Assembly: GCF_000015285.1 (NCBI RefSeq)
Contig: NC_008709.1
Location: 1,612,001-1,676,000, forward strand
Direction: 5' to 3'
Source of the DNA: Psychromonas ingrahamii 37
GTDB lineage: Bacteria; Pseudomonadota; Gammaproteobacteria; Enterobacterales; Psychromonadaceae
DNA: 64,000 nt
Positions within the stretch are counted from its first letter, which is position 1, and each line of letters begins with the position of its first letter. Below, one piece after another: positions 1 to 64,000 of the stretch. The position numbers and the translations under genes were made by a program. A model generated the notes under the pieces. The model saw only the letters and a list, made by a program, of their open reading frames with translations, was not told where the DNA came from and searched no databases.

Positions 1-33
1 GTGATGTGCTCTAACCAGCTGAGCTATTTAGCC
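1..33 (-). tRNA. tRNA-Met (partial, 5' half, cut by window edge)
   Basis: The reverse complement begins GGCTAAATAGCTCAGCTGG, identical to the start of the complete tRNA-Met at 774-850. The anticodon and 3' half lie beyond the left edge. It sits downstream of a terminator hairpin (100-123), so it probably starts a new transcription unit. Its 5' flank resembles that of the other Met copy. Confidence 0.85.
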
Positions 34-99
34 ATTCTTAACTTTACAGTGTAACCTTTGCTGCTGAGGTGTTTTCTTTTGTTATTTTATAAACGACAT

Positions 100-123
100 A
101 AAAAAACCAGCAATAAGCTGGTT
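100..123 (-). terminator. Rho-independent terminator of the tRNA unit
   Basis: On the minus strand AACCAGC, a 5-nt loop and GCTGGTT form a perfect 7-bp stem followed by a run of T. It lies just downstream of the second tRNA-Leu. A second small hairpin (131-150, 9-bp stem, 2-nt loop) sits between it and the tRNA 3' end and may help 3' trimming. Confidence 0.75.
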
Positions 124-151
124 GATTTATTCTTTTACCGAGGTAAAAGAG

Positions 152-236
152 TGGTGCGGAAAGAGAGACTTGAACTCTCACACCTTACGATACTAGAACC
201 TAAATCTAGCGCGTCTACCAATTCCGCCATTTCCGC
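152..236 (-). tRNA. tRNA-Leu (anticodon TAG), copy 2
   Basis: 85 nt with encoded CCA. The acceptor GCGGAAA pairs with TTTCCGC, the anticodon loop reads ATTTAGGT, and a long variable arm typical of tRNA-Leu is present. It is only 7 bp downstream of a tRNA-Gln on the same strand, so the two are processed from one transcript. It is near-identical to the copy at 584-668. Confidence 0.95.
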
Positions 237-243
237 TTTAATG

Positions 244-318
244 TGGCTGGGATAAGAGGATTTGAACCTCTGAATGCCGAGATCAAAACCCGGTGCCTTA
301 CCGCTTGGCGATATCCCA
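244..318 (-). tRNA. tRNA-Gln (anticodon TTG), copy 2
   Basis: 75 nt with encoded CCA, starting TGGGATATCGCCAAGCGG as in gammaproteobacterial tRNA-Gln. The anticodon TTG lies in a TTTTGAT loop. The sequence is identical to the copy at 455-529, and the following ~16 bp of 5' flank (ttgttatttttaagag) is also shared, so duplication included leader DNA. Confidence 0.95.
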
Positions 319-454
319 GTTGTTATTTTTAAGAGCTTTCTTCTCTCACTGGTTGCCATTATAAACGACAATTTCCCAGAGATTTAAGAGTTTTCTCTTA
401 AATAAGTCTAAACTTTTTCAAGTTTTCTAACCCGTTTACACGAATTAGGTGATG

Positions 455-529
455 TGGCTGGGATAAGAGGATTTGAACCTCTGAATGCCGAGATCAAAAC
501 CCGGTGCCTTACCGCTTGGCGATATCCCA
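455..529 (-). tRNA. tRNA-Gln (anticodon TTG), copy 1
   Basis: 75 nt with encoded CCA, same sequence as the copy at 244-318. It lies downstream of tRNA-Leu copy 1 in the same predicted transcript, about 55 bp away. Confidence 0.95.
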
Positions 530-583
530 ATTGTTATTTTTAAGAGTTAACTCTCTTTGGTAAATCTTCATATAAATAAAGAT

Positions 584-668
584 TGGTGCGGAAAGAGAGA
601 CTTGAACTCTCACACCCTTCGATACTAGAACCTAAATCTAGCGCGTCTACCAATTCCGCCATTCCCGC
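584..668 (-). tRNA. tRNA-Leu (anticodon TAG), copy 1
   Basis: 85 nt with encoded CCA. The acceptor is GCGGGAA against TTTCCGC, giving one G-U pair; copy 2 has the Watson-Crick version. The anticodon loop ATTTAGGT is the same as in copy 2. It is preceded in the transcript by tRNA-Met. Confidence 0.95.
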
Positions 669-773
669 ACAGTAGTTTTAAAGTAAATTTATTTTAAACC
701 AAGATTTAAGTGTTGCACTGTATTGTTAGTGATCTGCTTTCTCTTTATTTAATTTTGTTACTTATAAAGTAAG

Positions 774-850
774 TGGTGGCTAAACCAAGAGTTGAACTTG
801 GGACCCCATCATTATGAGTGATGTGCTCTAACCAGCTGAGCTATTTAGCC
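774..850 (-). tRNA. tRNA-Met (anticodon CAT), elongator type
   Basis: 77 nt with encoded CCA. The acceptor GGCTAAA pairs with TTTAGCC, the anticodon loop is CTCATAA, and the T arm is normal. A fully paired first acceptor position argues against an initiator tRNA. It is the first gene after the promoter at 902-937. Confidence 0.95.
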
Positions 851-901
851 ATTCTTAACTTACATCGTAACGTTTTCTGCCGAAGCCATCGTCGTTTCGA
901 T

Positions 902-937
902 GGAGCGCATTATGCGGATATAGGTGATAGTCGTCAA
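902..937 (-). promoter_or_regulatory. Sigma-70 promoter of the tRNA cluster
   Basis: On the minus strand TTGACG (932-937) is separated by exactly 17 bp from CATAAT (909-914). GCGCTCC follows, a GC-rich discriminator of the kind found at stringently controlled stable-RNA promoters. The upstream DNA (about 944-975) is rich in A/T tracts, consistent with an UP element. The predicted start is about 50 bp before tRNA-Met. Confidence 0.8.
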
Positions 938-1223
938 CCCATTTCTAAGAAAAAAAGTGATTTTTTTCCTGTTTGCTTGTTTGCTGAGCAAGTTGATCTT
1001 ATTTTAATCAAATACAGCAGTTCATTAGCTGACGTGATTGATAATAATCAAATAATTAAACAGATTAGCGTTAATAAAAAACTTAAAGTGAGTCTCGATG
1101 GCATCATCTTCGCGCGAATATCGGTAATTTTTAATATCAACATCCTTGTTTATTATTCAAAACAGTTTTTTAGGTCTTAAATGGGTAAACTTAATCCTTT
1201 ACCGCTAAGCAATGGACAAATTA
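938..1223. other. Intergenic region between tRNA promoter and sbcD
   Basis: AT-rich. An open frame on the plus strand here (from 818) begins inside tRNA-Met and reads back through the promoter, so it is not taken as a gene. No clear sbcD promoter was recognised. Confidence 0.5.
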
Positions 1224-2438
1224 ATGAAGATATTACACACTTCAGACTGGCATCTTGGTCAGTATTTTATGATGAAAACCAGAGAGTCAGAGCATTTACA
1301 TTTTTTAAACTGGTTAATTGAAGTGGTCAATAAGCAACAGATCGATGCATTAATCGTTGCCGGTGATATTTTTGATAGCGCATCCCCGCCTTCCTACGCG
1401 CGCAAATTATACAGTGATTTTATTGTCAGATTGCAAAAAAGCAGCTGTCGCCAGCTTATTATTATGGCGGGGAATCATGACAGTATTGCCGTGCTCAATG
1501 AAAACAAAGATTTATTAAAAGCATTGGATGTTTCTGTATTAGCCGGATTAAGTGATGATTTAAACGAGCACATTATTGAACTTAAGGATGATAGGCAAAA
1601 TACGCAGGCATTAGTTTGTGCATTGCCTTTTTTACGGGCAGCAGATGTGATGAGAAGTGTTCAGGGTAGTTCGGCCGCTGATAAACAGATTTCTCTGCAG
1701 CAGGGCATAGCGGACACCTACCAGTCGATTTTCGAACTCGCTAATGCGCAGTGTCATGAGAAAGCCCTTCCTATTATTGCAACCGGGCATCTGACTGCGG
1801 TGGGCTGCAGTGTTTCTGACTCGGTGCGTGAAATTTATATCGGCACACTGACCGCTTTCCCTGCTGTGCTCTTCCCTGCTTTTAACTATATTGCCCTGGG
1901 ACATTTACACCGTGCGCAAAAAGTACAAAAAACCGACCATATTCGTTATTGCGGCAGCCCGATTGCCTTGAGCTTTGATGAAACCAGGCAGCAGAAAAAT
2001 ATTAATATTATTGAATTTGATACAAATAATGCCTTAACCGTTAATGAGACGGTGATCCCTGTTTTTCAGAGAATGCAGGTTATCAGCGGAGATTTAGAAT
2101 CTGTAATAGAGCAGTTACAAGAGCTTAAAAAAGAGTTAGCGGGTGAAAGTGCCTGGATAGAGGTCAAGCTCAAGCAGGCTTTTTATCTTTCCGATGTGCA
2201 TGCATTATTAAATGAACAGGTCCAGGAAAGTCAAATAGAAATTTTAAAAATCAGCAGTCCGACTATTAATGAAAAAAATCAGTATCAGGCTGCGGATAAA
2301 TCAACGCTGGATAATTTAACACCGGCAGATCTTTTTCAGCATCGTTTACAGATTGAAGACAGCTACAGTGACCAGCAGAGAGAGCAGTTAACTAAACTGT
2401 TTGCCGAAGTCTGCTCTGAAGTGGAGCATAAATCATGA
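1224..2438 (+). CDS. sbcD: Exonuclease SbcCD subunit D
   Basis: Nuclease subunit of the SbcCD (Mre11-Rad50 type) complex, which opens hairpins and degrades ends left at stalled forks and palindromes. The start MKILHTSDWHLGQYF is the family start. Metallophosphoesterase motifs follow in order: DWH near residue 8, VAGDIFD, MAGNHDS, TGHL and ALGHLHRA. The C-terminal ~120 residues form the SbcC-binding part. An in-frame ATG at 1212 would add four residues (MDKL), but the start at 1224 matches E. coli SbcD and has a weak TGGA seven bases upstream. The stop overlaps sbcC by 4 bp (ATGA), so the two are translationally coupled. About 404 residues, as expected. Confidence 0.97.
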   Translation: MKILHTSDWHLGQYFMMKTRESEHLHFLNWLIEVVNKQQIDALIVAGDIFDSASPPSYARKLYSDFIVRLQKSSCRQLIIMAGNHDSIAVLNENKDLLKALDVSVLAGLSDDLNEHIIELKDDRQNTQALVCALPFLRAADVMRSVQGSSAADKQISLQQGIADTYQSIFELANAQCHEKALPIIATGHLTAVGCSVSDSVREIYIGTLTAFPAVLFPAFNYIALGHLHRAQKVQKTDHIRYCGSPIALSFDETRQQKNINIIEFDTNNALTVNETVIPVFQRMQVISGDLESVIEQLQELKKELAGESAWIEVKLKQAFYLSDVHALLNEQVQESQIEILKISSPTINEKNQYQAADKSTLDNLTPADLFQHRLQIEDSYSDQQREQLTKLFAEVCSEVEHKS

Positions 2439-5400
2439 AAATATTATCTATTCGTTTTAAAAATCTAAATTCATTAAAAGGCCATTGGAAAATTGATTTT
2501 CAGGATGCTGATTTTTTAGAAAACGGTCTGTTTGTTATTACCGGACAAACAGGTGCAGGCAAAAGCACTATTCTGGATGCTATCTGTTTAGCCTTATATC
2601 AGCAGACCCCACGTTTAGACAGGATCACTCAAAGTAAAAATGAATTAATGACTCGCGGAACGTGGGAGTGTTCAGCGGAAGTGGAATTTAGTGTTAAGGG
2701 AAAGGGCTACCGTGTTTTTTGGGAACAAAAAAGAGCCAGAAAAAGTGCTGCCGGGAAACTGCAGGCGCCTATCTGTGAATTAAGCTTGATTGAAGGCGAT
2801 GTACTTTGCACTAAAAGCAGTGAAGTATTAAAGCAGGTTATTGAGCTTACCGGACTCGATTTTTCCCGTTTTACAAAATCTATGCTGCTGGCGCAGGGCG
2901 GTTTTGCCGCGTTTTTAAACGCCAGCCCGAGAGATCGTGCCGAATTATTAGAAGAGTTAACTGGGACTGAGATTTATTGTGAAATCGCTAAACACGTGTT
3001 TGAACGTAATAAACAGGCTCAGGCGGAATTAGATTTATTAATCAAACAAGCGGATGTATTAGAAGTACTGTCAGAAGAGCAGGTTGATGAGTTAAATAAG
3101 CAAGTTCAGCTCCTTGCCGCCGATAAACAGACAGTACAAACAGACTTAAAGGATCTTGAAGGCGCTTTATTGTGGCTGAAAAACGCACAAGTATTAAAAG
3201 AACAGGTAGAAGCGCAGTTGAGACTGTTAACAAACGCGCAGCAGTCTGCCGCTGAGTTTAAGAATAAACAGCAGCAGATTGAACTTGCACAGCAGGCTAA
3301 ACGGCTGGAACAGCCGTATCAGAATCAGTTGTTAAACGCAGAGAAGATCCAGTCTGGCGAGACGTTGCTAGTTGAAAATGAACAAAAAAACAAAATATTA
3401 CAAGCGCAGCTAATAGAGTGCAAAAACGGGGCTGAAAGCCTCACTGCAGCGCAGAAATCTCTACAAGAAAGCCATGCTGTCCGGCATAATAAAATCAATG
3501 AACATCTTATGCCTTTAGATTTGGCAATAGGTCAGTTAACAGGCCTATGCGGTGAACAACAATTGGCCGTCGACAAACAGATAAATACAGCCGTTGAAAC
3601 GCAGCAGACGCTGAATATTCGCTTAGCCCAACAAAAGACTGATAATCTTGCCTTAAAAACGTTAAATGAGGGTTTACAGAAGCAGCAGGCTGCGCATCAT
3701 CTTCAGGAAAGTTTGCCGCTTATTGAGCAGCAGTTTTCTTTCTATATTAAGCAGCAGTCGCAATTAAAAGACTCTTTGTCTGGCAGTTCTGAGTTGCAGA
3801 AAAAACAAAGCGTGTTGCACAATGACCTGCTGGATGTGCATAAGCAGGTCAAGCTCAGCGCACAAGCGCTGCATGAAAAGCAGCTGCTACTGCAACAAGT
3901 TCAGCAGCACCGAGAGTCATTATTGGACAGTGGTCAATTTAGCAGTGCCGGGCAAATGAATATAATACTGACCGAGGTCTTTGATCAACAGTCTCAAAAC
4001 CAACAGGCTTTATCTTTAACAAGGCAGCTAGATGATAGTTATGCAAGGTTAGCCGCTGTACACAAAGGCAGTGCTGAATTAGAGCAAAGCATTAAAGGCA
4101 ATCAGCAGGCATTAATGGTGAGTGAGCAGCAAGGACTAGAGTGCAAAAATTCGCTGCTTGCACTGCAAAAGCTGTTAAAACAAGAGCAGGTGATTGCCCA
4201 ATTGAGTGATTTAAAAAAACATTTACAGAAAGATAACCCTTGCCCGTTATGCGGATCGATTGAACACCCGTCGGTGAGTAATTATCAGCCCGTCGATATA
4301 CCTGAAACGCAAATAGCGCTATCGCTGCAAGAGCAGCGGCTCGAGAGTATCCGAGAGCAGTATTCAGATGCTAAAAACCGAATAAAAACAGATACCAGAC
4401 AGCTCGCTGAATATCGTCTTCAGGCGGCTAATCTTAGTCAGCTGTTGGAAAAACAGCTGACTGAATGGCAAGATAGTCCTTATTTATCTGCCTTTACCTA
4501 TCAGCAGAGCAGTTTTGCGGATTTATCTTTATTAACACAAAGCTTACGCGAAAAACGTTTTAATATTGAGAATCTGCAAAAACAAATTCAGCAAATAGAT
4601 GCCCAGCTTCCTGATTTACGAGAGGTTATGCAGGCGCTAACGCAAAAAGCCAATGACCATGACAGGTTATTACAGCAGCTTAATAACCAGCATGCCGTTG
4701 CAGATAATGAAGATCAGCGATTAGCTAAAGAACAGCAGATGCTTTTAGCACAACTTGAAGAAAATCAGCAGGGCATCTGCCAGCAGCTGCCTGCCGAGTT
4801 ATTAAAAAAGCAGGTTGAAGTCGAACAATTATTCAATAGTCCAGCAGCGTGGATTGAAAATCAGAAGAGTTTAATTCTCTTATACCAGTCACAACAGGCG
4901 CAAAGCATAACGCTGCAAAGCCTGGTCGATAAGCAAGCCCATCAAATAGCCCTGCAGGAGCAGCAATATGCACAGCAGCAAAGTGTATTACAGCAGCTGC
5001 AGACATTATGGCAATCTAATCAGTCGCAGTTGACCGAGCAGCAGCGACAAAGGGCAGATGAATTTGGCAGTCAAAGCCAGGCGCAGATTCGCCAGCTGCT
5101 TGAATCTGAAAAAAATGAACTATCAGGTCAGCTGGAGCTTGCGATGGCCTCCCTGCTAAATGTGCAGGGGCAATCTGCACGTTTAGCAGGGCAACTTGCC
5201 GAGCAGAAAAATACTCAGGCAGAACTGCAAGGTAACCAGCAGACGTTACTGACTGTTTTTAAAAAACAGTTAATCACTAGTCCTTTTATTGATCAGACTG
5301 ACTTTATTAATGCGCGTTTAGCAGAAGAGCCATTACAGGTACTGCTCGCGCTGCAAAAGCAGCTGCATGAGCAGTTACTCACAGAGAAAACCCGTTTAAG

Positions 5401-6139
5401 TTCGGCACAGCAGAGTCTTGAAAAACATCTCAAATTAAGTGTTACTGAAGAAGATCCATTAGTCTTAGAAAATGCGCAGGCTGCGAATCAGGAAAAATCT
5501 GAGGTCATCGGTGAACAGCTGGTGGAGAAAAAAGGCAAACTGCAGGCTGATATTCGTTTAAAAGCGCAGCAACAGGCACTGCTGGATCAACAGGTGCAAC
5601 AAAAAGACAGTGCAGAGCAGTGGGCGATGCTCAATAAACTGATCGGCTCAGCTGACGGCAGTAAATTCAGAACCTTTGCGCAGGGCTTAACCTTAGACAA
5701 TCTGGTTTATCTGGCGAATAAAGAGATGGCAGATCTGCATCAGCGTTATCAGCTGCAGAGAAATCTTGATGAACCCTTAGCACTGCAGGTCATTGATTTA
5801 TGGCAGGCGAATGCCGTACGGGATGTAAAAACCCTGTCGGGCGGGGAAAGCTTTTTAGTAAGCTTAGGACTGGCCTTAGCGCTTTCTAATCTGGTCAGTC
5901 ATAAGACGCAGATAGAATCGTTATTTTTAGATGAAGGATTTGGCACCTTAGATGCGGATACCTTAGAAATCGCCTTAGATGCGCTAGAGCGGTTAAATGC
6001 AACCGGCAAGCTGATTGGGGTTATTTCCCACGTTGATGCGCTTAAGGAGCGGATTAATAAGCAGATTCATGTCAGTAAAGGCAGCGGGGCAGGGTACAGT
6101 CAGCTGGATAAGCAATATGTTTTTGTGGAAAAGAGTTAA
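2435..6139 (+). CDS. sbcC: Exonuclease SbcCD subunit C (SMC-like ATPase)
   Basis: ATPase subunit of SbcCD, 1234 residues. Walker A GQTGAGKST is at residues 37-45. Two very Gln/Glu/Leu-rich coiled-coil arms flank the zinc hook CPLCG at residues 603-607. The ABC signature LSGGES is near 1134 and Walker B LFLDEGFGTLD near 1163. SbcC dimerises through the zinc hook and clamps DNA for SbcD. The start overlaps the sbcD stop (ATGA). The coiled-coil region is unusually rich in glutamine, with many CAG/CAA runs. It is somewhat longer than E. coli SbcC (1048), mostly in the coils. The operon appears to be sbcD-sbcC only. Confidence 0.97.
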   Translation: MKILSIRFKNLNSLKGHWKIDFQDADFLENGLFVITGQTGAGKSTILDAICLALYQQTPRLDRITQSKNELMTRGTWECSAEVEFSVKGKGYRVFWEQKRARKSAAGKLQAPICELSLIEGDVLCTKSSEVLKQVIELTGLDFSRFTKSMLLAQGGFAAFLNASPRDRAELLEELTGTEIYCEIAKHVFERNKQAQAELDLLIKQADVLEVLSEEQVDELNKQVQLLAADKQTVQTDLKDLEGALLWLKNAQVLKEQVEAQLRLLTNAQQSAAEFKNKQQQIELAQQAKRLEQPYQNQLLNAEKIQSGETLLVENEQKNKILQAQLIECKNGAESLTAAQKSLQESHAVRHNKINEHLMPLDLAIGQLTGLCGEQQLAVDKQINTAVETQQTLNIRLAQQKTDNLALKTLNEGLQKQQAAHHLQESLPLIEQQFSFYIKQQSQLKDSLSGSSELQKKQSVLHNDLLDVHKQVKLSAQALHEKQLLLQQVQQHRESLLDSGQFSSAGQMNIILTEVFDQQSQNQQALSLTRQLDDSYARLAAVHKGSAELEQSIKGNQQALMVSEQQGLECKNSLLALQKLLKQEQVIAQLSDLKKHLQKDNPCPLCGSIEHPSVSNYQPVDIPETQIALSLQEQRLESIREQYSDAKNRIKTDTRQLAEYRLQAANLSQLLEKQLTEWQDSPYLSAFTYQQSSFADLSLLTQSLREKRFNIENLQKQIQQIDAQLPDLREVMQALTQKANDHDRLLQQLNNQHAVADNEDQRLAKEQQMLLAQLEENQQGICQQLPAELLKKQVEVEQLFNSPAAWIENQKSLILLYQSQQAQSITLQSLVDKQAHQIALQEQQYAQQQSVLQQLQTLWQSNQSQLTEQQRQRADEFGSQSQAQIRQLLESEKNELSGQLELAMASLLNVQGQSARLAGQLAEQKNTQAELQGNQQTLLTVFKKQLITSPFIDQTDFINARLAEEPLQVLLALQKQLHEQLLTEKTRLSSAQQSLEKHLKLSVTEEDPLVLENAQAANQEKSEVIGEQLVEKKGKLQADIRLKAQQQALLDQQVQQKDSAEQWAMLNKLIGSADGSKFRTFAQGLTLDNLVYLANKEMADLHQRYQLQRNLDEPLALQVIDLWQANAVRDVKTLSGGESFLVSLGLALALSNLVSHKTQIESLFLDEGFGTLDADTLEIALDALERLNATGKLIGVISHVDALKERINKQIHVSKGSGAGYSQLDKQYVFVEKS

Positions 6140-6686
6140 CCATTCTCTTAACTCGGGGAGTCGTAGGCTTTTGCTTTTGAGCGTCAGTTTTGCCTTTAAA
6201 GAAAGAGGTCATAAACTTAATACTCTTGGTATTCTGTTATCGGTAGGGCATTCTATACACCGCAATCAGGATTAATCGGTGCGTGGAGCGCAGCCTACGA
6301 GCTGAACTGTCGTTCAATTTCCTCCATGTTTCCACTTGCTAAAGGAATTGATTGAGCAATAAATATTCAAGAGCAATTCTTGCGATTTTAACCTTATTAA
6401 GTTTTTATTTTATTAATAAATATAACTGTAAGATTATGTTTATTAATGTAAGACTAGAGCGTCGTCACAGATATTAATATCTGATTAAGACAACCTTGTG
6501 CAGGTTATTTAGTCGGAAGTCGGGAAGAACTATTTACTGAATGGTTAAAATTCAGTTTATTATCTAAAAAAGTTTGGGTATCCTATCCCATTTTTATGCT
6601 GTCTAGAAAAGTGGTAACGATTCAGTTTGATTTACTTATAATAGAAGGCTCATACGCACTCAGGGGCAAGCATAATCAAAAGCATA
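6140..6686. other. Intergenic region upstream of porin module
   Basis: A weak inverted repeat GAGTTAA/TTAACTC starts at the sbcC stop but lacks a T tract. The stretch 6545-6605 resembles 16930-16985, the left flank of the second signalling module: both hold a TTCA(A/G)TTTATTA block followed by CTAAAAA. A TATAAT near 6640 could be the -10 for the porin gene, without a good -35. No gene is recognised. Confidence 0.5.
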
Positions 6687-7897
6687 TTGAACAAACTGGC
6701 TAACATCGCACTGCTTGTGACCGCGCTGCTTGCGGCTAATGCAAGCGCCGACCAATTAGAAGCACCACTGTTTTCATTCAGCGGCTTCGGCACTTTGGGA
6801 GTGGTTCATTCCAGCGAGGATCAGGCGGACTTTACCTCGAGCATTTTGAAGCCCAACGGCGCTGGCGACAGCCATGTCTGGAGCTTCGACGTTGACAGTC
6901 TGATCGGTGGGCAGGTCACTGCTAATCTTACTCCAAAGTTTACAGCCGTCCTGCAAGTCATTGCAGAGCAGAATTATGACAATACCTACCTGCCCCAAGT
7001 AGAGTGGGCGAATATCAATTATCAGCTCACACCAGATTTAGGTATACGCGTTGGTCGTACAGTGTTGCCCACCTTTCTTTATTCCGACACACGTAAAGTG
7101 GCTTATACCTATCCATGGATACGTCCTCCAGTGGAGGTCTATCGTCTGGGCCCTTTACCTCCATCGATGGTGTGGATGCCCGCTACCGGATGCGCATTGG
7201 TGATGTCACAAACGCTTTACAAGCTCACTTCGGTGAAAGCGAAAGCAAGCTGCCAAACGACGTCGGCGCTATTAAAGCAAAGCAGTCATGGGGTATGGCT
7301 TATACAGGCGAATACCATAACGCCACTGTGCATATAGGCTACGAATCAACCTATGTGACTCTGAAAGGCCTTAAGACGATTTTCGATGGATTTAGGCAGT
7401 TTGGGCCGGAAGGCATCGTCCTTGCGGATAAATACGATGTCGATAGCAGGCCTTTATCCGTTATCACCGTGGGTGCACGTTACGATCCAGGACAGTGGTT
7501 TGTAATGGGAGAATGGAGCCATTTAGACAGCCAAGGCTCTTTTTTTGGTAATGGAACCGGCTGGTACTTGAGTGGTGGCTATCGCTTTGGGGAATTCACT
7601 CCTTACATCACCTATGCTCAGGCGAAGGCGGACAATCTATCGGATCCGGGCTTGGCTGCCCCCGCTGCTGCGGGTCTCAACGCTACCCTTAATTCGCTAT
7701 TGAGTGCGAAACCGGTTCAGAACACCGTATCTATTGGCGGGCGCTGGGATTTTATGCGTAATGTCGCCCTCAAACTGCAATATGATCACACCGATATTAG
7801 CGCGGGTTCGTCTGGTGTATTAACCAACCTTCAACCGGGTTTTCAATCGGGCGGCAAGGTCGATGTGTTCAGCGCCACGATTGATTTCGTATTCTGA
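6687..7897 (+). pseudogene. Outer-membrane porin-like protein, frameshifted
   Basis: The first part encodes a signal peptide (MNKLANIALLVTALLAANASA) and the start of a beta-barrel, FSGFGTLGV onward, to about residue 150. The barrel then continues in a different frame from about 7130 to 7897, ending in a terminal aromatic (IDFVF). Joining the frames near the GGGCCC at 7149-7154 restores one ~400-residue porin (DcaP-like or general porin, exact family uncertain). A one-base deletion or a sequencing error explains it. Start is TTG at 6687 with an AGGGGC about 16 bases upstream, further than ideal. It is followed by a PstS-like gene and a GGDEF gene. The region looks more G+C-rich than its neighbours, suggesting transfer. 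Confidence 0.75.
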
Positions 7898-7910
7898 TGA
7901 GAAGCCAATT

Positions 7911-8342
7911 ATGATTAATGTCAATCGCATCGGATCTATCATCATCGCTCTGTCCCTGAGTTTGGGTTCCGTTGAGGCTGTGGCCGACATAGTATTGGTG
8001 GTCTCGGCCAAAAATCCAGTGACCACGCTGAGTAAAAATCAGGTTGTGGATATATTCTTGGGCAAGGCAAACTTTTTCCCCGATGGCCATCAAGCCTTGC
8101 CTATCGATCAGGACGAAGGTTCCGTCGCTCGCGAGGAGTTCTACTTAAAATTCGCCGGAAAGTCCTCCGCGCAGATCAAGGCCTTTTGGTCGAAGATCAT
8201 TTTCACCGGCCGCGGCCAGCCGCCACCGGAAGTATCGAATGCCGTCGCAGTAAAGAAGTTCATCGCCAAACATCCCGATGCCATCGGCTACATTGAGCAT
8301 AAGTGGGTGGATGACAGTGTGAAGGTGATCCTCATGAAATAA
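7911..8342 (+). CDS. Small periplasmic PstS-like substrate-binding protein
   Basis: 143 residues with a signal peptide (MINVNRIGSIIIALSLSLGSVEAVA), then a compact type-2 periplasmic-binding fold related to phosphate-binding PstS: LSKNQVVDIFLGK near the start, FWSKIIFTGRG, and a DAIGYIE segment near the end. These short proteins lack the full second lobe of PstS and often sit beside sensory proteins rather than ABC permeases. The start at 7911 is chosen because GAGAAG lies just upstream and it gives the signal peptide; an upstream extension would read back into the porin gene. It follows the porin by 13 bp. The ligand is unknown, and no permease or ATPase is nearby. Confidence 0.75.
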   Translation: MINVNRIGSIIIALSLSLGSVEAVADIVLVVSAKNPVTTLSKNQVVDIFLGKANFFPDGHQALPIDQDEGSVAREEFYLKFAGKSSAQIKAFWSKIIFTGRGQPPPEVSNAVAVKKFIAKHPDAIGYIEHKWVDDSVKVILMK

Positions 8343-8614
8343 TCGGATCCAGTGAGACCCGCGATGATTCCCTTGAGTTGTGAGTTGGCAAGGTTTGAAT
8401 CGATATCCGCTATATTCCGCAGTGAGGAGACGTCGATGCCGATATCCTTGATCCCATAAAATACCCCTTTGGTTTTTTCAATATTATAGCTCAGCAGCGC
8501 TTCTGACATTTCCAGCGCTAGAAAATATGCATCTATGCCCGTGTTGGTGAGTATCTTGGTGAAATCTGTCAGATTGACAGACATAGCCAGACCCTGATTT
8601 TCCCAAGCAGGCAA
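8341..8614 (-). pseudogene. EAL-domain remnant
   Basis: About 90 residues resemble the middle of an EAL phosphodiesterase domain: W..QGL..SVNL, a TGID..FLALEMSEALL helix, then GIDVSSLRNIADID. The EAL motif start, the DDFG-type metal motif and the C-terminal half are missing or degraded, so it cannot be active. It lies 77 bp downstream of the GGDEF gene on the same strand in another frame, as expected if an ancestral GGDEF-EAL protein lost its EAL half by deletion. Confidence 0.6.
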
Positions 8615-8690
8615 TCTTGAGTATCCAATTGACTATTGCTATAAAGACAAAATTGATTTCTCTTCAACGCATGCTTAGCGGATTAAGCCG

Positions 8691-10289
8691 TTAGAGTGGA
8701 TTGTCGTTCAGTTTATTAGAATAGAACTGGAAGTTGTTCTTGCCTTTCTCCTTCGCCTTGTACATCGCGACATCCGCGTTTTTGGTCAGAATCTGTTCGT
8801 TCAGACCGTTTTTTGGATAGGTACTGATCCCGATACTTGCTGTGATGCGGCACTCCTGACCGGCCAGAGTAAATGGTCTGGCGACAGCGGAAATAATTTT
8901 TTTGGCCACTGTTACTGTATATTTTTCGTTATCCAGTTCAGGCAGCATGATAACAAATTCGTCACCCCCTAGCCGGGCAATAGTGTCACTTTCGCGCAGA
9001 CATTTCTTGAGCCTTGCTGCGATTTCCTGCAGCAATTGGTCGCCAGCCTGGTGTCCAAGGGTGTCGTTAATATTTTTAAAATGGTCCAAGTCGAGAAATA
9101 GCAATGCCAGCAGTCCATTGTGGCGATCTGCCTGTTTGATACTATGACTCAGCAGTTTACTGAACAGACTGCGGTTCGGTAGCGTCGTGAGACTGTCATG
9201 ATAGGCAAGGTATTCGACTCTTGCGGCATGGGTGATATGTTCCTCTATGATGCGCTGGCGGCTTAAGGTAAGCTGATAGCTCATGCGCCACATCACCGCG
9301 ATAATCAGGAAGATGACAAAGCTGCTGGCTACCGCCTGCCACAGATAGACTTGCTTCTTCTGTTGAGCAGCGGCCAATTTTTCGTCTGCGGATAATCCAA
9401 CAATCACCGTCAGGGGGAAACCATAGAGCTTGTGTGCACTGGTGTAGCGCTGCACGCCATCCCAGACGTTGGTCTGAAGCATGGTTTCGCTTTTCATTTC
9501 CACCGCAGAATATGTTTTCAGCGCTTTTAAATTAGACTTATCGCTGGCAGTAATTGTTTCCCCACTGCGCCTGACAAGGAATATGCCGTCCTCGCAGATA
9601 ATGCCAAGCATGCCATGCTCTCCCAGTTTCGAGTATTCATAGCTGCTAACAAAATAGGCCGCGTCGACCGAGACCATTACAATACCGGCAAACTTTCCAT
9701 TGACAAAATCAAGTCTGCGGCTAAATGTCAGGTTCCACTTTCCGGTGCTCGGGTCAAGTTCCGGACTACCAACAGAGATAGCATCCCTCTGGAGCTGGCT
9801 CTGGAAGAAAGAAAGGTCGGCAACATTGGCATTGTCCGAGAGATTCGTACTGGTCACAATGTCACCCCTGCTGTCCACAATACTGATGTCGAACACCAGC
9901 GTAGGCGGTAATAGATTTCTGGCTTTCAACGTTGGCAGTACGTCCTGTATGCTCAGGATATTATTCGCATATTTGACGACCTTCAGAGTCTGGTCGATTT
10001 CGCGCAGTGAGCGCACGACCTGCGATTCATAAGTGTCGGCCAGTTCATGGCTTAATGCCGTCGCGGTTTGCTCTGCCGCGGTTTGTTCGATGTTGATAAG
10101 GTTCAGGATTGTCTTCCAGATTGCGGCCAGCATGAGAACGGCAATCGCCGGAAACAGGAAGGGAGATTCGACCAGGTGACTAAACCAATGAATCCGTGTC
10201 GAAGAAGCTGGAATCCCAGTGTTATTCAATAAAGCTTGATTGGCGGACCAGTCAGGATTTTCATTATTGATTTTCGTTTCTTCAACCAT
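8691..10289 (-). CDS. Cache-GGDEF diguanylate cyclase
   Basis: Membrane sensor making c-di-GMP. One TM helix near residue 35 (FLFPAIAVLMLAAIW) is followed by a ~270-residue periplasmic double-Cache-like sensor. A second TM helix (AVASSFVIFLIIAVMW) and a GGDEF domain follow, with DLDHFKNINDTLGH and an intact RLGGDEF. An RESD I-site lies five residues before GGDEF, so product inhibition is likely. The start at 10289 (MVEETKINN) has GGGAGAA upstream; a TTG at 10331 would add 14 residues. Divergent to the porin/PstS-like pair. It ends right after the GGDEF domain, with a decayed EAL fragment behind it. Confidence 0.9.
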   Translation of the reverse strand: MVEETKINNENPDWSANQALLNNTGIPASSTRIHWFSHLVESPFLFPAIAVLMLAAIWKTILNLINIEQTAAEQTATALSHELADTYESQVVRSLREIDQTLKVVKYANNILSIQDVLPTLKARNLLPPTLVFDISIVDSRGDIVTSTNLSDNANVADLSFFQSQLQRDAISVGSPELDPSTGKWNLTFSRRLDFVNGKFAGIVMVSVDAAYFVSSYEYSKLGEHGMLGIICEDGIFLVRRSGETITASDKSNLKALKTYSAVEMKSETMLQTNVWDGVQRYTSAHKLYGFPLTVIVGLSADEKLAAAQQKKQVYLWQAVASSFVIFLIIAVMWRMSYQLTLSRQRIIEEHITHAARVEYLAYHDSLTTLPNRSLFSKLLSHSIKQADRHNGLLALLFLDLDHFKNINDTLGHQAGDQLLQEIAARLKKCLRESDTIARLGGDEFVIMLPELDNEKYTVTVAKKIISAVARPFTLAGQECRITASIGISTYPKNGLNEQILTKNADVAMYKAKEKGKNNFQFYSNKLNDNPL

Positions 10290-10330
10290 TGAGTATGTTT
10301 CTCCCGTGTATTTAATGTTTAAAAAGAGCA

Positions 10331-10405
10331 ATCATACAAAGACCCTGTCATATTTGGCGATAATGTGCGCTTTTATTAACATAATATTTCAATAAAAAAT
10401 TGGCT
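10331..10405 (+). repeat. Dispersed repeat, copy 1 of 3
   Basis: About 75 bp containing TCATATTTGGCGATAA and CAATAAAAAATTGGCT. Similar blocks occur at 16806-16881 and 20583-20659 in the same orientation. All three lie at edges of the two binding-protein/GGDEF modules. This copy lies directly behind the GGDEF gene start. Confidence 0.8.
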
Positions 10406-11138
10406 ATTCAGCCTGAGATTGGCGCTTTTTTGAGTGTTTTTTCAAAAAATATGACCACAATAAACAGTTAAGTGAAGCTATTTATAAGTTGGGTCATTGG
10501 TGTTGGTACTGTTCTTTTTTTCCTGCTGGTCGCTTATTTATTTCCCTGTATAATACTAATCGTTTTAAAGGTCTTATTATACGCTAAAATGTGTGCATCT
10601 ATATCATTGAAAATAATCACGATAATATCTATTTTTTATCATTATTTCAACGTGCTACATTATATTAAATAAAGCCGTTATATGAAATAGGCTGTACACC
10701 ATCCGAAATCTGACTCAATAGCCGTTTTGTACTTTTATGGTTTCACAGAGACAATGCGCAGTGATTTACGCTCAAACCTCTCTCCCAACGCGATTCTCTA
10801 ATACAGTGGTATTATTTTGAGCGCTAAATAATTAACATGGGTGTCTTGATAAATTTCCTTAAATAATTAATATAGGTGTCTTGATCAATTGTATTTGTTC
10901 TTCATAGGCTTTCGCAGTTCGAGGGAATCATGCTCTTTCAATAGCAAAAGCAAAGTAAAGTCGCCATCAAGGGCGAAAGACCAACAATAAAAGTTAAACC
11001 AGACACCTCAAGCGAAAGCATACAAATAAGAAAAAACGGGTAGGCGAATTGAACGGCAGTTCATAAGCAGGCACTCCCGTTCAAGGCGCTTTATTTTTCT
11101 TGCACCCTGAATAGATTAACTCATTAATAGAATGGGTA
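10406..11138. other. Intergenic region, no convincing gene
   Basis: Holds the tandem repeat at 10825-10890. It also holds a TTGAACGG/CCGTTCAA inverted repeat (about 11047-11085, long loop) near the 3' end of the SPFH gene, and a stretch (10976-11001) partly shared with 21488-21512 (CAACAATAAAAGTTAAACCA). A 66-codon hydrophobic open frame at 10472-10672 has no ribosome site and is not called. Confidence 0.5.
10825..10890. repeat. Two-copy 31-bp tandem repeat
   Basis: Copies 10825-10855 and 10860-10890, period 35 bp, each with TAAATAATTAA then GGTGTCTTGAT. They differ at a few positions. No function seen. Confidence 0.85.
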
Positions 11139-12194
11139 TTATTGTTTTTTACCGCAGCCGGGACAGAATTTGGCATCTAATGATCTTTCTGTGCCACAGT
11201 CCACACAGAATTTTTTTACCTGTGCTTGTACTTGTTCGCTGCCGCAGCTGGGGCAGAATTTTGCTCCCTGCGGAATAGTCTGTTGACAAGACGAACAAGA
11301 CGGGCCTGCCATAATGGTGCTTTGTTCATTTTCCATTGATGTTGAATTCAACTTCATCATCTGATTGCCTATCCCGAAACCCACTCCCATGCCGACACCT
11401 GCGCCGGCAACACCACCCGCACCTTCATTTGAAGCTGCTTTTTCCGCTACATCAAACATTTTAACGGTGTTATAGGTTTCACCGTAAATATCAAATTCCG
11501 CTTTTTTCGCCAGTATCTCTTTTAAACGTATTACGCTGTCATCATTCTGTGGCACGTTTATCGAATTCAAATAAAAGTTTACAATTTCAATACCGAAACG
11601 CTTAAATTCAGCCATGATATCGTTCTGCAGGGCCGCTGACATTTCATTAAGATGCGCACTGATATTAAGCACTGATATTCTATCGTTAATGACTTTTTTA
11701 GAAATAAAGTCTTTTATCCGGCTCATTAGATGGCCACGAAAATAGTTAAGAATTTGCTCTGCATCGAACTCGTCAACGGTTCCCACTAGCGTAGTAACAA
11801 ACTTTTTTGCATCGGTAATTTTTATGCCGAACTGTCCGAATGCCCGCAACGGGATGTAAATATTATAAACAGGCTCTAGAATCGGGATTGGCTCCTGCGT
11901 ACCCCATTTCATATTTAGATTAACGGCTTTATTAACGTAATAAATTTCTGCAGCAAAGGGGGACTGGTTATCAAAAGAGATATTAACCAGATGTTCTAAT
12001 AACGGAATATTCGCAGACTTTAGTGTGTGGCGGCCCGGGCCGAGTACATCAAGTGCTTTGCCGTCTTTATAAAAGACCGCCTCTTGTGCCTGGTTAACAA
12101 TAACCTGTGTCCCCCATACTAGACTGTCATGGGGCCAACGCCAGGCAAAAACATCACCGGGACCATTGTATTTGACACGATCAATGATATTCAT
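11139..12194 (-). CDS. SPFH-domain protein with C-terminal zinc ribbons (YdjI-like)
   Basis: 351 residues. The first ~250 form an SPFH/band-7-like domain of the type named virion core protein/YdjI (AWRWPHDSLVWGTQVIVNQ near the N-terminus). A glycine-rich linker (GAGGVAGAGVGMGVGFG) follows, then two CxxC zinc ribbons: CSSC...CPSCG and CVDCG...CPGCG. There is no signal peptide or TM helix, so it is probably a cytoplasmic or membrane-associated scaffold. It lies downstream of the Tim44/TerB-like gene on the same strand (162-bp gap with a heptamer repeat), so a shared membrane-stress role is plausible. No terminator with a T tract was found behind it. Confidence 0.85.
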   Translation of the reverse strand: MNIIDRVKYNGPGDVFAWRWPHDSLVWGTQVIVNQAQEAVFYKDGKALDVLGPGRHTLKSANIPLLEHLVNISFDNQSPFAAEIYYVNKAVNLNMKWGTQEPIPILEPVYNIYIPLRAFGQFGIKITDAKKFVTTLVGTVDEFDAEQILNYFRGHLMSRIKDFISKKVINDRISVLNISAHLNEMSAALQNDIMAEFKRFGIEIVNFYLNSINVPQNDDSVIRLKEILAKKAEFDIYGETYNTVKMFDVAEKAASNEGAGGVAGAGVGMGVGFGIGNQMMKLNSTSMENEQSTIMAGPSCSSCQQTIPQGAKFCPSCGSEQVQAQVKKFCVDCGTERSLDAKFCPGCGKKQ

Positions 12195-12316
12195 TATTTA
12201 TCCCTCCCTCATTATCAATATATTGTAAGTACTCTTACAACAATTTCCCGTTATTTTTTAGCAGTTTACTCAATAAAGGCACCCTTTAATATCAGAAAGC
12301 TTTCGGGCGAGCACTT

Positions 12317-12351
12317 AGTTATTAGTTATTAGTTATTGGTTATTGGTTATT
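12317..12351. repeat. Five-copy heptanucleotide repeat
   Basis: Five copies of (A/G)GTTATT in a row, starting 5 bp past the stop codon of the Tim44-like gene (12357) and before the SPFH gene. Copy number could vary by slippage. Confidence 0.9.
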
Positions 12352-12356
12352 GATGT

Positions 12357-14042
12357 TTAGCTTTTTAAAGTTTGTCGGCTTCGCCGATATAGCTGATGGC
12401 GTTTACGTTTAATACGCAGGTTAATATCAATGGCTAAAAAATTAAATTTTTCTCCAAACTGTAATAATAGTTTTCGCTCCTCGACACAGACCTGACCATC
12501 GGCTAAACACATCTCAATCAGTTTATCTAACCAGTCAGATGCATCCAGAGTTTCATCCGGAGTGAGCATATCTAATTGTCCATTTTCAGCGGCCACAATT
12601 ATCTTATCTAATACGCTCTGCGGAATGCGGCGGTTCTTAACAAACTGATCTAATAAGTGTTTCTCCTGTTTATCAACTCTACCGTCGGCAAATAAAACTA
12701 AGATTAAGCTTGATAATAGTGATATTGGATCAAAAATACGATCACTTTTGACCTGAGCTCTTTCCTGAAACGCAAATTCCAGACCTTTCATTTTAACAAG
12801 ATGTTCAATATGTGGGATAAAGTCTTGTAAAATCCAGTCCTGCTCACCCTGATTAAAAGAACTGTTACAATACTCACAGCAGTCCTGATAATTATTGGTT
12901 TGCGGTGCACCGCAGCGGTAACAGTGTAAAGAATGCAGGCCTTTTTTGATATCGCTTTTAACACCTGATTTTCTTATCATCGTCAGGTGATGAGCATAAT
13001 ACCCGATGGCTGTGGATACTTTTTCCGTATGTGAAATCTTGTTGCCCTGCCATTTTACTAACAGATACACTTTGTCAATGTCTTCACCAAATTGCACTTT
13101 ACTCACTTCGCACAGGCCAAGCTGCACATTATCAAAGAAATGTGCAGCTGACAGCTGATTGAATTTTTCGATATAACTCGGGTGAGCAACTGCGAGAAGC
13201 GGATCGCTGTTCTGTATTAACCAGGCCTTCTGCATCCGCCAGAAAACAGAACTTACCCTGTCTTCAATCAGCGGGATATTAAAAGCCGGATCGACAACCT
13301 GATAATCACTTACGCCGTTTATCTGTCTTTTTGCATTCTGAAAACGCCACTGCGCTTCCTGAGTGATCTTCGCTAAAATCCAGTCGTATTCGCCTGATCC
13401 AATCAGCGATCGACAAGCCTGACACCGGACAGACTGACTAAGCTTTAAGGTGCTGCCGCAGTTCGGGCAGTTTCCTTCCATCAGGCCCGGCTGAGTGCGG
13501 GTCTGCACGCCGGGTAAGCGTACATAGGTTAAATACTCGGTTTTAGTTGTTAACGGCACCCAACTGTCAGTCTGTTTATTGCGACCTTTTATTTCGATCG
13601 GATAATCTGCCCGTGATGTTATTTTAAAGTGCAGTGTTTCAAAGTGTTTATCCGCTTCTATTCCAACTAATTCACTGTTAGTAATGATCAGGTTTTCTAT
13701 TTTACGACGGTGCTGCTGTTTCTTTTGTATCTCAAACTGAATCTGATAGGACTCGCTGATACCATCACTGATAAAAGCACGGGAATAGGAGATATCCTGC
13801 TCAGACCAGGCCTGCTTGATAATATAAAAGGCATTTTCAACTCGGCTGGTAATAAGTGCGGTGGAAAAGTGTTTATCCAGGTGTCGAATTTTATTCTGCT
13901 GAATCAGCTGCTTTTTCAGGGCCTGTTTCTGCACACCGCGCATTATGGTGTTTTTAATTTTTTTATTCTGAAATTTTTTCCCCTCAATAATGCCGGTAAT
14001 GACGACTGCTGCAATAATAAGAATAAATATGAGCGGGAACAT
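12357..14042 (-). CDS. Tim44-like, zinc-ribbon and TerB-like membrane protein
   Basis: 561 residues. An N-terminal TM helix (FPLIFILIIAAVVITGII) is followed by a basic segment and two Tim44/NTF2-like repeats (about 60-190 and 250-350). Each repeat is followed by a CxxCG...CxxC zinc ribbon (NCPNCG...CQAC and CYRCG...CEYC) and a YDWIL/QDWIL motif. The C-terminal ~110 residues are helical and TerB-like (LFADGRVDKQEKHLLDQF, CLADGQVCVEERKLL), a fold linked to tellurite and membrane stress. The internal duplication is clear. It heads a two-gene unit with the SPFH protein. The biological role is not established. Confidence 0.75.
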   Translation of the reverse strand: MFPLIFILIIAAVVITGIIEGKKFQNKKIKNTIMRGVQKQALKKQLIQQNKIRHLDKHFSTALITSRVENAFYIIKQAWSEQDISYSRAFISDGISESYQIQFEIQKKQQHRRKIENLIITNSELVGIEADKHFETLHFKITSRADYPIEIKGRNKQTDSWVPLTTKTEYLTYVRLPGVQTRTQPGLMEGNCPNCGSTLKLSQSVRCQACRSLIGSGEYDWILAKITQEAQWRFQNAKRQINGVSDYQVVDPAFNIPLIEDRVSSVFWRMQKAWLIQNSDPLLAVAHPSYIEKFNQLSAAHFFDNVQLGLCEVSKVQFGEDIDKVYLLVKWQGNKISHTEKVSTAIGYYAHHLTMIRKSGVKSDIKKGLHSLHCYRCGAPQTNNYQDCCEYCNSSFNQGEQDWILQDFIPHIEHLVKMKGLEFAFQERAQVKSDRIFDPISLLSSLILVLFADGRVDKQEKHLLDQFVKNRRIPQSVLDKIIVAAENGQLDMLTPDETLDASDWLDKLIEMCLADGQVCVEERKLLLQFGEKFNFLAIDINLRIKRKRHQLYRRSRQTLKS

Positions 14043-14400
14043 AGAGAAGCTTTCTCATTTATTTAAAGGGAATCTATTTATAACAGATAATAAACCCTTC
14101 CCCTGAAACTGGTGATAAATCTATAAGCCTAGTCACTGATTTTTTGTTCAGAGCTCTGCCACCTGTATTGTGCTTGGTTCTTTTTTCAGTATAAAGCGGT
14201 AACATTTTTATCTGCTTTATGGGTCAAAAGAGACTTTTTTTGTTGACTCCGATATCAAAAATCAATGCAGCTACGAAAATTCCCATCCATTTTTATGGTA
14301 CTGAACAAGTGCTTCAGCAAGCAGGAAAATCGAATGAGCGTGCTGTCCCTTCATACCGCACTGTGAGTTATACGGGAGTGGTGTATCAGGAATATTATAA
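14043..14400. other. Intergenic region between Tim44-like gene and tsdBA terminator
   Basis: AT-rich. A 71-codon open frame on the plus strand (14219-14434) runs into the terminator hairpin and has no recognised homology or ribosome site. It is not called. Confidence 0.4.
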
Positions 14401-14406
14401 TAAAAA

Positions 14407-14448
14407 AACCTTATTCAATTCTTGGCAGAAATAAATAAGGGCTTTTTT
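14407..14448 (-). terminator. Bidirectional terminator behind tsdA
   Basis: CCTTATT (14409-14415) pairs with AATAAGG (14434-14440) across an 18-nt loop. There are runs of A before and T after, so it can work on both strands. Position fits the end of the tsdBA operon. Confidence 0.65.
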
Positions 14449-14484
14449 TAGCCAATAGAGAGGCTATTTTATCAGTATTTTTTA

Positions 14485-15525
14485 TTAAAATGCGTTGGAG
14501 CCGATCACTTTACCATTAACGGTTTTTCCGTAGTAGCCCTGGTGATTATGATATTTCTCCTGAGTTGCCTTTAAATCGCCGTTAAAACGAGGATCTTGAG
14601 GGCGTTCATGACTGTTCATAAAGGCGGCTACATCCCATGCTTGTTGTTTGGCTATTTGAATGCTTTTACCCAGTGGCATATTTTCATAGATAAAGAATGC
14701 CGCTGTATTAACACGATGCATTCCTGCGCCCCAGTTGAACGAATCTTTGCCCCATAATGGTGGGAAAGATTGTACACCGTTGGCTTTAATGCCTTCGCCA
14801 TTTGCACCATGACAACTTGCACAGGTTGTATTATAAACAATCTCCCCACGTTCAATTGAAGGGCCTTGCTCAGGTTTGTCAAGTTTAGGGTAGCTACGAC
14901 CTGCTAAGGTTCCCCGTTTTCCTGCGGGTAAATCTTCTTTCATTTCAACAGGTAAAATAAATGATGGATCATTACCACCTAATTGCAGGGCTGCATCAGA
15001 TAATTCCGAAATAGGTCTATCCTGCATGTCGTATTGATCGAATAATCCGCCCATTGCCAGCCAATAAGAGTAGGCACTCAGTGCGACTAACTCTGGAGAG
15101 TCTTTTGCTGGTGGAGTACCGTCCATTGAGTAAGTAAAACAACCTTGAATACGTTCCCCATAGGTATTTACTTTGTCGTTTTTAGAACGATAAGCAGGGT
15201 AGGCCATAAACGCTCCCCAAAGTGGGGCTGAATTGGCTTTCATGCCTGCCTGCATATGGCAATTGACACAGTTTTGTTCGTTACCGACGTACTTGTCTCG
15301 TAGGGTTTGTGAATTAACAAACAGGGAGTAGCCCTGTTTTACTTTTGCACCAAAAGGCGTATTGGGAATAGTGCTTAAGTCCCGTGGTACTAATTGATCC
15401 ACTTTTTTTGTTTTTGGGTGTGCCGGCAGCTCAGCTTGCCTATCCGGCAGTTCCATCTCCGTCGTTGCCATAACGCTTTGTGAAAATAAGGTGGCAGTTG
15501 CCAGCGCGATTAGGTATTTATTCAT
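14485..15525 (-). CDS. tsdA: Thiosulfate dehydrogenase (tetrathionate-forming), diheme
   Basis: Periplasmic diheme cytochrome c that joins two thiosulfates into tetrathionate and releases two electrons (the reaction can run in reverse). It has a signal peptide (MNKYLIALATATLFSQSVMA) and heme sites CVNCH and CASCH. The conserved ERIQGCF segment supplies the Cys known as the unusual distal ligand of heme 1 in TsdA enzymes, and a MPLG..I Met follows near the second heme. 346 residues is normal. It lies 10 bp downstream of tsdB and is followed by a terminator. The Cys ligand separates TsdA from generic diheme cytochromes, so the call is fairly firm. Confidence 0.88.
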   Translation of the reverse strand: MNKYLIALATATLFSQSVMATTEMELPDRQAELPAHPKTKKVDQLVPRDLSTIPNTPFGAKVKQGYSLFVNSQTLRDKYVGNEQNCVNCHMQAGMKANSAPLWGAFMAYPAYRSKNDKVNTYGERIQGCFTYSMDGTPPAKDSPELVALSAYSYWLAMGGLFDQYDMQDRPISELSDAALQLGGNDPSFILPVEMKEDLPAGKRGTLAGRSYPKLDKPEQGPSIERGEIVYNTTCASCHGANGEGIKANGVQSFPPLWGKDSFNWGAGMHRVNTAAFFIYENMPLGKSIQIAKQQAWDVAAFMNSHERPQDPRFNGDLKATQEKYHNHQGYYGKTVNGKVIGSNAF

Positions 15526-15535
15526 CGTATTTTCC

Positions 15536-16168
15536 TTATTTCACATTAGCAAAATAGAGTGCTAATTGAGATATTTCAGTATTGGTGAGTTGTCTTGCAA
15601 TACTGCCCATTACATCGTTGAGATCCCCAGAACGTGTATTATTTTTCCATGCGGTTAGCTGCATCTCAATATAGTTGGGATGTTGATTGGCTAAACGAGG
15701 GAAGGCTTCTACGCCTATACCACTTGCACCATGACAGGTTGAGCAAGCTGGAATATTGCGCTTCCAATCACCCTGATAAACCAATTTACGGGCAGGATCA
15801 TAAATAATAACGTGATCGCCGCGTTGCTCCAGATTTTTAATATCAGGTGTCGACAGAGAAGCAAAGTAGTTTACGGCTTCCGCTTTTTTCTGCGGATCAG
15901 AAACCATTACAGCCATTGCGGTCATAAGCGGATCGCTTCGCTTCCCCGACAGGAAATGATTTATTTGGTTGGTGAGGTATTCAGGATCTTGTCCTGCAAT
16001 CATAGGGGCAGGGTTAGGTTTGGTGTTAGGTGATCCCATCCCCGTCGTCAGATGACAACTGGTGCATACGGCTGCAGCGGATGGAACAGAGGTCGCAAAA
16101 GCAGGACTCATTAATAGGAACAGAGTCCCTAATCCCACACAGCGTTGAATTTTTTTGGTTATTGACAT
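15536..16168 (-). CDS. tsdB: Diheme cytochrome c4-like electron acceptor TsdB
   Basis: 210 residues with a signal peptide ending AFA. Two class-I cytochrome c domains carry CTSCH (with MIAGQ downstream) and CSTCH (with PRLANQHPNY downstream). In thiosulfate oxidisers TsdB takes electrons from TsdA, and the tsdB-tsdA order here is the usual one. A strong GTGGAGT lies upstream of the ATG. The only other feature upstream is a 14-bp dyad TGTGG-TTGT-CCACA at 16247-16260, which may be an operator. Without the tsdA neighbour it would be called a cytochrome c4. Confidence 0.82.
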   Translation of the reverse strand: MSITKKIQRCVGLGTLFLLMSPAFATSVPSAAAVCTSCHLTTGMGSPNTKPNPAPMIAGQDPEYLTNQINHFLSGKRSDPLMTAMAVMVSDPQKKAEAVNYFASLSTPDIKNLEQRGDHVIIYDPARKLVYQGDWKRNIPACSTCHGASGIGVEAFPRLANQHPNYIEMQLTAWKNNTRSGDLNDVMGSIARQLTNTEISQLALYFANVK

Positions 16169-16269
16169 AAGTACTCCACAAAAATTGTTTTTATTTTGTT
16201 AGATATTTATTTTCTTATTATCAAGGTTATTTATAGACTTGGGTATTGTGGTTGTCCACATATATCCTT

Positions 16270-16685
16270 GCGAAAATGACGGAAAGTATAGAACAATCAG
16301 AATATACTTTCCTTTTTGAGCGACTTCATGGTGGTTGTTGCGATCAAGAAAAAGTATGCTCAGACATTGTTGGTAAACCTTTATTCGGCTTTGTAGCGGG
16401 GGAATATAACGAGCAGCCGCAAGGTATCCCTTATTCTTTCATCGACTATTTAGAGCTTGTTGACTGGACCGGGCGAGTTATCAGATATGATAAATGCGGT
16501 GCGATTAGCGGGAAAAACCCAAATTTTTTGAGTGTACTGGGTTTAGAGCGATAAGCTTAACATGCTATTTGGGTAAAAATTATCATGGCGCCGTCGGCTC
16601 GCTTGATGAACTTGGATTGTTTGCCGAGCATACGGGTAAACGCTGGATATCGGGTAAAAATAAATTACAGAAAATAGTGCATTAA
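16270..16685 (+). pseudogene. 3' remnant of a Y1/REP-associated (IS200-like) transposase
   Basis: The encoded segment QPQGIPYSFIDYLELVDWTG, followed by a VIR.DK.GAI motif, is typical of the C-terminal domain of long REP-associated tyrosine transposases. After LGLER at 16552 the frame breaks. A second frame continues with YHGAVGSLDELGLFAEHTG and KRWISGK to a stop at 16683-16685. The catalytic N-terminal domain with HUH is absent. The last ~165 bp are repeated at 20291-20480. Confidence 0.75.
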
Positions 16686-16886
16686 AAGCCATTATTAACA
16701 ATCTATCCATCAAATTAGCACCTTGCTAAGTCATATCGATATTTTAATTCTTTAACAAATTTCATTATTTAATTCAGCACCTTCTAAAGTATTTTCTCTG
16801 CTGTAATCATACAAATACTCGGTCATATTTGGCGATAAGGTGCCTTTTTTATTAACAGAAAATTGTAATAAAAAATTGGCTGTCCT
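16519..16886 (+). repeat. Long direct repeat A flanking the second signalling module
   Basis: About 370 bp, direct repeat of 20291-20663 with clear but imperfect identity over the whole length. It carries the transposase 3' end, the hairpin TTAGCA-CCT-TGCTAA (16715-16729) and the dispersed repeat block at 16806-16881. A 15-bp unit TTGGCTGTCCTACTT is doubled at its right end (16876-16905). Confidence 0.85.
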
Positions 16887-17543
16887 ACTTTTGGCTGTCC
16901 TACTTTTGACTTGTTAAGACGAAATTGATTTTTAAATTCAATTTATTAACCTAAAAAGGCTTGTGTGTCCCGCTTTTACCCTAATTGGCAAAGATATCAT
17001 AATGACTTAACCGGATCTCATATGAACTAGAAAGTATTTGCAAACCATTTTCATTAACGTGTGTTATTGTATTATTTAATTTGAAAATAGATTCAAATAG
17101 TTATTCTAACCAATACAGGCCATTTTTAGCTTTTTCGAATAAAATACAGTCTTTTGGGTATGCTGTTCATTATTTGATTTAGTCAACCACAGCCTGGTAT
17201 ATTAAAAAATAAAAAAAACGCTAGGATATGACGATGATAAAGAGGTTTGTGGTTACGATGTTCATTGTCGCATTTGTAGCCTTGGCGGCCTTTTCTGGTG
17301 AGGATCGTGGTAATGCCTTTGAGTGAAAATTTAAGCAGTATCGCTCTGTTTTACTTCAATGGTGGCAACAAAAACGGTGCTACCGATTCAGGTATCCCGC
17401 ATTTGCCAGCCTACTATGGTCAGATGCAGACCAATAACACCTACCGCTCTTTTAAGGTGAATGAAATGGTTGCTGTTATGATCGGTGACATTACTCTTGT
17501 TTTTTAGCCTTAGTGCTATCTAAATATCAAATAGAATCTGAAT
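16887..17543. other. Region before the binding-protein gene; possible decayed small gene
   Basis: An ATG at 17234, behind AGGA, opens a 30-codon frame that looks like a signal peptide (MIKRFVVTMFIVAFVALAAF) and stops at 17326. Another frame continues to 17507 without recognisable homology. This could be a short frameshifted exported protein. The rest is AT-rich, with 16930-16985 resembling the left flank of the first module. Confidence 0.35.
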
Positions 17544-18617
17544 ATGAAATCAATATTTTGTGGTCTACGCCCGCACCTTTATACCATACTGACACTTCTT
17601 TGTAGCTTGATTTTCAGTCATTCCGCTTTGGCTACCAGTCGATGGGATGGCCCACGTACGGGGCCGTCTGCCAAATCAGGGAAGACAATTGTCTATGTCG
17701 CAGAGGATTTGAAAAATGCAGGTATTCTGGGAGTTGGCGAAGGAGTTAGAGAAGCCGCACGAGTTATTGGTTGGAGTTTAATCGTTCTTGATATTGGCAG
17801 CATTGAGAGTCAACGAGCACGTGTATTTGACAAGGCGCTAAAGCTTAAGCCAGATGGATTAATTATCGGTGGTGTTGACGCCTTGAAAAATAACAAGTAT
17901 TTACAGTTATTTGCCAATGCAGGCATTCCCGTGGCCAGTTGGCACTCCAGCCCCTTCCCTGGACCCGTCGAAGGCACTCCAATATTTATAAATATTACCA
18001 CCGATTCCCTTGCCGTAGCGAGAGCCGCGGCCAACTATGCTATTGAGAAATCATCTGGTAAGGCGGGTGTGGTCATTTTTACTGATAGTCGTTATGCCAT
18101 TGCCATGAAAAAGGCCGAACTGATGGGCGATATCATTCATGCCAGTCCAAAATCCACACTGCTCTCTGTTGAAGATATTGCCCTTGATACTACTGCAAAA
18201 GAGATGAATCAGATAATTCCGGAGCTCCTGCAACGGTATGGCAATCACTGGACCCATGCCATTGGAATCAATGATCTTTATTTTGATCACGCTGTTGTAC
18301 CCCTGATTCTAGCTGGAAAATCTTCTGATGAAGCGCCGATCAACATCTCGGCCGGTGACGGTAGCGCCTCAGCTTTTATGCGGATACGCAATCATGAATA
18401 TCAAGCCGCGACTATACCCGAGCCACTCCTGTTACACGGCTGGCAGCTCATAGATGAGCTCAATCGAAGGGTTGCTGGAGAGGATCCCAGCGGTTATGTG
18501 AATCCACCCTATACTGTGACGACAGAAAATATCGATAACTACAGTCGGGCACTGACTCCTTTTGATCCAGATAACAACTACCGTCGATTTTATACAAAAA
18601 TCTGGTTGGGTAAATAA
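17544..18617 (+). CDS. Periplasmic sugar-binding-type protein (type 1 PBP)
   Basis: 357 residues with a signal peptide ending SHSALA near residue 31. A two-lobed ribose-binding-like fold follows (Peripla_BP_4 type): IVYVAEDLKNAGILGVGEGV at the start of lobe 1, KPDGLIIGGVD, a lobe crossover near GIPVASWHS, and a DG.SAS segment late in lobe 2. There is no ABC permease or ATPase next to it. It is followed 33 bp later by a sensor-GGDEF gene. In known pairs such as LuxP-LuxQ a binding protein delivers the ligand signal to a membrane sensor, so a sensory rather than transport role is inferred. Ligand unknown. Confidence 0.85.
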   Translation: MKSIFCGLRPHLYTILTLLCSLIFSHSALATSRWDGPRTGPSAKSGKTIVYVAEDLKNAGILGVGEGVREAARVIGWSLIVLDIGSIESQRARVFDKALKLKPDGLIIGGVDALKNNKYLQLFANAGIPVASWHSSPFPGPVEGTPIFINITTDSLAVARAAANYAIEKSSGKAGVVIFTDSRYAIAMKKAELMGDIIHASPKSTLLSVEDIALDTTAKEMNQIIPELLQRYGNHWTHAIGINDLYFDHAVVPLILAGKSSDEAPINISAGDGSASAFMRIRNHEYQAATIPEPLLLHGWQLIDELNRRVAGEDPSGYVNPPYTVTTENIDNYSRALTPFDPDNNYRRFYTKIWLGK

Positions 18618-18650
18618 GTGACTTTAATAACATGTGTAGCAGGAAACTGA

Positions 18651-20282
18651 ATGAGCTACATATACAGCATTAAAGGAAAATTGCTTTTGGTCTTTATCTC
18701 TGCAGTCCTGGTATTTAGCAGCGATGACTTGCTAAAGATCTATTTTATTAAGCAGTTCACCTTCTCGATAGAAAAATTCGTTTCAACCGCAGTACCTATG
18801 ATAAACGCGGCCAACGAACTTGAAGTTATTGGGAATAGTATCGCGCTACAAACCAATCGTCTTATCGGGGCCCAACAACAAAAAAAATTGACGGATTCTT
18901 ATATATCGATTGGCAAATTATTAGACGAATTGGAAATAAAAACCTCTGCCATCTCACTGGAAGGGGGAGATATTAATGTGCTAACAGTGAACAGTCTGAG
19001 CCAGTCAATCCGCTCCCTGTCACAAATTGTGTTTCAAGTTATCAATAGTAGTTTTACAAAAGAAGATCAGGCGCGGAGTGTAGCTGCTTCGGAATTAGAG
19101 ATTTTAGAGACTATACGCAACGACGTTCTTGATGCTTACACACAACAAACTGCGACAGTGATAGATACTGCTCTTTTTGCGAGTATCCAAGACATCACCA
19201 TCTGTATGGTCGTTTCGATCGAACGCGCCCTTTATGCTGAAACGTTACAACAGCTAAAAAAACAAGAAGATGAATTCCTTCTTTGCAGTGAAAAGCTAAT
19301 GGCTGAAGTGAGCGAAAATAAGTCTTCGTTGGCACACTCCTCCACCATCGTGCAATGGCTGAATACGCCTTCAGAACAAAGGAACAGAGTTTTTGAAATT
19401 AAACAGCGCGTATTGTTCTTGCAGGTGTCTGCTAAAAAATATCTAACAGAATTGGATCAACTTGCCGATCAGCTAACATCACTCACGTCAGATTATAGAC
19501 AACGAATTTTTCGTCGCTTTCAAACCACTGCCGATGCCGCAATCGTTCAAGAAAAAAGAGCCATCAATCTCACCGTGATCCTTAATATTATTGCCGCTAC
19601 ACTGCTGTTAATTTTTTACTGGATAATTGTCGTACGCGGCTTTGGTAACCGTCTGACGATAATCAGTCAGGCCATGCGTAGTATCCCTACCAGCGATTCA
19701 GATACCAAAATTCGGGTTCGGGGGCGTGATGAAATTGCTGCCATGGCACGCGCTTTAGAGCGATTACTAAAGGAGGCTTTGCTGACACATCAGATGGCAA
19801 CCATTGACCACCTAACACAGGTAAACAATCGGGCCAGCTTTTTTACTTATGCGGAAAAAGAGACTGAGCGCTCCAAAAGACGACCAAATAAAACCTGCAT
19901 CATGATGATAGATATCGATCATTTTAAACATATCAATGACACCTACGGCCATGATGTTGGAGATAAACTTTTGTCCTTGGTGGCGGATAACTGCCTAAAG
20001 TGTACAAGAACTATTGATGTATTTGCCCGCCTGGGGGGTGACGAATTCACCTTGATGATGCCGGACACTGATCTTGTATCAGGAAGACTGGCGGCAGAAC
20101 GATTACGACAACGCATCGATGAGTTACAGCTGGAGCTTACACCTGACGTTATAATAAAAGTGACCACAAGTATTGGGATATCTGTGGTCAAGCTAAATGA
20201 AACCCCCATTGAAACCGCATTAATTCAGGCCGATAAAGCACTCTATCTGGCCAAAACTGGTGGACGGAATCAAAGTAAATAG
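18651..20282 (+). CDS. TorS-like sensor, HAMP, GGDEF diguanylate cyclase
   Basis: 543 residues. An N-terminal TM helix, a ~280-residue helical periplasmic domain resembling TorS-type sensors, and a second TM helix (LTVILNIIAATLLLIFYWII) come first. A short HAMP-like linker and a GGDEF domain with DIDHFKHINDTYGH and intact RLGGDEF follow. An RTID I-site lies before it. TorS-like domains are built to bind periplasmic partner proteins, which fits the binding-protein gene immediately upstream. AGGAAACTG precedes the ATG. There is no EAL domain. Confidence 0.9.
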   Translation: MSYIYSIKGKLLLVFISAVLVFSSDDLLKIYFIKQFTFSIEKFVSTAVPMINAANELEVIGNSIALQTNRLIGAQQQKKLTDSYISIGKLLDELEIKTSAISLEGGDINVLTVNSLSQSIRSLSQIVFQVINSSFTKEDQARSVAASELEILETIRNDVLDAYTQQTATVIDTALFASIQDITICMVVSIERALYAETLQQLKKQEDEFLLCSEKLMAEVSENKSSLAHSSTIVQWLNTPSEQRNRVFEIKQRVLFLQVSAKKYLTELDQLADQLTSLTSDYRQRIFRRFQTTADAAIVQEKRAINLTVILNIIAATLLLIFYWIIVVRGFGNRLTIISQAMRSIPTSDSDTKIRVRGRDEIAAMARALERLLKEALLTHQMATIDHLTQVNNRASFFTYAEKETERSKRRPNKTCIMMIDIDHFKHINDTYGHDVGDKLLSLVADNCLKCTRTIDVFARLGGDEFTLMMPDTDLVSGRLAAERLRQRIDELQLELTPDVIIKVTTSIGISVVKLNETPIETALIQADKALYLAKTGGRNQSK

Positions 20283-20290
20283 CTGGACAG

Positions 20291-20663
20291 CCAAATTTTT
20301 TGAGTGTAGCGGGTTTAGAGCGTGAGGCTTGGTTAGCATTAGCATGCTATTTTGGCGAAAGTATCATGGCGCCGTGGGCTTACTTGATAAACTTGCATTG
20401 TTTGCCGAGCATACGGGTAAACGCTGGATATCCGGTAAAATAAATTACAGAAAATACTGCATTAAAAGTCATTATTAACAATCTATCCGTCAAATTAGCA
20501 CATTGCTAAGGGATAATGATGTTCTAATTCCTTAAAAAAACTCATTATTTAATTCAGCATGCTCTAATTTTTTCTGTGGCATAATTACACAAATACCCGA
20601 TCATATTTAGCGATAAAGTGCCTTTTTATTAACATAGAATTGCAATAAAAAGATTGGCTTTCC
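20291..20663 (+). repeat. Long direct repeat B, including transposase 3' remnant
   Basis: Direct repeat of 16519-16886. It encodes GLEREAWLALACYFGES and, after a one-base frame change, HGAVGLLDKLALFAEHTG then KRWISGK, the C-terminal end of the same Y1 transposase. It also carries the hairpin TTAGCA-CAT-TGCTAA and the dispersed block 20583-20659. It begins 8 bp after the GGDEF stop codon. GGACAGCC at 20285-20292 is the inverse of GGCTGTCC at the end of repeat A. Confidence 0.85.
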
Positions 20664-20677
20664 TCAACGAGATTTTT

Positions 20678-21199
20678 TCAATGAGGTTTTGGGGCATCTT
20701 TAAACAGCAACGCGTTTGCCGCTAAATTATCCGGGGATAGGCGATATATGCGCATCGTATCAATACAGTCAGAGCCTAATTTTTGGTAAAATTCAATGGC
20801 GGGAGTATTCCAATCCAAGCAAGCCCATTCGAGCATTTCGCATCCACGATCAAGGGCATATTTTGATAAAAAGTGCATCATGATATTGCCCAATCCTTTA
20901 CCGCGCATTGAATCATCAATGAAGAACCCGTCAATGTATAACCCTAAGCGGCCCGTAAAGGCTGAGCTTTTCTGATGGAAATATGCAAAGCCAACCATTT
21001 TACCCTCATAAACGCCAAACACGGCCTCACCTTGCTTAGCGGCAAGCAATCGTTCTATTCGTTCTGGTGTGGCAGTTATTTTATCGGCCATTTTTTGAAA
21101 AGTACCCAGCTGTTTCATAAAGTTAACAACCAGTACTGCGTCATCAGGGCTGGCAATTTGCAGAAAAAACTTTGGATCTTGAGTGTGAATTTTTGGCAT
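20678..21199 (-). CDS. GNAT-family N-acetyltransferase
   Basis: 173 residues, one GNAT fold. The acetyl-CoA loop is MRGKGLGNIM (R-x-x-G-x-G) near residue 110, and the C-terminal N-x-x-A-x-x-F-Y motif is NTPAIEFYQKLG. The overall pattern (SFYE/FFI strand, LEW.CLDWN) resembles the diamine/spermidine acetyltransferase branch, but the substrate cannot be fixed. Stand-alone gene between the signalling module and a long intergenic stretch. Confidence 0.85.
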   Translation of the reverse strand: MPKIHTQDPKFFLQIASPDDAVLVVNFMKQLGTFQKMADKITATPERIERLLAAKQGEAVFGVYEGKMVGFAYFHQKSSAFTGRLGLYIDGFFIDDSMRGKGLGNIMMHFLSKYALDRGCEMLEWACLDWNTPAIEFYQKLGSDCIDTMRIYRLSPDNLAANALLFKDAPKPH

Positions 21200-21515
21200 T
21201 AATATTCCTCTTGTCTATAGGGCTGTAGAATTTCTTATTTTCAGCCCATCAGTATAAAATAAAACGAGAGTAATTTATATTTTATTGATATTCAATGAGT
21301 TAATCCAACTTTTAATAACCCATTGGTTAAATTGAGTGATAATAGAAAGAAAATCCACTTTGATTTTATAGGTAATTCAATGCTTAGATTCAAATAATAA
21401 AATACCAGACCAAGGCGGCAATAGAAATTACCATCCGCTTATAGTGTAATAAATAAACACTTTAGCAAGTGGAAACAGAGTACCTAGGGCGAAACAGCAA
21501 CAATAAAAGTTAAAC

Positions 21516-21604
21516 CAAAGACTAAAACGTAGTTTTATGTCTCGCCAGCATGTGTTTTAACCCGTGTAAATGAGCAGAAAATTAATTGATTTGGTATTCA
21601 TCAG
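21516..21604 (+). repeat. MITE-related dispersed repeat (partial copy)
   Basis: Matches 27053-27138, the right half of the MITE next to xthA: CAAAGACTAAAACGTAGT, then TTTTATGTCT and GCATGTGTTTTAAC, ending in TTTGGTATT. The inner AAAAC-GTA-GTTTT is a small dyad. The left half is hard to align and may be decayed. Confidence 0.75.
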
Positions 21605-21891
21605 TCATAAAACGCCAAGGGAGTTATTATTTTTAGATGAAGTTTAGATGGTAATAGATTAAAAATCAGGTTAGATACGCAGGCAAGGTTAAACTGATTG
21701 GCATTATTTTCTATGTTGGAGCATTAAAAAAGCACCTTAATAAAAACATTGATGTGCAAAAAGCAGTAGTGCGGGTTATTGTCAGTTGAATAATGACTAT
21801 TCTCTTTATTAACCCTTTGAATAGTAAGCTTAATTAAATGTTATTAAGCTATCGGGCACTTTCTGTAATAAAGATTAAAGAAAATATTTTT
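21605..21891. other. Intergenic region before sulP
   Basis: AT-rich. No gene or RNA structure is recognised. The whole 21200-21995 gap is nearly 800 bp with only the repeat and the promoter as supported features. Confidence 0.4.
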
Positions 21892-21921
21892 TTTGATGTT
21901 GATCGCAAAATTGGCTATAAT
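21892..21921 (+). promoter_or_regulatory. Probable sigma-70 promoter of the SulP gene
   Basis: TTTGAT (21892-21897), an 18-bp spacer, then a perfect TATAAT (21916-21921), about 75 bp before the GTG start. The T-rich stretch upstream could help. Confidence 0.5.
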
Positions 21922-21995
21922 ATGCCACCAATTTATTATAGCTATCCCATTAAGTCATCGTGGGTACTATTTGTACTCATTAAGGATCACAAGCT

Positions 21996-23558
21996 GTGTT
22001 TGAATTTCCACAAGTCGATAAGAGTAGTGTCAAAAATGATGTGTTTTCGGGGATAACCGTTGCCCTGGCATTAGTGCCTGAGGCGGTTGCATTTGCATTT
22101 GTTGCGGGTGTTGAACCTATGGTTGGTCTCTATGCCGCTTTTATGGTCGGTTTAATTACCGCTTTTTTCGGTGGCCGTCCTGGAATGATTTCCGGTGCTA
22201 CCGGTGCAATGGCAATCGTTATCGTGTCTCTGGTATCTGAGCACGGCGTTGAATATTTATTTGCAGCGGTTTTACTCGCGGGTCTACTGCAGATTTTATT
22301 TGGTGTTTTTCACCTTGGTAAATTCATTCGCATGGTGCCTCATTCCGTGATGATTGGCTTTGTGAATGGTTTGGCAATTGTTATTTTCATGGCCCAAATG
22401 GGGCAGTTCAAAGTAGTCAATAAAGTAGGAGAACTTGAATGGATGCAGGGCTCATCGTTATATATCATGCTTGCTTTAGCGCTGCTAACGATGCTGATTA
22501 TTCATTTTCTGCCTAAATTTACCACAGCAATACCGTCAACGCTGGCGGCGATTGTGGTTGTTACATTATTAGTTTACTTTATTCCTGCTTTAGAGGCACG
22601 TACCGTTGTTGATTTCCTGCGCAGTATGACGGGTGATGAAAACGCCACCGTTGCAGGTACATTACCAACATTTGCATTTCCTGTGGTGCCATTTTCGATG
22701 GAAACCTTGGCTATTATCTTACCTTATTCATTCATATTAGCGGCAGTCGGCCTTATTGAATCGCTATTAACCTTGACTGTTATTGATGAAATGACCGGAA
22801 CGCGTGGTCGCGCTAATAAAGAGTGTATCGCACAGGGTGGCGCAAATATGGTCAATGGTGTCTTCGGAGGCATGGGTGGCTGTGCAATGATCGGACAGTC
22901 CATGATCAATATTAATTCAGGTGGCCGTGGTCGTTTATCGGGTATTACGGCAGCGCTGACACTGTTAGCCTTTATTTTATTCGCTTCCGGTTTAATTGAG
23001 ATAGTACCTATTGCGGCACTGGTTGGTGTGATGTTTATTGTTGTATTAAGCACCTTTGAATGGGCGTCGTTTAAGATGATGCGTAAGGTACCCAAGAAAG
23101 ATGCGATCGTTATTATCTTAGTAACAGGGGTGACGGTAGTCACTGATTTGGCCATTGCAGTCTTTGTGGGAGTGATTGTTTCAGCATTGGTATTTGCATG
23201 GGAGCATGCTAAACATATTTATGCAGTAAATGTTACCAGTGAAGATCAAAAAGAAAAAACCTATCGCATTAACGGCCCTTTATTTTTTGGTTCAGTGAGT
23301 CATTTTCTTGACCTCTTTGATGTGCAAAATGATCCTCGCAGCGTCATTGTTGATTTTGCGGAATCTCGTGTTGCGGATCATTCTGCGATTGAAGCCATCT
23401 GTGTATTAACGGATCGTTATGTAAAAGAGGGCAAAAAACTACATATTCGTCATCTCAGTAAAGACTGTCACAAACTGTTGAGTAAAGCCGGCGTGCTGGT
23501 CGAGGTTAATACCATTGAAGATCCTATTTATAAAGTTGTTTCTGATGAACTCGCTTAA
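21996..23558 (+). CDS. SulP-family anion transporter with STAS domain
   Basis: 520 residues. About 12-14 TM helices include the SulP signature region (VALALVPEAVAFAFVAGVEP near residue 25) and the conserved GGMGGCAMIGQSMINI loop. A cytoplasmic STAS domain follows from about 410 (FFGSVSHFLDLF, VIVDFAESRVADHSAIEAI). SulP proteins carry sulfate, bicarbonate or other anions; the substrate is not visible. Start GTG at 21996 has AAGGA ten bases upstream and begins MFEFPQVDK. A monocistronic unit is likely, with repeats behind it. Confidence 0.92.
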   Translation: MFEFPQVDKSSVKNDVFSGITVALALVPEAVAFAFVAGVEPMVGLYAAFMVGLITAFFGGRPGMISGATGAMAIVIVSLVSEHGVEYLFAAVLLAGLLQILFGVFHLGKFIRMVPHSVMIGFVNGLAIVIFMAQMGQFKVVNKVGELEWMQGSSLYIMLALALLTMLIIHFLPKFTTAIPSTLAAIVVVTLLVYFIPALEARTVVDFLRSMTGDENATVAGTLPTFAFPVVPFSMETLAIILPYSFILAAVGLIESLLTLTVIDEMTGTRGRANKECIAQGGANMVNGVFGGMGGCAMIGQSMININSGGRGRLSGITAALTLLAFILFASGLIEIVPIAALVGVMFIVVLSTFEWASFKMMRKVPKKDAIVIILVTGVTVVTDLAIAVFVGVIVSALVFAWEHAKHIYAVNVTSEDQKEKTYRINGPLFFGSVSHFLDLFDVQNDPRSVIVDFAESRVADHSAIEAICVLTDRYVKEGKKLHIRHLSKDCHKLLSKAGVLVEVNTIEDPIYKVVSDELA

Positions 23559-23639
23559 TAAATTAAAGCTTTGGGTAAGATGAGCCCTTCGCTTTTACAA
23601 TTCAGGCATTCAATAGAGACTAATAGGCACAAGAAATGA

Positions 23640-23820
23640 ATGGGAAATAATAGTGGAATTAATAAATATTTCACTATTTTCCATTAGTAATAAAACACTT
23701 AAAGTGTCTTAAGGTTAAGCCATAAAGTAGATGGGAAATAACAATGCAATTAAGAAATTTTCCACTATTTTTCATTAGTAGTAATACTATCAGAGAGTCT
23801 TAATGTTAATGCATAAAGAG
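23640..23820. repeat. Tandem duplication of a ~91-bp hairpin unit
   Basis: Copies 23640-23730 and 23731-23820, diverged. Each has GGGAAATAA near the start, CACTATTTT in the middle and CATAAAG at the end. In the first copy GGAAA..ATAGTG and CACTATTTTCC can fold back. Starts 82 bp after the SulP stop. Confidence 0.8.
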
Positions 23821-23998
23821 GGTTAACTTATTTTAATCAATGGGTTACAACATGATGCAGTTTTAAGTTAATCATGTAACACATTGATTATAGTCTTTAT
23901 TTTTTCTTTCTTTCTTTCTTCCCCCCGTCCCATAATGAAATAATTTCAAATGCTGCTTAGCACTTTTAAATGGGCATTCTGGTGATTTGTATCAGACT
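23821..23998. other. Intergenic, with a CTTT microsatellite
   Basis: A short (CTTT)n run followed by six C lies near 23908-23926. No gene is recognised. Confidence 0.5.
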
Positions 23999-24124
23999 TT
24001 ATTTACTTGAAACGCGAGTAGGGCGATAAGTTGCGTCACACTTAGGGGCTTCTTGAAGGTTTTTTGTATTCCATAGTGAAAACCAGATATGGTTGTTACG
24101 TAGGGTTTTTCTTTTGTTTCTCAT
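23999..24124 (-). CDS. Small basic protein, 41 residues
   Basis: Begins MRNKRKTLRNNHIWFSLWNT and ends TYRPTRVSSK. A strong ribosome site (AGGAG, seven bases before ATG) and a length of exactly 42 codons to TAA argue that it is real although short. A TATAGT about 40 bp upstream could be its -10. It is highly basic at the N-terminus with two Trp and one Cys. No family is recognised, and no neighbour shares the strand. Confidence 0.55.
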   Translation of the reverse strand: MRNKRKTLRNNHIWFSLWNTKNLQEAPKCDATYRPTRVSSK

Positions 24125-24477
24125 ATTATTTTCTCCTGTTTGATTTAGGGGCACTATAACGATTTTTCATTACAGAAATGTGACAGTAAAGATGTTTCTT
24201 TTGTACCTGATATTGAGGAAAAACAAAGAATGTTATTCTTTTTTAGCAGATAATTAGCGCAAATTAAAACTTACCGTCGAGGCATTTATCAGAAAAGTAA
24301 CATAGTGTAATTAAATAGATAGATGCTATAAAAAAAGGTAGACTAATTTTTATTAATTACTCAGTTTTAGTTTAAAAAATTTTAAGGTAGGCAGATATAA
24401 GTTCAGGATATCCCTTCCGAATCACATATTTCGAATATTGACTTAGCAGTTACAGCAGTAACAGGATGAGGTAGCAA
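24125..24477. other. Intergenic region upstream of pfkA
   Basis: AT-rich leader between the divergent small gene and pfkA. It should hold both promoters. No operator or riboswitch is recognised. Confidence 0.4.
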
Positions 24478-25440
24478 ATGATTAAAAAAATTGGTGTTTT
24501 AACAAGCGGCGGTGATGCACCGGGTATGAATTCAGCAATACGTGCAGTCGTGCGCTGTGCTCTGGCAAATGATATTGAAGTCTATGGTATTTATGATGGT
24601 TATGCCGGACTTCATAAAGGTAATCTCAAACAGTTAACGCGTCATTCTGTTTCGGATATGATTAACCGTGGTGGTACTTTCTTGGGCAGTGCCCGTTTTC
24701 CTGAATTTAAAGAAGAAAGTGTCCGTCAGGAAGCGATTAAAAATCTAGAAAAGCACGGTATTGAAGCATTAGTTGTGATCGGTGGTGATGGTTCTTATAT
24801 GGGGGCGAAAAAACTCAGTGAAATGGGTTATCCCTGTATCGGTATTCCTGGAACAATTGATAATGATATTGCCGGAACAGATTATACTATCGGATTTATG
24901 ACCTGCTTAAATACCATTGTTGATGCGGTAGACCGTTTACGTGATACCTCTTCATCACATAACCGTATCTCTATTGTTGAAGTAATGGGTCGCTATTGTG
25001 GTGATTTAACGCTTTGGTCTGCCATTGCTGGCGGCAGTGAATATGTTGTCCTGCCGGAAATAGGTTTTGACGAAGCTGAATTATTTGAGCATATTGAAAC
25101 GGGTGAAGCCTCGGGTAAAAAGCATGCCATTATTATGATCACTGAACATGTAACGGATGTGACAGAATTGGCTAAACGTATTGAAGCAAAGACCGGCCGA
25201 GAAACGCGTGCCACTATTTTAGGCCATATCCAACGTGGTGGTTCACCTATGGCGTTTGATCGCGTATTAGCAAGTCGTATGGGTGCCCGTGCAGTTGAGC
25301 TTTTGATTGATGGTAAAAGTGCGCGTTGTATCGGTCTTCAGTATGGCAAGATGGTTGACCATGATATTATTGAATGTTTAGAAGAGATGGAGCGTCCGTT
25401 CCGTGAAGATTTATACAATTTATCGAACGTGTTATTCTAA
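24478..25440 (+). CDS. pfkA: ATP-dependent 6-phosphofructokinase
   Basis: Phosphorylates fructose 6-phosphate to fructose 1,6-bisphosphate, the committed step of glycolysis. 320 residues, as in E. coli PfkA. ATP loop [11 protein letters not shown] is at residues 8-18, GGDGS near 102, catalytic PGTIDNDI near 125, the substrate segment [10 protein letters not shown] near 162, and HIQRGG near 249. The GGDG glycine marks ATP rather than PPi dependence. GAGGT lies 7 bases before ATG. It is monocistronic, closed by the terminator at 25468. Confidence 0.98.
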
Positions 25441-25467
25441 TAATAAGCCGATTAATTTAAATGATCT

Positions 25468-25495
25468 AAGCCTACCTTATGGTAGGCTTTTTTTT
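25468..25495 (+). terminator. Rho-independent terminator of pfkA
   Basis: AAGCCTACC, loop TTAT, GGTAGGCTT: a perfect 9-bp stem followed by an eight-T tract. Confidence 0.95.
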
Positions 25496-25595
25496 GGCTC
25501 GGTGCTAACGCTGTAATCCTTAAAATTACAATACGTTAAGTATAGACAGTAACACTGGCAACCGCTTATTTAGACATGGAATTTTTTAGGTGAAA

Positions 25596-26183
25596 ATGAA
25601 TAAACAAACCTCCCCTTATCAAGCTTTAGTCGCGCTCTGTGAAATAGCAGAAATCAAAAAAAATGCGCTGGATGTTGATCAAATGTTAGGGTTTATCTGC
25701 GCCATTAGTGCGTCTCCCACACAACTTGATCTTCAGGACTGGTTGCCCTGTTTATGGGCTGAAGGTCTAATGCCTTCTTTTAGCAATGAGCAGTTAGCGG
25801 TTGAATTTGCGACTGCATGCATGCAGTTTTACGATGCTTGTTTGACTGGCTACCAACAATCGATAGCGCTTGTGTTACCGACACAGAGATGGATAAATGA
25901 ATCCCTAGAAATTACCGAGCAGGGCAGCCGTTTTGCATCAGGTTATTTATCGGGTTTTCAAAGTATTGAGCAGAATATTGAGATAGTGAAAGAAGGGACA
26001 CTTGAGCAGTTATTACAAACTGCAACATTACTATTAAGTAAAATAACGAATCCCAGTGGCGATAATCTGGAGATGTTGACTCTTTTTAATCAACTACCTG
26101 AAGTAGATGAAATAGTGTCTTCATTACCCCTGCTATTAGGTACACTGGGGCATTTTTCTTTGCAGGCAAATTATCATGACTAA
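25596..26183 (+). CDS. UPF0149 (YecA/YgfB) family protein
   Basis: 195 residues, all helical. The family core is visible as LDVDQMLGFICAISASP near residue 30, followed by WLPCLW. The middle block ITEQGSRFASGYLSGFQ also fits. The function of the family is poorly known. There is no C-terminal SEC-C zinc motif, so it is closer to YgfB than YecA. The start ATG at 25596 is preferred over the GTG at 25590 because TTAGGTGA then serves as ribosome site. Its last 8 bp overlap the next gene, so the two are coupled. Confidence 0.85.
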   Translation: MNKQTSPYQALVALCEIAEIKKNALDVDQMLGFICAISASPTQLDLQDWLPCLWAEGLMPSFSNEQLAVEFATACMQFYDACLTGYQQSIALVLPTQRWINESLEITEQGSRFASGYLSGFQSIEQNIEIVKEGTLEQLLQTATLLLSKITNPSGDNLEMLTLFNQLPEVDEIVSSLPLLLGTLGHFSLQANYHD

Positions 26184-26904
26184 TAGTGTAGATGAGGTTT
26201 TTTTTAACTATAAAAATTATTTTTCAGTGGTGCATGAAAATAATGAATTTATTGTCATCAATAAGCAGGCCGGTATTAATTTTCACAGTGAAGATGGCGA
26301 GTTTGGTGTAGTGGTTGCCGCTGAAAAAGCGTTTTCCTGTAAACTTTATAGCGTTCATCGTTTAGATAAAATGACTTCAGGTTTGTTACTGCTGGCTAAA
26401 TCTTCACCGAGTGCCGCGCAGCTTTCCGCCTTGTTTTTTGAGCATCAGATTCAAAAATATTATCTGGCTATTAGCGATAAAAAACCAAAAAAGAAACAGG
26501 GTTTAATAAAAGGCGGGATGGAAAAGTCGCGTCGCTCTATGTGGAAATTAACTAAACAGACTAATAACTTAGCGATCACACAGTTCTTCAGTTATTCCTT
26601 AGAGAATGGCAAACGTCTGTTTGTAATTAAACCGCGTACGGGGAAAACACATCAGATTCGTGTTGCACTTAACAGTATCGGCAGTGCTATTTGCGGTGAT
26701 CCTCTCTATGCTGAAAAATCGCCGCAGAGTGCTGCATTTGATCGTGCTTATCTGCATGCCTACCAGATTGACTTTAAGTTAAATAATCAAGATTACCATT
26801 TTAAAGCATATCCAAAGTCAGGTTGTTTATTTACAAGTGATGTTTTTATTAATCAAATAGAAGCCATTGGTGCTGTTGGAAAGTTGGATTGGCCAAAAAT
26901 TTAA
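26176..26904 (+). CDS. RluA-family pseudouridine synthase (TIGR01621-like)
   Basis: 242 residues. The catalytic motif HRLDKMTSGLLL near residue 62 carries the essential Asp, and PRTGKTHQIRVAL is the second conserved block. There is no S4 domain, and the short length puts it in a small RluA subfamily rather than RluA, RluC or RluD. The RNA target is unknown. Overlaps the UPF0149 gene by 8 bp. Ends in a long hairpin. Confidence 0.88.
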   Translation: MTNSVDEVFFNYKNYFSVVHENNEFIVINKQAGINFHSEDGEFGVVVAAEKAFSCKLYSVHRLDKMTSGLLLLAKSSPSAAQLSALFFEHQIQKYYLAISDKKPKKKQGLIKGGMEKSRRSMWKLTKQTNNLAITQFFSYSLENGKRLFVIKPRTGKTHQIRVALNSIGSAICGDPLYAEKSPQSAAFDRAYLHAYQIDFKLNNQDYHFKAYPKSGCLFTSDVFINQIEAIGAVGKLDWPKI

Positions 26905-26926
26905 ACTCACCTAAAGTGAGTTTAAA
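26900..26926 (+). terminator. Hairpin at the end of the pseudouridine synthase gene
   Basis: TTTAAACTCAC and GTGAGTTTAAA form an 11-bp perfect stem with a 5-nt loop. It overlaps the stop codon. There is no strong T tract after it, so termination may be weak or the A/T ends may serve both strands. Confidence 0.6.
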
Positions 26927-26950
26927 TAAGTTTGCTAGGCTAAAGTATTA

Positions 26951-27133
26951 TACCAATTTCACTAATTAGAAGATCTATTTAGGCGCCGTTAAAACGCATT
27001 AAAGCAAGGCATTGATTGCAGTAACTAGTTGTTCTAATTATAAAATAAATAACAAAGACTAAAACGTAGTTTTATGTCTAGCTAGCATGTGTTTTAACAA
27101 GCATAAATGGGCATGAATTTAATGAATTTGGTA
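26951..27133. mobile_element. MITE with IS630-like ends, next to xthA
   Basis: 183 bp with inverted ends TACCAATTTCACTAATTA and (right, reversed) TACCAAATTCATTAAATT, flanked by TTA on both sides. The left end matches the right end of the IS630-family element at 53878-54988 at about 24 of 28 positions. Inner GTTAAAACGCA and TGTGTTTTAAC extend the symmetry. There is no coding capacity. The right-hand TTA is the stop codon of xthA. Confidence 0.85.
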
Positions 27134-27943
27134 TTAATTAGCAAACTCTGTCCATATTGGAGCATGATCAGAAGGTTTTTCGATAGCTCTTAATTCATAA
27201 TCTATACCGGTATCAATGGTCTTATTTGCCAATGTTTCCGTGGCTAAAATAACATCTATACGTAAGCCTCTATTATCATCAAACCCACGAGAGCGATAAT
27301 CAAACCAGCTATATTGGTCAGATACTTCGGGGTTTAATAACCTAAAGGTATCTATAAGACCAAAATCCATCAATTTAGCTAACCATTCACGCTCTTCTGG
27401 CAAAAAACTACATTTTTTTGTTTGTAACCAGCGTTTTGCATTTACTTCACCAATGCCGATATCCAAATCAAGCCGGGAAATATTAATATCTCCCATTACA
27501 ATCAGTTGGTCCTCTGCAGTGTGGTACTCATTGAGATAAATATTTAAATCTTGATAAAACTTACGTTTTGCAGGGTACTTGGTTTCGTGATTTTGGCTCT
27601 CTCCCTGGGGGAAATAACCATTGAGGATGCGCACAGGTAAACCCGCTTTATCCTGCACTGTTACCATGATCATGCGGCGCTGCGCTTCTTCATCGTCCGT
27701 AGGAAAACCATATTGCACATCGAGGGCTTTATTTTTACAAAGCATTGCCACACCGTAATGGCCTTTTTGCCCATGAAAATAGACGTGGTATCCCATCGCT
27801 TCAACATCAGCAACAGGGAAAACATCGTTATGAACCTTGATTTCCTGCAATCCAATGACATCGGGTTGGTGTTTATCAATAATAGCTTGCAGTTGGTGGA
27901 GACGAGCTCGCAGCCCATTGATGTTGAACGAGATAACTTTCAT
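27134..27943 (-). CDS. xthA: Exodeoxyribonuclease III
   Basis: Main AP endonuclease and 3'-5' exonuclease of base-excision repair. 269 residues. The start [14 protein letters not shown] carries the first metal-site Asn, LQEIKVH the catalytic Glu (near 34), NGYFPQGES follows, then GDINIS, and SDHAP with the C-terminal His. E. coli XthA is 268 residues. Monocistronic; the MITE insertion begins directly behind its stop codon. Confidence 0.97.
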
Positions 27944-28036
27944 TAAAAGGCCTTAAATAGAATAAAATTATAGAAGGCGGAGAATGTACCTCGTCCGGTT
28001 TAATAACTCAACAGAGTCGATCAGAAAAATATCGGT

Positions 28037-28273
28037 TTAGCTTAATGTCGCTAAGACGTGGTTAAGATGATCGACTGTTTCGAAACCGCTGTCAGTTAAA
28101 TAACCACCATCGGGCAGAGTCGTTAACCCTTTATCGAATAACGATTTGGCTGCGGTAACAATTGACGGATCGGCATCCTTATGAACTTTAATACCTTCTT
28201 GTTGGGATGCAAATGGGAATTTAGAAAGCAGTTTCATTTCTTCAAATAAAGTATCAGGGTAATTTTTAATCAT
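28037..28273 (-). CDS. TIGR02647 family conserved protein
   Basis: 78 residues. LLSKFPFASQQEGIKVHKDA, then LFDKGL and LPDGGYLTDSG, match the small TIGR02647 family of marine gammaproteobacteria. A winged-helix-like DNA-binding role has been suggested only by its shape. The start ATG at 28273 is the only good one. It sits alone between xthA and the suhB repeat region. Confidence 0.8.
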   Translation of the reverse strand: MIKNYPDTLFEEMKLLSKFPFASQQEGIKVHKDADPSIVTAAKSLFDKGLTTLPDGGYLTDSGFETVDHLNHVLATLS

Positions 28274-28435
28274 GATTATTCACTTTTATTAAATTCGGAA
28301 TATTCATAATATGTAGTTGAGATTAAATTGCAATTAATAGCAGATGTGAATTTGTTGTGGATCAACCTATTGCCATTATTAAGTAAAATATAGGTTATAA
28401 AATAAACGTTATAGAAGTTCTGAGCTTACTGGGGA

Positions 28436-28680
28436 GTTAACTGTAAGCTGTTTTTTTACTAATACCCGCTAGTATACCTTTTAACCATTATTTGGCATAA
28501 AAAAGGCTAATGCTGTTTACAGGTTTTGTTTACCAATACCCGTTAGTATCTCTTTTAATCATTATTTTGCATAAAAACGCAAACAGGTGTTTGCGTTTTT
28601 ACAAAAAAGCTAATGCTGTTTATAGCAAATGTATTAAAGGTTATGTTTACGAATAACCGTTAGCATTTCTTTTAATAGCT
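28436..28680 (-). repeat. Degenerate tandem copies of the suhB 3' end
   Basis: Two partial copies of the last ~14 codons of suhB lie behind the gene. The copy ending at 28517 still reads LKEILTGIGKQNL-stop; the gene has LKEMLTVIRKHNL-stop. The copy ending at 28438 reads LKGILAGISKKTAYS-stop. Both are preceded by AACAGCATTAGC plus a T run. Confidence 0.8.
28573..28600 (-). terminator. Terminator behind suhB
   Basis: AAAAACGCAAACA, a 2-nt loop, TGTTTGCGTTTTT: a perfect 13-bp stem with T on both sides, so bidirectional. It lies between the suhB stop and the first downstream 3'-end copy. Confidence 0.85.
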
Positions 28681-29422
28681 TTGGATTTGCTGCAACAACA
28701 TTACCGGATTTCATTTGATCATTGCCGCCGTTAAAGTCGGTCATCATTGCACCCGATTCTTTAACTAATAGTTCACCAGCAGCGATATCCCAAGGCTTTA
28801 AACCAAATTCCCAGAATCCGTCTACACGACCTGCCGCAACGTAAGCAAGGTCAAGTGCAGCACTGCCACTACGACGCATATCGGCAACATCCAAAAATAA
28901 ATCTCTAAAGATATTTAAGTATGTTTCTGTGTGGTATTTTTGCTTAAAAGGGAAACCTGTAGCTAACAGTGTACCGGGAAGTTTTGCGACTGTATTAGTA
29001 CGCGTACGGTAGCCGTTGATTTGAGCGCCCTGACCTTTAACGGCCGAGAATAACTCGTTACGAATGGGATCGAATACAACACCCACTTCAGTACGGCCCT
29101 TTATTTTTAATGCGATAGAAACAGAAAAATGAGGAATACCGTGGATAAAGTTAGTTGTACCATCCAGCGGGTCAATAATCCATTGGTAATCCTTGTCTTT
29201 ACCATCATCTGTACCTGACTCTTCCGCAATGATGCAGTGGTCGGGGTATGATTTGCGTAAAGTACCAATTATTGCAACTTCCGCTTCTTTATCAACGCTG
29301 GAGACATAATCATTTAACGATTTCTCTTCAACTTCGACGGCTTCTAAATTTTCGTAGCCTTTAACAATTACTTTGCCTGCATTACGGGCAGCACGAATCG
29401 CAATATTTAACATTGGATGCAT
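28634..29422 (-). CDS. suhB: Inositol-1-monophosphatase
   Basis: Mg2+-dependent phosphatase on inositol and glycerol phosphates. In E. coli SuhB it is also a factor of the rRNA antitermination complex. 262 residues. The metal sites are visible as EESG (near 67), IDPLDGTTNF (near 82-91) and WDIAAGELLVKESG (near 212). It is divergent from trmJ, the same order as in E. coli. Its 3' end has been copied downstream. Confidence 0.97.
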   Translation of the reverse strand: MHPMLNIAIRAARNAGKVIVKGYENLEAVEVEEKSLNDYVSSVDKEAEVAIIGTLRKSYPDHCIIAEESGTDDGKDKDYQWIIDPLDGTTNFIHGIPHFSVSIALKIKGRTEVGVVFDPIRNELFSAVKGQGAQINGYRTRTNTVAKLPGTLLATGFPFKQKYHTETYLNIFRDLFLDVADMRRSGSAALDLAYVAAGRVDGFWEFGLKPWDIAAGELLVKESGAMMTDFNGGNDQMKSGNVVAANPKLLKEMLTVIRKHNL

Positions 29423-29669
29423 TGGATCACCATTAGATTTTAAAGAACATTGAAGGGAGATTCCCTCGGCGCAGAATTATACATAGATCACATAAATCTG
29501 CAATATTTTGCCTTGTTTATTTTTCGAGCAAGTGTTTAATTTTAAGGGTAATCACTTGCTTTATTCTAAAAAATAGATAATTAAACAGCGTTAATAGAAC
29601 TATTTTTTGTAATTTAATTAGTGGTAAACTTCGGGCACTTAAATTCGTCTTAAACATAAAGGAATACAA

Positions 29670-30434
29670 ATGCTAGAAAACGTGCGCATTATACTCATTG
29701 GCACTTCTCATCCCGGTAATGTCGGCAGTGCAGCAAGAGCAATGAAAACAATGGGGTTAACAAAACTAGTACTTGTCACGCCTGAATGTGAAATTGATGG
29801 AAAATCCATTGCACTTTCTGCGGGTGCTTCGGATGTATTAAAAAATCATAAAGTTTGCAATACGTTAGATGATGCAATTGCTGATTGTGGTTTAGTGATT
29901 GGTGCAAGTGCTCGCTCACGTACTTTGGACTGGCCTATGTTGGATCCTCGAGAAATGGGTCAAAAAGTTGTCGAAGAAGGCAATAAACATCCTGTGGCAT
30001 TAGTATTTGGTCGTGAAAATAGTGGTTTGACTAATGATGAGCTACAAAAGTGTCATTTTCATGTGTTTATTCCTGCAAATCCTGACTATAGCTCATTAAA
30101 TTTAGCAATGGCTGTACAAACTCTGAGCTATGAAGTTCGCATGGAATTTTTGGCATCTAAGGCTTACCCTGAGCAGCCACAGGAATATCCTCTTGCTGAC
30201 GAAATCGAAGGATTGTTTAACCACCTAGAACAAACTTTAAAAGATACCGGCTTTATCGTTCCCGCACATCCGGGATTGGTAATGAATAAATTACGCCGCT
30301 TTTTCAACCGCGCTCGTCCTGAAGTCAAAGAGCTGAGAATGTGGCGGGGGATTTTAAGTAGCGTCCAAAAATCAGTGAGTTCAGCAGAAAAAGAAGTTAA
30401 TCAATCGATGCAGGCAAAGAATAAAATCTCATAA
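29670..30434 (+). CDS. trmJ: tRNA (cytidine/uridine-2'-O-)-methyltransferase TrmJ
   Basis: SPOUT methyltransferase modifying position 32 of tRNA anticodon loops. 254 residues. The start [20 protein letters not shown] is characteristic. The knot motifs [14 protein letters not shown] and [17 protein letters not shown] (SAM site) follow, then a helical C-terminal extension that is TrmJ-specific. AAGGA lies six bases before ATG. Upstream of iscR as in E. coli. Confidence 0.95.
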
Positions 30435-30448
30435 AGTGCATTATTTTT

Positions 30449-30496
30449 ACCTGACTATTTTTGTCAGGTATTTTTACTTGACTATTTTTGTCAGGT
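30449..30496 (+). terminator. Duplicated terminator behind trmJ
   Basis: ACCTGAC, TATTTTT loop, GTCAGGT then ATTTTTA (30449-30475), directly followed by a second version, ACTTGAC to GTCAGGT (30476-30496), with one mismatch. The duplicate period is 27 bp. The first copy has the better T tract. Confidence 0.75.
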
Positions 30497-30579
30497 ATTT
30501 ATAATAACACAATGAAGTCCACGGAAAGTGTTGCTATAGGTTGTTATATCTCATTTTCCCACTATATAAGTGAAGCATT

Positions 30580-31056
30580 ATGAAATTAACTTCAAAAGGG
30601 CGATATGCAGTAACCGCCATGATTGATGTCGCTATTAAAGAGCATACAGGCCCGGTGCCATTAGCTGACATTTCGGCGCGTCAGGGAATATCCCTTTCCT
30701 ATCTTGAGCAGCTTTTCTCCAAATTACGCAAAAAAGAGTTGGTGAGCAGTGTTCGCGGTCCAGGTGGTGGTTATAAACTGGGCAAAGAGCGTCATCAAAT
30801 CTCTGTAGCAATGATTATTGATGCTGTTAATGAGTCCGTAGACGTCAGAAAATGCGGCGGAAAAGGGGGCTGTGCAGAAGATGGGGTACAGTGTTTGACA
30901 CACTCTTTGTGGGCTCAGCTGAGTGATCGCATCAGTACTTTTTTAGATAATATTACCCTTGAAGAGCTAATGGTCTCTGATCATGTACAGCATATTTCTG
31001 GAATTCAAAATAATAAATTTAACCAAACTGAAAAGCTAAATGTTAAGTCACACTAA
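30580..31056 (+). CDS. iscR: Fe-S cluster regulator IscR
   Basis: Rrf2-family regulator that represses isc when holding a [2Fe-2S] cluster. 158 residues. An N-terminal winged helix starts [18 protein letters not shown], with the recognition part [16 protein letters not shown]. The three cluster cysteines lie in [14 protein letters not shown] (92, 98, 104), followed by LTHSLW. It heads the operon. I could not place a confident IscR box in the ~85 bp before it, although autoregulation is expected. Confidence 0.97.
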
Positions 31057-31085
31057 TACGTTTATATAGCACAGCGGAGATACAA

Positions 31086-32297
31086 ATGAAATTACCAATT
31101 TACCTTGATTACTCTTCAACCACACCGGTTGACCCACGTGTTGCAGAAAAAATGATGCAATATCTAACCCCAGGCGGCGAATTCGGTAATCCAGCTTCCC
31201 GTTCGCATCGTTTTGGTTGGCATGCCGAGGAAGCGGTAGATGTCGCTCGTGAACAAATCGCCGATTTAATCAGTGGAGATCCTCGTGAAATTGTTTTCAC
31301 CTCCGGCGCGACAGAATCAAACAATCTTGCTATTAAAGGTGCTGCGCATTTTTATGTTAAAAAAGGCAAGCACATTATTACCGCAAAAACTGAGCATAAA
31401 GCAGTATTAGACACTTGTCGTCAGCTTGAGCGTGAAGGTTACGAAGTGACTTACCTTGATCCTAAGGAAGATGGCATCGTAACACCACAACAATTAAAAG
31501 AGGTATTACGTCCAGACACTGTGCTGGTGAGTTTAATGCACGTTAATAATGAAATTGGCGTTATTCAAGATATCGCAGGATTTGGCGAACTATGCCGTGC
31601 AAATAAAACTATCTTTCATGTTGATGCGTCGCAAAGTGTCGGCAAAATAGAGATTGATACCCAAGCTTTAAAAGTAGACTTAATGTCATTTTCAGCGCAT
31701 AAGATTTACGGTCCTAAGGGTATTGGCGCACTATATGTCAGTCGTAAACCCCGCGTGCGTTTAGAAGCACAAATGCACGGTGGCGGACACGAACGTGGTA
31801 TGCGCAGTGGTACATTGCCAACACACCAAATAGCCGCTATGGGCGAAGCTTTCCGTATTGCCAAGGAAGAAATGGCTTCTGATGAGGTACGTATTTTGGC
31901 ATTAAGAACGCGTTTATTAAATGGCGTTAATGATATGGAAGAAGTGTATGTCAACGGCTCTCTAGAAAACCGTATTGCGGGTAATATCAACATTAGTTTT
32001 AACTATGTTGAAGGTGAGTCTTTGGTGATGGCGCTTAAAGATTTAGCGGTTTCTTCAGGCAGTGCATGCACCTCGGCAAGTTTAGAACCTTCTTATGTTT
32101 TACGTGCAATAGGCCGTGATGATGAGTTGGCGCACAGTTCAATTCGTTTCAGTATTGGCCGTTTCACTACTGAAGAAGAAATTGATTACGCAATTAATAT
32201 TATTCGTAAAAATATTGGACGCTTACGTGATATGTCTCCTTTATGGGATATGTATAAAGAAGGCATCGATATTAAGAGTATCGAGTGGTCACATTAA
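31086..32297 (+). CDS. iscS: Cysteine desulfurase IscS
   Basis: PLP enzyme taking sulfur from cysteine for Fe-S clusters and thio-tRNA. 403 residues (E. coli 404). [16 protein letters not shown] and the PLP lysine segment [14 protein letters not shown] (Lys near 206) are visible. The mobile loop [17 protein letters not shown] holds the persulfide Cys near 328. It follows iscR by 29 bp. Confidence 0.98.
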
Positions 32298-32427
32298 TAG
32301 GGTTGATTGAGCTTTTTAGATAATAGTACAAGGCTGATAAAAGCAGCATTGTATTTTTATCAAAGAGAACGAACACTAAATTACATTCACAAACGATTTT
32401 AGATAAAAGACTAAAAGGATATATATC

Positions 32428-32814
32428 ATGGCTTACAGCGAAAAAGTAATAGATCATTATGAAAACCCACGTAACGTTGGTTCATTTGACAAAGATGATC
32501 TAAGTGTTGCAACTGGTATGGTGGGTGCACCTGCTTGTGGTGATGTAATGAAACTGCAACTTAAAATTGGTGAGAACGGTCTGATTGAAGATGCAAAATT
32601 CAAAACATACGGTTGCGGTAGCGCAATAGCATCAAGCTCTTTAGTGACTGAATGGGTAAAAGGTAAAACGCTAGAACAAGCGGGTACTATTTCTAACACT
32701 CAAATCTCAGCAGAGCTTGCTTTACCGCCAGTAAAAATTCACTGTTCTATTCTTGCGGAAGATGCGATTAAAGCGGCAATTACTGATTATAAAAGTAAAC
32801 ACCCGAACGCATAA
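32428..32814 (+). CDS. iscU: Fe-S cluster scaffold IscU
   Basis: 128 residues. The three scaffold cysteines are in GAPACGDVM (37), YGCGSAIA (63) and IHCSILAEDA (106). The HscA recognition motif LPPVK is present just before Cys106. AAAGGA lies before ATG. The gap to iscS is 130 bp, longer than in E. coli, with no hairpin recognised in it. Confidence 0.98.
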   Translation: MAYSEKVIDHYENPRNVGSFDKDDLSVATGMVGAPACGDVMKLQLKIGENGLIEDAKFKTYGCGSAIASSSLVTEWVKGKTLEQAGTISNTQISAELALPPVKIHCSILAEDAIKAAITDYKSKHPNA

Positions 32815-32887
32815 AAGCGGTTTGGCAGGTATCATCTTGATGATATTTGCCAATATTGAATATTTGAATTAATAACTGGAGTCAATT

Positions 32888-33211
32888 TTGGCTATCACAA
32901 TGACAGAACCAGCTGCAAAACATGTTGCTGCTTTTCTATCTAATCGCGGTAAAGGGATTGGTTTACGGTTAGGGGTTAAAACATCGGGTTGTTCCGGTAT
33001 GTCTTATGTAATCGAGTTCGTTGATGTGCTTAATGATGACGACCAAGTATTTATCGATAAAGGCGTCAAAGTCGTTGTTGATAAAAAAAGTCTCCTTTAC
33101 ATTGACGGTACCGAATTAGATTTTGTTAAAGAAGGCCTAAATGAGGGCTTTGAATTTAATAACCCTAATATAGACGGTGAGTGTGGTTGCGGTGAAAGTT
33201 TTAATGTTTAA
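32888..33211 (+). CDS. iscA: A-type Fe-S carrier IscA (TTG start)
   Basis: 107 residues. Cys35 lies in TSGCSGM and the C-terminal pair in GECGCGESF. The first codon is TTG at 32888: GGAG sits 6 bases before it, and MAITMTEPA aligns with E. coli MSITLSDSA. The first ATG (32900) would lose conserved residues and be 18 bases from GGAG. TTG starts are inefficient, so IscA output may be kept low. Confidence 0.96.
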
Positions 33212-33262
33212 CACTTAAATTTAATCCTTTAACCCGTTATACTGATAAATCGTATTTTTACT

Positions 33263-33296
33263 GAGGAATTATGTTTACATTTTTCCTCTTTTTTTT
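33263..33296 (+). terminator. Attenuator-like hairpin between iscA and hscB
   Basis: GAGGAA (33263-33268) pairs with TTCCTC (33283-33288) and is followed by eight T. The T tract ends only 12 bp before the GTG of hscB and touches its AGGGA ribosome site. It could reduce transcription of the hsc half of the operon. Confidence 0.5.
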
Positions 33297-33307
33297 AGGG
33301 AACTGTT

Positions 33308-33817
33308 GTGAATTACTTCGATCTATTTTCTCTTCCGGTTATATTTCCAATTGATCAAACTCGATTATCCGAAACTTACCGCGAACTGCAAAAGCAATAC
33401 CATCCGGATAAATTTGTGATGCAAAACGACAGTGAACGTTTGCGCGCAATGCAGAAAAGCACCGAAATAAATGATGCTTATCAGACATTAAAAAACAGTT
33501 GTTTACGTGCACAATATTTGCTTTTATTGGCCGGCCTGGATATCGCTTTAGAACATAAAACATTACAAGATACTGCTTTCTTGGTGCAGCAGATGGAATG
33601 GCGTGAAACTATCGCAGCATTTACAGAAGATGATCAAGATAAAATGGATGAATTTGCACTGCAATTACAGCAGCAGGTCGCAGGTTTAGAGTCAAAGATA
33701 GAAGTGCAACTTCAAAATGATGAATTGGAAGCAACTGCGGACAGCATCAGACAATTAAAATTTATGCTCAAACTTCAAATTGAATTAGTATTAATCGAAG
33801 AAAAATTATTTGATTAA
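33308..33817 (+). CDS. hscB: Co-chaperone HscB
   Basis: 169 residues. An N-terminal J domain has HPD in KQYHPDKFV (near 32-34), and a C-terminal three-helix domain binds IscU. It stimulates HscA ATPase and targets it to IscU. Start GTG at 33308 has AGGGA eight bases upstream. The start MNYFDLFSLP matches the family. Confidence 0.96.
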   Translation: MNYFDLFSLPVIFPIDQTRLSETYRELQKQYHPDKFVMQNDSERLRAMQKSTEINDAYQTLKNSCLRAQYLLLLAGLDIALEHKTLQDTAFLVQQMEWRETIAAFTEDDQDKMDEFALQLQQQVAGLESKIEVQLQNDELEATADSIRQLKFMLKLQIELVLIEEKLFD

Positions 33818-33824
33818 TACTAAT

Positions 33825-34050
33825 ACCAAAAGAATTAAAAAGGTGATCAGCTTTGCTGGTTAAAATTATCCCTAACTGTGTGATGAGTTTTATTTAGACG
33901 ATCTTGTTCTTTACCACTTCTTGGTCAGCTAAAGCTGTTCAAAATCGTTGCATAGGATTTTGTGAAGTGAGAATAACGATCCAATTCTCATCTTGTTAGA
34001 GTTTATTTTTTCCGTTGTACTTATTGATTACTTCATTAATTATTTTGGTA
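33825..34050. mobile_element. MITE inside the isc operon (hscB-hscA gap)
   Basis: About 226 bp with inverted ends: TACCAAAAGAATTAAAAAGG on the left, and on the right (reversed) TACCAAAATAATTAATGAAG, each followed by a GATC or AATC a few bases in. There are no matching target repeats (TAA/TCA), so it is older than the copy near xthA. No coding capacity. It fills nearly the whole 260-bp gap. Confidence 0.75.
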
Positions 34051-34077
34051 TCACACTAGAATACAGGATATTAAACG

Positions 34078-35949
34078 ATGGCATTACTTCAAATTGCAGA
34101 GCCCGGTTTATCTGCAGCGCCGCACCAGCATAAATTAGCTGCTGGTATCGATTTAGGTACAACCAATTCATTGGTTGCAACTGTTCGTAGTGGTGGGGCT
34201 GTTACATTAGTCGACCATCAGCAACAAGATATGCTGCCATCCGTTGTGCACTATGGTGAAAAAAATGCTCAAGGTGATACGCAGATAAGCGTCGGTTATG
34301 ATGCACGGCAACACCTTTTAACGGATCCCTTAAATACCCTAGTTTCTGTTAAACGACTGATTGGCAAGACATTAGCTGATTTGGATAAAACCCATCTTCC
34401 CTACCAGCTTAGCGCTCACGAAAGTGGTTTAGCGCAAATTAACACCAGAGCGGGTGCAATCAATGCCGTTCAGGCTTCAAGTGAAATTTTAAAGATATTA
34501 AGCCTGCGTGCAACGGAAAGTCTGCAGGGGGACCTTGATGGCGTTGTTATCACCGTGCCTGCTTATTTTGACGATGCACAACGTCAAGGCACAAAAGATG
34601 CTGCGCGTTTGGCAGGTTTACATGTTTTACGTTTATTAAACGAGCCGACTGCTGCGGCCATTGCCTATGGACTTGATTCCGGGCAAGAGGGCGTGATTGC
34701 CGTTTATGATTTAGGTGGCGGGACTTTTGATATCTCTATTTTGCGCCTGCATGCCGGGGTTTTTGAAGTGCTTGCTACGGGGGGAGATACAGCTCTTGGT
34801 GGTGATGATTTTGATTTGACCATTGTAAACTGGATTAAATCTGAAGCCGGTATTACCGGTGAAATATCGCCGCAATTACAGCAAGAGTTATTACAGGTTG
34901 CACGGACAAGCAAACAGCAGTTAAGCGATCAACAACAGGTTGAGATTAAACTTAATACTGTGCCATGGTCAGGTACGCTTGATAAAAACACTTTTGATGG
35001 ACTGATTGAAAAATTGGTTCAAAAAACATTACGTGCCTGTAAGCGTGCGATCAGAGATGCTGACATTAACCTCGATGAAATAGTGGAAGTTGTGATGGTC
35101 GGTGGTTCAACACGTGTCCCGTTAGTGCGTGAGAATGTGGCTAATTTCTTTAAAAAAGAACTGTTAACCAATATTGATCCCGATAAAGTAGTCGCTATTG
35201 GCGCTGCCATTCAGGCTGATATTTTAGTCGGTAATAAACCTGATTCAGAAATGTTATTATTGGATGTACTACCTCTCTCATTGGGTCTAGAGACAATGGG
35301 CGATTTAGTTGAAAAAGTCATCCCCCGTAACACCACTATTCCCGTTGCCCGTGCGCAAGAGTTTACTACCTTTAAAGATGGTCAAACTGCAATGTTGATC
35401 CATGTTTTACAAGGCGAGCGAGAGATGGTTGGTGATTGCCGTTCTTTAGCGCGTTTTGTCTTGACCGGTATCCCACCAATGGCGGCAGGTGCGGCACATG
35501 TTAAGGTGACTTTTCAAGTTGATGCGGATGGTTTATTAAGTGTTAATGCAATGGAAAAATCTTCCGGTGTGCATGCCTCTATAGAAGCAAAACCTTCTTA
35601 TGGTTTAAGCGATGAGCAGGTGATGGAGATGTTAACTGATTCCATGACTTTTGCTGAAAAAGATATGCAAGCACGTATGTTAATTGAGCAAAAAGTCGAA
35701 GTTAAACGTGTTATTGAGAATCTTGAAGCGGCACTTGATAAAGATGGTGCAGAGCTGCTTGATTTAGACGAATATCAGGTTATTAAACATAATATTAACG
35801 TGCTTGCTAAAATTGCTGAAGGTGATGATGTTCACGCCATTAAAGAAGCACTTGAAGCGATTGATAAACTAACAGATCACTACGCATCGTTGCGTATGGA
35901 TTCATCAATCAAAAGCGCATTAACCGGTCGCGCAGTAGATCAAATCTAG
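34078..35949 (+). CDS. hscA: Fe-S chaperone HscA
   Basis: Specialised Hsp70 that releases clusters from IscU. 623 residues. ATPase phosphate loops [13 protein letters not shown] (near 23) and [14 protein letters not shown] (near 209) are visible, with [15 protein letters not shown] and [12 protein letters not shown]. The linker [14 protein letters not shown] leads into a substrate domain lacking the acidic C-tail of DnaK. The start [10 protein letters not shown] matches E. coli HscA. Distance from hscB is enlarged by the MITE. Confidence 0.97.
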
Positions 35950-35989
35950 CACGCATTAATTAATTTAAAAGATAGAAGGTACCATTAAT

Positions 35990-36328
35990 ATGCCAAAAGT
36001 AATATTTTTACCCCATGAAGAGTTATGTCCTGATGGTTTAGTGATTGAAGTTAAAGAAGGCGAGACTATTTTAGATATTGCCTTAAGAAATAGCATTCAT
36101 ATTGAACATGCCTGTGAAAAATCCTGTGCTTGCACTACCTGTCATGTTGTCGTTCGAGAAGGGTTTGATTCGCTTGAAGAAAGTGATGAACTGGAAGATG
36201 ATATGTTAGATAAAGCATGGGGACTTGAGCCTGACTCCCGCCTAAGCTGCCAGGCCTGTGTAACAGATAAAGATTTAGTGGTAGAAATTCCTAAATATAC
36301 CGTTAATATGGTCTCAGAAAGTCATTAG
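35990..36328 (+). CDS. fdx: [2Fe-2S] ferredoxin (isc type)
   Basis: 112 residues. Cluster ligands are CEKSCACTTC (42, 48, 51) and a later CQAC (87). The adrenodoxin-like start MPKVIFLPHEELCPDG matches E. coli Fdx. It gives electrons for cluster building on IscU. It is 41 bp after hscA, with AGAAGG upstream. Confidence 0.97.
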   Translation: MPKVIFLPHEELCPDGLVIEVKEGETILDIALRNSIHIEHACEKSCACTTCHVVVREGFDSLEESDELEDDMLDKAWGLEPDSRLSCQACVTDKDLVVEIPKYTVNMVSESH

Positions 36329-36372
36329 TAATATCAGACTAGGCCGTATTTAACTCTAATGAGGAGATAAAC

Positions 36373-36570
36373 ATGACGTTAAAATGGATAGATTCTTTAG
36401 AAATAGCATTAGCTTTGATTGATAAATATCCTAAGCAAGATCCAACCCAACTGCATTTTACTGCGTTGCGCGAGTGGATTTTAAGTCTCGATGATTTTGA
36501 GGATGATCCTAAGTATTGCAGCGAGCGGATTCTAGAAGCCGTCCAGCAATGCTGGATTGACGAAATTTAA
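36373..36570 (+). CDS. iscX: Fe-S assembly protein IscX
   Basis: 65 residues, acidic. LKWIDSLEIALALIDKYP and DDPKYCSERILEAVQ match the IscX/YfhJ family, which binds IscS and iron and tunes the desulfurase. GAGGAG lies upstream. It is the last isc gene, before a strong terminator. Confidence 0.96.
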   Translation: MTLKWIDSLEIALALIDKYPKQDPTQLHFTALREWILSLDDFEDDPKYCSERILEAVQQCWIDEI

Positions 36571-36629
36571 TGTTATATCCAAATTACCTGGAGTCTGAAT
36601 CTTCAATTGGTTTGGTTATCTGATTTTTA

Positions 36630-36660
36630 AAAACGCAAGCTTCGGCTTGCGTTTTTTTTT
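36630..36660 (+). terminator. Rho-independent terminator of the isc operon
   Basis: AAAACGCAAGC, TTCG tetraloop, GCTTGCGTTTT, then a nine-T run ending at 36660. It ends 14 bp before pepB, so pepB needs readthrough or a promoter within the hairpin region. Confidence 0.95.
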
Positions 36661-36674
36661 GAAAAGGAAATAAT

Positions 36675-37967
36675 ATGAGCAATGTTTTTTTAGTTTCTTT
36701 AAGTTTTGCAACGGCATCAGTAATCTGGGGAAAGGGCGCTCTGCTGAGTTTTTCCGAGGGTCATGCAACTATCCATTTGAATAAAGATAACCCCTTATTC
36801 CGCCAGGTTCAAGCAGCGGCGCGCAAGTTAGATGGTATGTCACTTGAAGGTATTAAATTAGATGGTTCTCTCTGGGATAAAGAGCTACGTTGGGCATTTT
36901 CTCAGGGTTTTTATAATGCTAAAAAAGGCGCTAATATAGATTTTTCTGAATTGGATCCCGCTCAATTGCAAAACCTTACGGCGCAAAAAAAGATTGTTGA
37001 ATGGGTACGTGAAACGATTAATCTTGGGCCGGAAGCTTTAGCGCCTAATGTACTTTGTGATAAAGCGGTTAAATTAATCGAGTCTGTTTTACCTGAAGGT
37101 ATCGCTATTTCCCATAAGATAATCGAAGGTGAAGACTTATTAATAGAAAACTATCAGGGAATTTATCAGGTTGGTCGAGGCAGTACACGTCCGCCCTGTA
37201 TGTTACAACTGGATTTTAATCCAACGGGTGATCCTGATGCAGCCGTTGACTATGCTTTAGTCGGTAAAGGGATCACTTTTGATTCAGGTGGTTATAGTTT
37301 AAAACCGAGCGGTTCAATGGCCATAATGAAAAGTGATATGGGGGGAGCTGCGACACTGACTGGCGCATTAGCACTGGCCATTGTGAACGGCTTAAATAAG
37401 CGGGTTAAATTATACCTGTGCTGCGCGGAAAATTTGGTTAGCGGTCATGCCTATAAATTGGGCGATGTGATCACTTATAAAAATGGCGTCACCGTTGAAG
37501 TATTAAACAGTGATGCTGAAGGGCGTTTAGTATTGGCCGATGGTCTGATTGCAGCGCAGGAAGATAACGCAGGCATTATTATTGATGCGGCAACCTTAAC
37601 CGGGGCCGCTAAAATGGCGGTTGGTCGTGATTATAACTGTGTACTAAGCATGGATGATCAATTGGCTGAGCTTGCAAGTCGCTGTGCTAAGCAGGAAAAT
37701 GAATATCTGTGGCGTCTACCACTAGAAGAGTTTCATTTCCAGCAAATTGGCTCCTCATTTGCAGATATTGCTAATATTCATAGTGGTGAGGGAATGGCAG
37801 GGGCTTCAACGGCGGCGGCATTTTTAGCGAATTTTGTTATTAATCCACAATCAAATTGGATACATTTTGATCTCTCGGGCAGTTATCAGCTGAGTGAAAA
37901 TGGGTTATGGGCGACCGGCGGTAAAGGTCACGGTGTGCGCACTATCAGTAAAATGTTATTCGCTTAA
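36675..37967 (+). CDS. pepB: Aminopeptidase B (M17 family)
   Basis: Cytosolic metallo-aminopeptidase with two metal ions. 430 residues. Metal-binding blocks are GKGITFDSGGYSLKP, MKSDMGGAA and the signature NSDAEGRLVLADGL, with Lys and Arg catalytic residues in these. It matches E. coli PepB along its length, and pepB follows iscX in E. coli too. AAAGGAA lies 8 bases before ATG. Confidence 0.96.
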   Translation: MSNVFLVSLSFATASVIWGKGALLSFSEGHATIHLNKDNPLFRQVQAAARKLDGMSLEGIKLDGSLWDKELRWAFSQGFYNAKKGANIDFSELDPAQLQNLTAQKKIVEWVRETINLGPEALAPNVLCDKAVKLIESVLPEGIAISHKIIEGEDLLIENYQGIYQVGRGSTRPPCMLQLDFNPTGDPDAAVDYALVGKGITFDSGGYSLKPSGSMAIMKSDMGGAATLTGALALAIVNGLNKRVKLYLCCAENLVSGHAYKLGDVITYKNGVTVEVLNSDAEGRLVLADGLIAAQEDNAGIIIDAATLTGAAKMAVGRDYNCVLSMDDQLAELASRCAKQENEYLWRLPLEEFHFQQIGSSFADIANIHSGEGMAGASTAAAFLANFVINPQSNWIHFDLSGSYQLSENGLWATGGKGHGVRTISKMLFA

Positions 37968-38088
37968 ACTATCCAGTAACTGTGGACTTTTCGCATGTTA
38001 ATTTAGCTGCGCTTCTAAAGATCATTTTAGGGGCGGTGTCATGGAGCAAATATAAAATTTGCTACAACCGAGACTGTTAAGGATTACC

Positions 38089-38988
38089 ATGCGTTATGGT
38101 TTAGACATTGGGGGCACTAAGATTGAGATTGTGGTCTTTGACCAAGATTTTAGAGTGATAAATACCGCCAGAATAGACACCCCAAGTGATAATTATCTGC
38201 ATTTTATTCAAACAGTTTGCCAACTGGTAAGGCAAAGAGACAGGCAATATTCCTGTATTGGCAGTGTTGGTATCGGTCTGCCCGGTGTCCAGGAAACCCG
38301 GTCATTGAAGCAGATATCTTCAAATATTCCCTGCTTAACCGGGCAGCATGTCGCCTATGACTTGGCAAAAGAGCTCAATCGGACGGTACATATTGATAAT
38401 GATAGCCGCTGTTTTGCGCTTTGTGAGGCATTGACAGGTGCGGGTAAGGGGAACGCCAGAGTATTTGCTGCTGTATTAGGAACCGGCGTGGGCGGCGGAT
38501 TAGTGCTTGACGGTAAATTGTATCGTGGAGCAAGCGGAATTGCTGGTGAATGGGGGCATATGCCGATTTCTGCCCATTTAGTCAACCAATATGGACTGTT
38601 TGTAAAACAGTGTAATTGCGGTCTTTATGGCTGTTTAGAGCATTACATTTCAGGCACGGGATTAAGCAATCTTTGCCAATATTTTTTAGGGGAAGCGCTG
38701 CAGGCTGAGCAATTTTTAAAACGAGTCGCAGACAAAGACGCGCAAGCGCTGCATGTCTATCAAGTATTTATTGATATTTTATGCACTGGTTTTGCAAACC
38801 TGCAATTGACCTATGATGTTGATATTATTGTTCTTGGCGGTGGTTTATCCAATATTAAACGTCTTTATGCCGATCTTCAGCAGCGTTTACCCTATTTTTT
38901 ATTTAAAGGGATTCAAGCTGTGCCTATTGTCCAAGCACAATTTGGTGATAGCAGTGGGGTACGCGGAGCGGCTTTATTGGCCAATTGA
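38089..38988 (+). CDS. nagK: N-acetyl-D-glucosamine kinase (ROK family)
   Basis: Phosphorylates GlcNAc salvaged from cell-wall or chitin turnover. 299 residues. ATP motif YGLDIGGTKIE is at the start, catalytic Asp in IDNDSRCFA, and GTGVGGGLVLDG follows. The ROK zinc site H...CNCGLYGCLE and the end GDSSGVRGAALL match E. coli NagK closely. Start ATG at 38089 has AAGGA six bases before it; an upstream frame would add 10 residues without family support. Confidence 0.93.
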   Translation: MRYGLDIGGTKIEIVVFDQDFRVINTARIDTPSDNYLHFIQTVCQLVRQRDRQYSCIGSVGIGLPGVQETRSLKQISSNIPCLTGQHVAYDLAKELNRTVHIDNDSRCFALCEALTGAGKGNARVFAAVLGTGVGGGLVLDGKLYRGASGIAGEWGHMPISAHLVNQYGLFVKQCNCGLYGCLEHYISGTGLSNLCQYFLGEALQAEQFLKRVADKDAQALHVYQVFIDILCTGFANLQLTYDVDIIVLGGGLSNIKRLYADLQQRLPYFLFKGIQAVPIVQAQFGDSSGVRGAALLAN

Positions 38989-39014
38989 TTAGCGGAATTG
39001 CTTATCGTGATATT

Positions 39015-39403
39015 AAACCACTGAATCATCCATTAATAATTTTATGCCAAGAAGAATCAGTTCAGTGCCGATTACAGGCTCCATTCAGGTCATTATCGAG
39101 GTGTTTTTTAAGCTGGTCGTAGGGTGTGCTGTGCGCATCAAATACCGCTGCTTGAGGTGCATAAAATGCACCCTACTGATAACATAATACTCATTCCATT
39201 AATTAAACCACTGAATCATCCATTAATAATTTTATGCCCAGAAGAATCAGCACAGTGCCCGCCACACCCTCCATTCTGGTCATCATTAATGTATTTTTTA
39301 AGCTAAACCACTGAGTCATCCATCAATAATTCCACGCCCAATAGAATCAGCACAGTGCCGGTTACACCTCCATTCTGGTCATCATTAATGTGTTTTTTAA
39401 GCT
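39015..39403 (-). repeat. Three extra tandem copies of the lysE-type gene 3' end
   Basis: Copies at 39015-39114, 39205-39304 and 39305-39403 (99-100 bp each) repeat 39404-39500, the last ~32 codons of the exporter gene. The copy at 39205-39304 still reads MEGVAGTVLILLGIKLLM and ends DDSVV-stop. The outer copy also keeps DDSVV-stop but has one internal stop. The middle copy has lost a base. The 90 bp between the first two include the palindromic element at 39119. Confidence 0.9.
39119..39176. repeat. Small palindromic intergenic element
   Basis: 58 bp bounded by GTAGGGTG and CACCCTAC, with inner TGCGCATC and GGTGCATAAAATGCACC partly symmetrical. This GTAGGGTGnG type of miniature repeat is common in gammaproteobacteria. 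It has landed inside the exporter 3'-end array. Confidence 0.75.
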
Positions 39404-40040
39404 AAACGACTGAGTCATCCATTAATAATTTTATGCCCAGGAGAATCAATACAGTGCCGGTCACACCCTCCATCCAAGTCATAATAGAAGTGTTTTTTAA
39501 CCAGTTTTTAGCAGAATTAATTGCGCCGGACAAGCTGCATTGCCAGACCATCGCAATTAAAAAATGAATACCCGCCAAGGTAAGTGACTGTACAAAGGGG
39601 GAGTAATCGGGATTAATAAATTGCGGTAAAAAAGCAAGGTAGAAAATAGCTGTTTTGGGGTTAAGTACATTAGATAAAAAACCTTCACGAAGGGAGCGTT
39701 TGGGATCAAATGTAACCCCAGTGCAGGTGCTTATATTGAGATGGCTTGCACCTTTAAAGGTGGCCCTAAGGCTACTTAAGCCCAGCCAAATTAAATACGC
39801 TGCTCCACACCACTTCATAACCTGAAACAGTTGTGCTGATTGCAGCAAAATAGCTGAAATACCCACAGCTGATAATGTCGCGTGGACAAACAGCCCCAGG
39901 CAGATCCCCAAACTGGTCACACAACCGTCGATTCCCCCCGAACGGCTAGCATTGCGAATAACCAGCGCAGTATCTAAACCCGGTGTTAAAGTGAGAATCG
40001 TTATCGCGATTAAAAAGGCTTCAAAATTTAATATGTGCAT
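39402..40040 (-). CDS. LysE/RhtB-family exporter
   Basis: 212 residues with five to six TM helices. The N-terminal motif ILTLTPGLDTALVIRNASRSG and the loop LREGFLSNVLNPKTAIFYLAFLPQF define the family, which exports amino acids such as threonine, homoserine or lysine. The exact substrate is not visible. The last ~32 codons are tandemly repeated downstream. Confidence 0.9.
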   Translation of the reverse strand: MHILNFEAFLIAITILTLTPGLDTALVIRNASRSGGIDGCVTSLGICLGLFVHATLSAVGISAILLQSAQLFQVMKWCGAAYLIWLGLSSLRATFKGASHLNISTCTGVTFDPKRSLREGFLSNVLNPKTAIFYLAFLPQFINPDYSPFVQSLTLAGIHFLIAMVWQCSLSGAINSAKNWLKNTSIMTWMEGVTGTVLILLGIKLLMDDSVV

Positions 40041-40412
40041 CGGCTTTGCTCTTCAATTTTTAATTTATCTGTTATACCAAGAATTAGGTGAGTATGTAAA
40101 GTCGTACAACTATTACAGGCGGTTAATTTTAGGACATAAAATTGCAGTGATTAGTAAGATAATAAGATAATGAATGCTTTATACTGAGCGCATTTTTTGT
40201 CATTTAAATCAGGTTAGCTTGTTAAGTAATTTTTATAGCAAAATAAATTAAATTACGATCTGAATTAAAAAGTGGGAATACCCCTTTAAATCAACAGTTA
40301 AAGGAATTATGCTTTTTTTAAAATGTGATCATTTAATTATTTTTTTGCTATCAGGCATTAGCACACTAACAATACCTAATTGGTTCATAATCTAACACAA
40401 GGAAGCTTTATA
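40041..40412. other. Intergenic region between exporter and patatin genes
   Basis: AT-rich divergent region. TTATACCAAGAATTAG near 40070-40085 looks like a lone MITE end without a partner. No RNA or operator is recognised. Confidence 0.4.
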
Positions 40413-42650
40413 GTGCGTTATTTATTGCTGTTATCACTCCTTCTGTCCTTAACGGTTTTTGCAGATTCCCAAGCTAGGCCTAAAATAGGGCTTGTTTTAG
40501 GTGGAGGTGGTGCGAAAGGGGCTGCGCACATCGGTATTTTAAAAGTCTTAGAAAGCAATAATGTGCCGATTGATTTTATTGCAGGTACCAGTATCGGCGC
40601 TTATATCGGTGGACTGTATGCGCTAGGATATAATGCCGATGAGATTGAAAATATTATGTTCAATGTCGACTGGGACAAAGGTTTTTCAGATTTTATACCG
40701 CGAGAAAATTTACAATATGCGGATAAACAGTTGCGCGATGAATACAATATTGCCCTGAGACTCGGTTATAGCGATGCCACACTTAAAACAGCCAGCGGTC
40801 TTTTGCTCGGTCAATCCGCATTTCAACTGCTTAAGCTTTCAACCGGGGTAGTCAGCGAATTTGAGAGTTTTGACGATTTACCTATCCCCTATCGCGCAGT
40901 GGCGGCTGATATTGTAACGGCTGAGACCGTGGTACTCAATCATGGCAGTCTTGTTCAAGCAATGAGAGCATCATCGACGGTGCCCGGTGTGGTTGAGCCG
41001 ACTGTGATTGATGGACGGCTGCTTGTTGATGGGGCGATAGTTAATAATATGCCGGTTGATGTCGTTAAGCTCATGGGGGCAGATATTATTATTGCCGTTG
41101 ATATCGGCTCCCCTTTGTTAACCCAGAAAGAGATTAACCTTCCTATCGATGTACTGGATCAGTTATCTAATATATTAACCATCAATACCACAAAAAGACA
41201 AATAGACCTACTCGGTGAAAAAGATCTGCTGATTCGACCTGATATCGGCGCATTAAGCACCAGCGATTTTTCTCAGATGCCTGCAGCAATGGCCTTAGGT
41301 GAAAAATCTGCACTTGAAAATAGGGATAAAATACAATCCTTAAGTCTCTATGATAAGCAATATTTACAATATACTCGGCACAAAAAAGCCAAACAAGCGC
41401 AATGGATAAAAGCTGCATCTCAGCCTATTGTCACTATTCAATATGAAAATGATTCTAATGTCGCCGTGGAGATTATTGAACGACAGTTGGGCATCAGAGT
41501 GGGGGATCTGGTCAGCAAAGAAAAATTAGACGATGCCATTTCACGCGTCTACGCATTAGACCTGTTTGACACGGTTAATGCGGAATTTATTGATACGAAC
41601 ACCGGACGTATGTTAGTGATAAAAACCAGGGCCAAGTCATGGGGACCTAATTACTTACATTTTGGTTTTAGCTGGCAAGGGGATTTTTCCAGTGATTCTC
41701 AAGTGTCATTGGATCTCGCTTATATCCTTACGGATATAACAGACAATGGTGGGCAGTGGATAAATGAGGTTTCTTTAGGTTGGGAGTCGATGCTGGCGAC
41801 TGAGTTTTATCAACCTTTAGACACAGAGCATGATTATTTTAGCCGTGCACGTGTTGAATATAGGCAGGAAAAATATGCACAGGGCCAGTTTACACAGAAT
41901 AACAGCAGACCTGCATTAACTCATCATTATGGGCAAGTCAGTCTTGGTTTGGGAAATGCTTACACGGATAACGGCATCTCAGAAGTGGGTCTGTTAGCTG
42001 AAATTGGCCAAATGAATTTTGAAGATCAGTCCTACGATGCGCTTGACTACTATTCAATGGGTACTTATCTGTCATTTGGTTTTGATAATCTTAATAGTAT
42101 TAATTTCCCCACCCAAGGTAATAAATTATCACTCGATTTTTATTTGCGCAAGGATCAATATGCTCACCCGTTTTTAGAAAATACAGAAAATTCCTCACTT
42201 GAAATTAATTTTGATTGGCGTGGTGCAGTGGGGCTGGGACAGCATACTTTCGTGGGTGTCACCTCTCTTGCAACAGTATTAAGTGATGATGATTTTTCTA
42301 TACGTGCCTCAGAGCTGGGTGGTTTTTTGAACCTTTCCGGCTACCATAAAGATGAGTTTATCGGTGCGCATAAAGTATTTGGTGCGGCGGTTTATCAATA
42401 TGATTTAGGGCGCTCAATCTTTGGCAATGCGGGGTTACCGTTATACCTGGGAGGGAGTTTGGAAGTGGGTAATGTATGGGGGATAAATGATAGCGTTAAA
42501 ATAGATGAGTTAATGACGTCTGGCAGTTTGTTTTTAGGAACAGATACGAATTTTGGACCTGCCGTGTTCGGAGTGGGTTCTGGCGTTGCTCTGGATCGTA
42601 ATAAGGGAAATGACATTAGGGCATTTTTCTCTTTAGGTAAAAACTGGTGA
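40413..42650 (+). CDS. Patatin-like phospholipase with POTRA and outer-membrane barrel (PlpD-like)
   Basis: 745 residues. A signal peptide (to about residue 18, ending FADSQA) leads into a patatin domain. The oxyanion loop GLVLGGGGAKGAAH, nucleophile GTSIG (Ser60) and catalytic DGAIVNN (Asp near 206) are all intact. A POTRA-like segment lies near 335-415 and a ~330-residue beta-barrel ends in FSLGKNW. This is the type Vd autotransporter layout of PlpD, where the lipase is carried to the surface. Start GTG at 40413 with AAGGA upstream is preferred over the TTG at 40380, since it opens directly with the signal peptide. Monocistronic. Confidence 0.9.
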   Translation: MRYLLLLSLLLSLTVFADSQARPKIGLVLGGGGAKGAAHIGILKVLESNNVPIDFIAGTSIGAYIGGLYALGYNADEIENIMFNVDWDKGFSDFIPRENLQYADKQLRDEYNIALRLGYSDATLKTASGLLLGQSAFQLLKLSTGVVSEFESFDDLPIPYRAVAADIVTAETVVLNHGSLVQAMRASSTVPGVVEPTVIDGRLLVDGAIVNNMPVDVVKLMGADIIIAVDIGSPLLTQKEINLPIDVLDQLSNILTINTTKRQIDLLGEKDLLIRPDIGALSTSDFSQMPAAMALGEKSALENRDKIQSLSLYDKQYLQYTRHKKAKQAQWIKAASQPIVTIQYENDSNVAVEIIERQLGIRVGDLVSKEKLDDAISRVYALDLFDTVNAEFIDTNTGRMLVIKTRAKSWGPNYLHFGFSWQGDFSSDSQVSLDLAYILTDITDNGGQWINEVSLGWESMLATEFYQPLDTEHDYFSRARVEYRQEKYAQGQFTQNNSRPALTHHYGQVSLGLGNAYTDNGISEVGLLAEIGQMNFEDQSYDALDYYSMGTYLSFGFDNLNSINFPTQGNKLSLDFYLRKDQYAHPFLENTENSSLEINFDWRGAVGLGQHTFVGVTSLATVLSDDDFSIRASELGGFLNLSGYHKDEFIGAHKVFGAAVYQYDLGRSIFGNAGLPLYLGGSLEVGNVWGINDSVKIDELMTSGSLFLGTDTNFGPAVFGVGSGVALDRNKGNDIRAFFSLGKNW

Positions 42651-43001
42651 GTGGCTCTTAAATCAACCTAGAGTCAAATAATAGTTATCTGGTTTTTTAC
42701 TTCAATTTGTACCTACTCAATTATTGCCCGTTTAATTTCACATTTATCCTATGAAGATGCTGTTATCACTTTGGCAACTGTGTAAAAATAAGCGCATAAC
42801 CAACCTCCCGTAGGGCAATCAGTCTCTTCGACGTTGTAATGCATTGATTTAGGATGATGCTTCAACGTTATAGCGTCGATTTATCCGAAAGGGATCACCT
42901 CTCAACCTGTTGATTCCTGCGTCTTCAAGCAGTTTGGGTAAAGACCTATTCTGTATTAATGCATTTTTGCCCTGAATAAAAATTAAATAAGAAGAGATAT
43001 A
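42651..43001. other. Intergenic region before gmhA
   Basis: The middle (about 42780-42960) is less AT-rich and looks like a decayed repeat or element rather than leader DNA, but nothing was identified. AAGAAGAGA serves as ribosome site for gmhA. Confidence 0.35.
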
Positions 43002-43577
43002 ATGAATCTATCAATAATTAAAGCTGAACTGTTAGAAGCTGAAAAAGTATTACAGGCATTTTTAGCCGACGAGCAAAACTTAAAAAATATTGAAAAAGCG
43101 GCTAGTTTACTCGCTGACTCCTTTAAAAATGACGGTAAAGTGCTTTCCTGCGGTAATGGCGGTTCACATTGTGACGCGATGCATTTCGCAGAGGAATTGA
43201 CTGGGCGATACCGCGAACATAGACCCGCCTATCCCGCTATTGCTATTTCAGATCCAAGTCATATTTCCTGTGTTGGTAATGATTACGGTTATGATGCGAT
43301 TTTTGCGCGTTACCTGGAGGGTGTGGGGCGCAAAGGTGATGTGTTATTTTGCTTATCAACCAGTGGTAATTCTAAAAATATATTAAATGCAATCGAAGTG
43401 GCAAAAGCAAAAGGTATTTCTGTTATTGCATTAACCGGTAAAGATGGCGGCAAAATGTCGGGGCTTGCTGATGTTGAGATCCGTGTACCTCATTTTGGTT
43501 TTGCAGATCGTATCCAAGAGGTTCATATCAAGATTATTCATATTTTGATTTATTTAATAGAAAAGAAAATGGCTTAA
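43002..43577 (+). CDS. gmhA: Phosphoheptose isomerase (sedoheptulose 7-phosphate isomerase)
   Basis: First step of ADP-heptose synthesis for LPS inner core. 191 residues, one SIS domain: [20 protein letters not shown] holds the catalytic Glu near 65, [14 protein letters not shown] is the sugar-phosphate loop, and the C-terminal [10 protein letters not shown] carries the His near 180. Followed by the YafJ-type gene as in E. coli. Confidence 0.96.
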
Positions 43578-43676
43578 ACTCAATTCCTTCGTTTTTAATG
43601 TTAAGTAAGTAAAGTTTTATGCCAAGGCCGCAATAAAAAAAAGCGGAATTGAGTTAACAGAGAGTAGGACTTATAA

Positions 43677-44444
43677 ATGTGTGAATTATTAGGAATGAGC
43701 GCAAATGTGCCCACTGATATTTGTTTCAGTTTTAGCGGGTTGATAAAGCGGGGTGGCGAAACCGGCCCGCATAAGGATGGCTGGGGAATCACTTTTTACG
43801 AAGGTAAGGGTTGCCGTAGTTTTAAAGATCCTACTCCCAGTTGCCATTCTCCCGTCGCAAAATTGGTAAAAGAGTATCCGATCAAAAGTAAATCTGTGAT
43901 CAGTCACATTCGTCAGGCGAATAGAGGTGCTGTGAGTTTAGAAAATACCCATCCCTTTATTCGTGAATTGTGGGGGAAAAACTGGACTTATGCCCATAAT
44001 GGTCAACTAACGGGCTCTGAAGCGCTGCCGATGGGACATGATATTCCCGTTGGACAAACCGACAGTGAGCGTGCCTTTTGTTGGATTTTGGATCAATTAC
44101 GTCAGGATTATTCAACTGAGCCTGCTGATATGCCGGCGATGTTCAAAAAAGTGGCGGGTTATGCGGATACCCTGCGTGAAATGGGTGTTTTTAATATGCT
44201 CTTAAGTGATGGCGAATATGTGATGTGTTATTGCACCAATAACCTCTCCTGGATAACGCGTCGAGCACCCTTTGGCAAAGCCCGGTTGATTGATGAGGAT
44301 ATGGTGATCGACTTTAATGAAGAAACATCACCTGACGATGTGGTCACTATTATAACGACCCGTCCGTTAACTAATAATGAGCGCTGGACCAGAATGCAGG
44401 AAGGTGAATTCTGCGTATTCTATTTTGGAGAACGTGTTCTTTGA
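43677..44444 (+). CDS. yafJ: Class II glutamine amidotransferase (YafJ-like)
   Basis: 255 residues. After removal of Met the N-terminal Cys2 (MCELLGMSAN) is the nucleophile. SHIRQANRG and YAHNGQL form the glutamine site. There is no synthetase domain, so the ammonia acceptor is unknown. GMH-YafJ order is conserved. The 3' end (GERVL-stop) is partly repeated right behind the gene. Confidence 0.9.
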   Translation: MCELLGMSANVPTDICFSFSGLIKRGGETGPHKDGWGITFYEGKGCRSFKDPTPSCHSPVAKLVKEYPIKSKSVISHIRQANRGAVSLENTHPFIRELWGKNWTYAHNGQLTGSEALPMGHDIPVGQTDSERAFCWILDQLRQDYSTEPADMPAMFKKVAGYADTLREMGVFNMLLSDGEYVMCYCTNNLSWITRRAPFGKARLIDEDMVIDFNEETSPDDVVTIITTRPLTNNERWTRMQEGEFCVFYFGERVL

Positions 44445-44445
44445 T

Positions 44446-44557
44446 GGTGAATGTTTTTTTGATGGTGAATACTGCGCGTTATTAAGCATTATTTATTATG
44501 TTGGAGAACGTGTTTTTTGATGGTGAATACTGCGCGTTATTAAGCATAAATTATACT
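44446..44557 (+). repeat. Partial tandem copies of the yafJ 3' end
   Basis: Blocks starting GGTGAAT recur at 44446, 44464 and 44522, matching GGTGAATTCTGCG in the gene (44404). GGAGAACGTGTT from the gene end recurs at 44503. A 35-bp stretch is identical at 44455-44489 and 44513-44547. Confidence 0.85.
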
Positions 44558-44568
44558 GGGGAAATGAG

Positions 44569-45678
44569 ATGGCTGAGCCGTTAAAAGATGTGTATAACAA
44601 AGTCTTTATTCTTGACCTTGCCGATCAGGTTTTATCGGTTTATCCCGACTTTTGTTGTACCGCCTTTCAAGACGTTATATTTGATGCTGAGTGGGACGAC
44701 AAAGCCTTAAAGGCACGTATCAGAACCATCACCAACGCCCTGCATCGCTTTCTGCCCGCGCCTTTTGAGCAAAGCATTGTCATTTTGGAAAAAATAGCCC
44801 ACCGGTTTAGTGGTTTAGAAGCGCTGTTTTTTCCTGATTTTGTTGAAAAATATGGTTTGGATCATTACCAAAGTTCGTTGCAGGCGCTTGAATATTTTAC
44901 CCGCTACTCAAGCGCAGAGTTCGCCGTCCGGCCCTTTATCCTTAAATACCCCGAGGCGATGATGGCACAGATGTTTATCTGGAGCCAATCAGATAATGAA
45001 CATGTGCGCCGGCTTGCATCGGAAGGTTGCAGGCCGCGTCTGCCCTGGGCCTTCGCATTATCTGAATTTAAACAGGATCCGCAGCCTTTGTTTATTATTC
45101 TTGAACAATTAAAAGACGATCCTAGTGAATATGTACGTCGCAGTGTGGCTAATAACCTAAATGATATTAGCAAGGATCATCCGGCTGTGGTGATAAAGGT
45201 TGCGCAACGCTGGTTACAGCAAGCTGATAACAATGACCTTGATAATAACAATAACCTTGGTAACAACAGACAGAGACTGGTTAAACATGCCTGCCGGGGA
45301 TTATTAAAGCAGGCCAATCCTATTATATTATCCTTATTTGGCTTCCACCGACCTGAAAACATAAAAATCATCGCCTTTAAAGTGGATGACGTTGTTATGA
45401 TGGGGGATAAATTACTCTTTTCATTTACCTTAAGCAGCCAGGCCGCATTAGGGAAATTACGGGTTGAATTTGCAATTGATTTTATGAAAAAAAATGGCAG
45501 TTTAGCCGGTAAAATATTTCAAATATCAGAATCAACTATCACCAAAAATTGTAAACAGATTTCTAAACAGTTTGATTTCAAAAAAATATCGACGCGCCAA
45601 TACTACCCTGGTTTACATCACTTATCGGTTATTGTTAATGGCCGGTTATTATCCAAGAAAGTCTTTTTTCTACAATAA
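44569..45678 (+). CDS. DNA alkylation repair protein, AlkC-type
   Basis: 369 residues. Residues ~1-240 are helical repeats of the AlkC/AlkD HEAT-like glycosylase superfamily, with SDNEHVRRLASEGCRPRLPW and DDPSEYVRRSVANNLNDISK as clear repeats. The C-terminal ~100 residues form a beta-rich Ig-like domain, which is the mark of AlkC as against AlkD. Probably removes alkylated bases such as 3-methyladenine. A low-complexity Asn/Asp insert (NNDLDNNNNLGNN near 224) comes from a small in-frame tandem repeat. GGGGAA upstream. Confidence 0.85.
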   Translation: MAEPLKDVYNKVFILDLADQVLSVYPDFCCTAFQDVIFDAEWDDKALKARIRTITNALHRFLPAPFEQSIVILEKIAHRFSGLEALFFPDFVEKYGLDHYQSSLQALEYFTRYSSAEFAVRPFILKYPEAMMAQMFIWSQSDNEHVRRLASEGCRPRLPWAFALSEFKQDPQPLFIILEQLKDDPSEYVRRSVANNLNDISKDHPAVVIKVAQRWLQQADNNDLDNNNNLGNNRQRLVKHACRGLLKQANPIILSLFGFHRPENIKIIAFKVDDVVMMGDKLLFSFTLSSQAALGKLRVEFAIDFMKKNGSLAGKIFQISESTITKNCKQISKQFDFKKISTRQYYPGLHHLSVIVNGRLLSKKVFFLQ

Positions 45679-46438
45679 CGGCTAATCTGCCCATTTTGTC
45701 TCTGAACACCAATTCGAAGGCTTATTTTTCAATTACTTGTGTTTTTAGATTGTATTGAATAATTTTCATACAACAATGCTAATTTATTAATATTTTTAAC
45801 GACTTATCATGATCTAATCCTTTATAACCCCCTATATTGCGCTCTCTTAAGCTGCTATATTTCGCCCGCTTAATAGCAAACGCGTAGCCTATAATTTGAT
45901 GGTGAGGATAAAACTGCTGTTGATGGCAAAATTTATCCATCAAAGATCGGTTATTTAAGGGTGATCTTAAGTACGCCAAAAATTATGTGCTTATCCAAAT
46001 AGAGCATCTAATGGGCCCAAAGCAGATTGTTGATGCTTTTTTCTGCTGTTCATACAAGAGTGTTCCTGCTTCTTTGTGTTTTTCACCAGTAAAAACAGTT
46101 TGTTAATCTCTGCAATATGACGGGCAATTTTGGTTGTGAGTTACCGGCTGTAAGTGATGACAATGCTGATAAAAAATTGCTTAAACAAGATAATTATCTC
46201 TATATTTACCTCTGCAGGTAACGGTTTTTATTGAGTACCCCAAATAATAATTAAAAAAGGGGGTGACGTTAAGGTTATCAGCAAAACCAACTAAAGATGG
46301 GCCAATCAGGGAAAAAAAGTCAAATTTTATTTTCTGACACTTATGTTAATGCAGAGAGAATTAACAATTAATCAATGTCTTTAACCTACAATACGGCATA
46401 TTTTGCCGACAATAATAATGAATTTACAAGGAGTTAGC
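45679..46438. other. Intergenic region before the symporter gene
   Basis: 760 bp. A 66-codon frame on the minus strand (45779-45979) has protein-like composition (PHHQIIGYAFAIKRAKYSSL) but no recognised family or ribosome site; it may be a relic. The remainder has no structure I could name. Confidence 0.4.
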
Positions 46439-47776
46439 ATGACAGAAAAAAAACAAAAAATGTCACTCACTAAACGTGTTCTACTTGGTATGCTTATTGG
46501 CATCATAACGGGTTTTTTAATCCGTACATTTTTACCTGACAACGCATTTGTTAATGAATATATTGTGAATGGATTCTTTGAAGTGGGCGGAAAAATATTC
46601 ATCGCCAGCTTGAAGATGTTAGTCGTACCGCTTATTTTTGTCTCATTAGTCTGCGGAACCAGTTCATTAAAAGATATTTCAACCCTGGGGCGTTTGGGCG
46701 GGAAAACCATCGCCTTTTATCTGATGACTACAGCGATTGCTATTACCTTTGCAATCATTATGGGTAATATTTTTGAACCGGGTGTTGGGACTGACCTTTC
46801 TACCGCAACAACTTACGCATCGTCAGAAGCGCCTTCATTAGCCTCTGTTATTATTAACATGTTCCCTACCAATCCCGTTAACGCTATGGCCGAGGGCAAC
46901 ACCTTACAAATTATTGTGTTTGCCATTTTATTTGGTATCGCTGTCAGTGCTTCCGGACAATCTGGTGCACGCATCGCAGCCTTTTTTGTTGATCTTAATG
47001 AAGTGATTATGAAGCTGGTGGTAATGTTAATGAATATTGCACCCTACGGTGTGTTTTTCTTAATGGCTAAATTATTTACGGAAATCGGATTAGATGCGAT
47101 TAGCAATTTATTAAGTTATTTTTTAGTGCTATCTGCCACTTTGTTACTGCATGGTTTAATCACTTACGGTATTTGTTTTAAAGTCTTTACCGGTCTTAAT
47201 CCCATTACCTTTTTAAAGAAAATGGAAACGGCCATCACCTTTGCTTTTTCAACGGCATCATCAAATGCAACCATTCCTGTCACGCTTGAAACCGCGACTA
47301 AGCATCTCGGTATTTCAAATAAAGTGGCCTCCTTTACGGTGCCGCTGGGCGCTACCATCAATATGGATGGTACTGCCATTATGCAGGGGGTTGCGACGGT
47401 ATTTATCGCACAAGCCTTTAATATTGATTTGTCTTTAGCTGACTACGGTGCGGTAATACTCACTGCAACACTTGCATCCGTTGGCACAGCCGGGGTGCCC
47501 GGTGTTGGACTGATCATGCTGGCCATGGTACTTAATCAAGTGGGTCTGCCGGTTGAAGGGATCGCCATTATTATGGGTGTCGACAGATTGTTAGATATGA
47601 TCCGTACCGCGGTTAATATCACGGGCGACTGTGTTGTTACTTGTATTGTCGCTAAATCCGAAGGTGAAATGAATATTGATGTATTTAATGATCCTAAGGC
47701 GGGTGATAAAGACGAAGAATTACGTCTTCATAAATTAGGGTTAGAAGCTGAAGCTGAAAGAGTCAGAAACGCGTAA
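46439..47776 (+). CDS. Dicarboxylate/amino acid:cation symporter (DAACS family)
   Basis: 445 residues. The GltPh-like core is visible: re-entrant loop STASSNATIPVTLE, TM7 NMDGTAIMQG, second loop GTAGVPGVGLIMLAMVL and TM8 NITGDCVVTCIVAKSEGE. It imports glutamate, aspartate or C4-dicarboxylates with Na+ or H+; the exact substrate is not fixed by these motifs. Start ATG at 46439 has AAGGAG seven bases before it. Monocistronic with its own terminator. Confidence 0.94.
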   Translation: MTEKKQKMSLTKRVLLGMLIGIITGFLIRTFLPDNAFVNEYIVNGFFEVGGKIFIASLKMLVVPLIFVSLVCGTSSLKDISTLGRLGGKTIAFYLMTTAIAITFAIIMGNIFEPGVGTDLSTATTYASSEAPSLASVIINMFPTNPVNAMAEGNTLQIIVFAILFGIAVSASGQSGARIAAFFVDLNEVIMKLVVMLMNIAPYGVFFLMAKLFTEIGLDAISNLLSYFLVLSATLLLHGLITYGICFKVFTGLNPITFLKKMETAITFAFSTASSNATIPVTLETATKHLGISNKVASFTVPLGATINMDGTAIMQGVATVFIAQAFNIDLSLADYGAVILTATLASVGTAGVPGVGLIMLAMVLNQVGLPVEGIAIIMGVDRLLDMIRTAVNITGDCVVTCIVAKSEGEMNIDVFNDPKAGDKDEELRLHKLGLEAEAERVRNA

Positions 47777-47792
47777 ATTCTTTGAAAATAAC

Positions 47793-47833
47793 AGCCCCTT
47801 TATTTTTATTTTTAGCTAAAGGGGCTTTTTTTT
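47793..47833 (+). terminator. Terminator behind the symporter gene
   Basis: AGCCCCTTTA (47793-47802) pairs with TAAAGGGGCT (47817-47826) across a 14-nt loop, followed by a run of T. Confidence 0.9.
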
Positions 47834-47836
47834 AAC

Positions 47837-47892
47837 TTTGATTCTTTAACCTTTATTCCTTAACTTTTATCCCTTAACTTTTATCCCTTAAC
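47837..47892 (-). repeat. Four-copy 14-bp tandem repeat at the cueR stop codon
   Basis: On the minus strand the units read GTTAAGGGATAAAA twice, then GTTAAGGAATAAAG and GTTAAAGAATCAAA. The first unit includes the last codons and TAA of cueR (GTT AAG GGA TAA). Decay increases with distance from the gene. Confidence 0.9.
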
Positions 47893-48273
47893 AAAGGCAT
47901 CAATGATCGCACACTGGGCGTTTTCATCATTATGGCACTGCTTGGAAATTTCTTTCAGGCTATTTAATAAAATTTGCTGTTGATCTATCCGGTGCTGTAA
48001 CTCTTCTATTTTTTGCATTGTTATTGCTTTTACATCTGCGCTGCTGCGGGTTTTATTTTCAGATAATAACAATAATGCTTTGCTCTCTTTTAAGTTAAAA
48101 CCTGCTTCTTTGGTTTTTTTAATAAAATGTAAGCGTTTAATTAAGGATGCGGGATAACAGCGGTAATCATTTTCACTGCGTGGTGGGGGAGGGATCAAAC
48201 CTATCTGTTCATAATGGCGGATTGATTTCACCGATAATCCTGTTGCTTTTGCTGCTTGACCGATAGATAACAT
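47881..48273 (-). CDS. cueR: Cu(I)-responsive MerR-family regulator CueR
   Basis: 130 residues. MerR winged helix: MLSIGQAAKATGLSVKSIRHYEQIGL with a second wing near residues 40-70. A dimer helix follows, and then the metal loop QCHNDENAQC, whose Cys-x7-Cys spacing matches CueR Cys112/Cys120. It twists the 19-bp spacer promoter of copA to activate it. It lies 119 bp downstream of copA in the same direction, unlike the separate locus in E. coli, so it may be co-induced. Confidence 0.92.
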   Translation of the reverse strand: MLSIGQAAKATGLSVKSIRHYEQIGLIPPPPRSENDYRCYPASLIKRLHFIKKTKEAGFNLKESKALLLLSENKTRSSADVKAITMQKIEELQHRIDQQQILLNSLKEISKQCHNDENAQCAIIDAFVKG

Positions 48274-48392
48274 ATAAAGTGCCCGTTACTGCTTAAATAT
48301 AAGTGAAATTTTAATAATCTATAAGCTGATTGTCGACTTGCTTATTATGCCAAATCGACTTGCCCGATAGATTACATAAATACGCTATTAAA

Positions 48393-50783
48393 TTAATGAC
48401 TTTTAAAACGTTTTAACAATATAGAGTTACTTAATACTGTAATACTCGACAAAGCCATTGCACCACCCGCGATGGCCGGATTTAAATAACCCAATGCCGC
48501 TGCCGGAATAGCCACCGTATTGAAAATAAAAGCCCAAAAGAGATTTTGTTGTATTTTTCGCCAAGTGGCTTTAGAGATATCAATCGCTAACGCCACTAAA
48601 CGCGGGTCATTACGCATTAAGGTAATAGAAGCACTCTCTTTGGCCACATCACTGCCAGTGCCCATTGCGATACTCACATCGGCTTGCGCAAGCGCTGGTG
48701 CATCATTCACCCCGTCTCCGACCATTGCAACTTGTTTACTGTTTTGTAAAAAGGTTAATTTTTCAAGTTTTTGTTCCGGTTTTAATTCGGAAAAACTGCT
48801 GTTCATCTGGAGTTGTCGACTGATATGTTCAACCACACTTTGTTTATCGCCACTTAACATTATTGTCTCTAAGCCTCGGCCCTGTAACTGTTGAATCGCT
48901 TCAGCACTTTCCGGACGAAGCGCATCCTCGATACTGATATAACCTAAAAACACATTATCAGATGCGACATAGACAATACTGCCCGTGGCAGCTTTTTGCT
49001 TATCAACTAACCCTTCCGGTAACTTAACAGAAAAATCATTCATCAAACTAATATTACCCGCGACTAACAATTTTCCTGAGACGATTCCCTGAATACCCTG
49101 ACCACTGATAGCTTGTACCTCACTCGCGTCTAAGGGGCTAATCGCATTTTTTTCACAGTAGTTTTTAATCGCATTGGCAATAGGATGCTTACTGCCCGTT
49201 TGCAGGGCACTTAATAAACTTAGCAGGGTGCTATTATCTTGATTTACGCTGTAAACCGTACTTATTTCCCCTTTACCCTGCGTTAATGTCCCAGTTTTAT
49301 CAAAGATAATAGTTTGTAATTTATAGGCTTTTTGCAATGTGTCGATATCTTTAATCAAGATCCCTTTTTGTGCTGCAACCCCAGTACCCACCACAACAGC
49401 TGTTGGTGTGGCAAGCCCAAGTGCACAGGGGCAAGCGATAACTAAGACAGCGACGGCACTGATTAGAGCCTGCTGAAAATCTCCCACTAACAGGTACCAG
49501 GTTAAAAATGTGATGGTCGCAATAAGCAAAACAACGGGCACAAAAATAGCACTGATTTTATCAACCAGTTTCATAATAGGGGCTTTACTCATTTGTGCAT
49601 TTTCAACCAAAGAAATAATTTTACTGAGGCTGGTGGATTCTCCCACTGCCGTTGTTTTGATTAATAAAACCCCATCACCGTTAATACTGCCTGCAATGAC
49701 AGGATCATTGTTCTGTTTTAAAACAGGCTTACTCTCACCGGTTAATAAAGATTCATCCAGATAACTTTGACCTTCAATGACTAAGCCATCAACAGCGACT
49801 TTTTCGCCAATAGCGACCTGTATTAAATCACCCAGTTGCACTTCATCAATATTCACATCAATAAAAACTTTGCCTTTTTTAACCTTTGCCGTATCAGGAC
49901 GTAATGCCGCCAATGCATTAATGGCAGTGGTTGTATTTTGTTTAGCGCGATGCTCTAAGTATTTACCCAGGGTCACCAGGGTGATTACCATGGCACTTGA
50001 TTCAAAATAAAGTGGCTGATTTAACCCACCTAAAAAAACAACCAAACTGTAAAAATAGGCGGAACTGGTTCCCAGTACAACTAATACATCCATATTAGTG
50101 CTGTAGTTTTTTAAACTAAGCCAAGCTCCCTTATAAAAACGGGCGCCGATAATAAATTGTACCGGAGTGGCTAACATAAATTCTAACCAGCCAGGTAACA
50201 GGGATATATGGTTGTTAACAAACATGGTGACCATATTCAGTAAAAAAGGCAGGCTAAGTAAAATAGAGAAGCTTAATATGAGCAGCGCTTTTTTATCCGC
50301 GGTGTTTTGTTTCGCTACTTTTAATGCATTTTCAGCTTTAAGGTTTTTTTTCGATGAAATATGCAAGGTGTAGGGAATTAATGATGAAAAAGTGTCAATA
50401 TCCGCTTTTTTTAATGCACCCCTGATCGTTTGAACCTGCACTTTTTCAGTCGCAAAGTTAGCTTGAGCATTTATTACTAAGGTTTGCGCATTAAGCATCT
50501 TACTGGTTGTATTAGCACAATTTGCGCAGCTCCAACCTTCGGCTGTTAAGAGAATAGTCTCAGTATCGGTTTGATAACCTTTCTGCTCTAACAGCGCCAT
50601 AATGGTATTGAGCGTGTTCTTATGATCGATCTCAGGGTCAAAATTGATATGCGCAGCTTCTAATGCAAAATTGACTTCTGCTTCGATACCTTTTATCTCA
50701 TTTAATGCAGACTGCAGTCGACTTGCACAGCCGGCACAGTTCATGCCATAGACGGGCAGTTTTAACAGAGATGAATTTGTCAT
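48393..50783 (-). CDS. copA: Cu+-exporting P-type ATPase CopA
   Basis: 796 residues. Two N-terminal metal-binding domains have GMNCAGC and WSCANC. There are eight TM helices, a TGES actuator, the membrane metal site CPC in IACPCALGLAT, DKTGT phosphorylation site, GSKHPIA (HP motif of P1B) and the hinge MVGDGVNDAPAL. It pumps Cu+ to the periplasm. AAGGA lies eight bases before ATG. Transcription starts from the CueR-type promoter at 50818-50848. Confidence 0.97.
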   Translation of the reverse strand: MTNSSLLKLPVYGMNCAGCASRLQSALNEIKGIEAEVNFALEAAHINFDPEIDHKNTLNTIMALLEQKGYQTDTETILLTAEGWSCANCANTTSKMLNAQTLVINAQANFATEKVQVQTIRGALKKADIDTFSSLIPYTLHISSKKNLKAENALKVAKQNTADKKALLILSFSILLSLPFLLNMVTMFVNNHISLLPGWLEFMLATPVQFIIGARFYKGAWLSLKNYSTNMDVLVVLGTSSAYFYSLVVFLGGLNQPLYFESSAMVITLVTLGKYLEHRAKQNTTTAINALAALRPDTAKVKKGKVFIDVNIDEVQLGDLIQVAIGEKVAVDGLVIEGQSYLDESLLTGESKPVLKQNNDPVIAGSINGDGVLLIKTTAVGESTSLSKIISLVENAQMSKAPIMKLVDKISAIFVPVVLLIATITFLTWYLLVGDFQQALISAVAVLVIACPCALGLATPTAVVVGTGVAAQKGILIKDIDTLQKAYKLQTIIFDKTGTLTQGKGEISTVYSVNQDNSTLLSLLSALQTGSKHPIANAIKNYCEKNAISPLDASEVQAISGQGIQGIVSGKLLVAGNISLMNDFSVKLPEGLVDKQKAATGSIVYVASDNVFLGYISIEDALRPESAEAIQQLQGRGLETIMLSGDKQSVVEHISRQLQMNSSFSELKPEQKLEKLTFLQNSKQVAMVGDGVNDAPALAQADVSIAMGTGSDVAKESASITLMRNDPRLVALAIDISKATWRKIQQNLFWAFIFNTVAIPAAALGYLNPAIAGGAMALSSITVLSNSILLKRFKSH

Positions 50784-50817
50784 GACAGATCCTTAACTTA
50801 TTGGAGGAGATATAATG

Positions 50818-50848
50818 AGTTTAGCCATTACCCTTAGGGTAAGGTCAA
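50818..50848 (-). promoter_or_regulatory. CueR-controlled copA promoter and operator
   Basis: On the minus strand TTGACC (-35, 50843-50848), a 19-bp spacer and TAAACT (-10, 50818-50823). The spacer holds the 15-bp palindrome TTACCCTAAGGGTAA (50828-50842). The over-long 19-bp spacer with a central dyad is the hallmark of MerR-family activation. Confidence 0.9.
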
Positions 50849-50904
50849 TGTTAATCATGAATTTTTTTACACCCCCGAGCAGCGGGTTGATTGCGAACCG
50901 CGTG

Positions 50905-51033
50905 ATAGAGAGAGTGGTTCAATAAATATAATCTGTTTTTCATCGGTTAGCCGATTTAAAGCGAAGATGCCAATGTGCTTATTATGGCAATCATCAGTAT
51001 CTAATTAGAGCAAGTCACTCTCTCTTTTTTTAT
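50905..51033 (+). ncRNA. Possible structured RNA with terminator-like closing stem
   Basis: AGAGAGAGTG (50907-50916) pairs with CACTCTCTCT (51016-51025), followed by TTTTTTT. Within it are two hairpins: ATCGG-TTAG-CCGAT (50942-50955) and GATGCCA / TGGCAATC (50966-50972 with 50985-50992, one bulged A). The layout is a three-way junction closed by an intrinsic terminator. No known RNA family is recognised, and no clear promoter is seen apart from a TATAAT at 50811 without a good -35. Confidence 0.4.
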
Positions 51034-51586
51034 GCTTATTAAGTCAGTAAAAATCGAATCATCGCCTTTTTATGATTAATGATTATAAGAGTTATTGATA
51101 TAATCCTCACAAAAAATATTATTATAAAGTTAATGTCAATTATTTAATATATATAGGTAAAATATTAAGCAGGTTTAAGATAAAGGTATTTTCATATCTT
51201 TTAAAAATTGATCTAGATCAATTTTTAAAAGATACTTTAAAAACAATGTAATACAGTTTTTTAAAAAATATTGCTGGTAAGCTGACGTTCTGTGTTTTAT
51301 TTTTTTTAAAATAATCGAAAAATTGTCCATCTTCCAATAGTGTAATGAGTAGTGTAATTTATGCGAAGCTTATCGATGGAAGCGATAAATTTATAAAATT
51401 TGACAGGATGTCATCCTGGTAAAACTATCAATTAATTGCAAACGGTTGCAATTTTGTTGCCTCAGTCACGGGGAATTAACTTTCTCTGTCACGATTTCCC
51501 TTTCTTTTAAAGATGCTGACTCCAGAATCTTTACACAGATTAGTGAAATATAAAGGTAATAAATATTATTAAATTAGGGTAAAAAA
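51034..51586. other. Gene-poor region with palindromes
   Basis: Very AT-rich. Besides the 40-bp palindrome at 51195 it holds a 15-bp dyad CAGGATGTCATCCTG (51404-51418). A T-rich tract lies near 51297-51309. It is the leader region of the small gene at 51587. Confidence 0.5.
51195..51234. promoter_or_regulatory. Perfect FNR-type box inside a 40-bp palindrome
   Basis: TTGATCTAGATCAA (51208-51221) is a perfect match to the FNR consensus TTGATnnnnATCAA. It is the centre of a perfect 40-bp palindrome extended by AT-rich arms (TATCTTTTAAAAA and its complement). A TGTAAT at 51247 lies about 35 bp from the centre on the plus side, near the place expected for an activated promoter. Confidence 0.6.
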
Positions 51587-51802
51587 ATGCAAAACAAGAC
51601 AATCGAAGAGATTCAACTAGCCGCAAGTGAGTTAGGTGATCTGAAAATTATCGAAACACTAACTTCATTTGCTATTAAAAAAACGCTAGAAGAGCATGAG
51701 TTAAAAATAAAATCCTGTTTGAATGCGGTACTTGAAGAGCGTCACGGTTTGTCTGAGTTTGAACGTATTGAATCATTGATCGAAAAGAGAATAGTTGCTT
51801 AA
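51587..51802 (+). CDS. Small hypothetical helical protein
   Basis: 71 residues starting MQNKTIEEIQLAASELGDLK. Charged, with heptad-like Leu/Ile spacing, two predicted helices, one Cys, and no signal peptide or TM. TTAGGG lies upstream at a somewhat long distance. A long hairpin follows the gene. It is the first gene downstream of the FNR-type palindrome (about 350 bp). No family recognised. Confidence 0.55.
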   Translation: MQNKTIEEIQLAASELGDLKIIETLTSFAIKKTLEEHELKIKSCLNAVLEERHGLSEFERIESLIEKRIVA

Positions 51803-51827
51803 TAATCGTTGTTAGCAATCATCATTA

Positions 51828-51872
51828 AGCAGGGTCTTATTTTTTAGATTAATTAAAAAACAATACCCTGCT
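51828..51872 (+). terminator. Long imperfect hairpin behind the small gene
   Basis: AGCAGGGT and ACCCTGCT form the base. Inside, TT/AA and TTTTTT/AAAAAA pairs continue the stem with two mismatches around a 9-nt loop. No T tract follows, so it may act as an RNA 3'-end stabiliser rather than a classical terminator. Confidence 0.5.
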
Positions 51873-51979
51873 GATTCTTACTCTTCGAACCCCTGTTGCT
51901 GCCAACCATTCCAATAAAAAGCAGTTGCATTTTAAGCAAAAAAGCCCAAAATAAATTGTCTCTAAAACAGGTGGTTATT

Positions 51980-53059
51980 TTGTCTGATCTTCCCCTCCCT
52001 CGGCAACGCAAAATTATCCATATTGACATGGATTCATTTTTTGCATCGGTGGAGATGCGAGACGAACCAAGCTATAGAGGGATTCCTCTTGCAGTTGGAG
52101 GGAGTGAGCTTCAGCGCGGGGTGATTAGCACATCTAACTATGAGGCTCGTAAATATGGTGTGCGTTCTGCAATGGCAACTGCTCATGCCTTGAGATTGTG
52201 TCCACACTTAACCGTGGTTCCTGGTCGAATACAGGTTTATAAAGAGATTTCAGCGCAAATTAGAGCTATTTTTGAGCGTTACACTCACTTAATCGAACCT
52301 TTATCTTTAGATGAAGCTTTTCTTGATGTCACTGAATGCTGCCAATTACACGGCTCTGCAACACTTATTGCTGAAGCAATAAGAAATGATATCCGTAGGG
52401 AGTTGAATCTTACTGCTTCAGCTGGTGTTGCACCGATTAAGTTTTTAGCTAAAGTCGCTTCTGATATGAATAAACCGGATGGTCAGTTTGTGATCCCTCC
52501 GGATAAGGTACAGAGCGTAATCGATACTCTACCACTGGAGAAAATCCCTGGTGTTGGTAAGGTAAGCTTGCAAAAGCTTAATAATGCAGAGTTTTATGCC
52601 TGTGCGGATATTAAAAACAGCAATTATTATGAATTACTTAGACGGTTCGGTCGTATGGGCGAGGCACTCTGGAATTTTAGCCATGGCATCGACAATCGCG
52701 AAGTAGTTACTGAGCGAGAACGTAAGTCCGTCGGAGTAGAGCGTACATTTTCAATTAATATCACTACCTTTGAGGAATGCTGGCTGTTCATCGAACGGAA
52801 GCTCTTTCCTGAGCTAGATAAACGACTTGGGCATGCTACTCCGGAGCGTTCGATCATCAAACAGGGGATCAAGATGAAGTTTGCTGATTTTCAACTTACC
52901 ACAATAGAGCATGGACATCACGAATTGGAGCTGGAATATTTCCGTGAACTATTGTGTGAAATTATCAAAAGACAGAATGGCAGAGAGATAAGGCTCCTCG
53001 GTCTAAGTGTGGTTTTAAAACCTGAAGGGCAAGTAAAACAGCTGAGCTTGGACTTATAA
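51980..53059 (+). CDS. dinB: DNA polymerase IV
   Basis: Y-family translesion polymerase. 359 residues. Catalytic blocks IIHIDMDSFFASVEMRD, the steric-gate region and SLDEAFLDVTE (acidic pair) are intact. Helix-hairpin-helix LPLEKIPGVGKVSLQKL and a little-finger domain follow. The C-terminal QLSLDL is a beta-clamp binding motif. The start TTG at 51980 is favoured because AGGTGG lies just upstream and it gives the family length; an ATG at 51896 would add 28 unrelated residues. No LexA box is seen upstream. Confidence 0.94.
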   Translation: MSDLPLPRQRKIIHIDMDSFFASVEMRDEPSYRGIPLAVGGSELQRGVISTSNYEARKYGVRSAMATAHALRLCPHLTVVPGRIQVYKEISAQIRAIFERYTHLIEPLSLDEAFLDVTECCQLHGSATLIAEAIRNDIRRELNLTASAGVAPIKFLAKVASDMNKPDGQFVIPPDKVQSVIDTLPLEKIPGVGKVSLQKLNNAEFYACADIKNSNYYELLRRFGRMGEALWNFSHGIDNREVVTERERKSVGVERTFSINITTFEECWLFIERKLFPELDKRLGHATPERSIIKQGIKMKFADFQLTTIEHGHHELELEYFRELLCEIIKRQNGREIRLLGLSVVLKPEGQVKQLSLDL

Positions 53060-53300
53060 AACGTGCTAGTTCAGAGTTGATTTTATACTAAACTATCTAT
53101 CCCTATAATCATTTAAAAACTTTAATTAACTTTTCTCGAAATTCTCCAAAGGCTTCTAGATAAGCTGTTTCAGGTGAATTTTTCGTTTAATACGGTAGAT
53201 TATTTAATTGTTCTGGTGAAGAAAAATCACCGAGTAACTTGATAACTTGTGAGGGTGTTACAACCTGTGAACTTGGCGCTATTTTCCTATTACTTCCTGC
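53060..53300. other. Intergenic region behind dinB
   Basis: No gene, terminator or operator recognised. Confidence 0.4.
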
Positions 53301-53494
53301 TATACCCATGTTACTTCAAGATGCTTTGTCAGGCGCAAGCTCGGAGAGCAGCGCAAGAAGCAACATGACCTTTCGAGCGATTAACTGTGTTAATCCTCTA
53401 GCGGTAAATGTAAATGCAGCATTCCCTTTCCGATTGGTGCAACGCAGCGCTGGTTTTCCTTGCTGACTTTGCATCTTGAAGTATCAGGGGTATA
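53301..53494. mobile_element. MITE with 24-bp inverted ends (TATACCC type)
   Basis: 194 bp. Left end TATACCCATGTTACTTCAAG plus ATGC. The right end reversed is TATACCCCTGATACTTCAAG plus ATGC, 22 of 24 positions alike. The ends differ from the TACCAAT family, so a different transposase is needed. A 75-codon frame covering it (53239-53466) is not a gene. Confidence 0.85.
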
Positions 53495-53892
53495 AATTAA
53501 ACTTGTTAGCAAAAATACTCAGCTTTTCTTCTGCTAATGTAAATAACCCAATCTCAGGTTAACTACTTTTTTCAAATACAGTGAATATTGACCTTCCCTG
53601 GATGGTAGATGAGATAGAGCTATTTAGTTAAGAAATTGACATGGCTAAGATTTAAAATAACAGTATATAAACTGAGGACTTGATAAGTCGTTTTCAATTA
53701 TCAGAGGCTTAAAGTAGTTCAATGCCAAACAATGATACTAATTTAGCCCATAGTAAAAACAACCCTAATGTCATGAGACAGACGCCTGATAAACTTAGCC
53801 AAAAGCCAAATCTGGGGTAAACAAGGGGAAAAATCAAGAACATCGGCAGAGTCGGGATCACGTACCAGAAAGTGTAATACCAATCCGCTTAT

Positions 53893-54489
53893 TTAACTGA
53901 TCAATGACATCCAATCCCTCGTACACATTTTTATCACTCTTTTGCTGTCACTTACAAAATCATTCCAAGCATCACAGACAGTTTCAACTATTGAATCATA
54001 ACCACTGAAACATCTGTTTGCTAAGTGATGTTGTCGAAGCCAACTCCATACCTGTTCAATCGGATTTAGTTCGGGTGAATAGGGTGGCAGCTTTATGATT
54101 GTTAAATTCTTGAAGTCAGCGTCAATATCATCGCTATGCCAACCAGCACCATCCATGATGATAACGGCATGTCTATCAATTGGGGTTCTATCTGATATTT
54201 GTTGAAGATGCGTCATCATAATGTCTTTGTTTACATAAGGTACGACTAGTGCTTCTGAAGCGCCATTGGTAATACAGACAGATCCAAATAAATAGGCGTA
54301 TTCGAATTGCTGTTGTTTTACTGCTCTTGGACGGCTACCTTTTTCAGCCCATAATTTGGTTGTTGTATTTTGCTGGCCAAATCGTGCTTCATCTTGTAGC
54401 CATATATCCACACGATCTAATGCAATATGACCAGGGATCTTAAAGATCGTTTTGAATTGGAATTTTTTTAAAATCCTCTTGCGCTTCAA
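53893..54489 (-). CDS. IS630 transposase, DDE catalytic part (orfB)
   Basis: 198 residues. The catalytic triad sits in DRVDIWLQDEARFGQQ (first Asp), VIIMDGAGWHSD (second Asp) and LPPYSPELNPIEQVWSWLR (Glu). All three are intact. It overlaps orfA by 50 bp in another frame. The natural product is probably a fusion made at the A7 run (54463-54469). The codon labelled start here is likely not used. Confidence 0.88.
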   Translation of the reverse strand: MKRKRILKKFQFKTIFKIPGHIALDRVDIWLQDEARFGQQNTTTKLWAEKGSRPRAVKQQQFEYAYLFGSVCITNGASEALVVPYVNKDIMMTHLQQISDRTPIDRHAVIIMDGAGWHSDDIDADFKNLTIIKLPPYSPELNPIEQVWSWLRQHHLANRCFSGYDSIVETVCDAWNDFVSDSKRVIKMCTRDWMSLIS

Positions 54490-54928
54490 TTGATTGCTTA
54501 GGGTGCTTAGAACGGGATGTTATCCAAGAAAAACCTAACTTATGCAGTAACTTATAAACACTTGATAAATGGTAATGCACTGCAAAATTTTCTTCTATAT
54601 AAAGTTGTATGTCTGAGCCATTTAATCGTCCACCAAGCTCACTTTTAGATGACTCAGTTACATAATGAATGAGTTGCTTATGTTGCTCGTTCGATAATCG
54701 AAAAGGCCTGCCAGTTGTTTTTTTATCGATTAAGCCATCCATTCCAAATTGGTGATACTGAGAGATCCATTTATTTATACTGGTTCGGCTGACCTTTAAA
54801 AATTTAGCGATAGCAGTGCGTGAATTACCTTCTTGGAAGTGTGCAAGTGCTAAAAAACGGAGCCTCATTCGAACGCTTTGATGCGTTTTAGCTAATGCAG
54901 TAAAGTCATGTTTTTTTGTAGTCATCAA
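54440..54928 (-). CDS. IS630 transposase, DNA-binding part (orfA)
   Basis: 162 residues. Two helix-turn-helix units: AIAKFLKVSRTSINKWISQY with GMDGLIDKKTTGRP, and a winged helix near HYHLSSVYKLLHKLGFSW. It lacks catalytic residues. Near its end an A7 run in frame TTT AAA AAA ATT can slip by one base into the catalytic frame. Confidence 0.88.
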   Translation of the reverse strand: MMTTKKHDFTALAKTHQSVRMRLRFLALAHFQEGNSRTAIAKFLKVSRTSINKWISQYHQFGMDGLIDKKTTGRPFRLSNEQHKQLIHYVTESSKSELGGRLNGSDIQLYIEENFAVHYHLSSVYKLLHKLGFSWITSRSKHPKQSIEAQEDFKKIPIQNDL

Positions 54929-55339
54929 TAGCGTTTCATTATTTAATAATTGGAATACTATTAGATCACATAATTAGTAGAATTGGTATAAAATGCATGA
55001 TTGGCCACTTTTTCTGTTGGTGTGCCTTCGAGATGAAGCCAAACCAGCACCAGTAAAGTTACCACAGGTAATGAAGCTAATAGCGCACCAAGATGTTCAC
55101 TGCGTTTAGCGACTTCGGAAATCAGTACCACCAGTGCTGCGGTGACCAAATACTTAATGATTATAAACATGGTTTCTCGGTTTTATTAGCCCAGTATTAT
55201 TGATTGGGTCTGCTTTCCGCTGTCTGAAGATTGCTTAACCCTTCTAGATCATAGGCTAAAGGGCAGCAATCTTCTCATTATATCGACTCGGTGATACTCG
55301 TTCAGGATAAATCAGCAGATTTATACACTGAGCTTTTTC

Positions 55340-55465
55340 TACTTCTTCGTGGCTGTGGCCATGCTCTTTTGTATTACTTTCTTCATGCGAGTGATGATTG
55401 CAGCAGAAACAGTCCCAAGCACGGCAGTTAGAATAAGTGCTTTCAGTATGTCATGGTTTTTCATT
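55340..55465 (-). CDS. Small membrane-type protein, 41 residues
   Basis: MKNHDILKALILTAVLGTVS followed by a basic tail (RMKKVIQKSMATATKK). AGGGA lies 7 bases before ATG. One hydrophobic helix. It sits between the membrane-anchor gene and DUF3147 in the same direction. In another frame the same DNA reads a His/Cys-rich stretch (CNHHSHEE, EHGHSHEE) reaching 55274, so a frameshift in a longer metal-binding protein is an alternative. Confidence 0.45.
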
Positions 55466-55515
55466 ATGTTTCCCTGTTGATGGTTATAGCCAAATGGGCC
55501 GTGCTTCTGGTGACA

Positions 55516-56085
55516 TTACTTGATGCCAATAAGCTCGTAATGGCCTTCTGTGCTTACCAAAACGGTGATCGGAGATGAGCTGTTATTTTTCCAATACCAA
55601 CCATGCGAACCTTCAAAAGGGGCGGTAAATGTGCCCTTTACTTTTCTACCCGTACTGACTGCATAGCTTTCAAAATAGCCAGTCGTATCGCCTTTGGGTT
55701 CACCATGAAAATCAAAGAAGAGCGCTTCGCTGGTCGATTTCCAGGAATAACGGATCGCTGCCCCTTTATTTATTTTTAACTTATATTCGAGCCCTTTTCC
55801 AGCTGGAATAATGACTTCGTTGTTGTGCTCTTGATATTTCCCACTAGCTTTTTTTACCACCGGCTTTACCTGCTCAACAGGTGATGGGTTCGCTAATTGG
55901 GTTAAGCCAAGCGCTGCACCTATGCCTGTTGGGTCTATGTCATATTCAGCAGGTAAAATGGCTGTTGTTAACACTATAGAGCCAAGTACTACTGCAAATA
56001 CACTGGCTTTGACTAGCGTTCGAATTGAAGGCAAAGTGTGCTCTATTTTATGTTGGGTAGCTGTTGTTTCTTTTAACTGAGTCAT
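55516..56085 (-). CDS. Transmembrane anchor protein of the HupE cluster
   Basis: 189 residues. One TM helix (VKASVFAVVLGSIVLTTAIL, about 28-47) is followed by AEYDIDPTGIGAALGLTQL, which is typical of a conserved 'transmembrane anchor' family found beside HupE genes. A periplasmic beta-rich domain has IPAGKGLEYKLKINKGA, FDFHGEP and GSHGWYWKN. Function unknown. It starts 9 bp after HupE, so it is in the same operon. Confidence 0.75.
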   Translation of the reverse strand: MTQLKETTATQHKIEHTLPSIRTLVKASVFAVVLGSIVLTTAILPAEYDIDPTGIGAALGLTQLANPSPVEQVKPVVKKASGKYQEHNNEVIIPAGKGLEYKLKINKGAAIRYSWKSTSEALFFDFHGEPKGDTTGYFESYAVSTGRKVKGTFTAPFEGSHGWYWKNNSSSPITVLVSTEGHYELIGIK

Positions 56086-56094
56086 CTTTTAACC

Positions 56095-56793
56095 TTAAAT
56101 TGTTGTAAAGTAGCCTGTTAGTTGAAGGCCAACCAACATCACGCCACTACTCATAAGTAGTGCATTTGTTGCTGTTGAAAAACGCAAAAAACTCGGGTGC
56201 CGGCGCCAATAGCTCAGTGCTAACAAAACCAAAATCAATGCTGACAATTGTCCTAACTCAACCCCCACGTTAAAAGCAATCAGATTTTCTATCAGGCCAT
56301 CTTGTGGGATCTCAAATTCCTGTATTTTGGTTGCTAAACCGAAGCCATGGAATAGACCAAAAATCATTACGGCTATTTTTGTATTAGGTTGGTAACCAAG
56401 TACCCGTTTAAACCCGCCAAGATTATCAAACCCCTTGTAAATGATAGAAAATCCGATAATAGCGTCGATCAGATAGGCGTTAACTCCCATGTCGTATAAG
56501 ACGCCAAACATCAGGGTCAAACTATGACCTATGGTAAACAAGGTCACATAAAGCATGACCTCTTTTAAACGATAGAGAAAAAATATAACCCCTATCAAAA
56601 ATAATATGTGGTCATACCCCGTCACCATGTGTTTAGCACCGATGTACATATAAGGAATGATGGAAACACCCTGATTGGCTTGCAAGAAGCCTTTGGTGCT
56701 TTCATCCACACCGTGAGCCATTAGCGTGGCAGAGAAGCCACAAAAACAAAGCAACAAGAGTACCCTGGAAATAACATTGGATTTAGTAAACAT
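56095..56793 (-). CDS. HupE/UreJ-family membrane protein
   Basis: 232 residues. A signal peptide ends MAHG, followed by the family blocks GAKHMVTGYDHILFLIGVIFF (conserved His-Asp-His), TLFTIGHSLTL and FGLFHGFGLATK. Six to seven TM helices. HupE/UreJ members are linked to Ni2+ or Co2+ uptake. This branch (HupE/UreJ_2) is not tied to hydrogenase or urease genes here. It lies between DUF6488 and the anchor gene. Confidence 0.85.
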   Translation of the reverse strand: MFTKSNVISRVLLLLCFCGFSATLMAHGVDESTKGFLQANQGVSIIPYMYIGAKHMVTGYDHILFLIGVIFFLYRLKEVMLYVTLFTIGHSLTLMFGVLYDMGVNAYLIDAIIGFSIIYKGFDNLGGFKRVLGYQPNTKIAVMIFGLFHGFGLATKIQEFEIPQDGLIENLIAFNVGVELGQLSALILVLLALSYWRRHPSFLRFSTATNALLMSSGVMLVGLQLTGYFTTI

Positions 56794-56845
56794 TGCAGAA
56801 AATGCCTCGTTAATTGTGACTAATTAGTACAATATGTGAAATTTC

Positions 56846-57202
56846 TTATAATTGTTCAAAATTTCCGTCGAAGTTAGCGCCTAAATATGTGCCTTGAGCG
56901 TTCAGTAAAATGTATAACGTTCGACTCTCGACCGTATTAGTGAAAGAAATAGAGTAGTATCGGACAGATTTATAATGCATTTTTTTATTATCCACAGACT
57001 TCCAGCTTGGTTTAAGTATTTGCCCTTCAATAGTCGCTTTATCATCAACTAATTTAATAAGATCATTAGTTGCTTTGGTTATAACTTGCTCTGTAGTGGG
57101 GGGCTCAACTGATGAGTTGCTATGTTCGGAGTGACTGTAAGCCACATTGGAAATCAGCATCGCTGAAGTAAGTACGAGCGTAGATATTATCTTTTTGAAC
57201 AT
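56846..57202 (-). CDS. DUF6488 small periplasmic protein
   Basis: 118 residues with a signal peptide (MFKKIISTLVLTSAMLISNV) and then HSEHSNSS, a short His-rich stretch just after cleavage that could bind metal. The end TLYILLNAQGTYLGANFDG is typical of DUF6488. The start at 57202 has AGGAA upstream and gives the signal peptide; an upstream frame to 57316 would add 38 unlikely residues. Function unknown. Same strand as the HupE and M56 genes. Confidence 0.75.
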   Translation of the reverse strand: MFKKIISTLVLTSAMLISNVAYSHSEHSNSSVEPPTTEQVITKATNDLIKLVDDKATIEGQILKPSWKSVDNKKMHYKSVRYYSISFTNTVESRTLYILLNAQGTYLGANFDGNFEQL

Positions 57203-57331
57203 AAAATAGTTCCTGTTAGTAAAGTGATTATCGGAGGCATGTGTAGTGCCCTTATTACTTAATAAGGGTACCGAAGTAAAAACCGATTGTCGATAGGTTT
57301 TTGTGAAGGGAGTCATAACATGCTTGAGTGG

Positions 57332-58300
57332 CTATAGAGTAATGAAGAATTCAATGGCATTGTGAAGGGGGACAGAAGCACAAACCGCTGTGATTATCAG
57401 AGTCAGTACGGCCAGTTTAATCGTTTTTGGGCATAAGGATTTTTCAGGCACAGGCGCTAACAAATAATGTACTCTTTGCTCTAACTCTGAAGCTAAAAAC
57501 TGGCACAATGGCTCGGTTTGAGCCTCGGGACTCATCAATTTTTTTACTGTCAAAATAGTCTCTGCAACATCCAGGTTAGATTGAATAATTTGGGCTGCAA
57601 GTTGATCAGCCCTCATCTCTAATACCAGAGCGTGTTGCTCCAGAATATATTTTTGGGCAGAAGTAAAATGGAAGGTACATATTGCTTGCATTAGCAATTT
57701 AGACAAGCCATCCCGATATTTCGTATGTACTTCTTCATGTATCGACACTATTCGCACCTGCCGGGGCGAGAGCTGATTTTTGAGTCCGGTTGAGAGCACC
57801 GTGATAGGCTTAAAGATACCAAGAGAAAAAGCCAAGGGTACGGGACTCTCGATGATCTTAACGTTTGATTCAGGGCCCACTTCTGACACCAGATCTAGGC
57901 GCTTAAATAGTTTTTGAGCGCGCTGGAAGTATCTCAAAGCTGATATACAAGCCCATAAAAAAAGGCCGACAATAGCCCCTGCTATCAATAATTCAACCAA
58001 GGTAACCATATGAGAAGTAGGTGCACCAAAACAGGCGCTGGCAGCATGACAATGATCTATGGGCAGTAAGGAGTCGTGATTTAAAGCGGGCACAGTGACT
58101 ATTATGGAGAGCATCACAGCCCCTGCGAGTGGTGAAATGCCGAAAATTCGTAATAATATCAGCTTCGACTCAAGAGTGAATTTTTTAAGCCATTGAGTAA
58201 AAAAAGGGCTGACTAACCAACAAGCAGCGCTCAATACCAGAGTAAAAAGGGAAATGATGTAGAGCAGATGTAAGCTCAAGCTGAACACGCTATTAATCAT
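57332..58300 (-). CDS. M56-family (BlaR1-like) membrane metallopeptidase
   Basis: 322 residues. Four TM helices are seen: near 15, 52, 105 and 295. The zinc site HEEVHTKYRD (HExxH) lies in the cytoplasmic loop after the third. EMRADQLAAQ supplies the third ligand. There is no penicillin-binding sensor domain as in BlaR1, so the signal is not beta-lactam binding through that route. It overlaps the BlaI-like gene by 8 bp, so the two are coupled. It probably cleaves or inactivates that repressor. Confidence 0.85.
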   Translation of the reverse strand: MINSVFSLSLHLLYIISLFTLVLSAACWLVSPFFTQWLKKFTLESKLILLRIFGISPLAGAVMLSIIVTVPALNHDSLLPIDHCHAASACFGAPTSHMVTLVELLIAGAIVGLFLWACISALRYFQRAQKLFKRLDLVSEVGPESNVKIIESPVPLAFSLGIFKPITVLSTGLKNQLSPRQVRIVSIHEEVHTKYRDGLSKLLMQAICTFHFTSAQKYILEQHALVLEMRADQLAAQIIQSNLDVAETILTVKKLMSPEAQTEPLCQFLASELEQRVHYLLAPVPEKSLCPKTIKLAVLTLIITAVCASVPLHNAIEFFITL

Positions 58301-58679
58301 CTTTTTTAATTATCTCGTTTTTTCTACTGGCAATCAGATCTTCAAGGCGTTGCAAGCTCAGTGGATCCAATTGGGATGAAATATCAACAAAAGCTTCTAA
58401 TACTGCTTCAGAATCATTTTTTGCCAGCTCTTGCGTAATATCAGTTATCAGCGAACCTAATAATTCTTTTCGCTCAATTGCAGGAGAGTATGCAAAAGCA
58501 TGGCTGCATTTTTTCCGAGACAGCAGTCCTTTCTTATAAAGCCTGTCCAGAGTTGACTGAATAGTGTTAAGTGTCCCTCCGCGAATTTTTTCAAAGTGAA
58601 GATGAGCTTGTTTAGCATTGGCTATTTTTACTCTCCACAGATAATTTAACAGTAACTTTTCCAATTCGCCTAGCTTCAT
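58293..58679 (-). CDS. BlaI/MecI/CopY-family repressor
   Basis: 128 residues. Winged helix: LGELEKLLLNYLWRVKIANA then TLNTIQSTLDRLYKKGLL, followed by a helical dimer region of the kind cut by the partner peptidase. There is no Cys-x-Cys copper motif of CopY. The start ATG at 58679 has AAGGTG upstream. It heads the operon toward the M56, DUF6488, HupE, anchor and DUF3147 genes. Confidence 0.88.
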   Translation of the reverse strand: MKLGELEKLLLNYLWRVKIANAKQAHLHFEKIRGGTLNTIQSTLDRLYKKGLLSRKKCSHAFAYSPAIERKELLGSLITDITQELAKNDSEAVLEAFVDISSQLDPLSLQRLEDLIASRKNEIIKKDD

Positions 58680-59206
58680 TAAGAACACCTTTTTTGCGTA
58701 TAGCATTATTTCTATAATACGTGTTTTATTAAAGTGATAGTAGCTTAAGCTTAAGCTGTAACCAATACTCTTTTATTAAGGTAAATTTGATTGGCTAGTT
58801 TATCCCTAGCATTAATGACGAACTTTCATAAAAAACTCGCCAACCAGTTATTTTGAAAGGTTACATTTTTTTATAAAAAATCATGTAAAAAGAGAGAAGA
58901 GGGATGTACAAAATACTTATTATTCTAAGTAGGGACTTTTTCTTGCATAAATAACGGTGTCATTATCAGATTTAAACAAACCACTTAAAACCAAGAGGCA
59001 GTCACCTATATAAGCTTAAAAATAGCAGGTTATAATTTTTTAACGACTGTTTTTTGAGGATGAAAATGTTTTTCCCATTTGGTATTTTCTCAAGCTCAAA
59101 TAGCTAAATGAACCCATTTATTTTTTGTAGTGGGTAAGTGATACTGATTCAAATTTTATAAGTTTCTAACTCGCTTCACGCCCTGAGGATTAGTTTAAGC
59201 TTTTCC
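58680..59206. other. Intergenic region upstream of the BlaI-type gene
   Basis: AT-rich. It holds two dyads near the repressor start (58705-58718 ATTAT-TTCT-ATAAT, and the palindrome at 58743). No promoter hexamers stand out, and there is no gene. Confidence 0.5.
58743..58758. promoter_or_regulatory. 16-bp palindrome, possible BlaI-type operator
   Basis: AGCTTAAGCTTAAGCT, a perfect palindrome about 65 bp before the BlaI-like start. It does not match the TACAnnTGTA core of known BlaI/CopY boxes. Assignment rests on position and symmetry only. Confidence 0.35.
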
Positions 59207-59440
59207 TCAGTCTAATAATGGTGAACCACAATCTTTTAATGCCTTTAAATAACGTACTTCATTATATGGCTTGTGATCCGGCCAACACCTATAAATTATT
59301 CTGCTCCATTTAAATACAAGGGCGCAAACAGCCGCTCGATGTGAACTACCCAATTCTCTTTTGTTAAGATAAAAAATCTTAGCCCAATACAAACTATAAA
59401 TTGAATGAGAAGCCCATTGTGAAAAGCTTGTTTGTGGTTA
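59207..59440 (-). pseudogene. C-terminal remnant of an IS110-type transposase
   Basis: About 75 residues. RAAVCALVFKWSRIIYRCW followed by YLKALKDCGSPLL resembles the end of IS110/IS116-family transposases. An upstream stop cuts the frame near 59440. No RuvC-like N-terminal domain and no ends are seen. It marks the border between the HupE cluster and the mrp operon. Confidence 0.6.
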
Positions 59441-59470
59441 TCTGCTGCAAGAAGTTCTCAATACTAACGT

Positions 59471-59839
59471 CTACTCATCATCAGGACTTTTGTGTAAGTA
59501 AGCCTTTTTAGCCAAATGTTGATTTTGGGTGTTCTCCTTCATGTTTACTTTATAGTGTAAGCCTGCTTTAGCTAGCATATGTGCGGCTACGGGAGCTGTG
59601 ATCAACAAAAATATGCTTATCAATGCTTCTTTCAAGTTCACATGGCCAAGTTCAACGCTGAAAAATATCATCGAAGCGATCAGGATACAGCCAACCCCTA
59701 CGGTGCTGGCTTTAGTTGGCGCGTGCAAGCGAGTAAAGTAATCAGGGAATTTGGCTAAGCCAATAGAGCCAATTAGCGTAACAATGCTACCCAATACCAA
59801 TAAAATACTCACCACTATTTCTAAAAATACACTCATCAC
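59471..59839 (-). CDS. mrpG: Na+/H+ antiporter subunit G
   Basis: 122 residues, three TM helices. IGSIGLAKFPDYFTRLHAPTKAS is the MnhG/PhaG signature. Last gene of the mrp operon, 6 bp behind mrpF. Charged C-terminal tail. All small Mrp subunits are needed for the large antiporter complex. Confidence 0.93.
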   Translation of the reverse strand: MMSVFLEIVVSILLVLGSIVTLIGSIGLAKFPDYFTRLHAPTKASTVGVGCILIASMIFFSVELGHVNLKEALISIFLLITAPVAAHMLAKAGLHYKVNMKENTQNQHLAKKAYLHKSPDDE

Positions 59840-59845
59840 TCTTCC

Positions 59846-60115
59846 TTATTCTATAATATCGCCGCGTAATAAGTACTTACAAAAGGCCGAAGTACTTACA
59901 AAGCCAAGCAGTGCAATCAGTAATGCACCTTCGTAGTAACTGGGCGAGCCTTGGTAAAGCCCTAACAATATGATCAGTGCAATACTGTTAATGTACATGG
60001 TATCAACGGCGATAATTCTGTCAGGGGTAGTGGGGCCAATGATCAAGCGCCAAGCATTTAAGGCTAAAGCACAACCAATTAAGCCGCAAGAAATCAGTAT
60101 AGCGTAACTTAACAT
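59846..60115 (-). CDS. mrpF: Na+/H+ antiporter subunit F
   Basis: 89 residues, three TM helices. RLIIGPTTPDRIIAVDTMYI carries the conserved Asp of MrpF. It overlaps mrpE by 7 bp (start inside mrpE end). Confidence 0.93.
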   Translation of the reverse strand: MLSYAILISCGLIGCALALNAWRLIIGPTTPDRIIAVDTMYINSIALIILLGLYQGSPSYYEGALLIALLGFVSTSAFCKYLLRGDIIE

Positions 60116-60609
60116 CCGAAAATCTCCTTTAAAGGTGCTTCATAACGATCTTTGATAAGGTTAATTAACTGCTGCTCGTCCTCAAGGTGCAGAACGTGTA
60201 CATACAGCCATTGCCTGTTATCCGACAATTCTACGCTCACTGTGCCAGGTGTTAATGAGACGCTGCTAGTAAAGATGGTGAGTGGTAAAGGCTCATTAAT
60301 GGCTAAAGGCACCGCAATAAAAGCCGGCTTTAAACTACTATTGCTTTGCAGTACGCGTTTCGCTACGTCGTAATTAGAGACCACAATGTCAAAGAGTAAA
60401 CGAAAGACATACGTCAATACTTTAAGAGGCTTTTTTGCTACCGGTTCTTTCTCACTGAGCGGTGCGACAATCCAAGGGATAACAATGGCAAACACCGCCC
60501 CTAACACCATATGACCACGACTAAAATCATGTAAAATTTGCCACACTAACCATAGCAATATGCTGTAGTAAGGAGTAGGGAACCAAATAAACTTACGCAC
60601 TTTATCCAT
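60109..60609 (-). CDS. mrpE: Na+/H+ antiporter subunit E
   Basis: 166 residues. MDKVRKFIWFPTPYYSILLW, then two TM helices and a C-terminal domain with SVSLTPGTVSVELSDN and YVHVLHLED typical of MnhE. Complete and unmutated. Its first ~75 codons are duplicated just upstream in the transcript (60609-60851). Confidence 0.93.
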   Translation of the reverse strand: MDKVRKFIWFPTPYYSILLWLVWQILHDFSRGHMVLGAVFAIVIPWIVAPLSEKEPVAKKPLKVLTYVFRLLFDIVVSNYDVAKRVLQSNSSLKPAFIAVPLAINEPLPLTIFTSSVSLTPGTVSVELSDNRQWLYVHVLHLEDEQQLINLIKDRYEAPLKEIFGC

Positions 60610-60870
60610 TATTTAGCTACCTCATTAATGTCAAAAAGTAAACGAAAGACATACGTCAATACTTTAAGAGGCTTTTTTGCTACCGGTTCTTTCTCACTGA
60701 GCGGTGCGACAATCCAAGGGATAACAATGGCAAACACCGCCCCTAACACCATATGACCACGACTAAAATCATGTAAAATTTGCCACACTAACCATAGCAA
60801 TATGCTGTAGTAAGGAGTAGGGAACCAAATAAACTTACGCACTTTATCCATTATTTAGCTACCTCATTAA
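60387..60870 (-). repeat. 242-bp near-identical tandem duplication in mrpD/mrpE
   Basis: Copies 60387-60628 and 60629-60870, period 242, with one difference noticed (60394 against 60636). The unit runs from the mrpD 3' end through the first ~75 codons of mrpE. The near-identity means it is very recent. Confidence 0.95.
60609..60851 (-). pseudogene. Truncated mrpE copy fused to the mrpD tail
   Basis: 80 residues: residues 1-74 equal MrpE, then INEVAK-stop, where NEVAK is the MrpD C-terminus. It starts at the mrpD stop and stops at the true mrpE start, so coupling is kept. The product would have the first MrpE TM helices but no C-terminal domain. Confidence 0.9.
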
Positions 60871-62362
60871 GTTGTTGCAGGCTTAAACCTGCATTAAGTT
60901 GCTCTGCTGCCAATTGCGCATAATTGCTGACTGCTCCTCCAAAAATCACCATCAAAGGGAGTATTGCCACCAATAAGCCAATGGCTAAATACTGCATAGG
61001 ATGACCTTTTAGCGCGCTGGTGTTTTCGCCAGTGGTTCTCCAAAACAATGAGGTACCAGCCCGTGATAAGGCGATTAAAGTAATCAGCCCAGCGCCTAAT
61101 ATTAGAGGCCAAATCCAAATTGCCTGGCTTGCTTTGGTCACTGATTGTAAAATTAAGGCTTTACCTACAAAGCCTGACAGTGGAGGCATACCAATTAAAC
61201 CTATCGCCAACAAGGCAAAGATAAAGCCCAAAATGCTTGCCTGTGGCATTGACCTGGCGGTTACAAATCGATCTTCCGCTTTACCGCGTTGCTGCTGAAT
61301 TAATCCCGCTAGCAAGAACATAGCGGCACAAGCTACGGTACTATGCAGTAAGTAATAAATACCAGCTGTACTCGCCTGTACCGTATTCAAGCTAATGGTC
61401 ACCAGCAGAGTGCCTACTGATACAATAACTAAGTTACTACAAAGCACCCGCAAACTTTGGCTAGCCAATACCGAAATAGCGCCAATAGCAATGGTTAATA
61501 AAGCAATAGGCCATAACCACGGTAAGGCGATGTTCGCCAGCTCACCTGCTTGGTCGCCAAAAATAACACCATGCACCCGCCAAATACTATAAACACCTAC
61601 TTTGGTCATAATTGCGAATAGCGCTGCCACTGGAGCACTAGTACTCGCGTAAGCTTTTGGTAGCCAGAAATGCAGGGGAAGCATTGCGGCTTTCAAACCA
61701 AAAACAGCCAATAGCAATAATGCCCCTGATTTGGTGATCAGTAACTCATTGCGCGATAGTAGCGGAATTTTATCAGCCATGTCTGCAAAGTTAAGTGTAC
61801 CTAAGGTGCCATATAAGGTACCTAACGCAAACAAAAACAGCGCCGAGCCAATTAAGTTAAGAAATACATAATGGATGTTTGCCTGTATTCGCTGTTTGCC
61901 ACCTCCGTGCATCATTAATGAGTATGAGGCAATCAGCAATACTTCGAAAAACACAAATAGGTTAAATGCATCGCCAGTTAAAAAGGCACCGTTAATTCCC
62001 ATCAATTGGAACATAATGAGTGGGTGAAAAAAGGCGCCATTTTTATCTTCCCCGGCACTGGCATACATAGTTACCGCTAAGCCTAAAATGGCACTTAAGC
62101 AGACCATTAACACCGAGAAGGCATCGGCCATTAATACAATGCCAAAAGGCGCGGACCAATCACCAAGCGCATAGACTTGAATCCCCTGGTCTTTAACTTT
62201 TAATAGCAACACAAACGCAACAACGACCATTAAAATATTGGCAGCAATGGTCAATACCCGTTGCTTGGCTAACGAGTTATTTAAGCTTGGAAAAAGCAGA
62301 GCAACAGCGACGAAAAAGGGTATTAAAACCGGAAAAATAACTAAATGGTCAAACAAACTCAT
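60851..62362 (-). CDS. mrpD: Na+/H+ antiporter subunit D
   Basis: 503 residues, about 14 TM helices, homologous to respiratory complex I antiporter-like subunits (NuoM/N). Key charges are in FEVLLIASYSLMMHGG (TM5 Glu) and the LPKAYASTSAPVAALFAIMTKVGVYS segment (Lys). It starts at the mrpC stop with a 1-bp overlap. Ends NEVAK. Confidence 0.95.
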   Translation of the reverse strand: MSLFDHLVIFPVLIPFFVAVALLFPSLNNSLAKQRVLTIAANILMVVVAFVLLLKVKDQGIQVYALGDWSAPFGIVLMADAFSVLMVCLSAILGLAVTMYASAGEDKNGAFFHPLIMFQLMGINGAFLTGDAFNLFVFFEVLLIASYSLMMHGGGKQRIQANIHYVFLNLIGSALFLFALGTLYGTLGTLNFADMADKIPLLSRNELLITKSGALLLLAVFGLKAAMLPLHFWLPKAYASTSAPVAALFAIMTKVGVYSIWRVHGVIFGDQAGELANIALPWLWPIALLTIAIGAISVLASQSLRVLCSNLVIVSVGTLLVTISLNTVQASTAGIYYLLHSTVACAAMFLLAGLIQQQRGKAEDRFVTARSMPQASILGFIFALLAIGLIGMPPLSGFVGKALILQSVTKASQAIWIWPLILGAGLITLIALSRAGTSLFWRTTGENTSALKGHPMQYLAIGLLVAILPLMVIFGGAVSNYAQLAAEQLNAGLSLQQLNEVAK

Positions 62363-62715
62363 TAGGATTTTTCCTCCACAGCTAAGCGGTCAAAAGGTTC
62401 TGTACCATCTACGTGGTCATTACCCAAGTCCGAGCGTCCACGCATTGCCAAAATCACTGCAAAGGCAGTCATCGCAAAGCCAATAACAATAGCAGTAAGC
62501 ACCAAGGCTTGCGGTAATGGATCAGCGTAATTTTCACTGCCGTTAAGTACCGCTGGTGCACCTATGGTTAATCCACCACTGGCAAATAGAAACAGGTTAA
62601 CAGCGTAAGACAATAAAGTAAGGCCAATCACCAAGGTAAATGTATGGCCACGTAACATTAAAAAAATGCCACAGGCACTCATGAAGCCGACACACACGGC
62701 GTAGACTAGTTCCAT
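62362..62715 (-). CDS. mrpC: Na+/H+ antiporter subunit C
   Basis: 117 residues, three TM helices, NuoK-like. GIFLMLRGHTFTLVIGLTLL and DPLPQALVLTAIVIGFAMTA are the MnhC marks. Start and stop overlap its neighbours by one base. Confidence 0.94.
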   Translation of the reverse strand: MELVYAVCVGFMSACGIFLMLRGHTFTLVIGLTLLSYAVNLFLFASGGLTIGAPAVLNGSENYADPLPQALVLTAIVIGFAMTAFAVILAMRGRSDLGNDHVDGTEPFDRLAVEEKS

Positions 62716-64000
62716 TACCTTTCTCCTTCTGTGATTCGTTCTTTAGTGGTTAGCTGGCCTAGGCTGGCTAATATAAGCAGGGTTGCGCCGATAACGGTGA
62801 AGTAAACACCGAGGTCAAATACCAATGCACTGGTGAGTTCAAATTTACCTATCCATGGTAGTGACACATATTCAAACCAAGAGGTTAAAAACGGTCGGCC
62901 AAAAATCCAGCTGCCTAAGCCGGTTAATCCGGCGGTCACTAATCCAATGGCGATCATATAGCGGTAGCTAACACTCACACGTTTAGTCATCCAATCAACA
63001 CCGTGTGCAAGGTATTGTTGAATTAAGGCAATTGATGTAATCAAACCAGCAATAAAACCACCGCCAGGTAAGTTATGCCCACGTATAAAGATGTAAGCAG
63101 AAATGAGCAAAAACAGCGGCAACAAGCTTTGCGATACGACCGATAGTAATACTGGATGTTTATCTTTAGCCCATAGGCGGCCATCCTGATCTTTAGTACG
63201 CATTGATAAACGCATGCCAGCAATTAGCTTGTAAATACCTAATGCTGCAATGCCAAGTACCGTAATTTCACCAAAGGTATCAAAGCCACGGAAATCGACC
63301 AAAATAACGTTAACCACGTTAGTACCGCCACCGCCTGTTTTAGCATTTGCTAAAAAGAACTCAGAAATACTATCCAAAGGATTGGTTATTAAGGCAAAAC
63401 AAATACTACCGATAATACAGCCTATTAAAGAGGCTATCGCTAAGTCGCGAACAAAGTGACTAGGGCGACTTTTACTGGTGGGGGTATATTGAGGGAAGAA
63501 ATATAGCGCTAGCAATAACAAAATCACCGTTACAATTTCTACCGAGAGCTGGGTAAGGGCCAAGTCGGGTGCCGAGAAGTAAGCAAAGGTTATCGATACA
63601 ACTAAACCGACTAACGACAACATTAATAAAGCAATCAGACGGTAATGGCTCCAAATCACGGTTGCAAGCGAGCCTGCCATTAATAAAATGGCAGCGACAA
63701 TCACTGCCCCATTTATTGGGGTGCCAGGTAGGCTTCCTCTAGTGGTATCTAAGTCGAACAAGGGAGGTGCTATCAGCAATAAGGCGAAGAAACACAGGCA
63801 AAAAGCATAGCGTTGTAAAGATCCATTCTCCAATTTTCCCGTTATTTTTTGCGCCCACTTCACGCTGGCCTGAATAAAACCTTCAAATTCAATTTTCGCG
63901 TCAATATCCGGGAACATCCCTGAAAATTTGAATAAATGTTTAAGGTTTAGATAAATGGCTAAACCACCAACAATCGCCATGCCACTCATCATTAATGGGA
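62715..64000 (-). CDS. mrpA: Na+/H+ antiporter subunit A/B fusion (partial, N-terminus beyond the right edge)
   Basis: About 428 residues of the C-terminal part are in the window and the frame is open at 64000. The first part is the MrpA C-terminal region (FSAPDLALTQLSVEIVTVIL, near the MbhD/DUF4040 domain). The second is an MrpB domain: LLISAYIFIRGHNLPGGGFI and VFDLGVYFTVIGATLLIL. Fusion of A and B is usual in many proteobacteria. It heads the visible operon. Confidence 0.93.
   Translation of the reverse strand, partial: PLMMSGMAIVGGLAIYLNLKHLFKFSGMFPDIDAKIEFEGFIQASVKWAQKITGKLENGSLQRYAFCLCFFALLLIAPPLFDLDTTRGSLPGTPINGAVIVAAILLMAGSLATVIWSHYRLIALLMLSLVGLVVSITFAYFSAPDLALTQLSVEIVTVILLLLALYFFPQYTPTSKSRPSHFVRDLAIASLIGCIIGSICFALITNPLDSISEFFLANAKTGGGGTNVVNVILVDFRGFDTFGEITVLGIAALGIYKLIAGMRLSMRTKDQDGRLWAKDKHPVLLSVVSQSLLPLFLLISAYIFIRGHNLPGGGFIAGLITSIALIQQYLAHGVDWMTKRVSVSYRYMIAIGLVTAGLTGLGSWIFGRPFLTSWFEYVSLPWIGKFELTSALVFDLGVYFTVIGATLLILASLGQLTTKERITEGER

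Follow-up and report, generated by a model that had tools for sequence, protein, structure and literature searches.

What do a BlaI-type repressor and an M56 membrane peptidase sense and control in Psychromonas ingrahamii 37, when the genes beside them encode a DUF6488 protein, a HupE/UreJ-type transporter and a "transmembrane anchor protein"? BlaI/BlaR1 is the beta-lactam switch of Gram-positive bacteria, and Gram-negative blaI/blaR genes may be listed as beta-lactam resistance genes, as in the accessible part of a study on Cupriavidus (PMC7239810). We have analysed a stretch of 64,000 nucleotides containing the pair (hereafter the window). The reading that we prefer, with a probability of roughly 0.7, is that a metal-responsive proteolytic relay of the BlaI/BlaR1 type controls a short metal-handling operon, which is kin to clusters bearing RND pumps. 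Judging from sequence, a system like the penicillin switch appears to have been turned into a toxic-metal sensor, switching on metal-handling genes, here and in many marine relatives; the copy in the window has no pump genes and has decayed in part.

Gene content of the locus

The genes named in a first-pass annotation have all been found on the minus strand and in the order first described, with starts corrected (Table 1). The start of BlaI has been placed by alignment with relatives, and the ATG at 57202 is the likely start of DUF6488, since the longer open reading frame beginning at 57316 would cross the operator described below.

Table 1. Features of the BlaI-M56 cluster and its flank, with positions counted in the window
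Feature	Position	Strand	Evidence or remark
BlaI/CopY-type repressor	58293..58676	-	PF03965, 68.4 bits (cut-off 22.6; Pfam profile search); ORF itself 58293-58706
M56 membrane metallopeptidase, 322 residues, putative metal sensor	57332..58300	-	PF05569, 33.7 bits (cut-off 31)
Operator AAACCGATTGTCGATAGGTTT	57280..57300	.	0 mismatches; about 32 bp 3' of M56 stop
DUF6488 small protein, start corrected	56846..57202	-	PF20098, 93.5 bits (cut-off 27)
HupE/UreJ-type (HupE_UreJ_2) membrane transporter	56095..56793	-	PF13795, 192.5 bits (cut-off 24.5)
"Transmembrane anchor protein"	55516..56085	-	Name from annotation of several plasmid relatives
Apparent frameshifted remnant of a small His-rich lipoprotein gene	about 55339..55464	-	Open frame MKNHDILK...
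DUF3147-type gene, 5' part	54985..55167	-	Matches L086 residues 3-63 and L056 residues 5-64
IS630-family element within DUF3147-type gene	53880..54984	-	Bounds inferred from both gene halves
IS630 transposase, two overlapping ORFs	53893-54489, 54440-54928	-	NF033545, 144.8 and 106.9 bits
DUF3147-type gene, 3' part	53715..53879	-	Matches L056 residues 62-116, E 1.4e-9

The DUF3147-type gene, which lies outside the range of 55340-58758 originally given for the cluster, is split by the IS630 element, as the first-pass annotation had proposed for an insertion sequence. Its name follows the annotation of plasmid relatives; the fragment has no Pfam match, and its NCBIfam matches are all below cut-off (NF006751, 93.7 vs 154 bits). 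Terminal inverted repeats of the element were not found at the settings used. Of the several mobile remnants reported for the region, the IS630 element is borne out, and the accessory character of the region agrees with the finding that, when 23 further genomes of the genus are compared, the window M56 is matched only in G021, by fragments. Intact relatives of the His-rich lipoprotein gene are located 3' of the anchor gene in three related loci (L022, L019 and L020); in the remnant, the His-rich stretch is in a different frame from the open one. A scan of the region for promoter consensus sequences has given 11 sites, versus 12.3 in shuffles.

Repressor, protease and operator

Relatives of the pair were taken as the best 80 of 171, and BlaI and M56 occur together in 79 of these 80. 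Their BlaI proteins share a subfamily motif, LGELEK...SLNTIQSTLDRL, and the Phe at the P1' side of the cleavage site, identified by alignment with MecI/BlaI, is kept in 84 of 84 repressors, preceded by Ala in 83. In the accessible part of its source, the cleavage position of the S. aureus repressor is given as Asn101|Phe102 (PMC9834060).

The M56 protein carries the motif HEEVH, and the catalytic residues (HEXXH, E228 and D232) are present in 77 of 77 relatives; in 63 of these, a Phe aligns with the autocleavage Phe of BlaR1. That the peptidase is without a penicillin sensor had been noticed already, and we agree: the protein ends at residue 322 with its last predicted helix at 291-321, leaving the penicillin-binding domain absent, and it scores 19.5 vs 400 bits with the BlaR1 profile NF000326. 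Its AlphaFold model (mean pLDDT 88.4, with the putative sensing loop poor at 54-68) gives a Foldseek match to BlaR1 with probability 1.00 but an E value of 7e-3, ZMPSTE24 being ranked first.

Five residues of this protein plausibly form a metal site on the periplasmic side, which is predicted by likeness to BlaR1. They are H83 and H85 (each kept in 74/77 relatives), H97 (70/77), H313 (72/77) and E317 (69/77, with Asp in five more). In 12 generic M56 proteins used as a control, H83 is found in two, E317 in one, and H85, H97 and H313 in none; one generic M56 protein (L139) has an H-x-H within the loop stretch.

A conserved, AAACCGATTGnCnATCGGTTT-like operator is found 5' of BlaI in 59 of the best 80 relatives, and also within 200 bp 3' of M56 in 48 of 72. 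The conserved palindrome, ACCGA-n7-TCGGT, occurs in 51 of 75 distinct BlaI upstream regions. The classical BlaI/MecI operator is TACAnnTGTA, but the 40 most frequent palindromes of these 75 regions do not include TACA-n2-TGTA. The window has a perfect copy before DUF6488-HupE-anchor, where relatives have their second operator, with a chance expectation in the window of 0.06; unlike in most relatives, the genome scan shows no operator 5' of BlaI itself. In 295 genomes of the order, every one of the 20 exact sites adjoins BlaI-M56 (reversed control, 0), and the operator is absent from seven of seven generic BlaI-M56 loci.

Apart from the copy in the window, no site in the genome rises above the background set by the reversed control. 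The other matches carry three mismatches, and the totals, in which the perfect site is read once per strand, are four forward and four reverse vs three and four in the control. Since these totals equal the control, a single operator target is assumed. Further regulon members in the genome have been rejected, the imperfect matches being no commoner than in the reversed control.

Compared with BlaI/BlaR1 and MecI/MecR1 of Staphylococcus and Bacillus, the window pair likewise has a PF03965 repressor adjoining a PF05569 protease, with the catalytic residues and the cleavage-site Phe, but differs in having predicted-periplasmic His/Glu residues in place of the penicillin sensor, another operator and metal-handling neighbors. 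CopY/TcrY repressors, of which a Cys metal motif is the hallmark, belong to the same superfamily and have metal-handling targets in common with this system, in which, however, the signal probably arrives via a membrane protease. Membership in CopY/TcrY has been rejected (CopY_TcrY, 40.9 vs 121.95 bits; C-x-C in 1/84 repressors).

Pump-bearing relatives and effector proteins

Downstream genes were counted in 65 relatives with at least 8.6 kb of downstream sequence, among which RND genes are found in 58, HupE in 55, anchor in 48 and DUF6488 in 46. Co-occurrence of the families, which had been set as a check on the first-pass proposal, is thus strong and leaves it unrefuted. The relatives' pump is a TolC-adaptor-RND system of the CusA/CzcA family, as in CzcCBA, CnrCBA and NccCBA (two of two scanned RND proteins are above the TIGR00914 cut-off), whereas no RND match is found in the window. 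We therefore regard the window cluster as a variant, without the pump, of a metal cluster of Gammaproteobacteria. The subfamily is also present on plasmids typed as conjugative, in Shewanella and on an IncC plasmid of Salmonella.

The effector genes have the same order in relatives. DUF6488 has a signal-peptide-like N-terminus containing His. The anchor has no match in Pfam or NCBIfam; its AlphaFold model (mean pLDDT 88.5, pTM 0.57) consists of one TM-like helix and a GOLD-like beta sandwich, for which the best Foldseek matches are p24/TMED GOLD domains (E 6e-6, TMt up to 0.77), and D125, H127 and H161 are invariant in 40 sequences. HupE, anchor and DUF6488 may move or buffer metal, a role that can be tested. 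A HupE/UreJ-type gene together with metal exporters is known from the NreA/NreB-HupE nickel cluster of Sphingobium sp. ba1, where it is the most strongly Ni-induced gene; that cluster is controlled by a repressor of the NreA type and not by a BlaI-M56 pair (PMC5557971).

Proposed relay, inducing metal and alternatives

In the resting state, a dimer of the BlaI-type repressor would occupy the operator and block DUF6488-HupE-anchor. Rising periplasmic metal would bind M56 at a site to which two parts contribute, the loop joining helices 2 and 3 and the C-terminus of the last helix. This binding would switch on the cytoplasmic zinc protease, which would cut the repressor between the conserved Ala and Phe, and the operon would be derepressed. 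The sequence itself shows the gene order, the co-occurrence, an operator tied to the cluster, an intact protease, the missing penicillin sensor, conserved predicted-periplasmic residues and the cleavage-site Phe, whereas metal binding, activation, cleavage and the identity of the metal are inferred. The claim that M56 cleaves the repressor, made in the first-pass annotation, has indirect support from a complete set of catalytic residues and from conservation of the cleavage-site Phe. Of the metal or envelope-stress relay suggested there, the metal part has gained ground through the predicted-periplasmic His/Glu residues and the kin pairs preceding CusA/CzcA-family operons, and nothing has been found for envelope stress.

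A cell-wall or envelope-stress relay as in BlaR1, with M56 sensing a periplasmic protein or peptidoglycan fragment, would suit two proteins from beta-lactam-sensing families and an anchor whose beta sandwich might bind a polymer, but the missing sensor domain and the metal efflux genes as partners make it highly improbable. Decay into a non-functional remnant, with regulator and effectors uncoupled in this strain, is a more serious alternative and still quite improbable. The IS630 insertion, the frameshifted lipoprotein gene, the missing pump and a BlaI without its own operator are all in keeping with it, as is G021 of the same genus, which keeps the effectors with a fragmentary M56 and no BlaI, so that regulation may be dispensable. 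Against this, BlaI, M56, DUF6488, HupE and anchor are intact in the window and retain the residues for catalysis and cleavage, the operator is a perfect match, and pump-less forms recur, the label changing at least five times on the M56 tree.

Within the preferred relay, Ni2+ or Co2+ is the most likely inducer on sequence grounds, because Co/Ni exporters neighbor the loci: DmeF-like exporters are found at 11 of the best 80 of 171 relatives, including three of the five close relatives of the window pair (four scanned, all above the NF033827 cut-off), and DmeF-like or NreB-like ones at 17. These exporters also argue against zinc or cadmium, which we consider rather unlikely, although one scanned adaptor resembles CzcB/NccB below the curated cut-off and the RND protein of a close relative (L024) is nearest to ZneA among solved structures (703 vs 624 bits for CusA). 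The 62 downstream RND proteins have DFG-DGA-EN in 55, DFG-DGT in four and AIG-DAA in three; in the accessible part of one paper, DFG-DGA-VEN is given for HME1/HME2, and Zn, Co and Cd are named as substrates of HME1 pumps bearing it (PMC3637150), a point in favor of zinc or cadmium.

Copper, or silver, as the inducer of the same relay is unlikely, given this divalent-cation motif in 55/62 adjacent pumps and the DmeF-like or NreB-like exporters. It would fit a copA and a CueR-like gene (named by eye) at 47881-50783, several kb from the cluster, genes like copC-copD, which lie upstream of it in G021 and also occur at L101, and copC, copD and a copper oxidase adjoining HupE-anchor in Massilia (L021). 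It would also fit CopA-like ATPases at L064 and L065, an upstream RND motif of the CusA type in L029, L065, L067 and L068, and a Cys in the M56 loop of the window clade (DHCHxxxxC).

A more general proposal, to which we give slightly less than even odds, is that Gammaproteobacteria have a class of BlaR1-like receptors for periplasmic nickel/cobalt, which would detect the metal directly at a His site made of the TM2-TM3 loop and the TM4 end and would cleave BlaI on a class-specific operator, AAACCGATTG-nC-nATCGGTTT. Periplasmic metal is usually sensed via a sensor kinase or a sigma/anti-sigma route, which a protease-based sensor would here replace. The sensing part of BlaR1 would then be interchangeable. 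Among the top-ranked matches in open-access literature, no paper on control of metal efflux by BlaI/M56 was found, and metal-linked signalling of this type, with its own operator and candidate metal site, appears to be new here. A coherent subfamily with these features, tied to metal efflux, calls for caution, as such pairs would not be beta-lactam resistance genes.

HupE-anchor pairs are also found without BlaI-M56 in other metal islands; these pairs had been missed in the first-pass annotation, as had the operator and the absence of an RND pump that relatives have. On one Enterobacter and one Pseudomonas plasmid, HupE-anchor is beside a CsoR/RcnR-type repressor and an MFS transporter. This repressor has been discarded as a guide to the metal, because its residues fit the fingerprints of copper and nickel sensors alike and its best NCBIfam match, a copper repressor, is far below cut-off. 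An MFS transporter like that of these plasmid modules is present at eight of the best 80 of 171 relatives, and in five of those eight loci the operator is located 11-34 bp 5' of its start.

Gene content and relatives of the cluster

The gene set reported by the first-pass annotation stands: BlaI repressor, M56 peptidase, DUF6488, HupE and the transmembrane anchor protein (anchor) were all found intact in the window, and the DUF3147-type gene downstream is broken as described, by an IS630 element. Longer ORFs with a BlaI start at 58706 and a DUF6488 start at 57316 are unlikely, because BlaI of relatives mostly begins with M-x-LGELEK and because the putative operator sits within the stretch preceding the ATG at 57202, respectively.

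Features of the window (positions relative to the window)
Feature	Position	Strand	Remarks
BlaI	58293-58676	minus	intact
M56	57332-58300	minus	intact
Putative operator	57280-57300		
DUF6488	56846-57202	minus	intact
HupE	56095-56793	minus	intact
Anchor	55516-56085	minus	intact
Short gene resembling a small His-rich lipoprotein gene	about 55339-55464		after anchor; frameshifted-looking
CopA copper ATPase and CueR-like MerR regulator (by eye)	47881-50783		CopA: TIGR01511, 587.7 bits
Mrp/Mnh-type gene start, duplicated (by eye)	60109-60851		

An alignment of nine BlaI relatives led to 171 confirmed relatives, of which the best 80, all loci of named genomes, were scanned with profiles built from sequences gathered in the same analysis. 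The co-occurrence on which the first-pass annotation depended was borne out: BlaI and M56 are together in 79 of these best 80 of 171 loci (with a split M56, two pieces each, at L052 and L074), and among the 65 of them with a contig of at least 8.6 kb downstream, the other 15 being too short to judge, RND, HupE, anchor and DUF6488 genes follow BlaI-M56 in 58, 55, 48 and 46 loci, respectively, with all four present in 32. Seven of the 65 (L022, L026, L054, L055, L060, L089, and L098) are pump-less like the window, without the RND metal efflux pump. An M56 tree of 74 sequences, which groups the window pair with L022-L026, requires the pump-less state to have changed five times or more, so effectors are exchanged under the same regulator. 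In L092 (Marisediminitalea, 9998-17350), TolC-adaptor-RND genes part M56 from BlaI, an unusual order.

Annotated plasmids of Shewanella, Pseudoalteromonas, and Salmonella (IncC) have the genes in the complete order BlaI-M56-TolC-adaptor-RND-HupE-anchor-DUF6488, accompanied by a divergently oriented DUF3147 gene. Plasmids L130 (Salmonella IncC), L017 and L129 (both Shewanella), typed as conjugative, hold the complete BlaI-M56-RND-HupE-anchor-DUF6488 cluster. On Glaciecola pGLAAG01, three genes with a hypothetical annotation come after BlaI-M56-TolC-adaptor-RND. We take them as HupE, anchor, and DUF6488; the first two were also matched by queries from L020, and the third, which served as a seed, is DUF6488 by assumption only. 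Within the genus, the window M56 was matched in just one of 23 other genomes (G021), whose locus (L132, 3136-7823) is a decayed version with a fragmentary M56, the operator and intact DUF6488-HupE-anchor, and no BlaI was found at this cluster.

The anchor consists of a membrane helix and a beta sandwich closest to p24/TMED GOLD domains, and its D125, H127, and H161 are invariant in 40 sequences. Plasmid records with the anchor number 385, of which 147 are from Klebsiella; M56 queries matched 2 and 9 such records. HupE lies ahead of the anchor in all five inspected modules without BlaI-M56 (L018-L021 and L128). Neptunomonas (L022) and plasmids of Enterobacter (L019) and Pseudomonas (L020) have intact relatives of the small His-rich lipoprotein right behind the anchor; these relatives have 40-45 residues with ...HGHSHE or similar, and the protein seems to be an additional small member of the HupE-anchor module. 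Gene company is the source of the effector functions inferred here.

Putative operator

The palindrome ACCGA-n7-TCGGT is present in 51 of 75 distinct regions upstream of BlaI, a count leaving out 13 loci without the strict start motif, five of which are generic BlaI-M56 loci. A relaxed form of it, with at most one mismatch allowed, was found in 87 of 91 loci (generic and repeat loci left out), 202 times in all, and its reversed control in 17 of the 91, 18 times in all; the relaxed site is missing from the HupE-anchor loci L018-L021, where no BlaI-M56 was seen. In L052, whose M56 is broken, its sole match sits away from the cluster, and extra one-mismatch matches are scattered elsewhere. Without mismatch, the relaxed site precedes BlaI in 59 of the best 80 of 171 loci and lies within 200 bp past the M56 stop in 48 of the 72 among them with enough sequence. 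The distance from the M56 stop is 24-184 bp in relatives and about 32 bp for the single perfect operator of the window. The BlaI-side operator contains a TTG core resembling a -35 element; the -10 match averages 3.7 of 6 at a spacing of 16-18 bp and is poorer, 2.6 of 6, at 22-24 bp (58 regions).

The exact pattern was found in 14 of 295 genomes of the order, including the window's own, and the reversed pattern in none; all 20 distinct exact sites adjoin BlaI and M56. This survey is not fully independent, because at least G000, G026, G028, G062, and G081 also gave training loci and others may share species with named loci. No further site above control was found in the Psychromonas ingrahamii 37 genome, and none in seven generic BlaI-M56 loci of relatives (L133-L139, about 1.5 kb each side).

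Candidate sensor and repressor cleavage

Conservation was examined in 77 unique M56 sequences, each directly after BlaI, leaving out identical rows, repeat loci (L001, L002, L005, L006) and L038, L048, L052, L070, L074, and L092. Catalytic H188, E189, H192, E228, and D232 are invariant. Two further regions hold strongly conserved polar residues, a predicted periplasmic loop (H83 and H85, each 74/77; H97, 70/77) and the end of the last helix (H313, 72/77; E317, 69/77, with Asp in 5), the three gaps at 313 and 317 being proteins that end at contig ends. Twelve generic M56 proteins of relatives keep all catalytic residues, with H83 in two, E317 in one and H85, H97, and H313 in none; that of L139 has one H-x-H in the loop stretch. 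The loop is mostly HWHH...SWHG, and in the window clade (six members) DHCHxxxxC...SH, DHCH being also found in a few others (L029, L037, and L040).

The topology was assigned by resemblance to BlaR1, which a profile matched at E 9e-10; Foldseek gave BlaR1 a probability of 1.00, yet with E 7e-3 and low TM-scores, and ranked the membrane protease ZMPSTE24 first. A study of BlaR1 proposes that its signalling element is the extracellular loop preceding helix alpha-3, and places its cut in S. aureus BlaI between Asn101 and Phe102 (PMC9834060). The counterpart of this loop, a low-confidence region of the predicted structure, itself bears the conserved His here. All 84 repressors compared, near-copies among them (from the best 80 of 171 loci, three plasmids and the window), have Phe at the position aligned with Phe102, and 83 have Ala before it. 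Of the 77 M56 proteins, 63 have Phe where BlaR1 has its autocleavage Phe284. The cluster would work most like BlaI/BlaR1. It does not belong to the beta-lactam sensors, because the sensor domain is absent, as the first-pass annotation had noted, and the operator is different.

Candidate metal

The proposal of a metal relay was partly supported, and we give nickel/cobalt a probability of about 0.55. Among 62 long downstream RND proteins, 55 have DFG-DGA-EN, four DFG-DGT and three AIG-DAA (L024, L025, and L078), two of the last coming from the window clade; DFG-DGA-VEN is the motif listed in PMC3637150 both for HME1 (Zn, Co, Cd) and for HME2 (Co, Ni). DmeF-like exporters are inside the fetched stretch at 11 of the best 80 of 171 loci, including L024, L025 (cut by the stretch end) and L026 of the window clade; those of L024, L026, L027, and L041 score 371-409 bits (DmeF cut-off 250), and the Glaciecola CDF is below it (76 bits). 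Of the best 80 of 171 loci, 8, two of which are contigs from a single strain, have an MFS transporter resembling that of the HupE-anchor plasmid modules; in five loci of Thalassolituus type, its start is preceded by the operator at a distance of 11-34 bp. We infer this transporter to be NreB-like; among curated models it scores highest, though below cut-off, against that of a general H+ antiporter family. In Sphingobium sp. ba1, a HupE/UreJ-like gene in an NreA/NreB/CnrCBA-like cluster is reported as the most nickel-induced gene (PMC5557971). Against nickel/cobalt, the cluster has copper genes in its vicinity in the window (copA and one resembling cueR), in G021 (copC-copD-like genes upstream, by eye) and in L064, L065, and L101, and CusA-type RND genes are upstream in L029, L065, L067, and L068.

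The IS630 element and a DNA polymerase IV-like gene (by eye) separate the copA and cueR-like genes of the window from the cluster, which is several kb away. Elsewhere in the window, within an antiporter operon, the start of an Mrp/Mnh-type subunit gene (MDKVRKFIWFPTPYY...) is duplicated in tandem, one copy being truncated (80 vs 166 residues).
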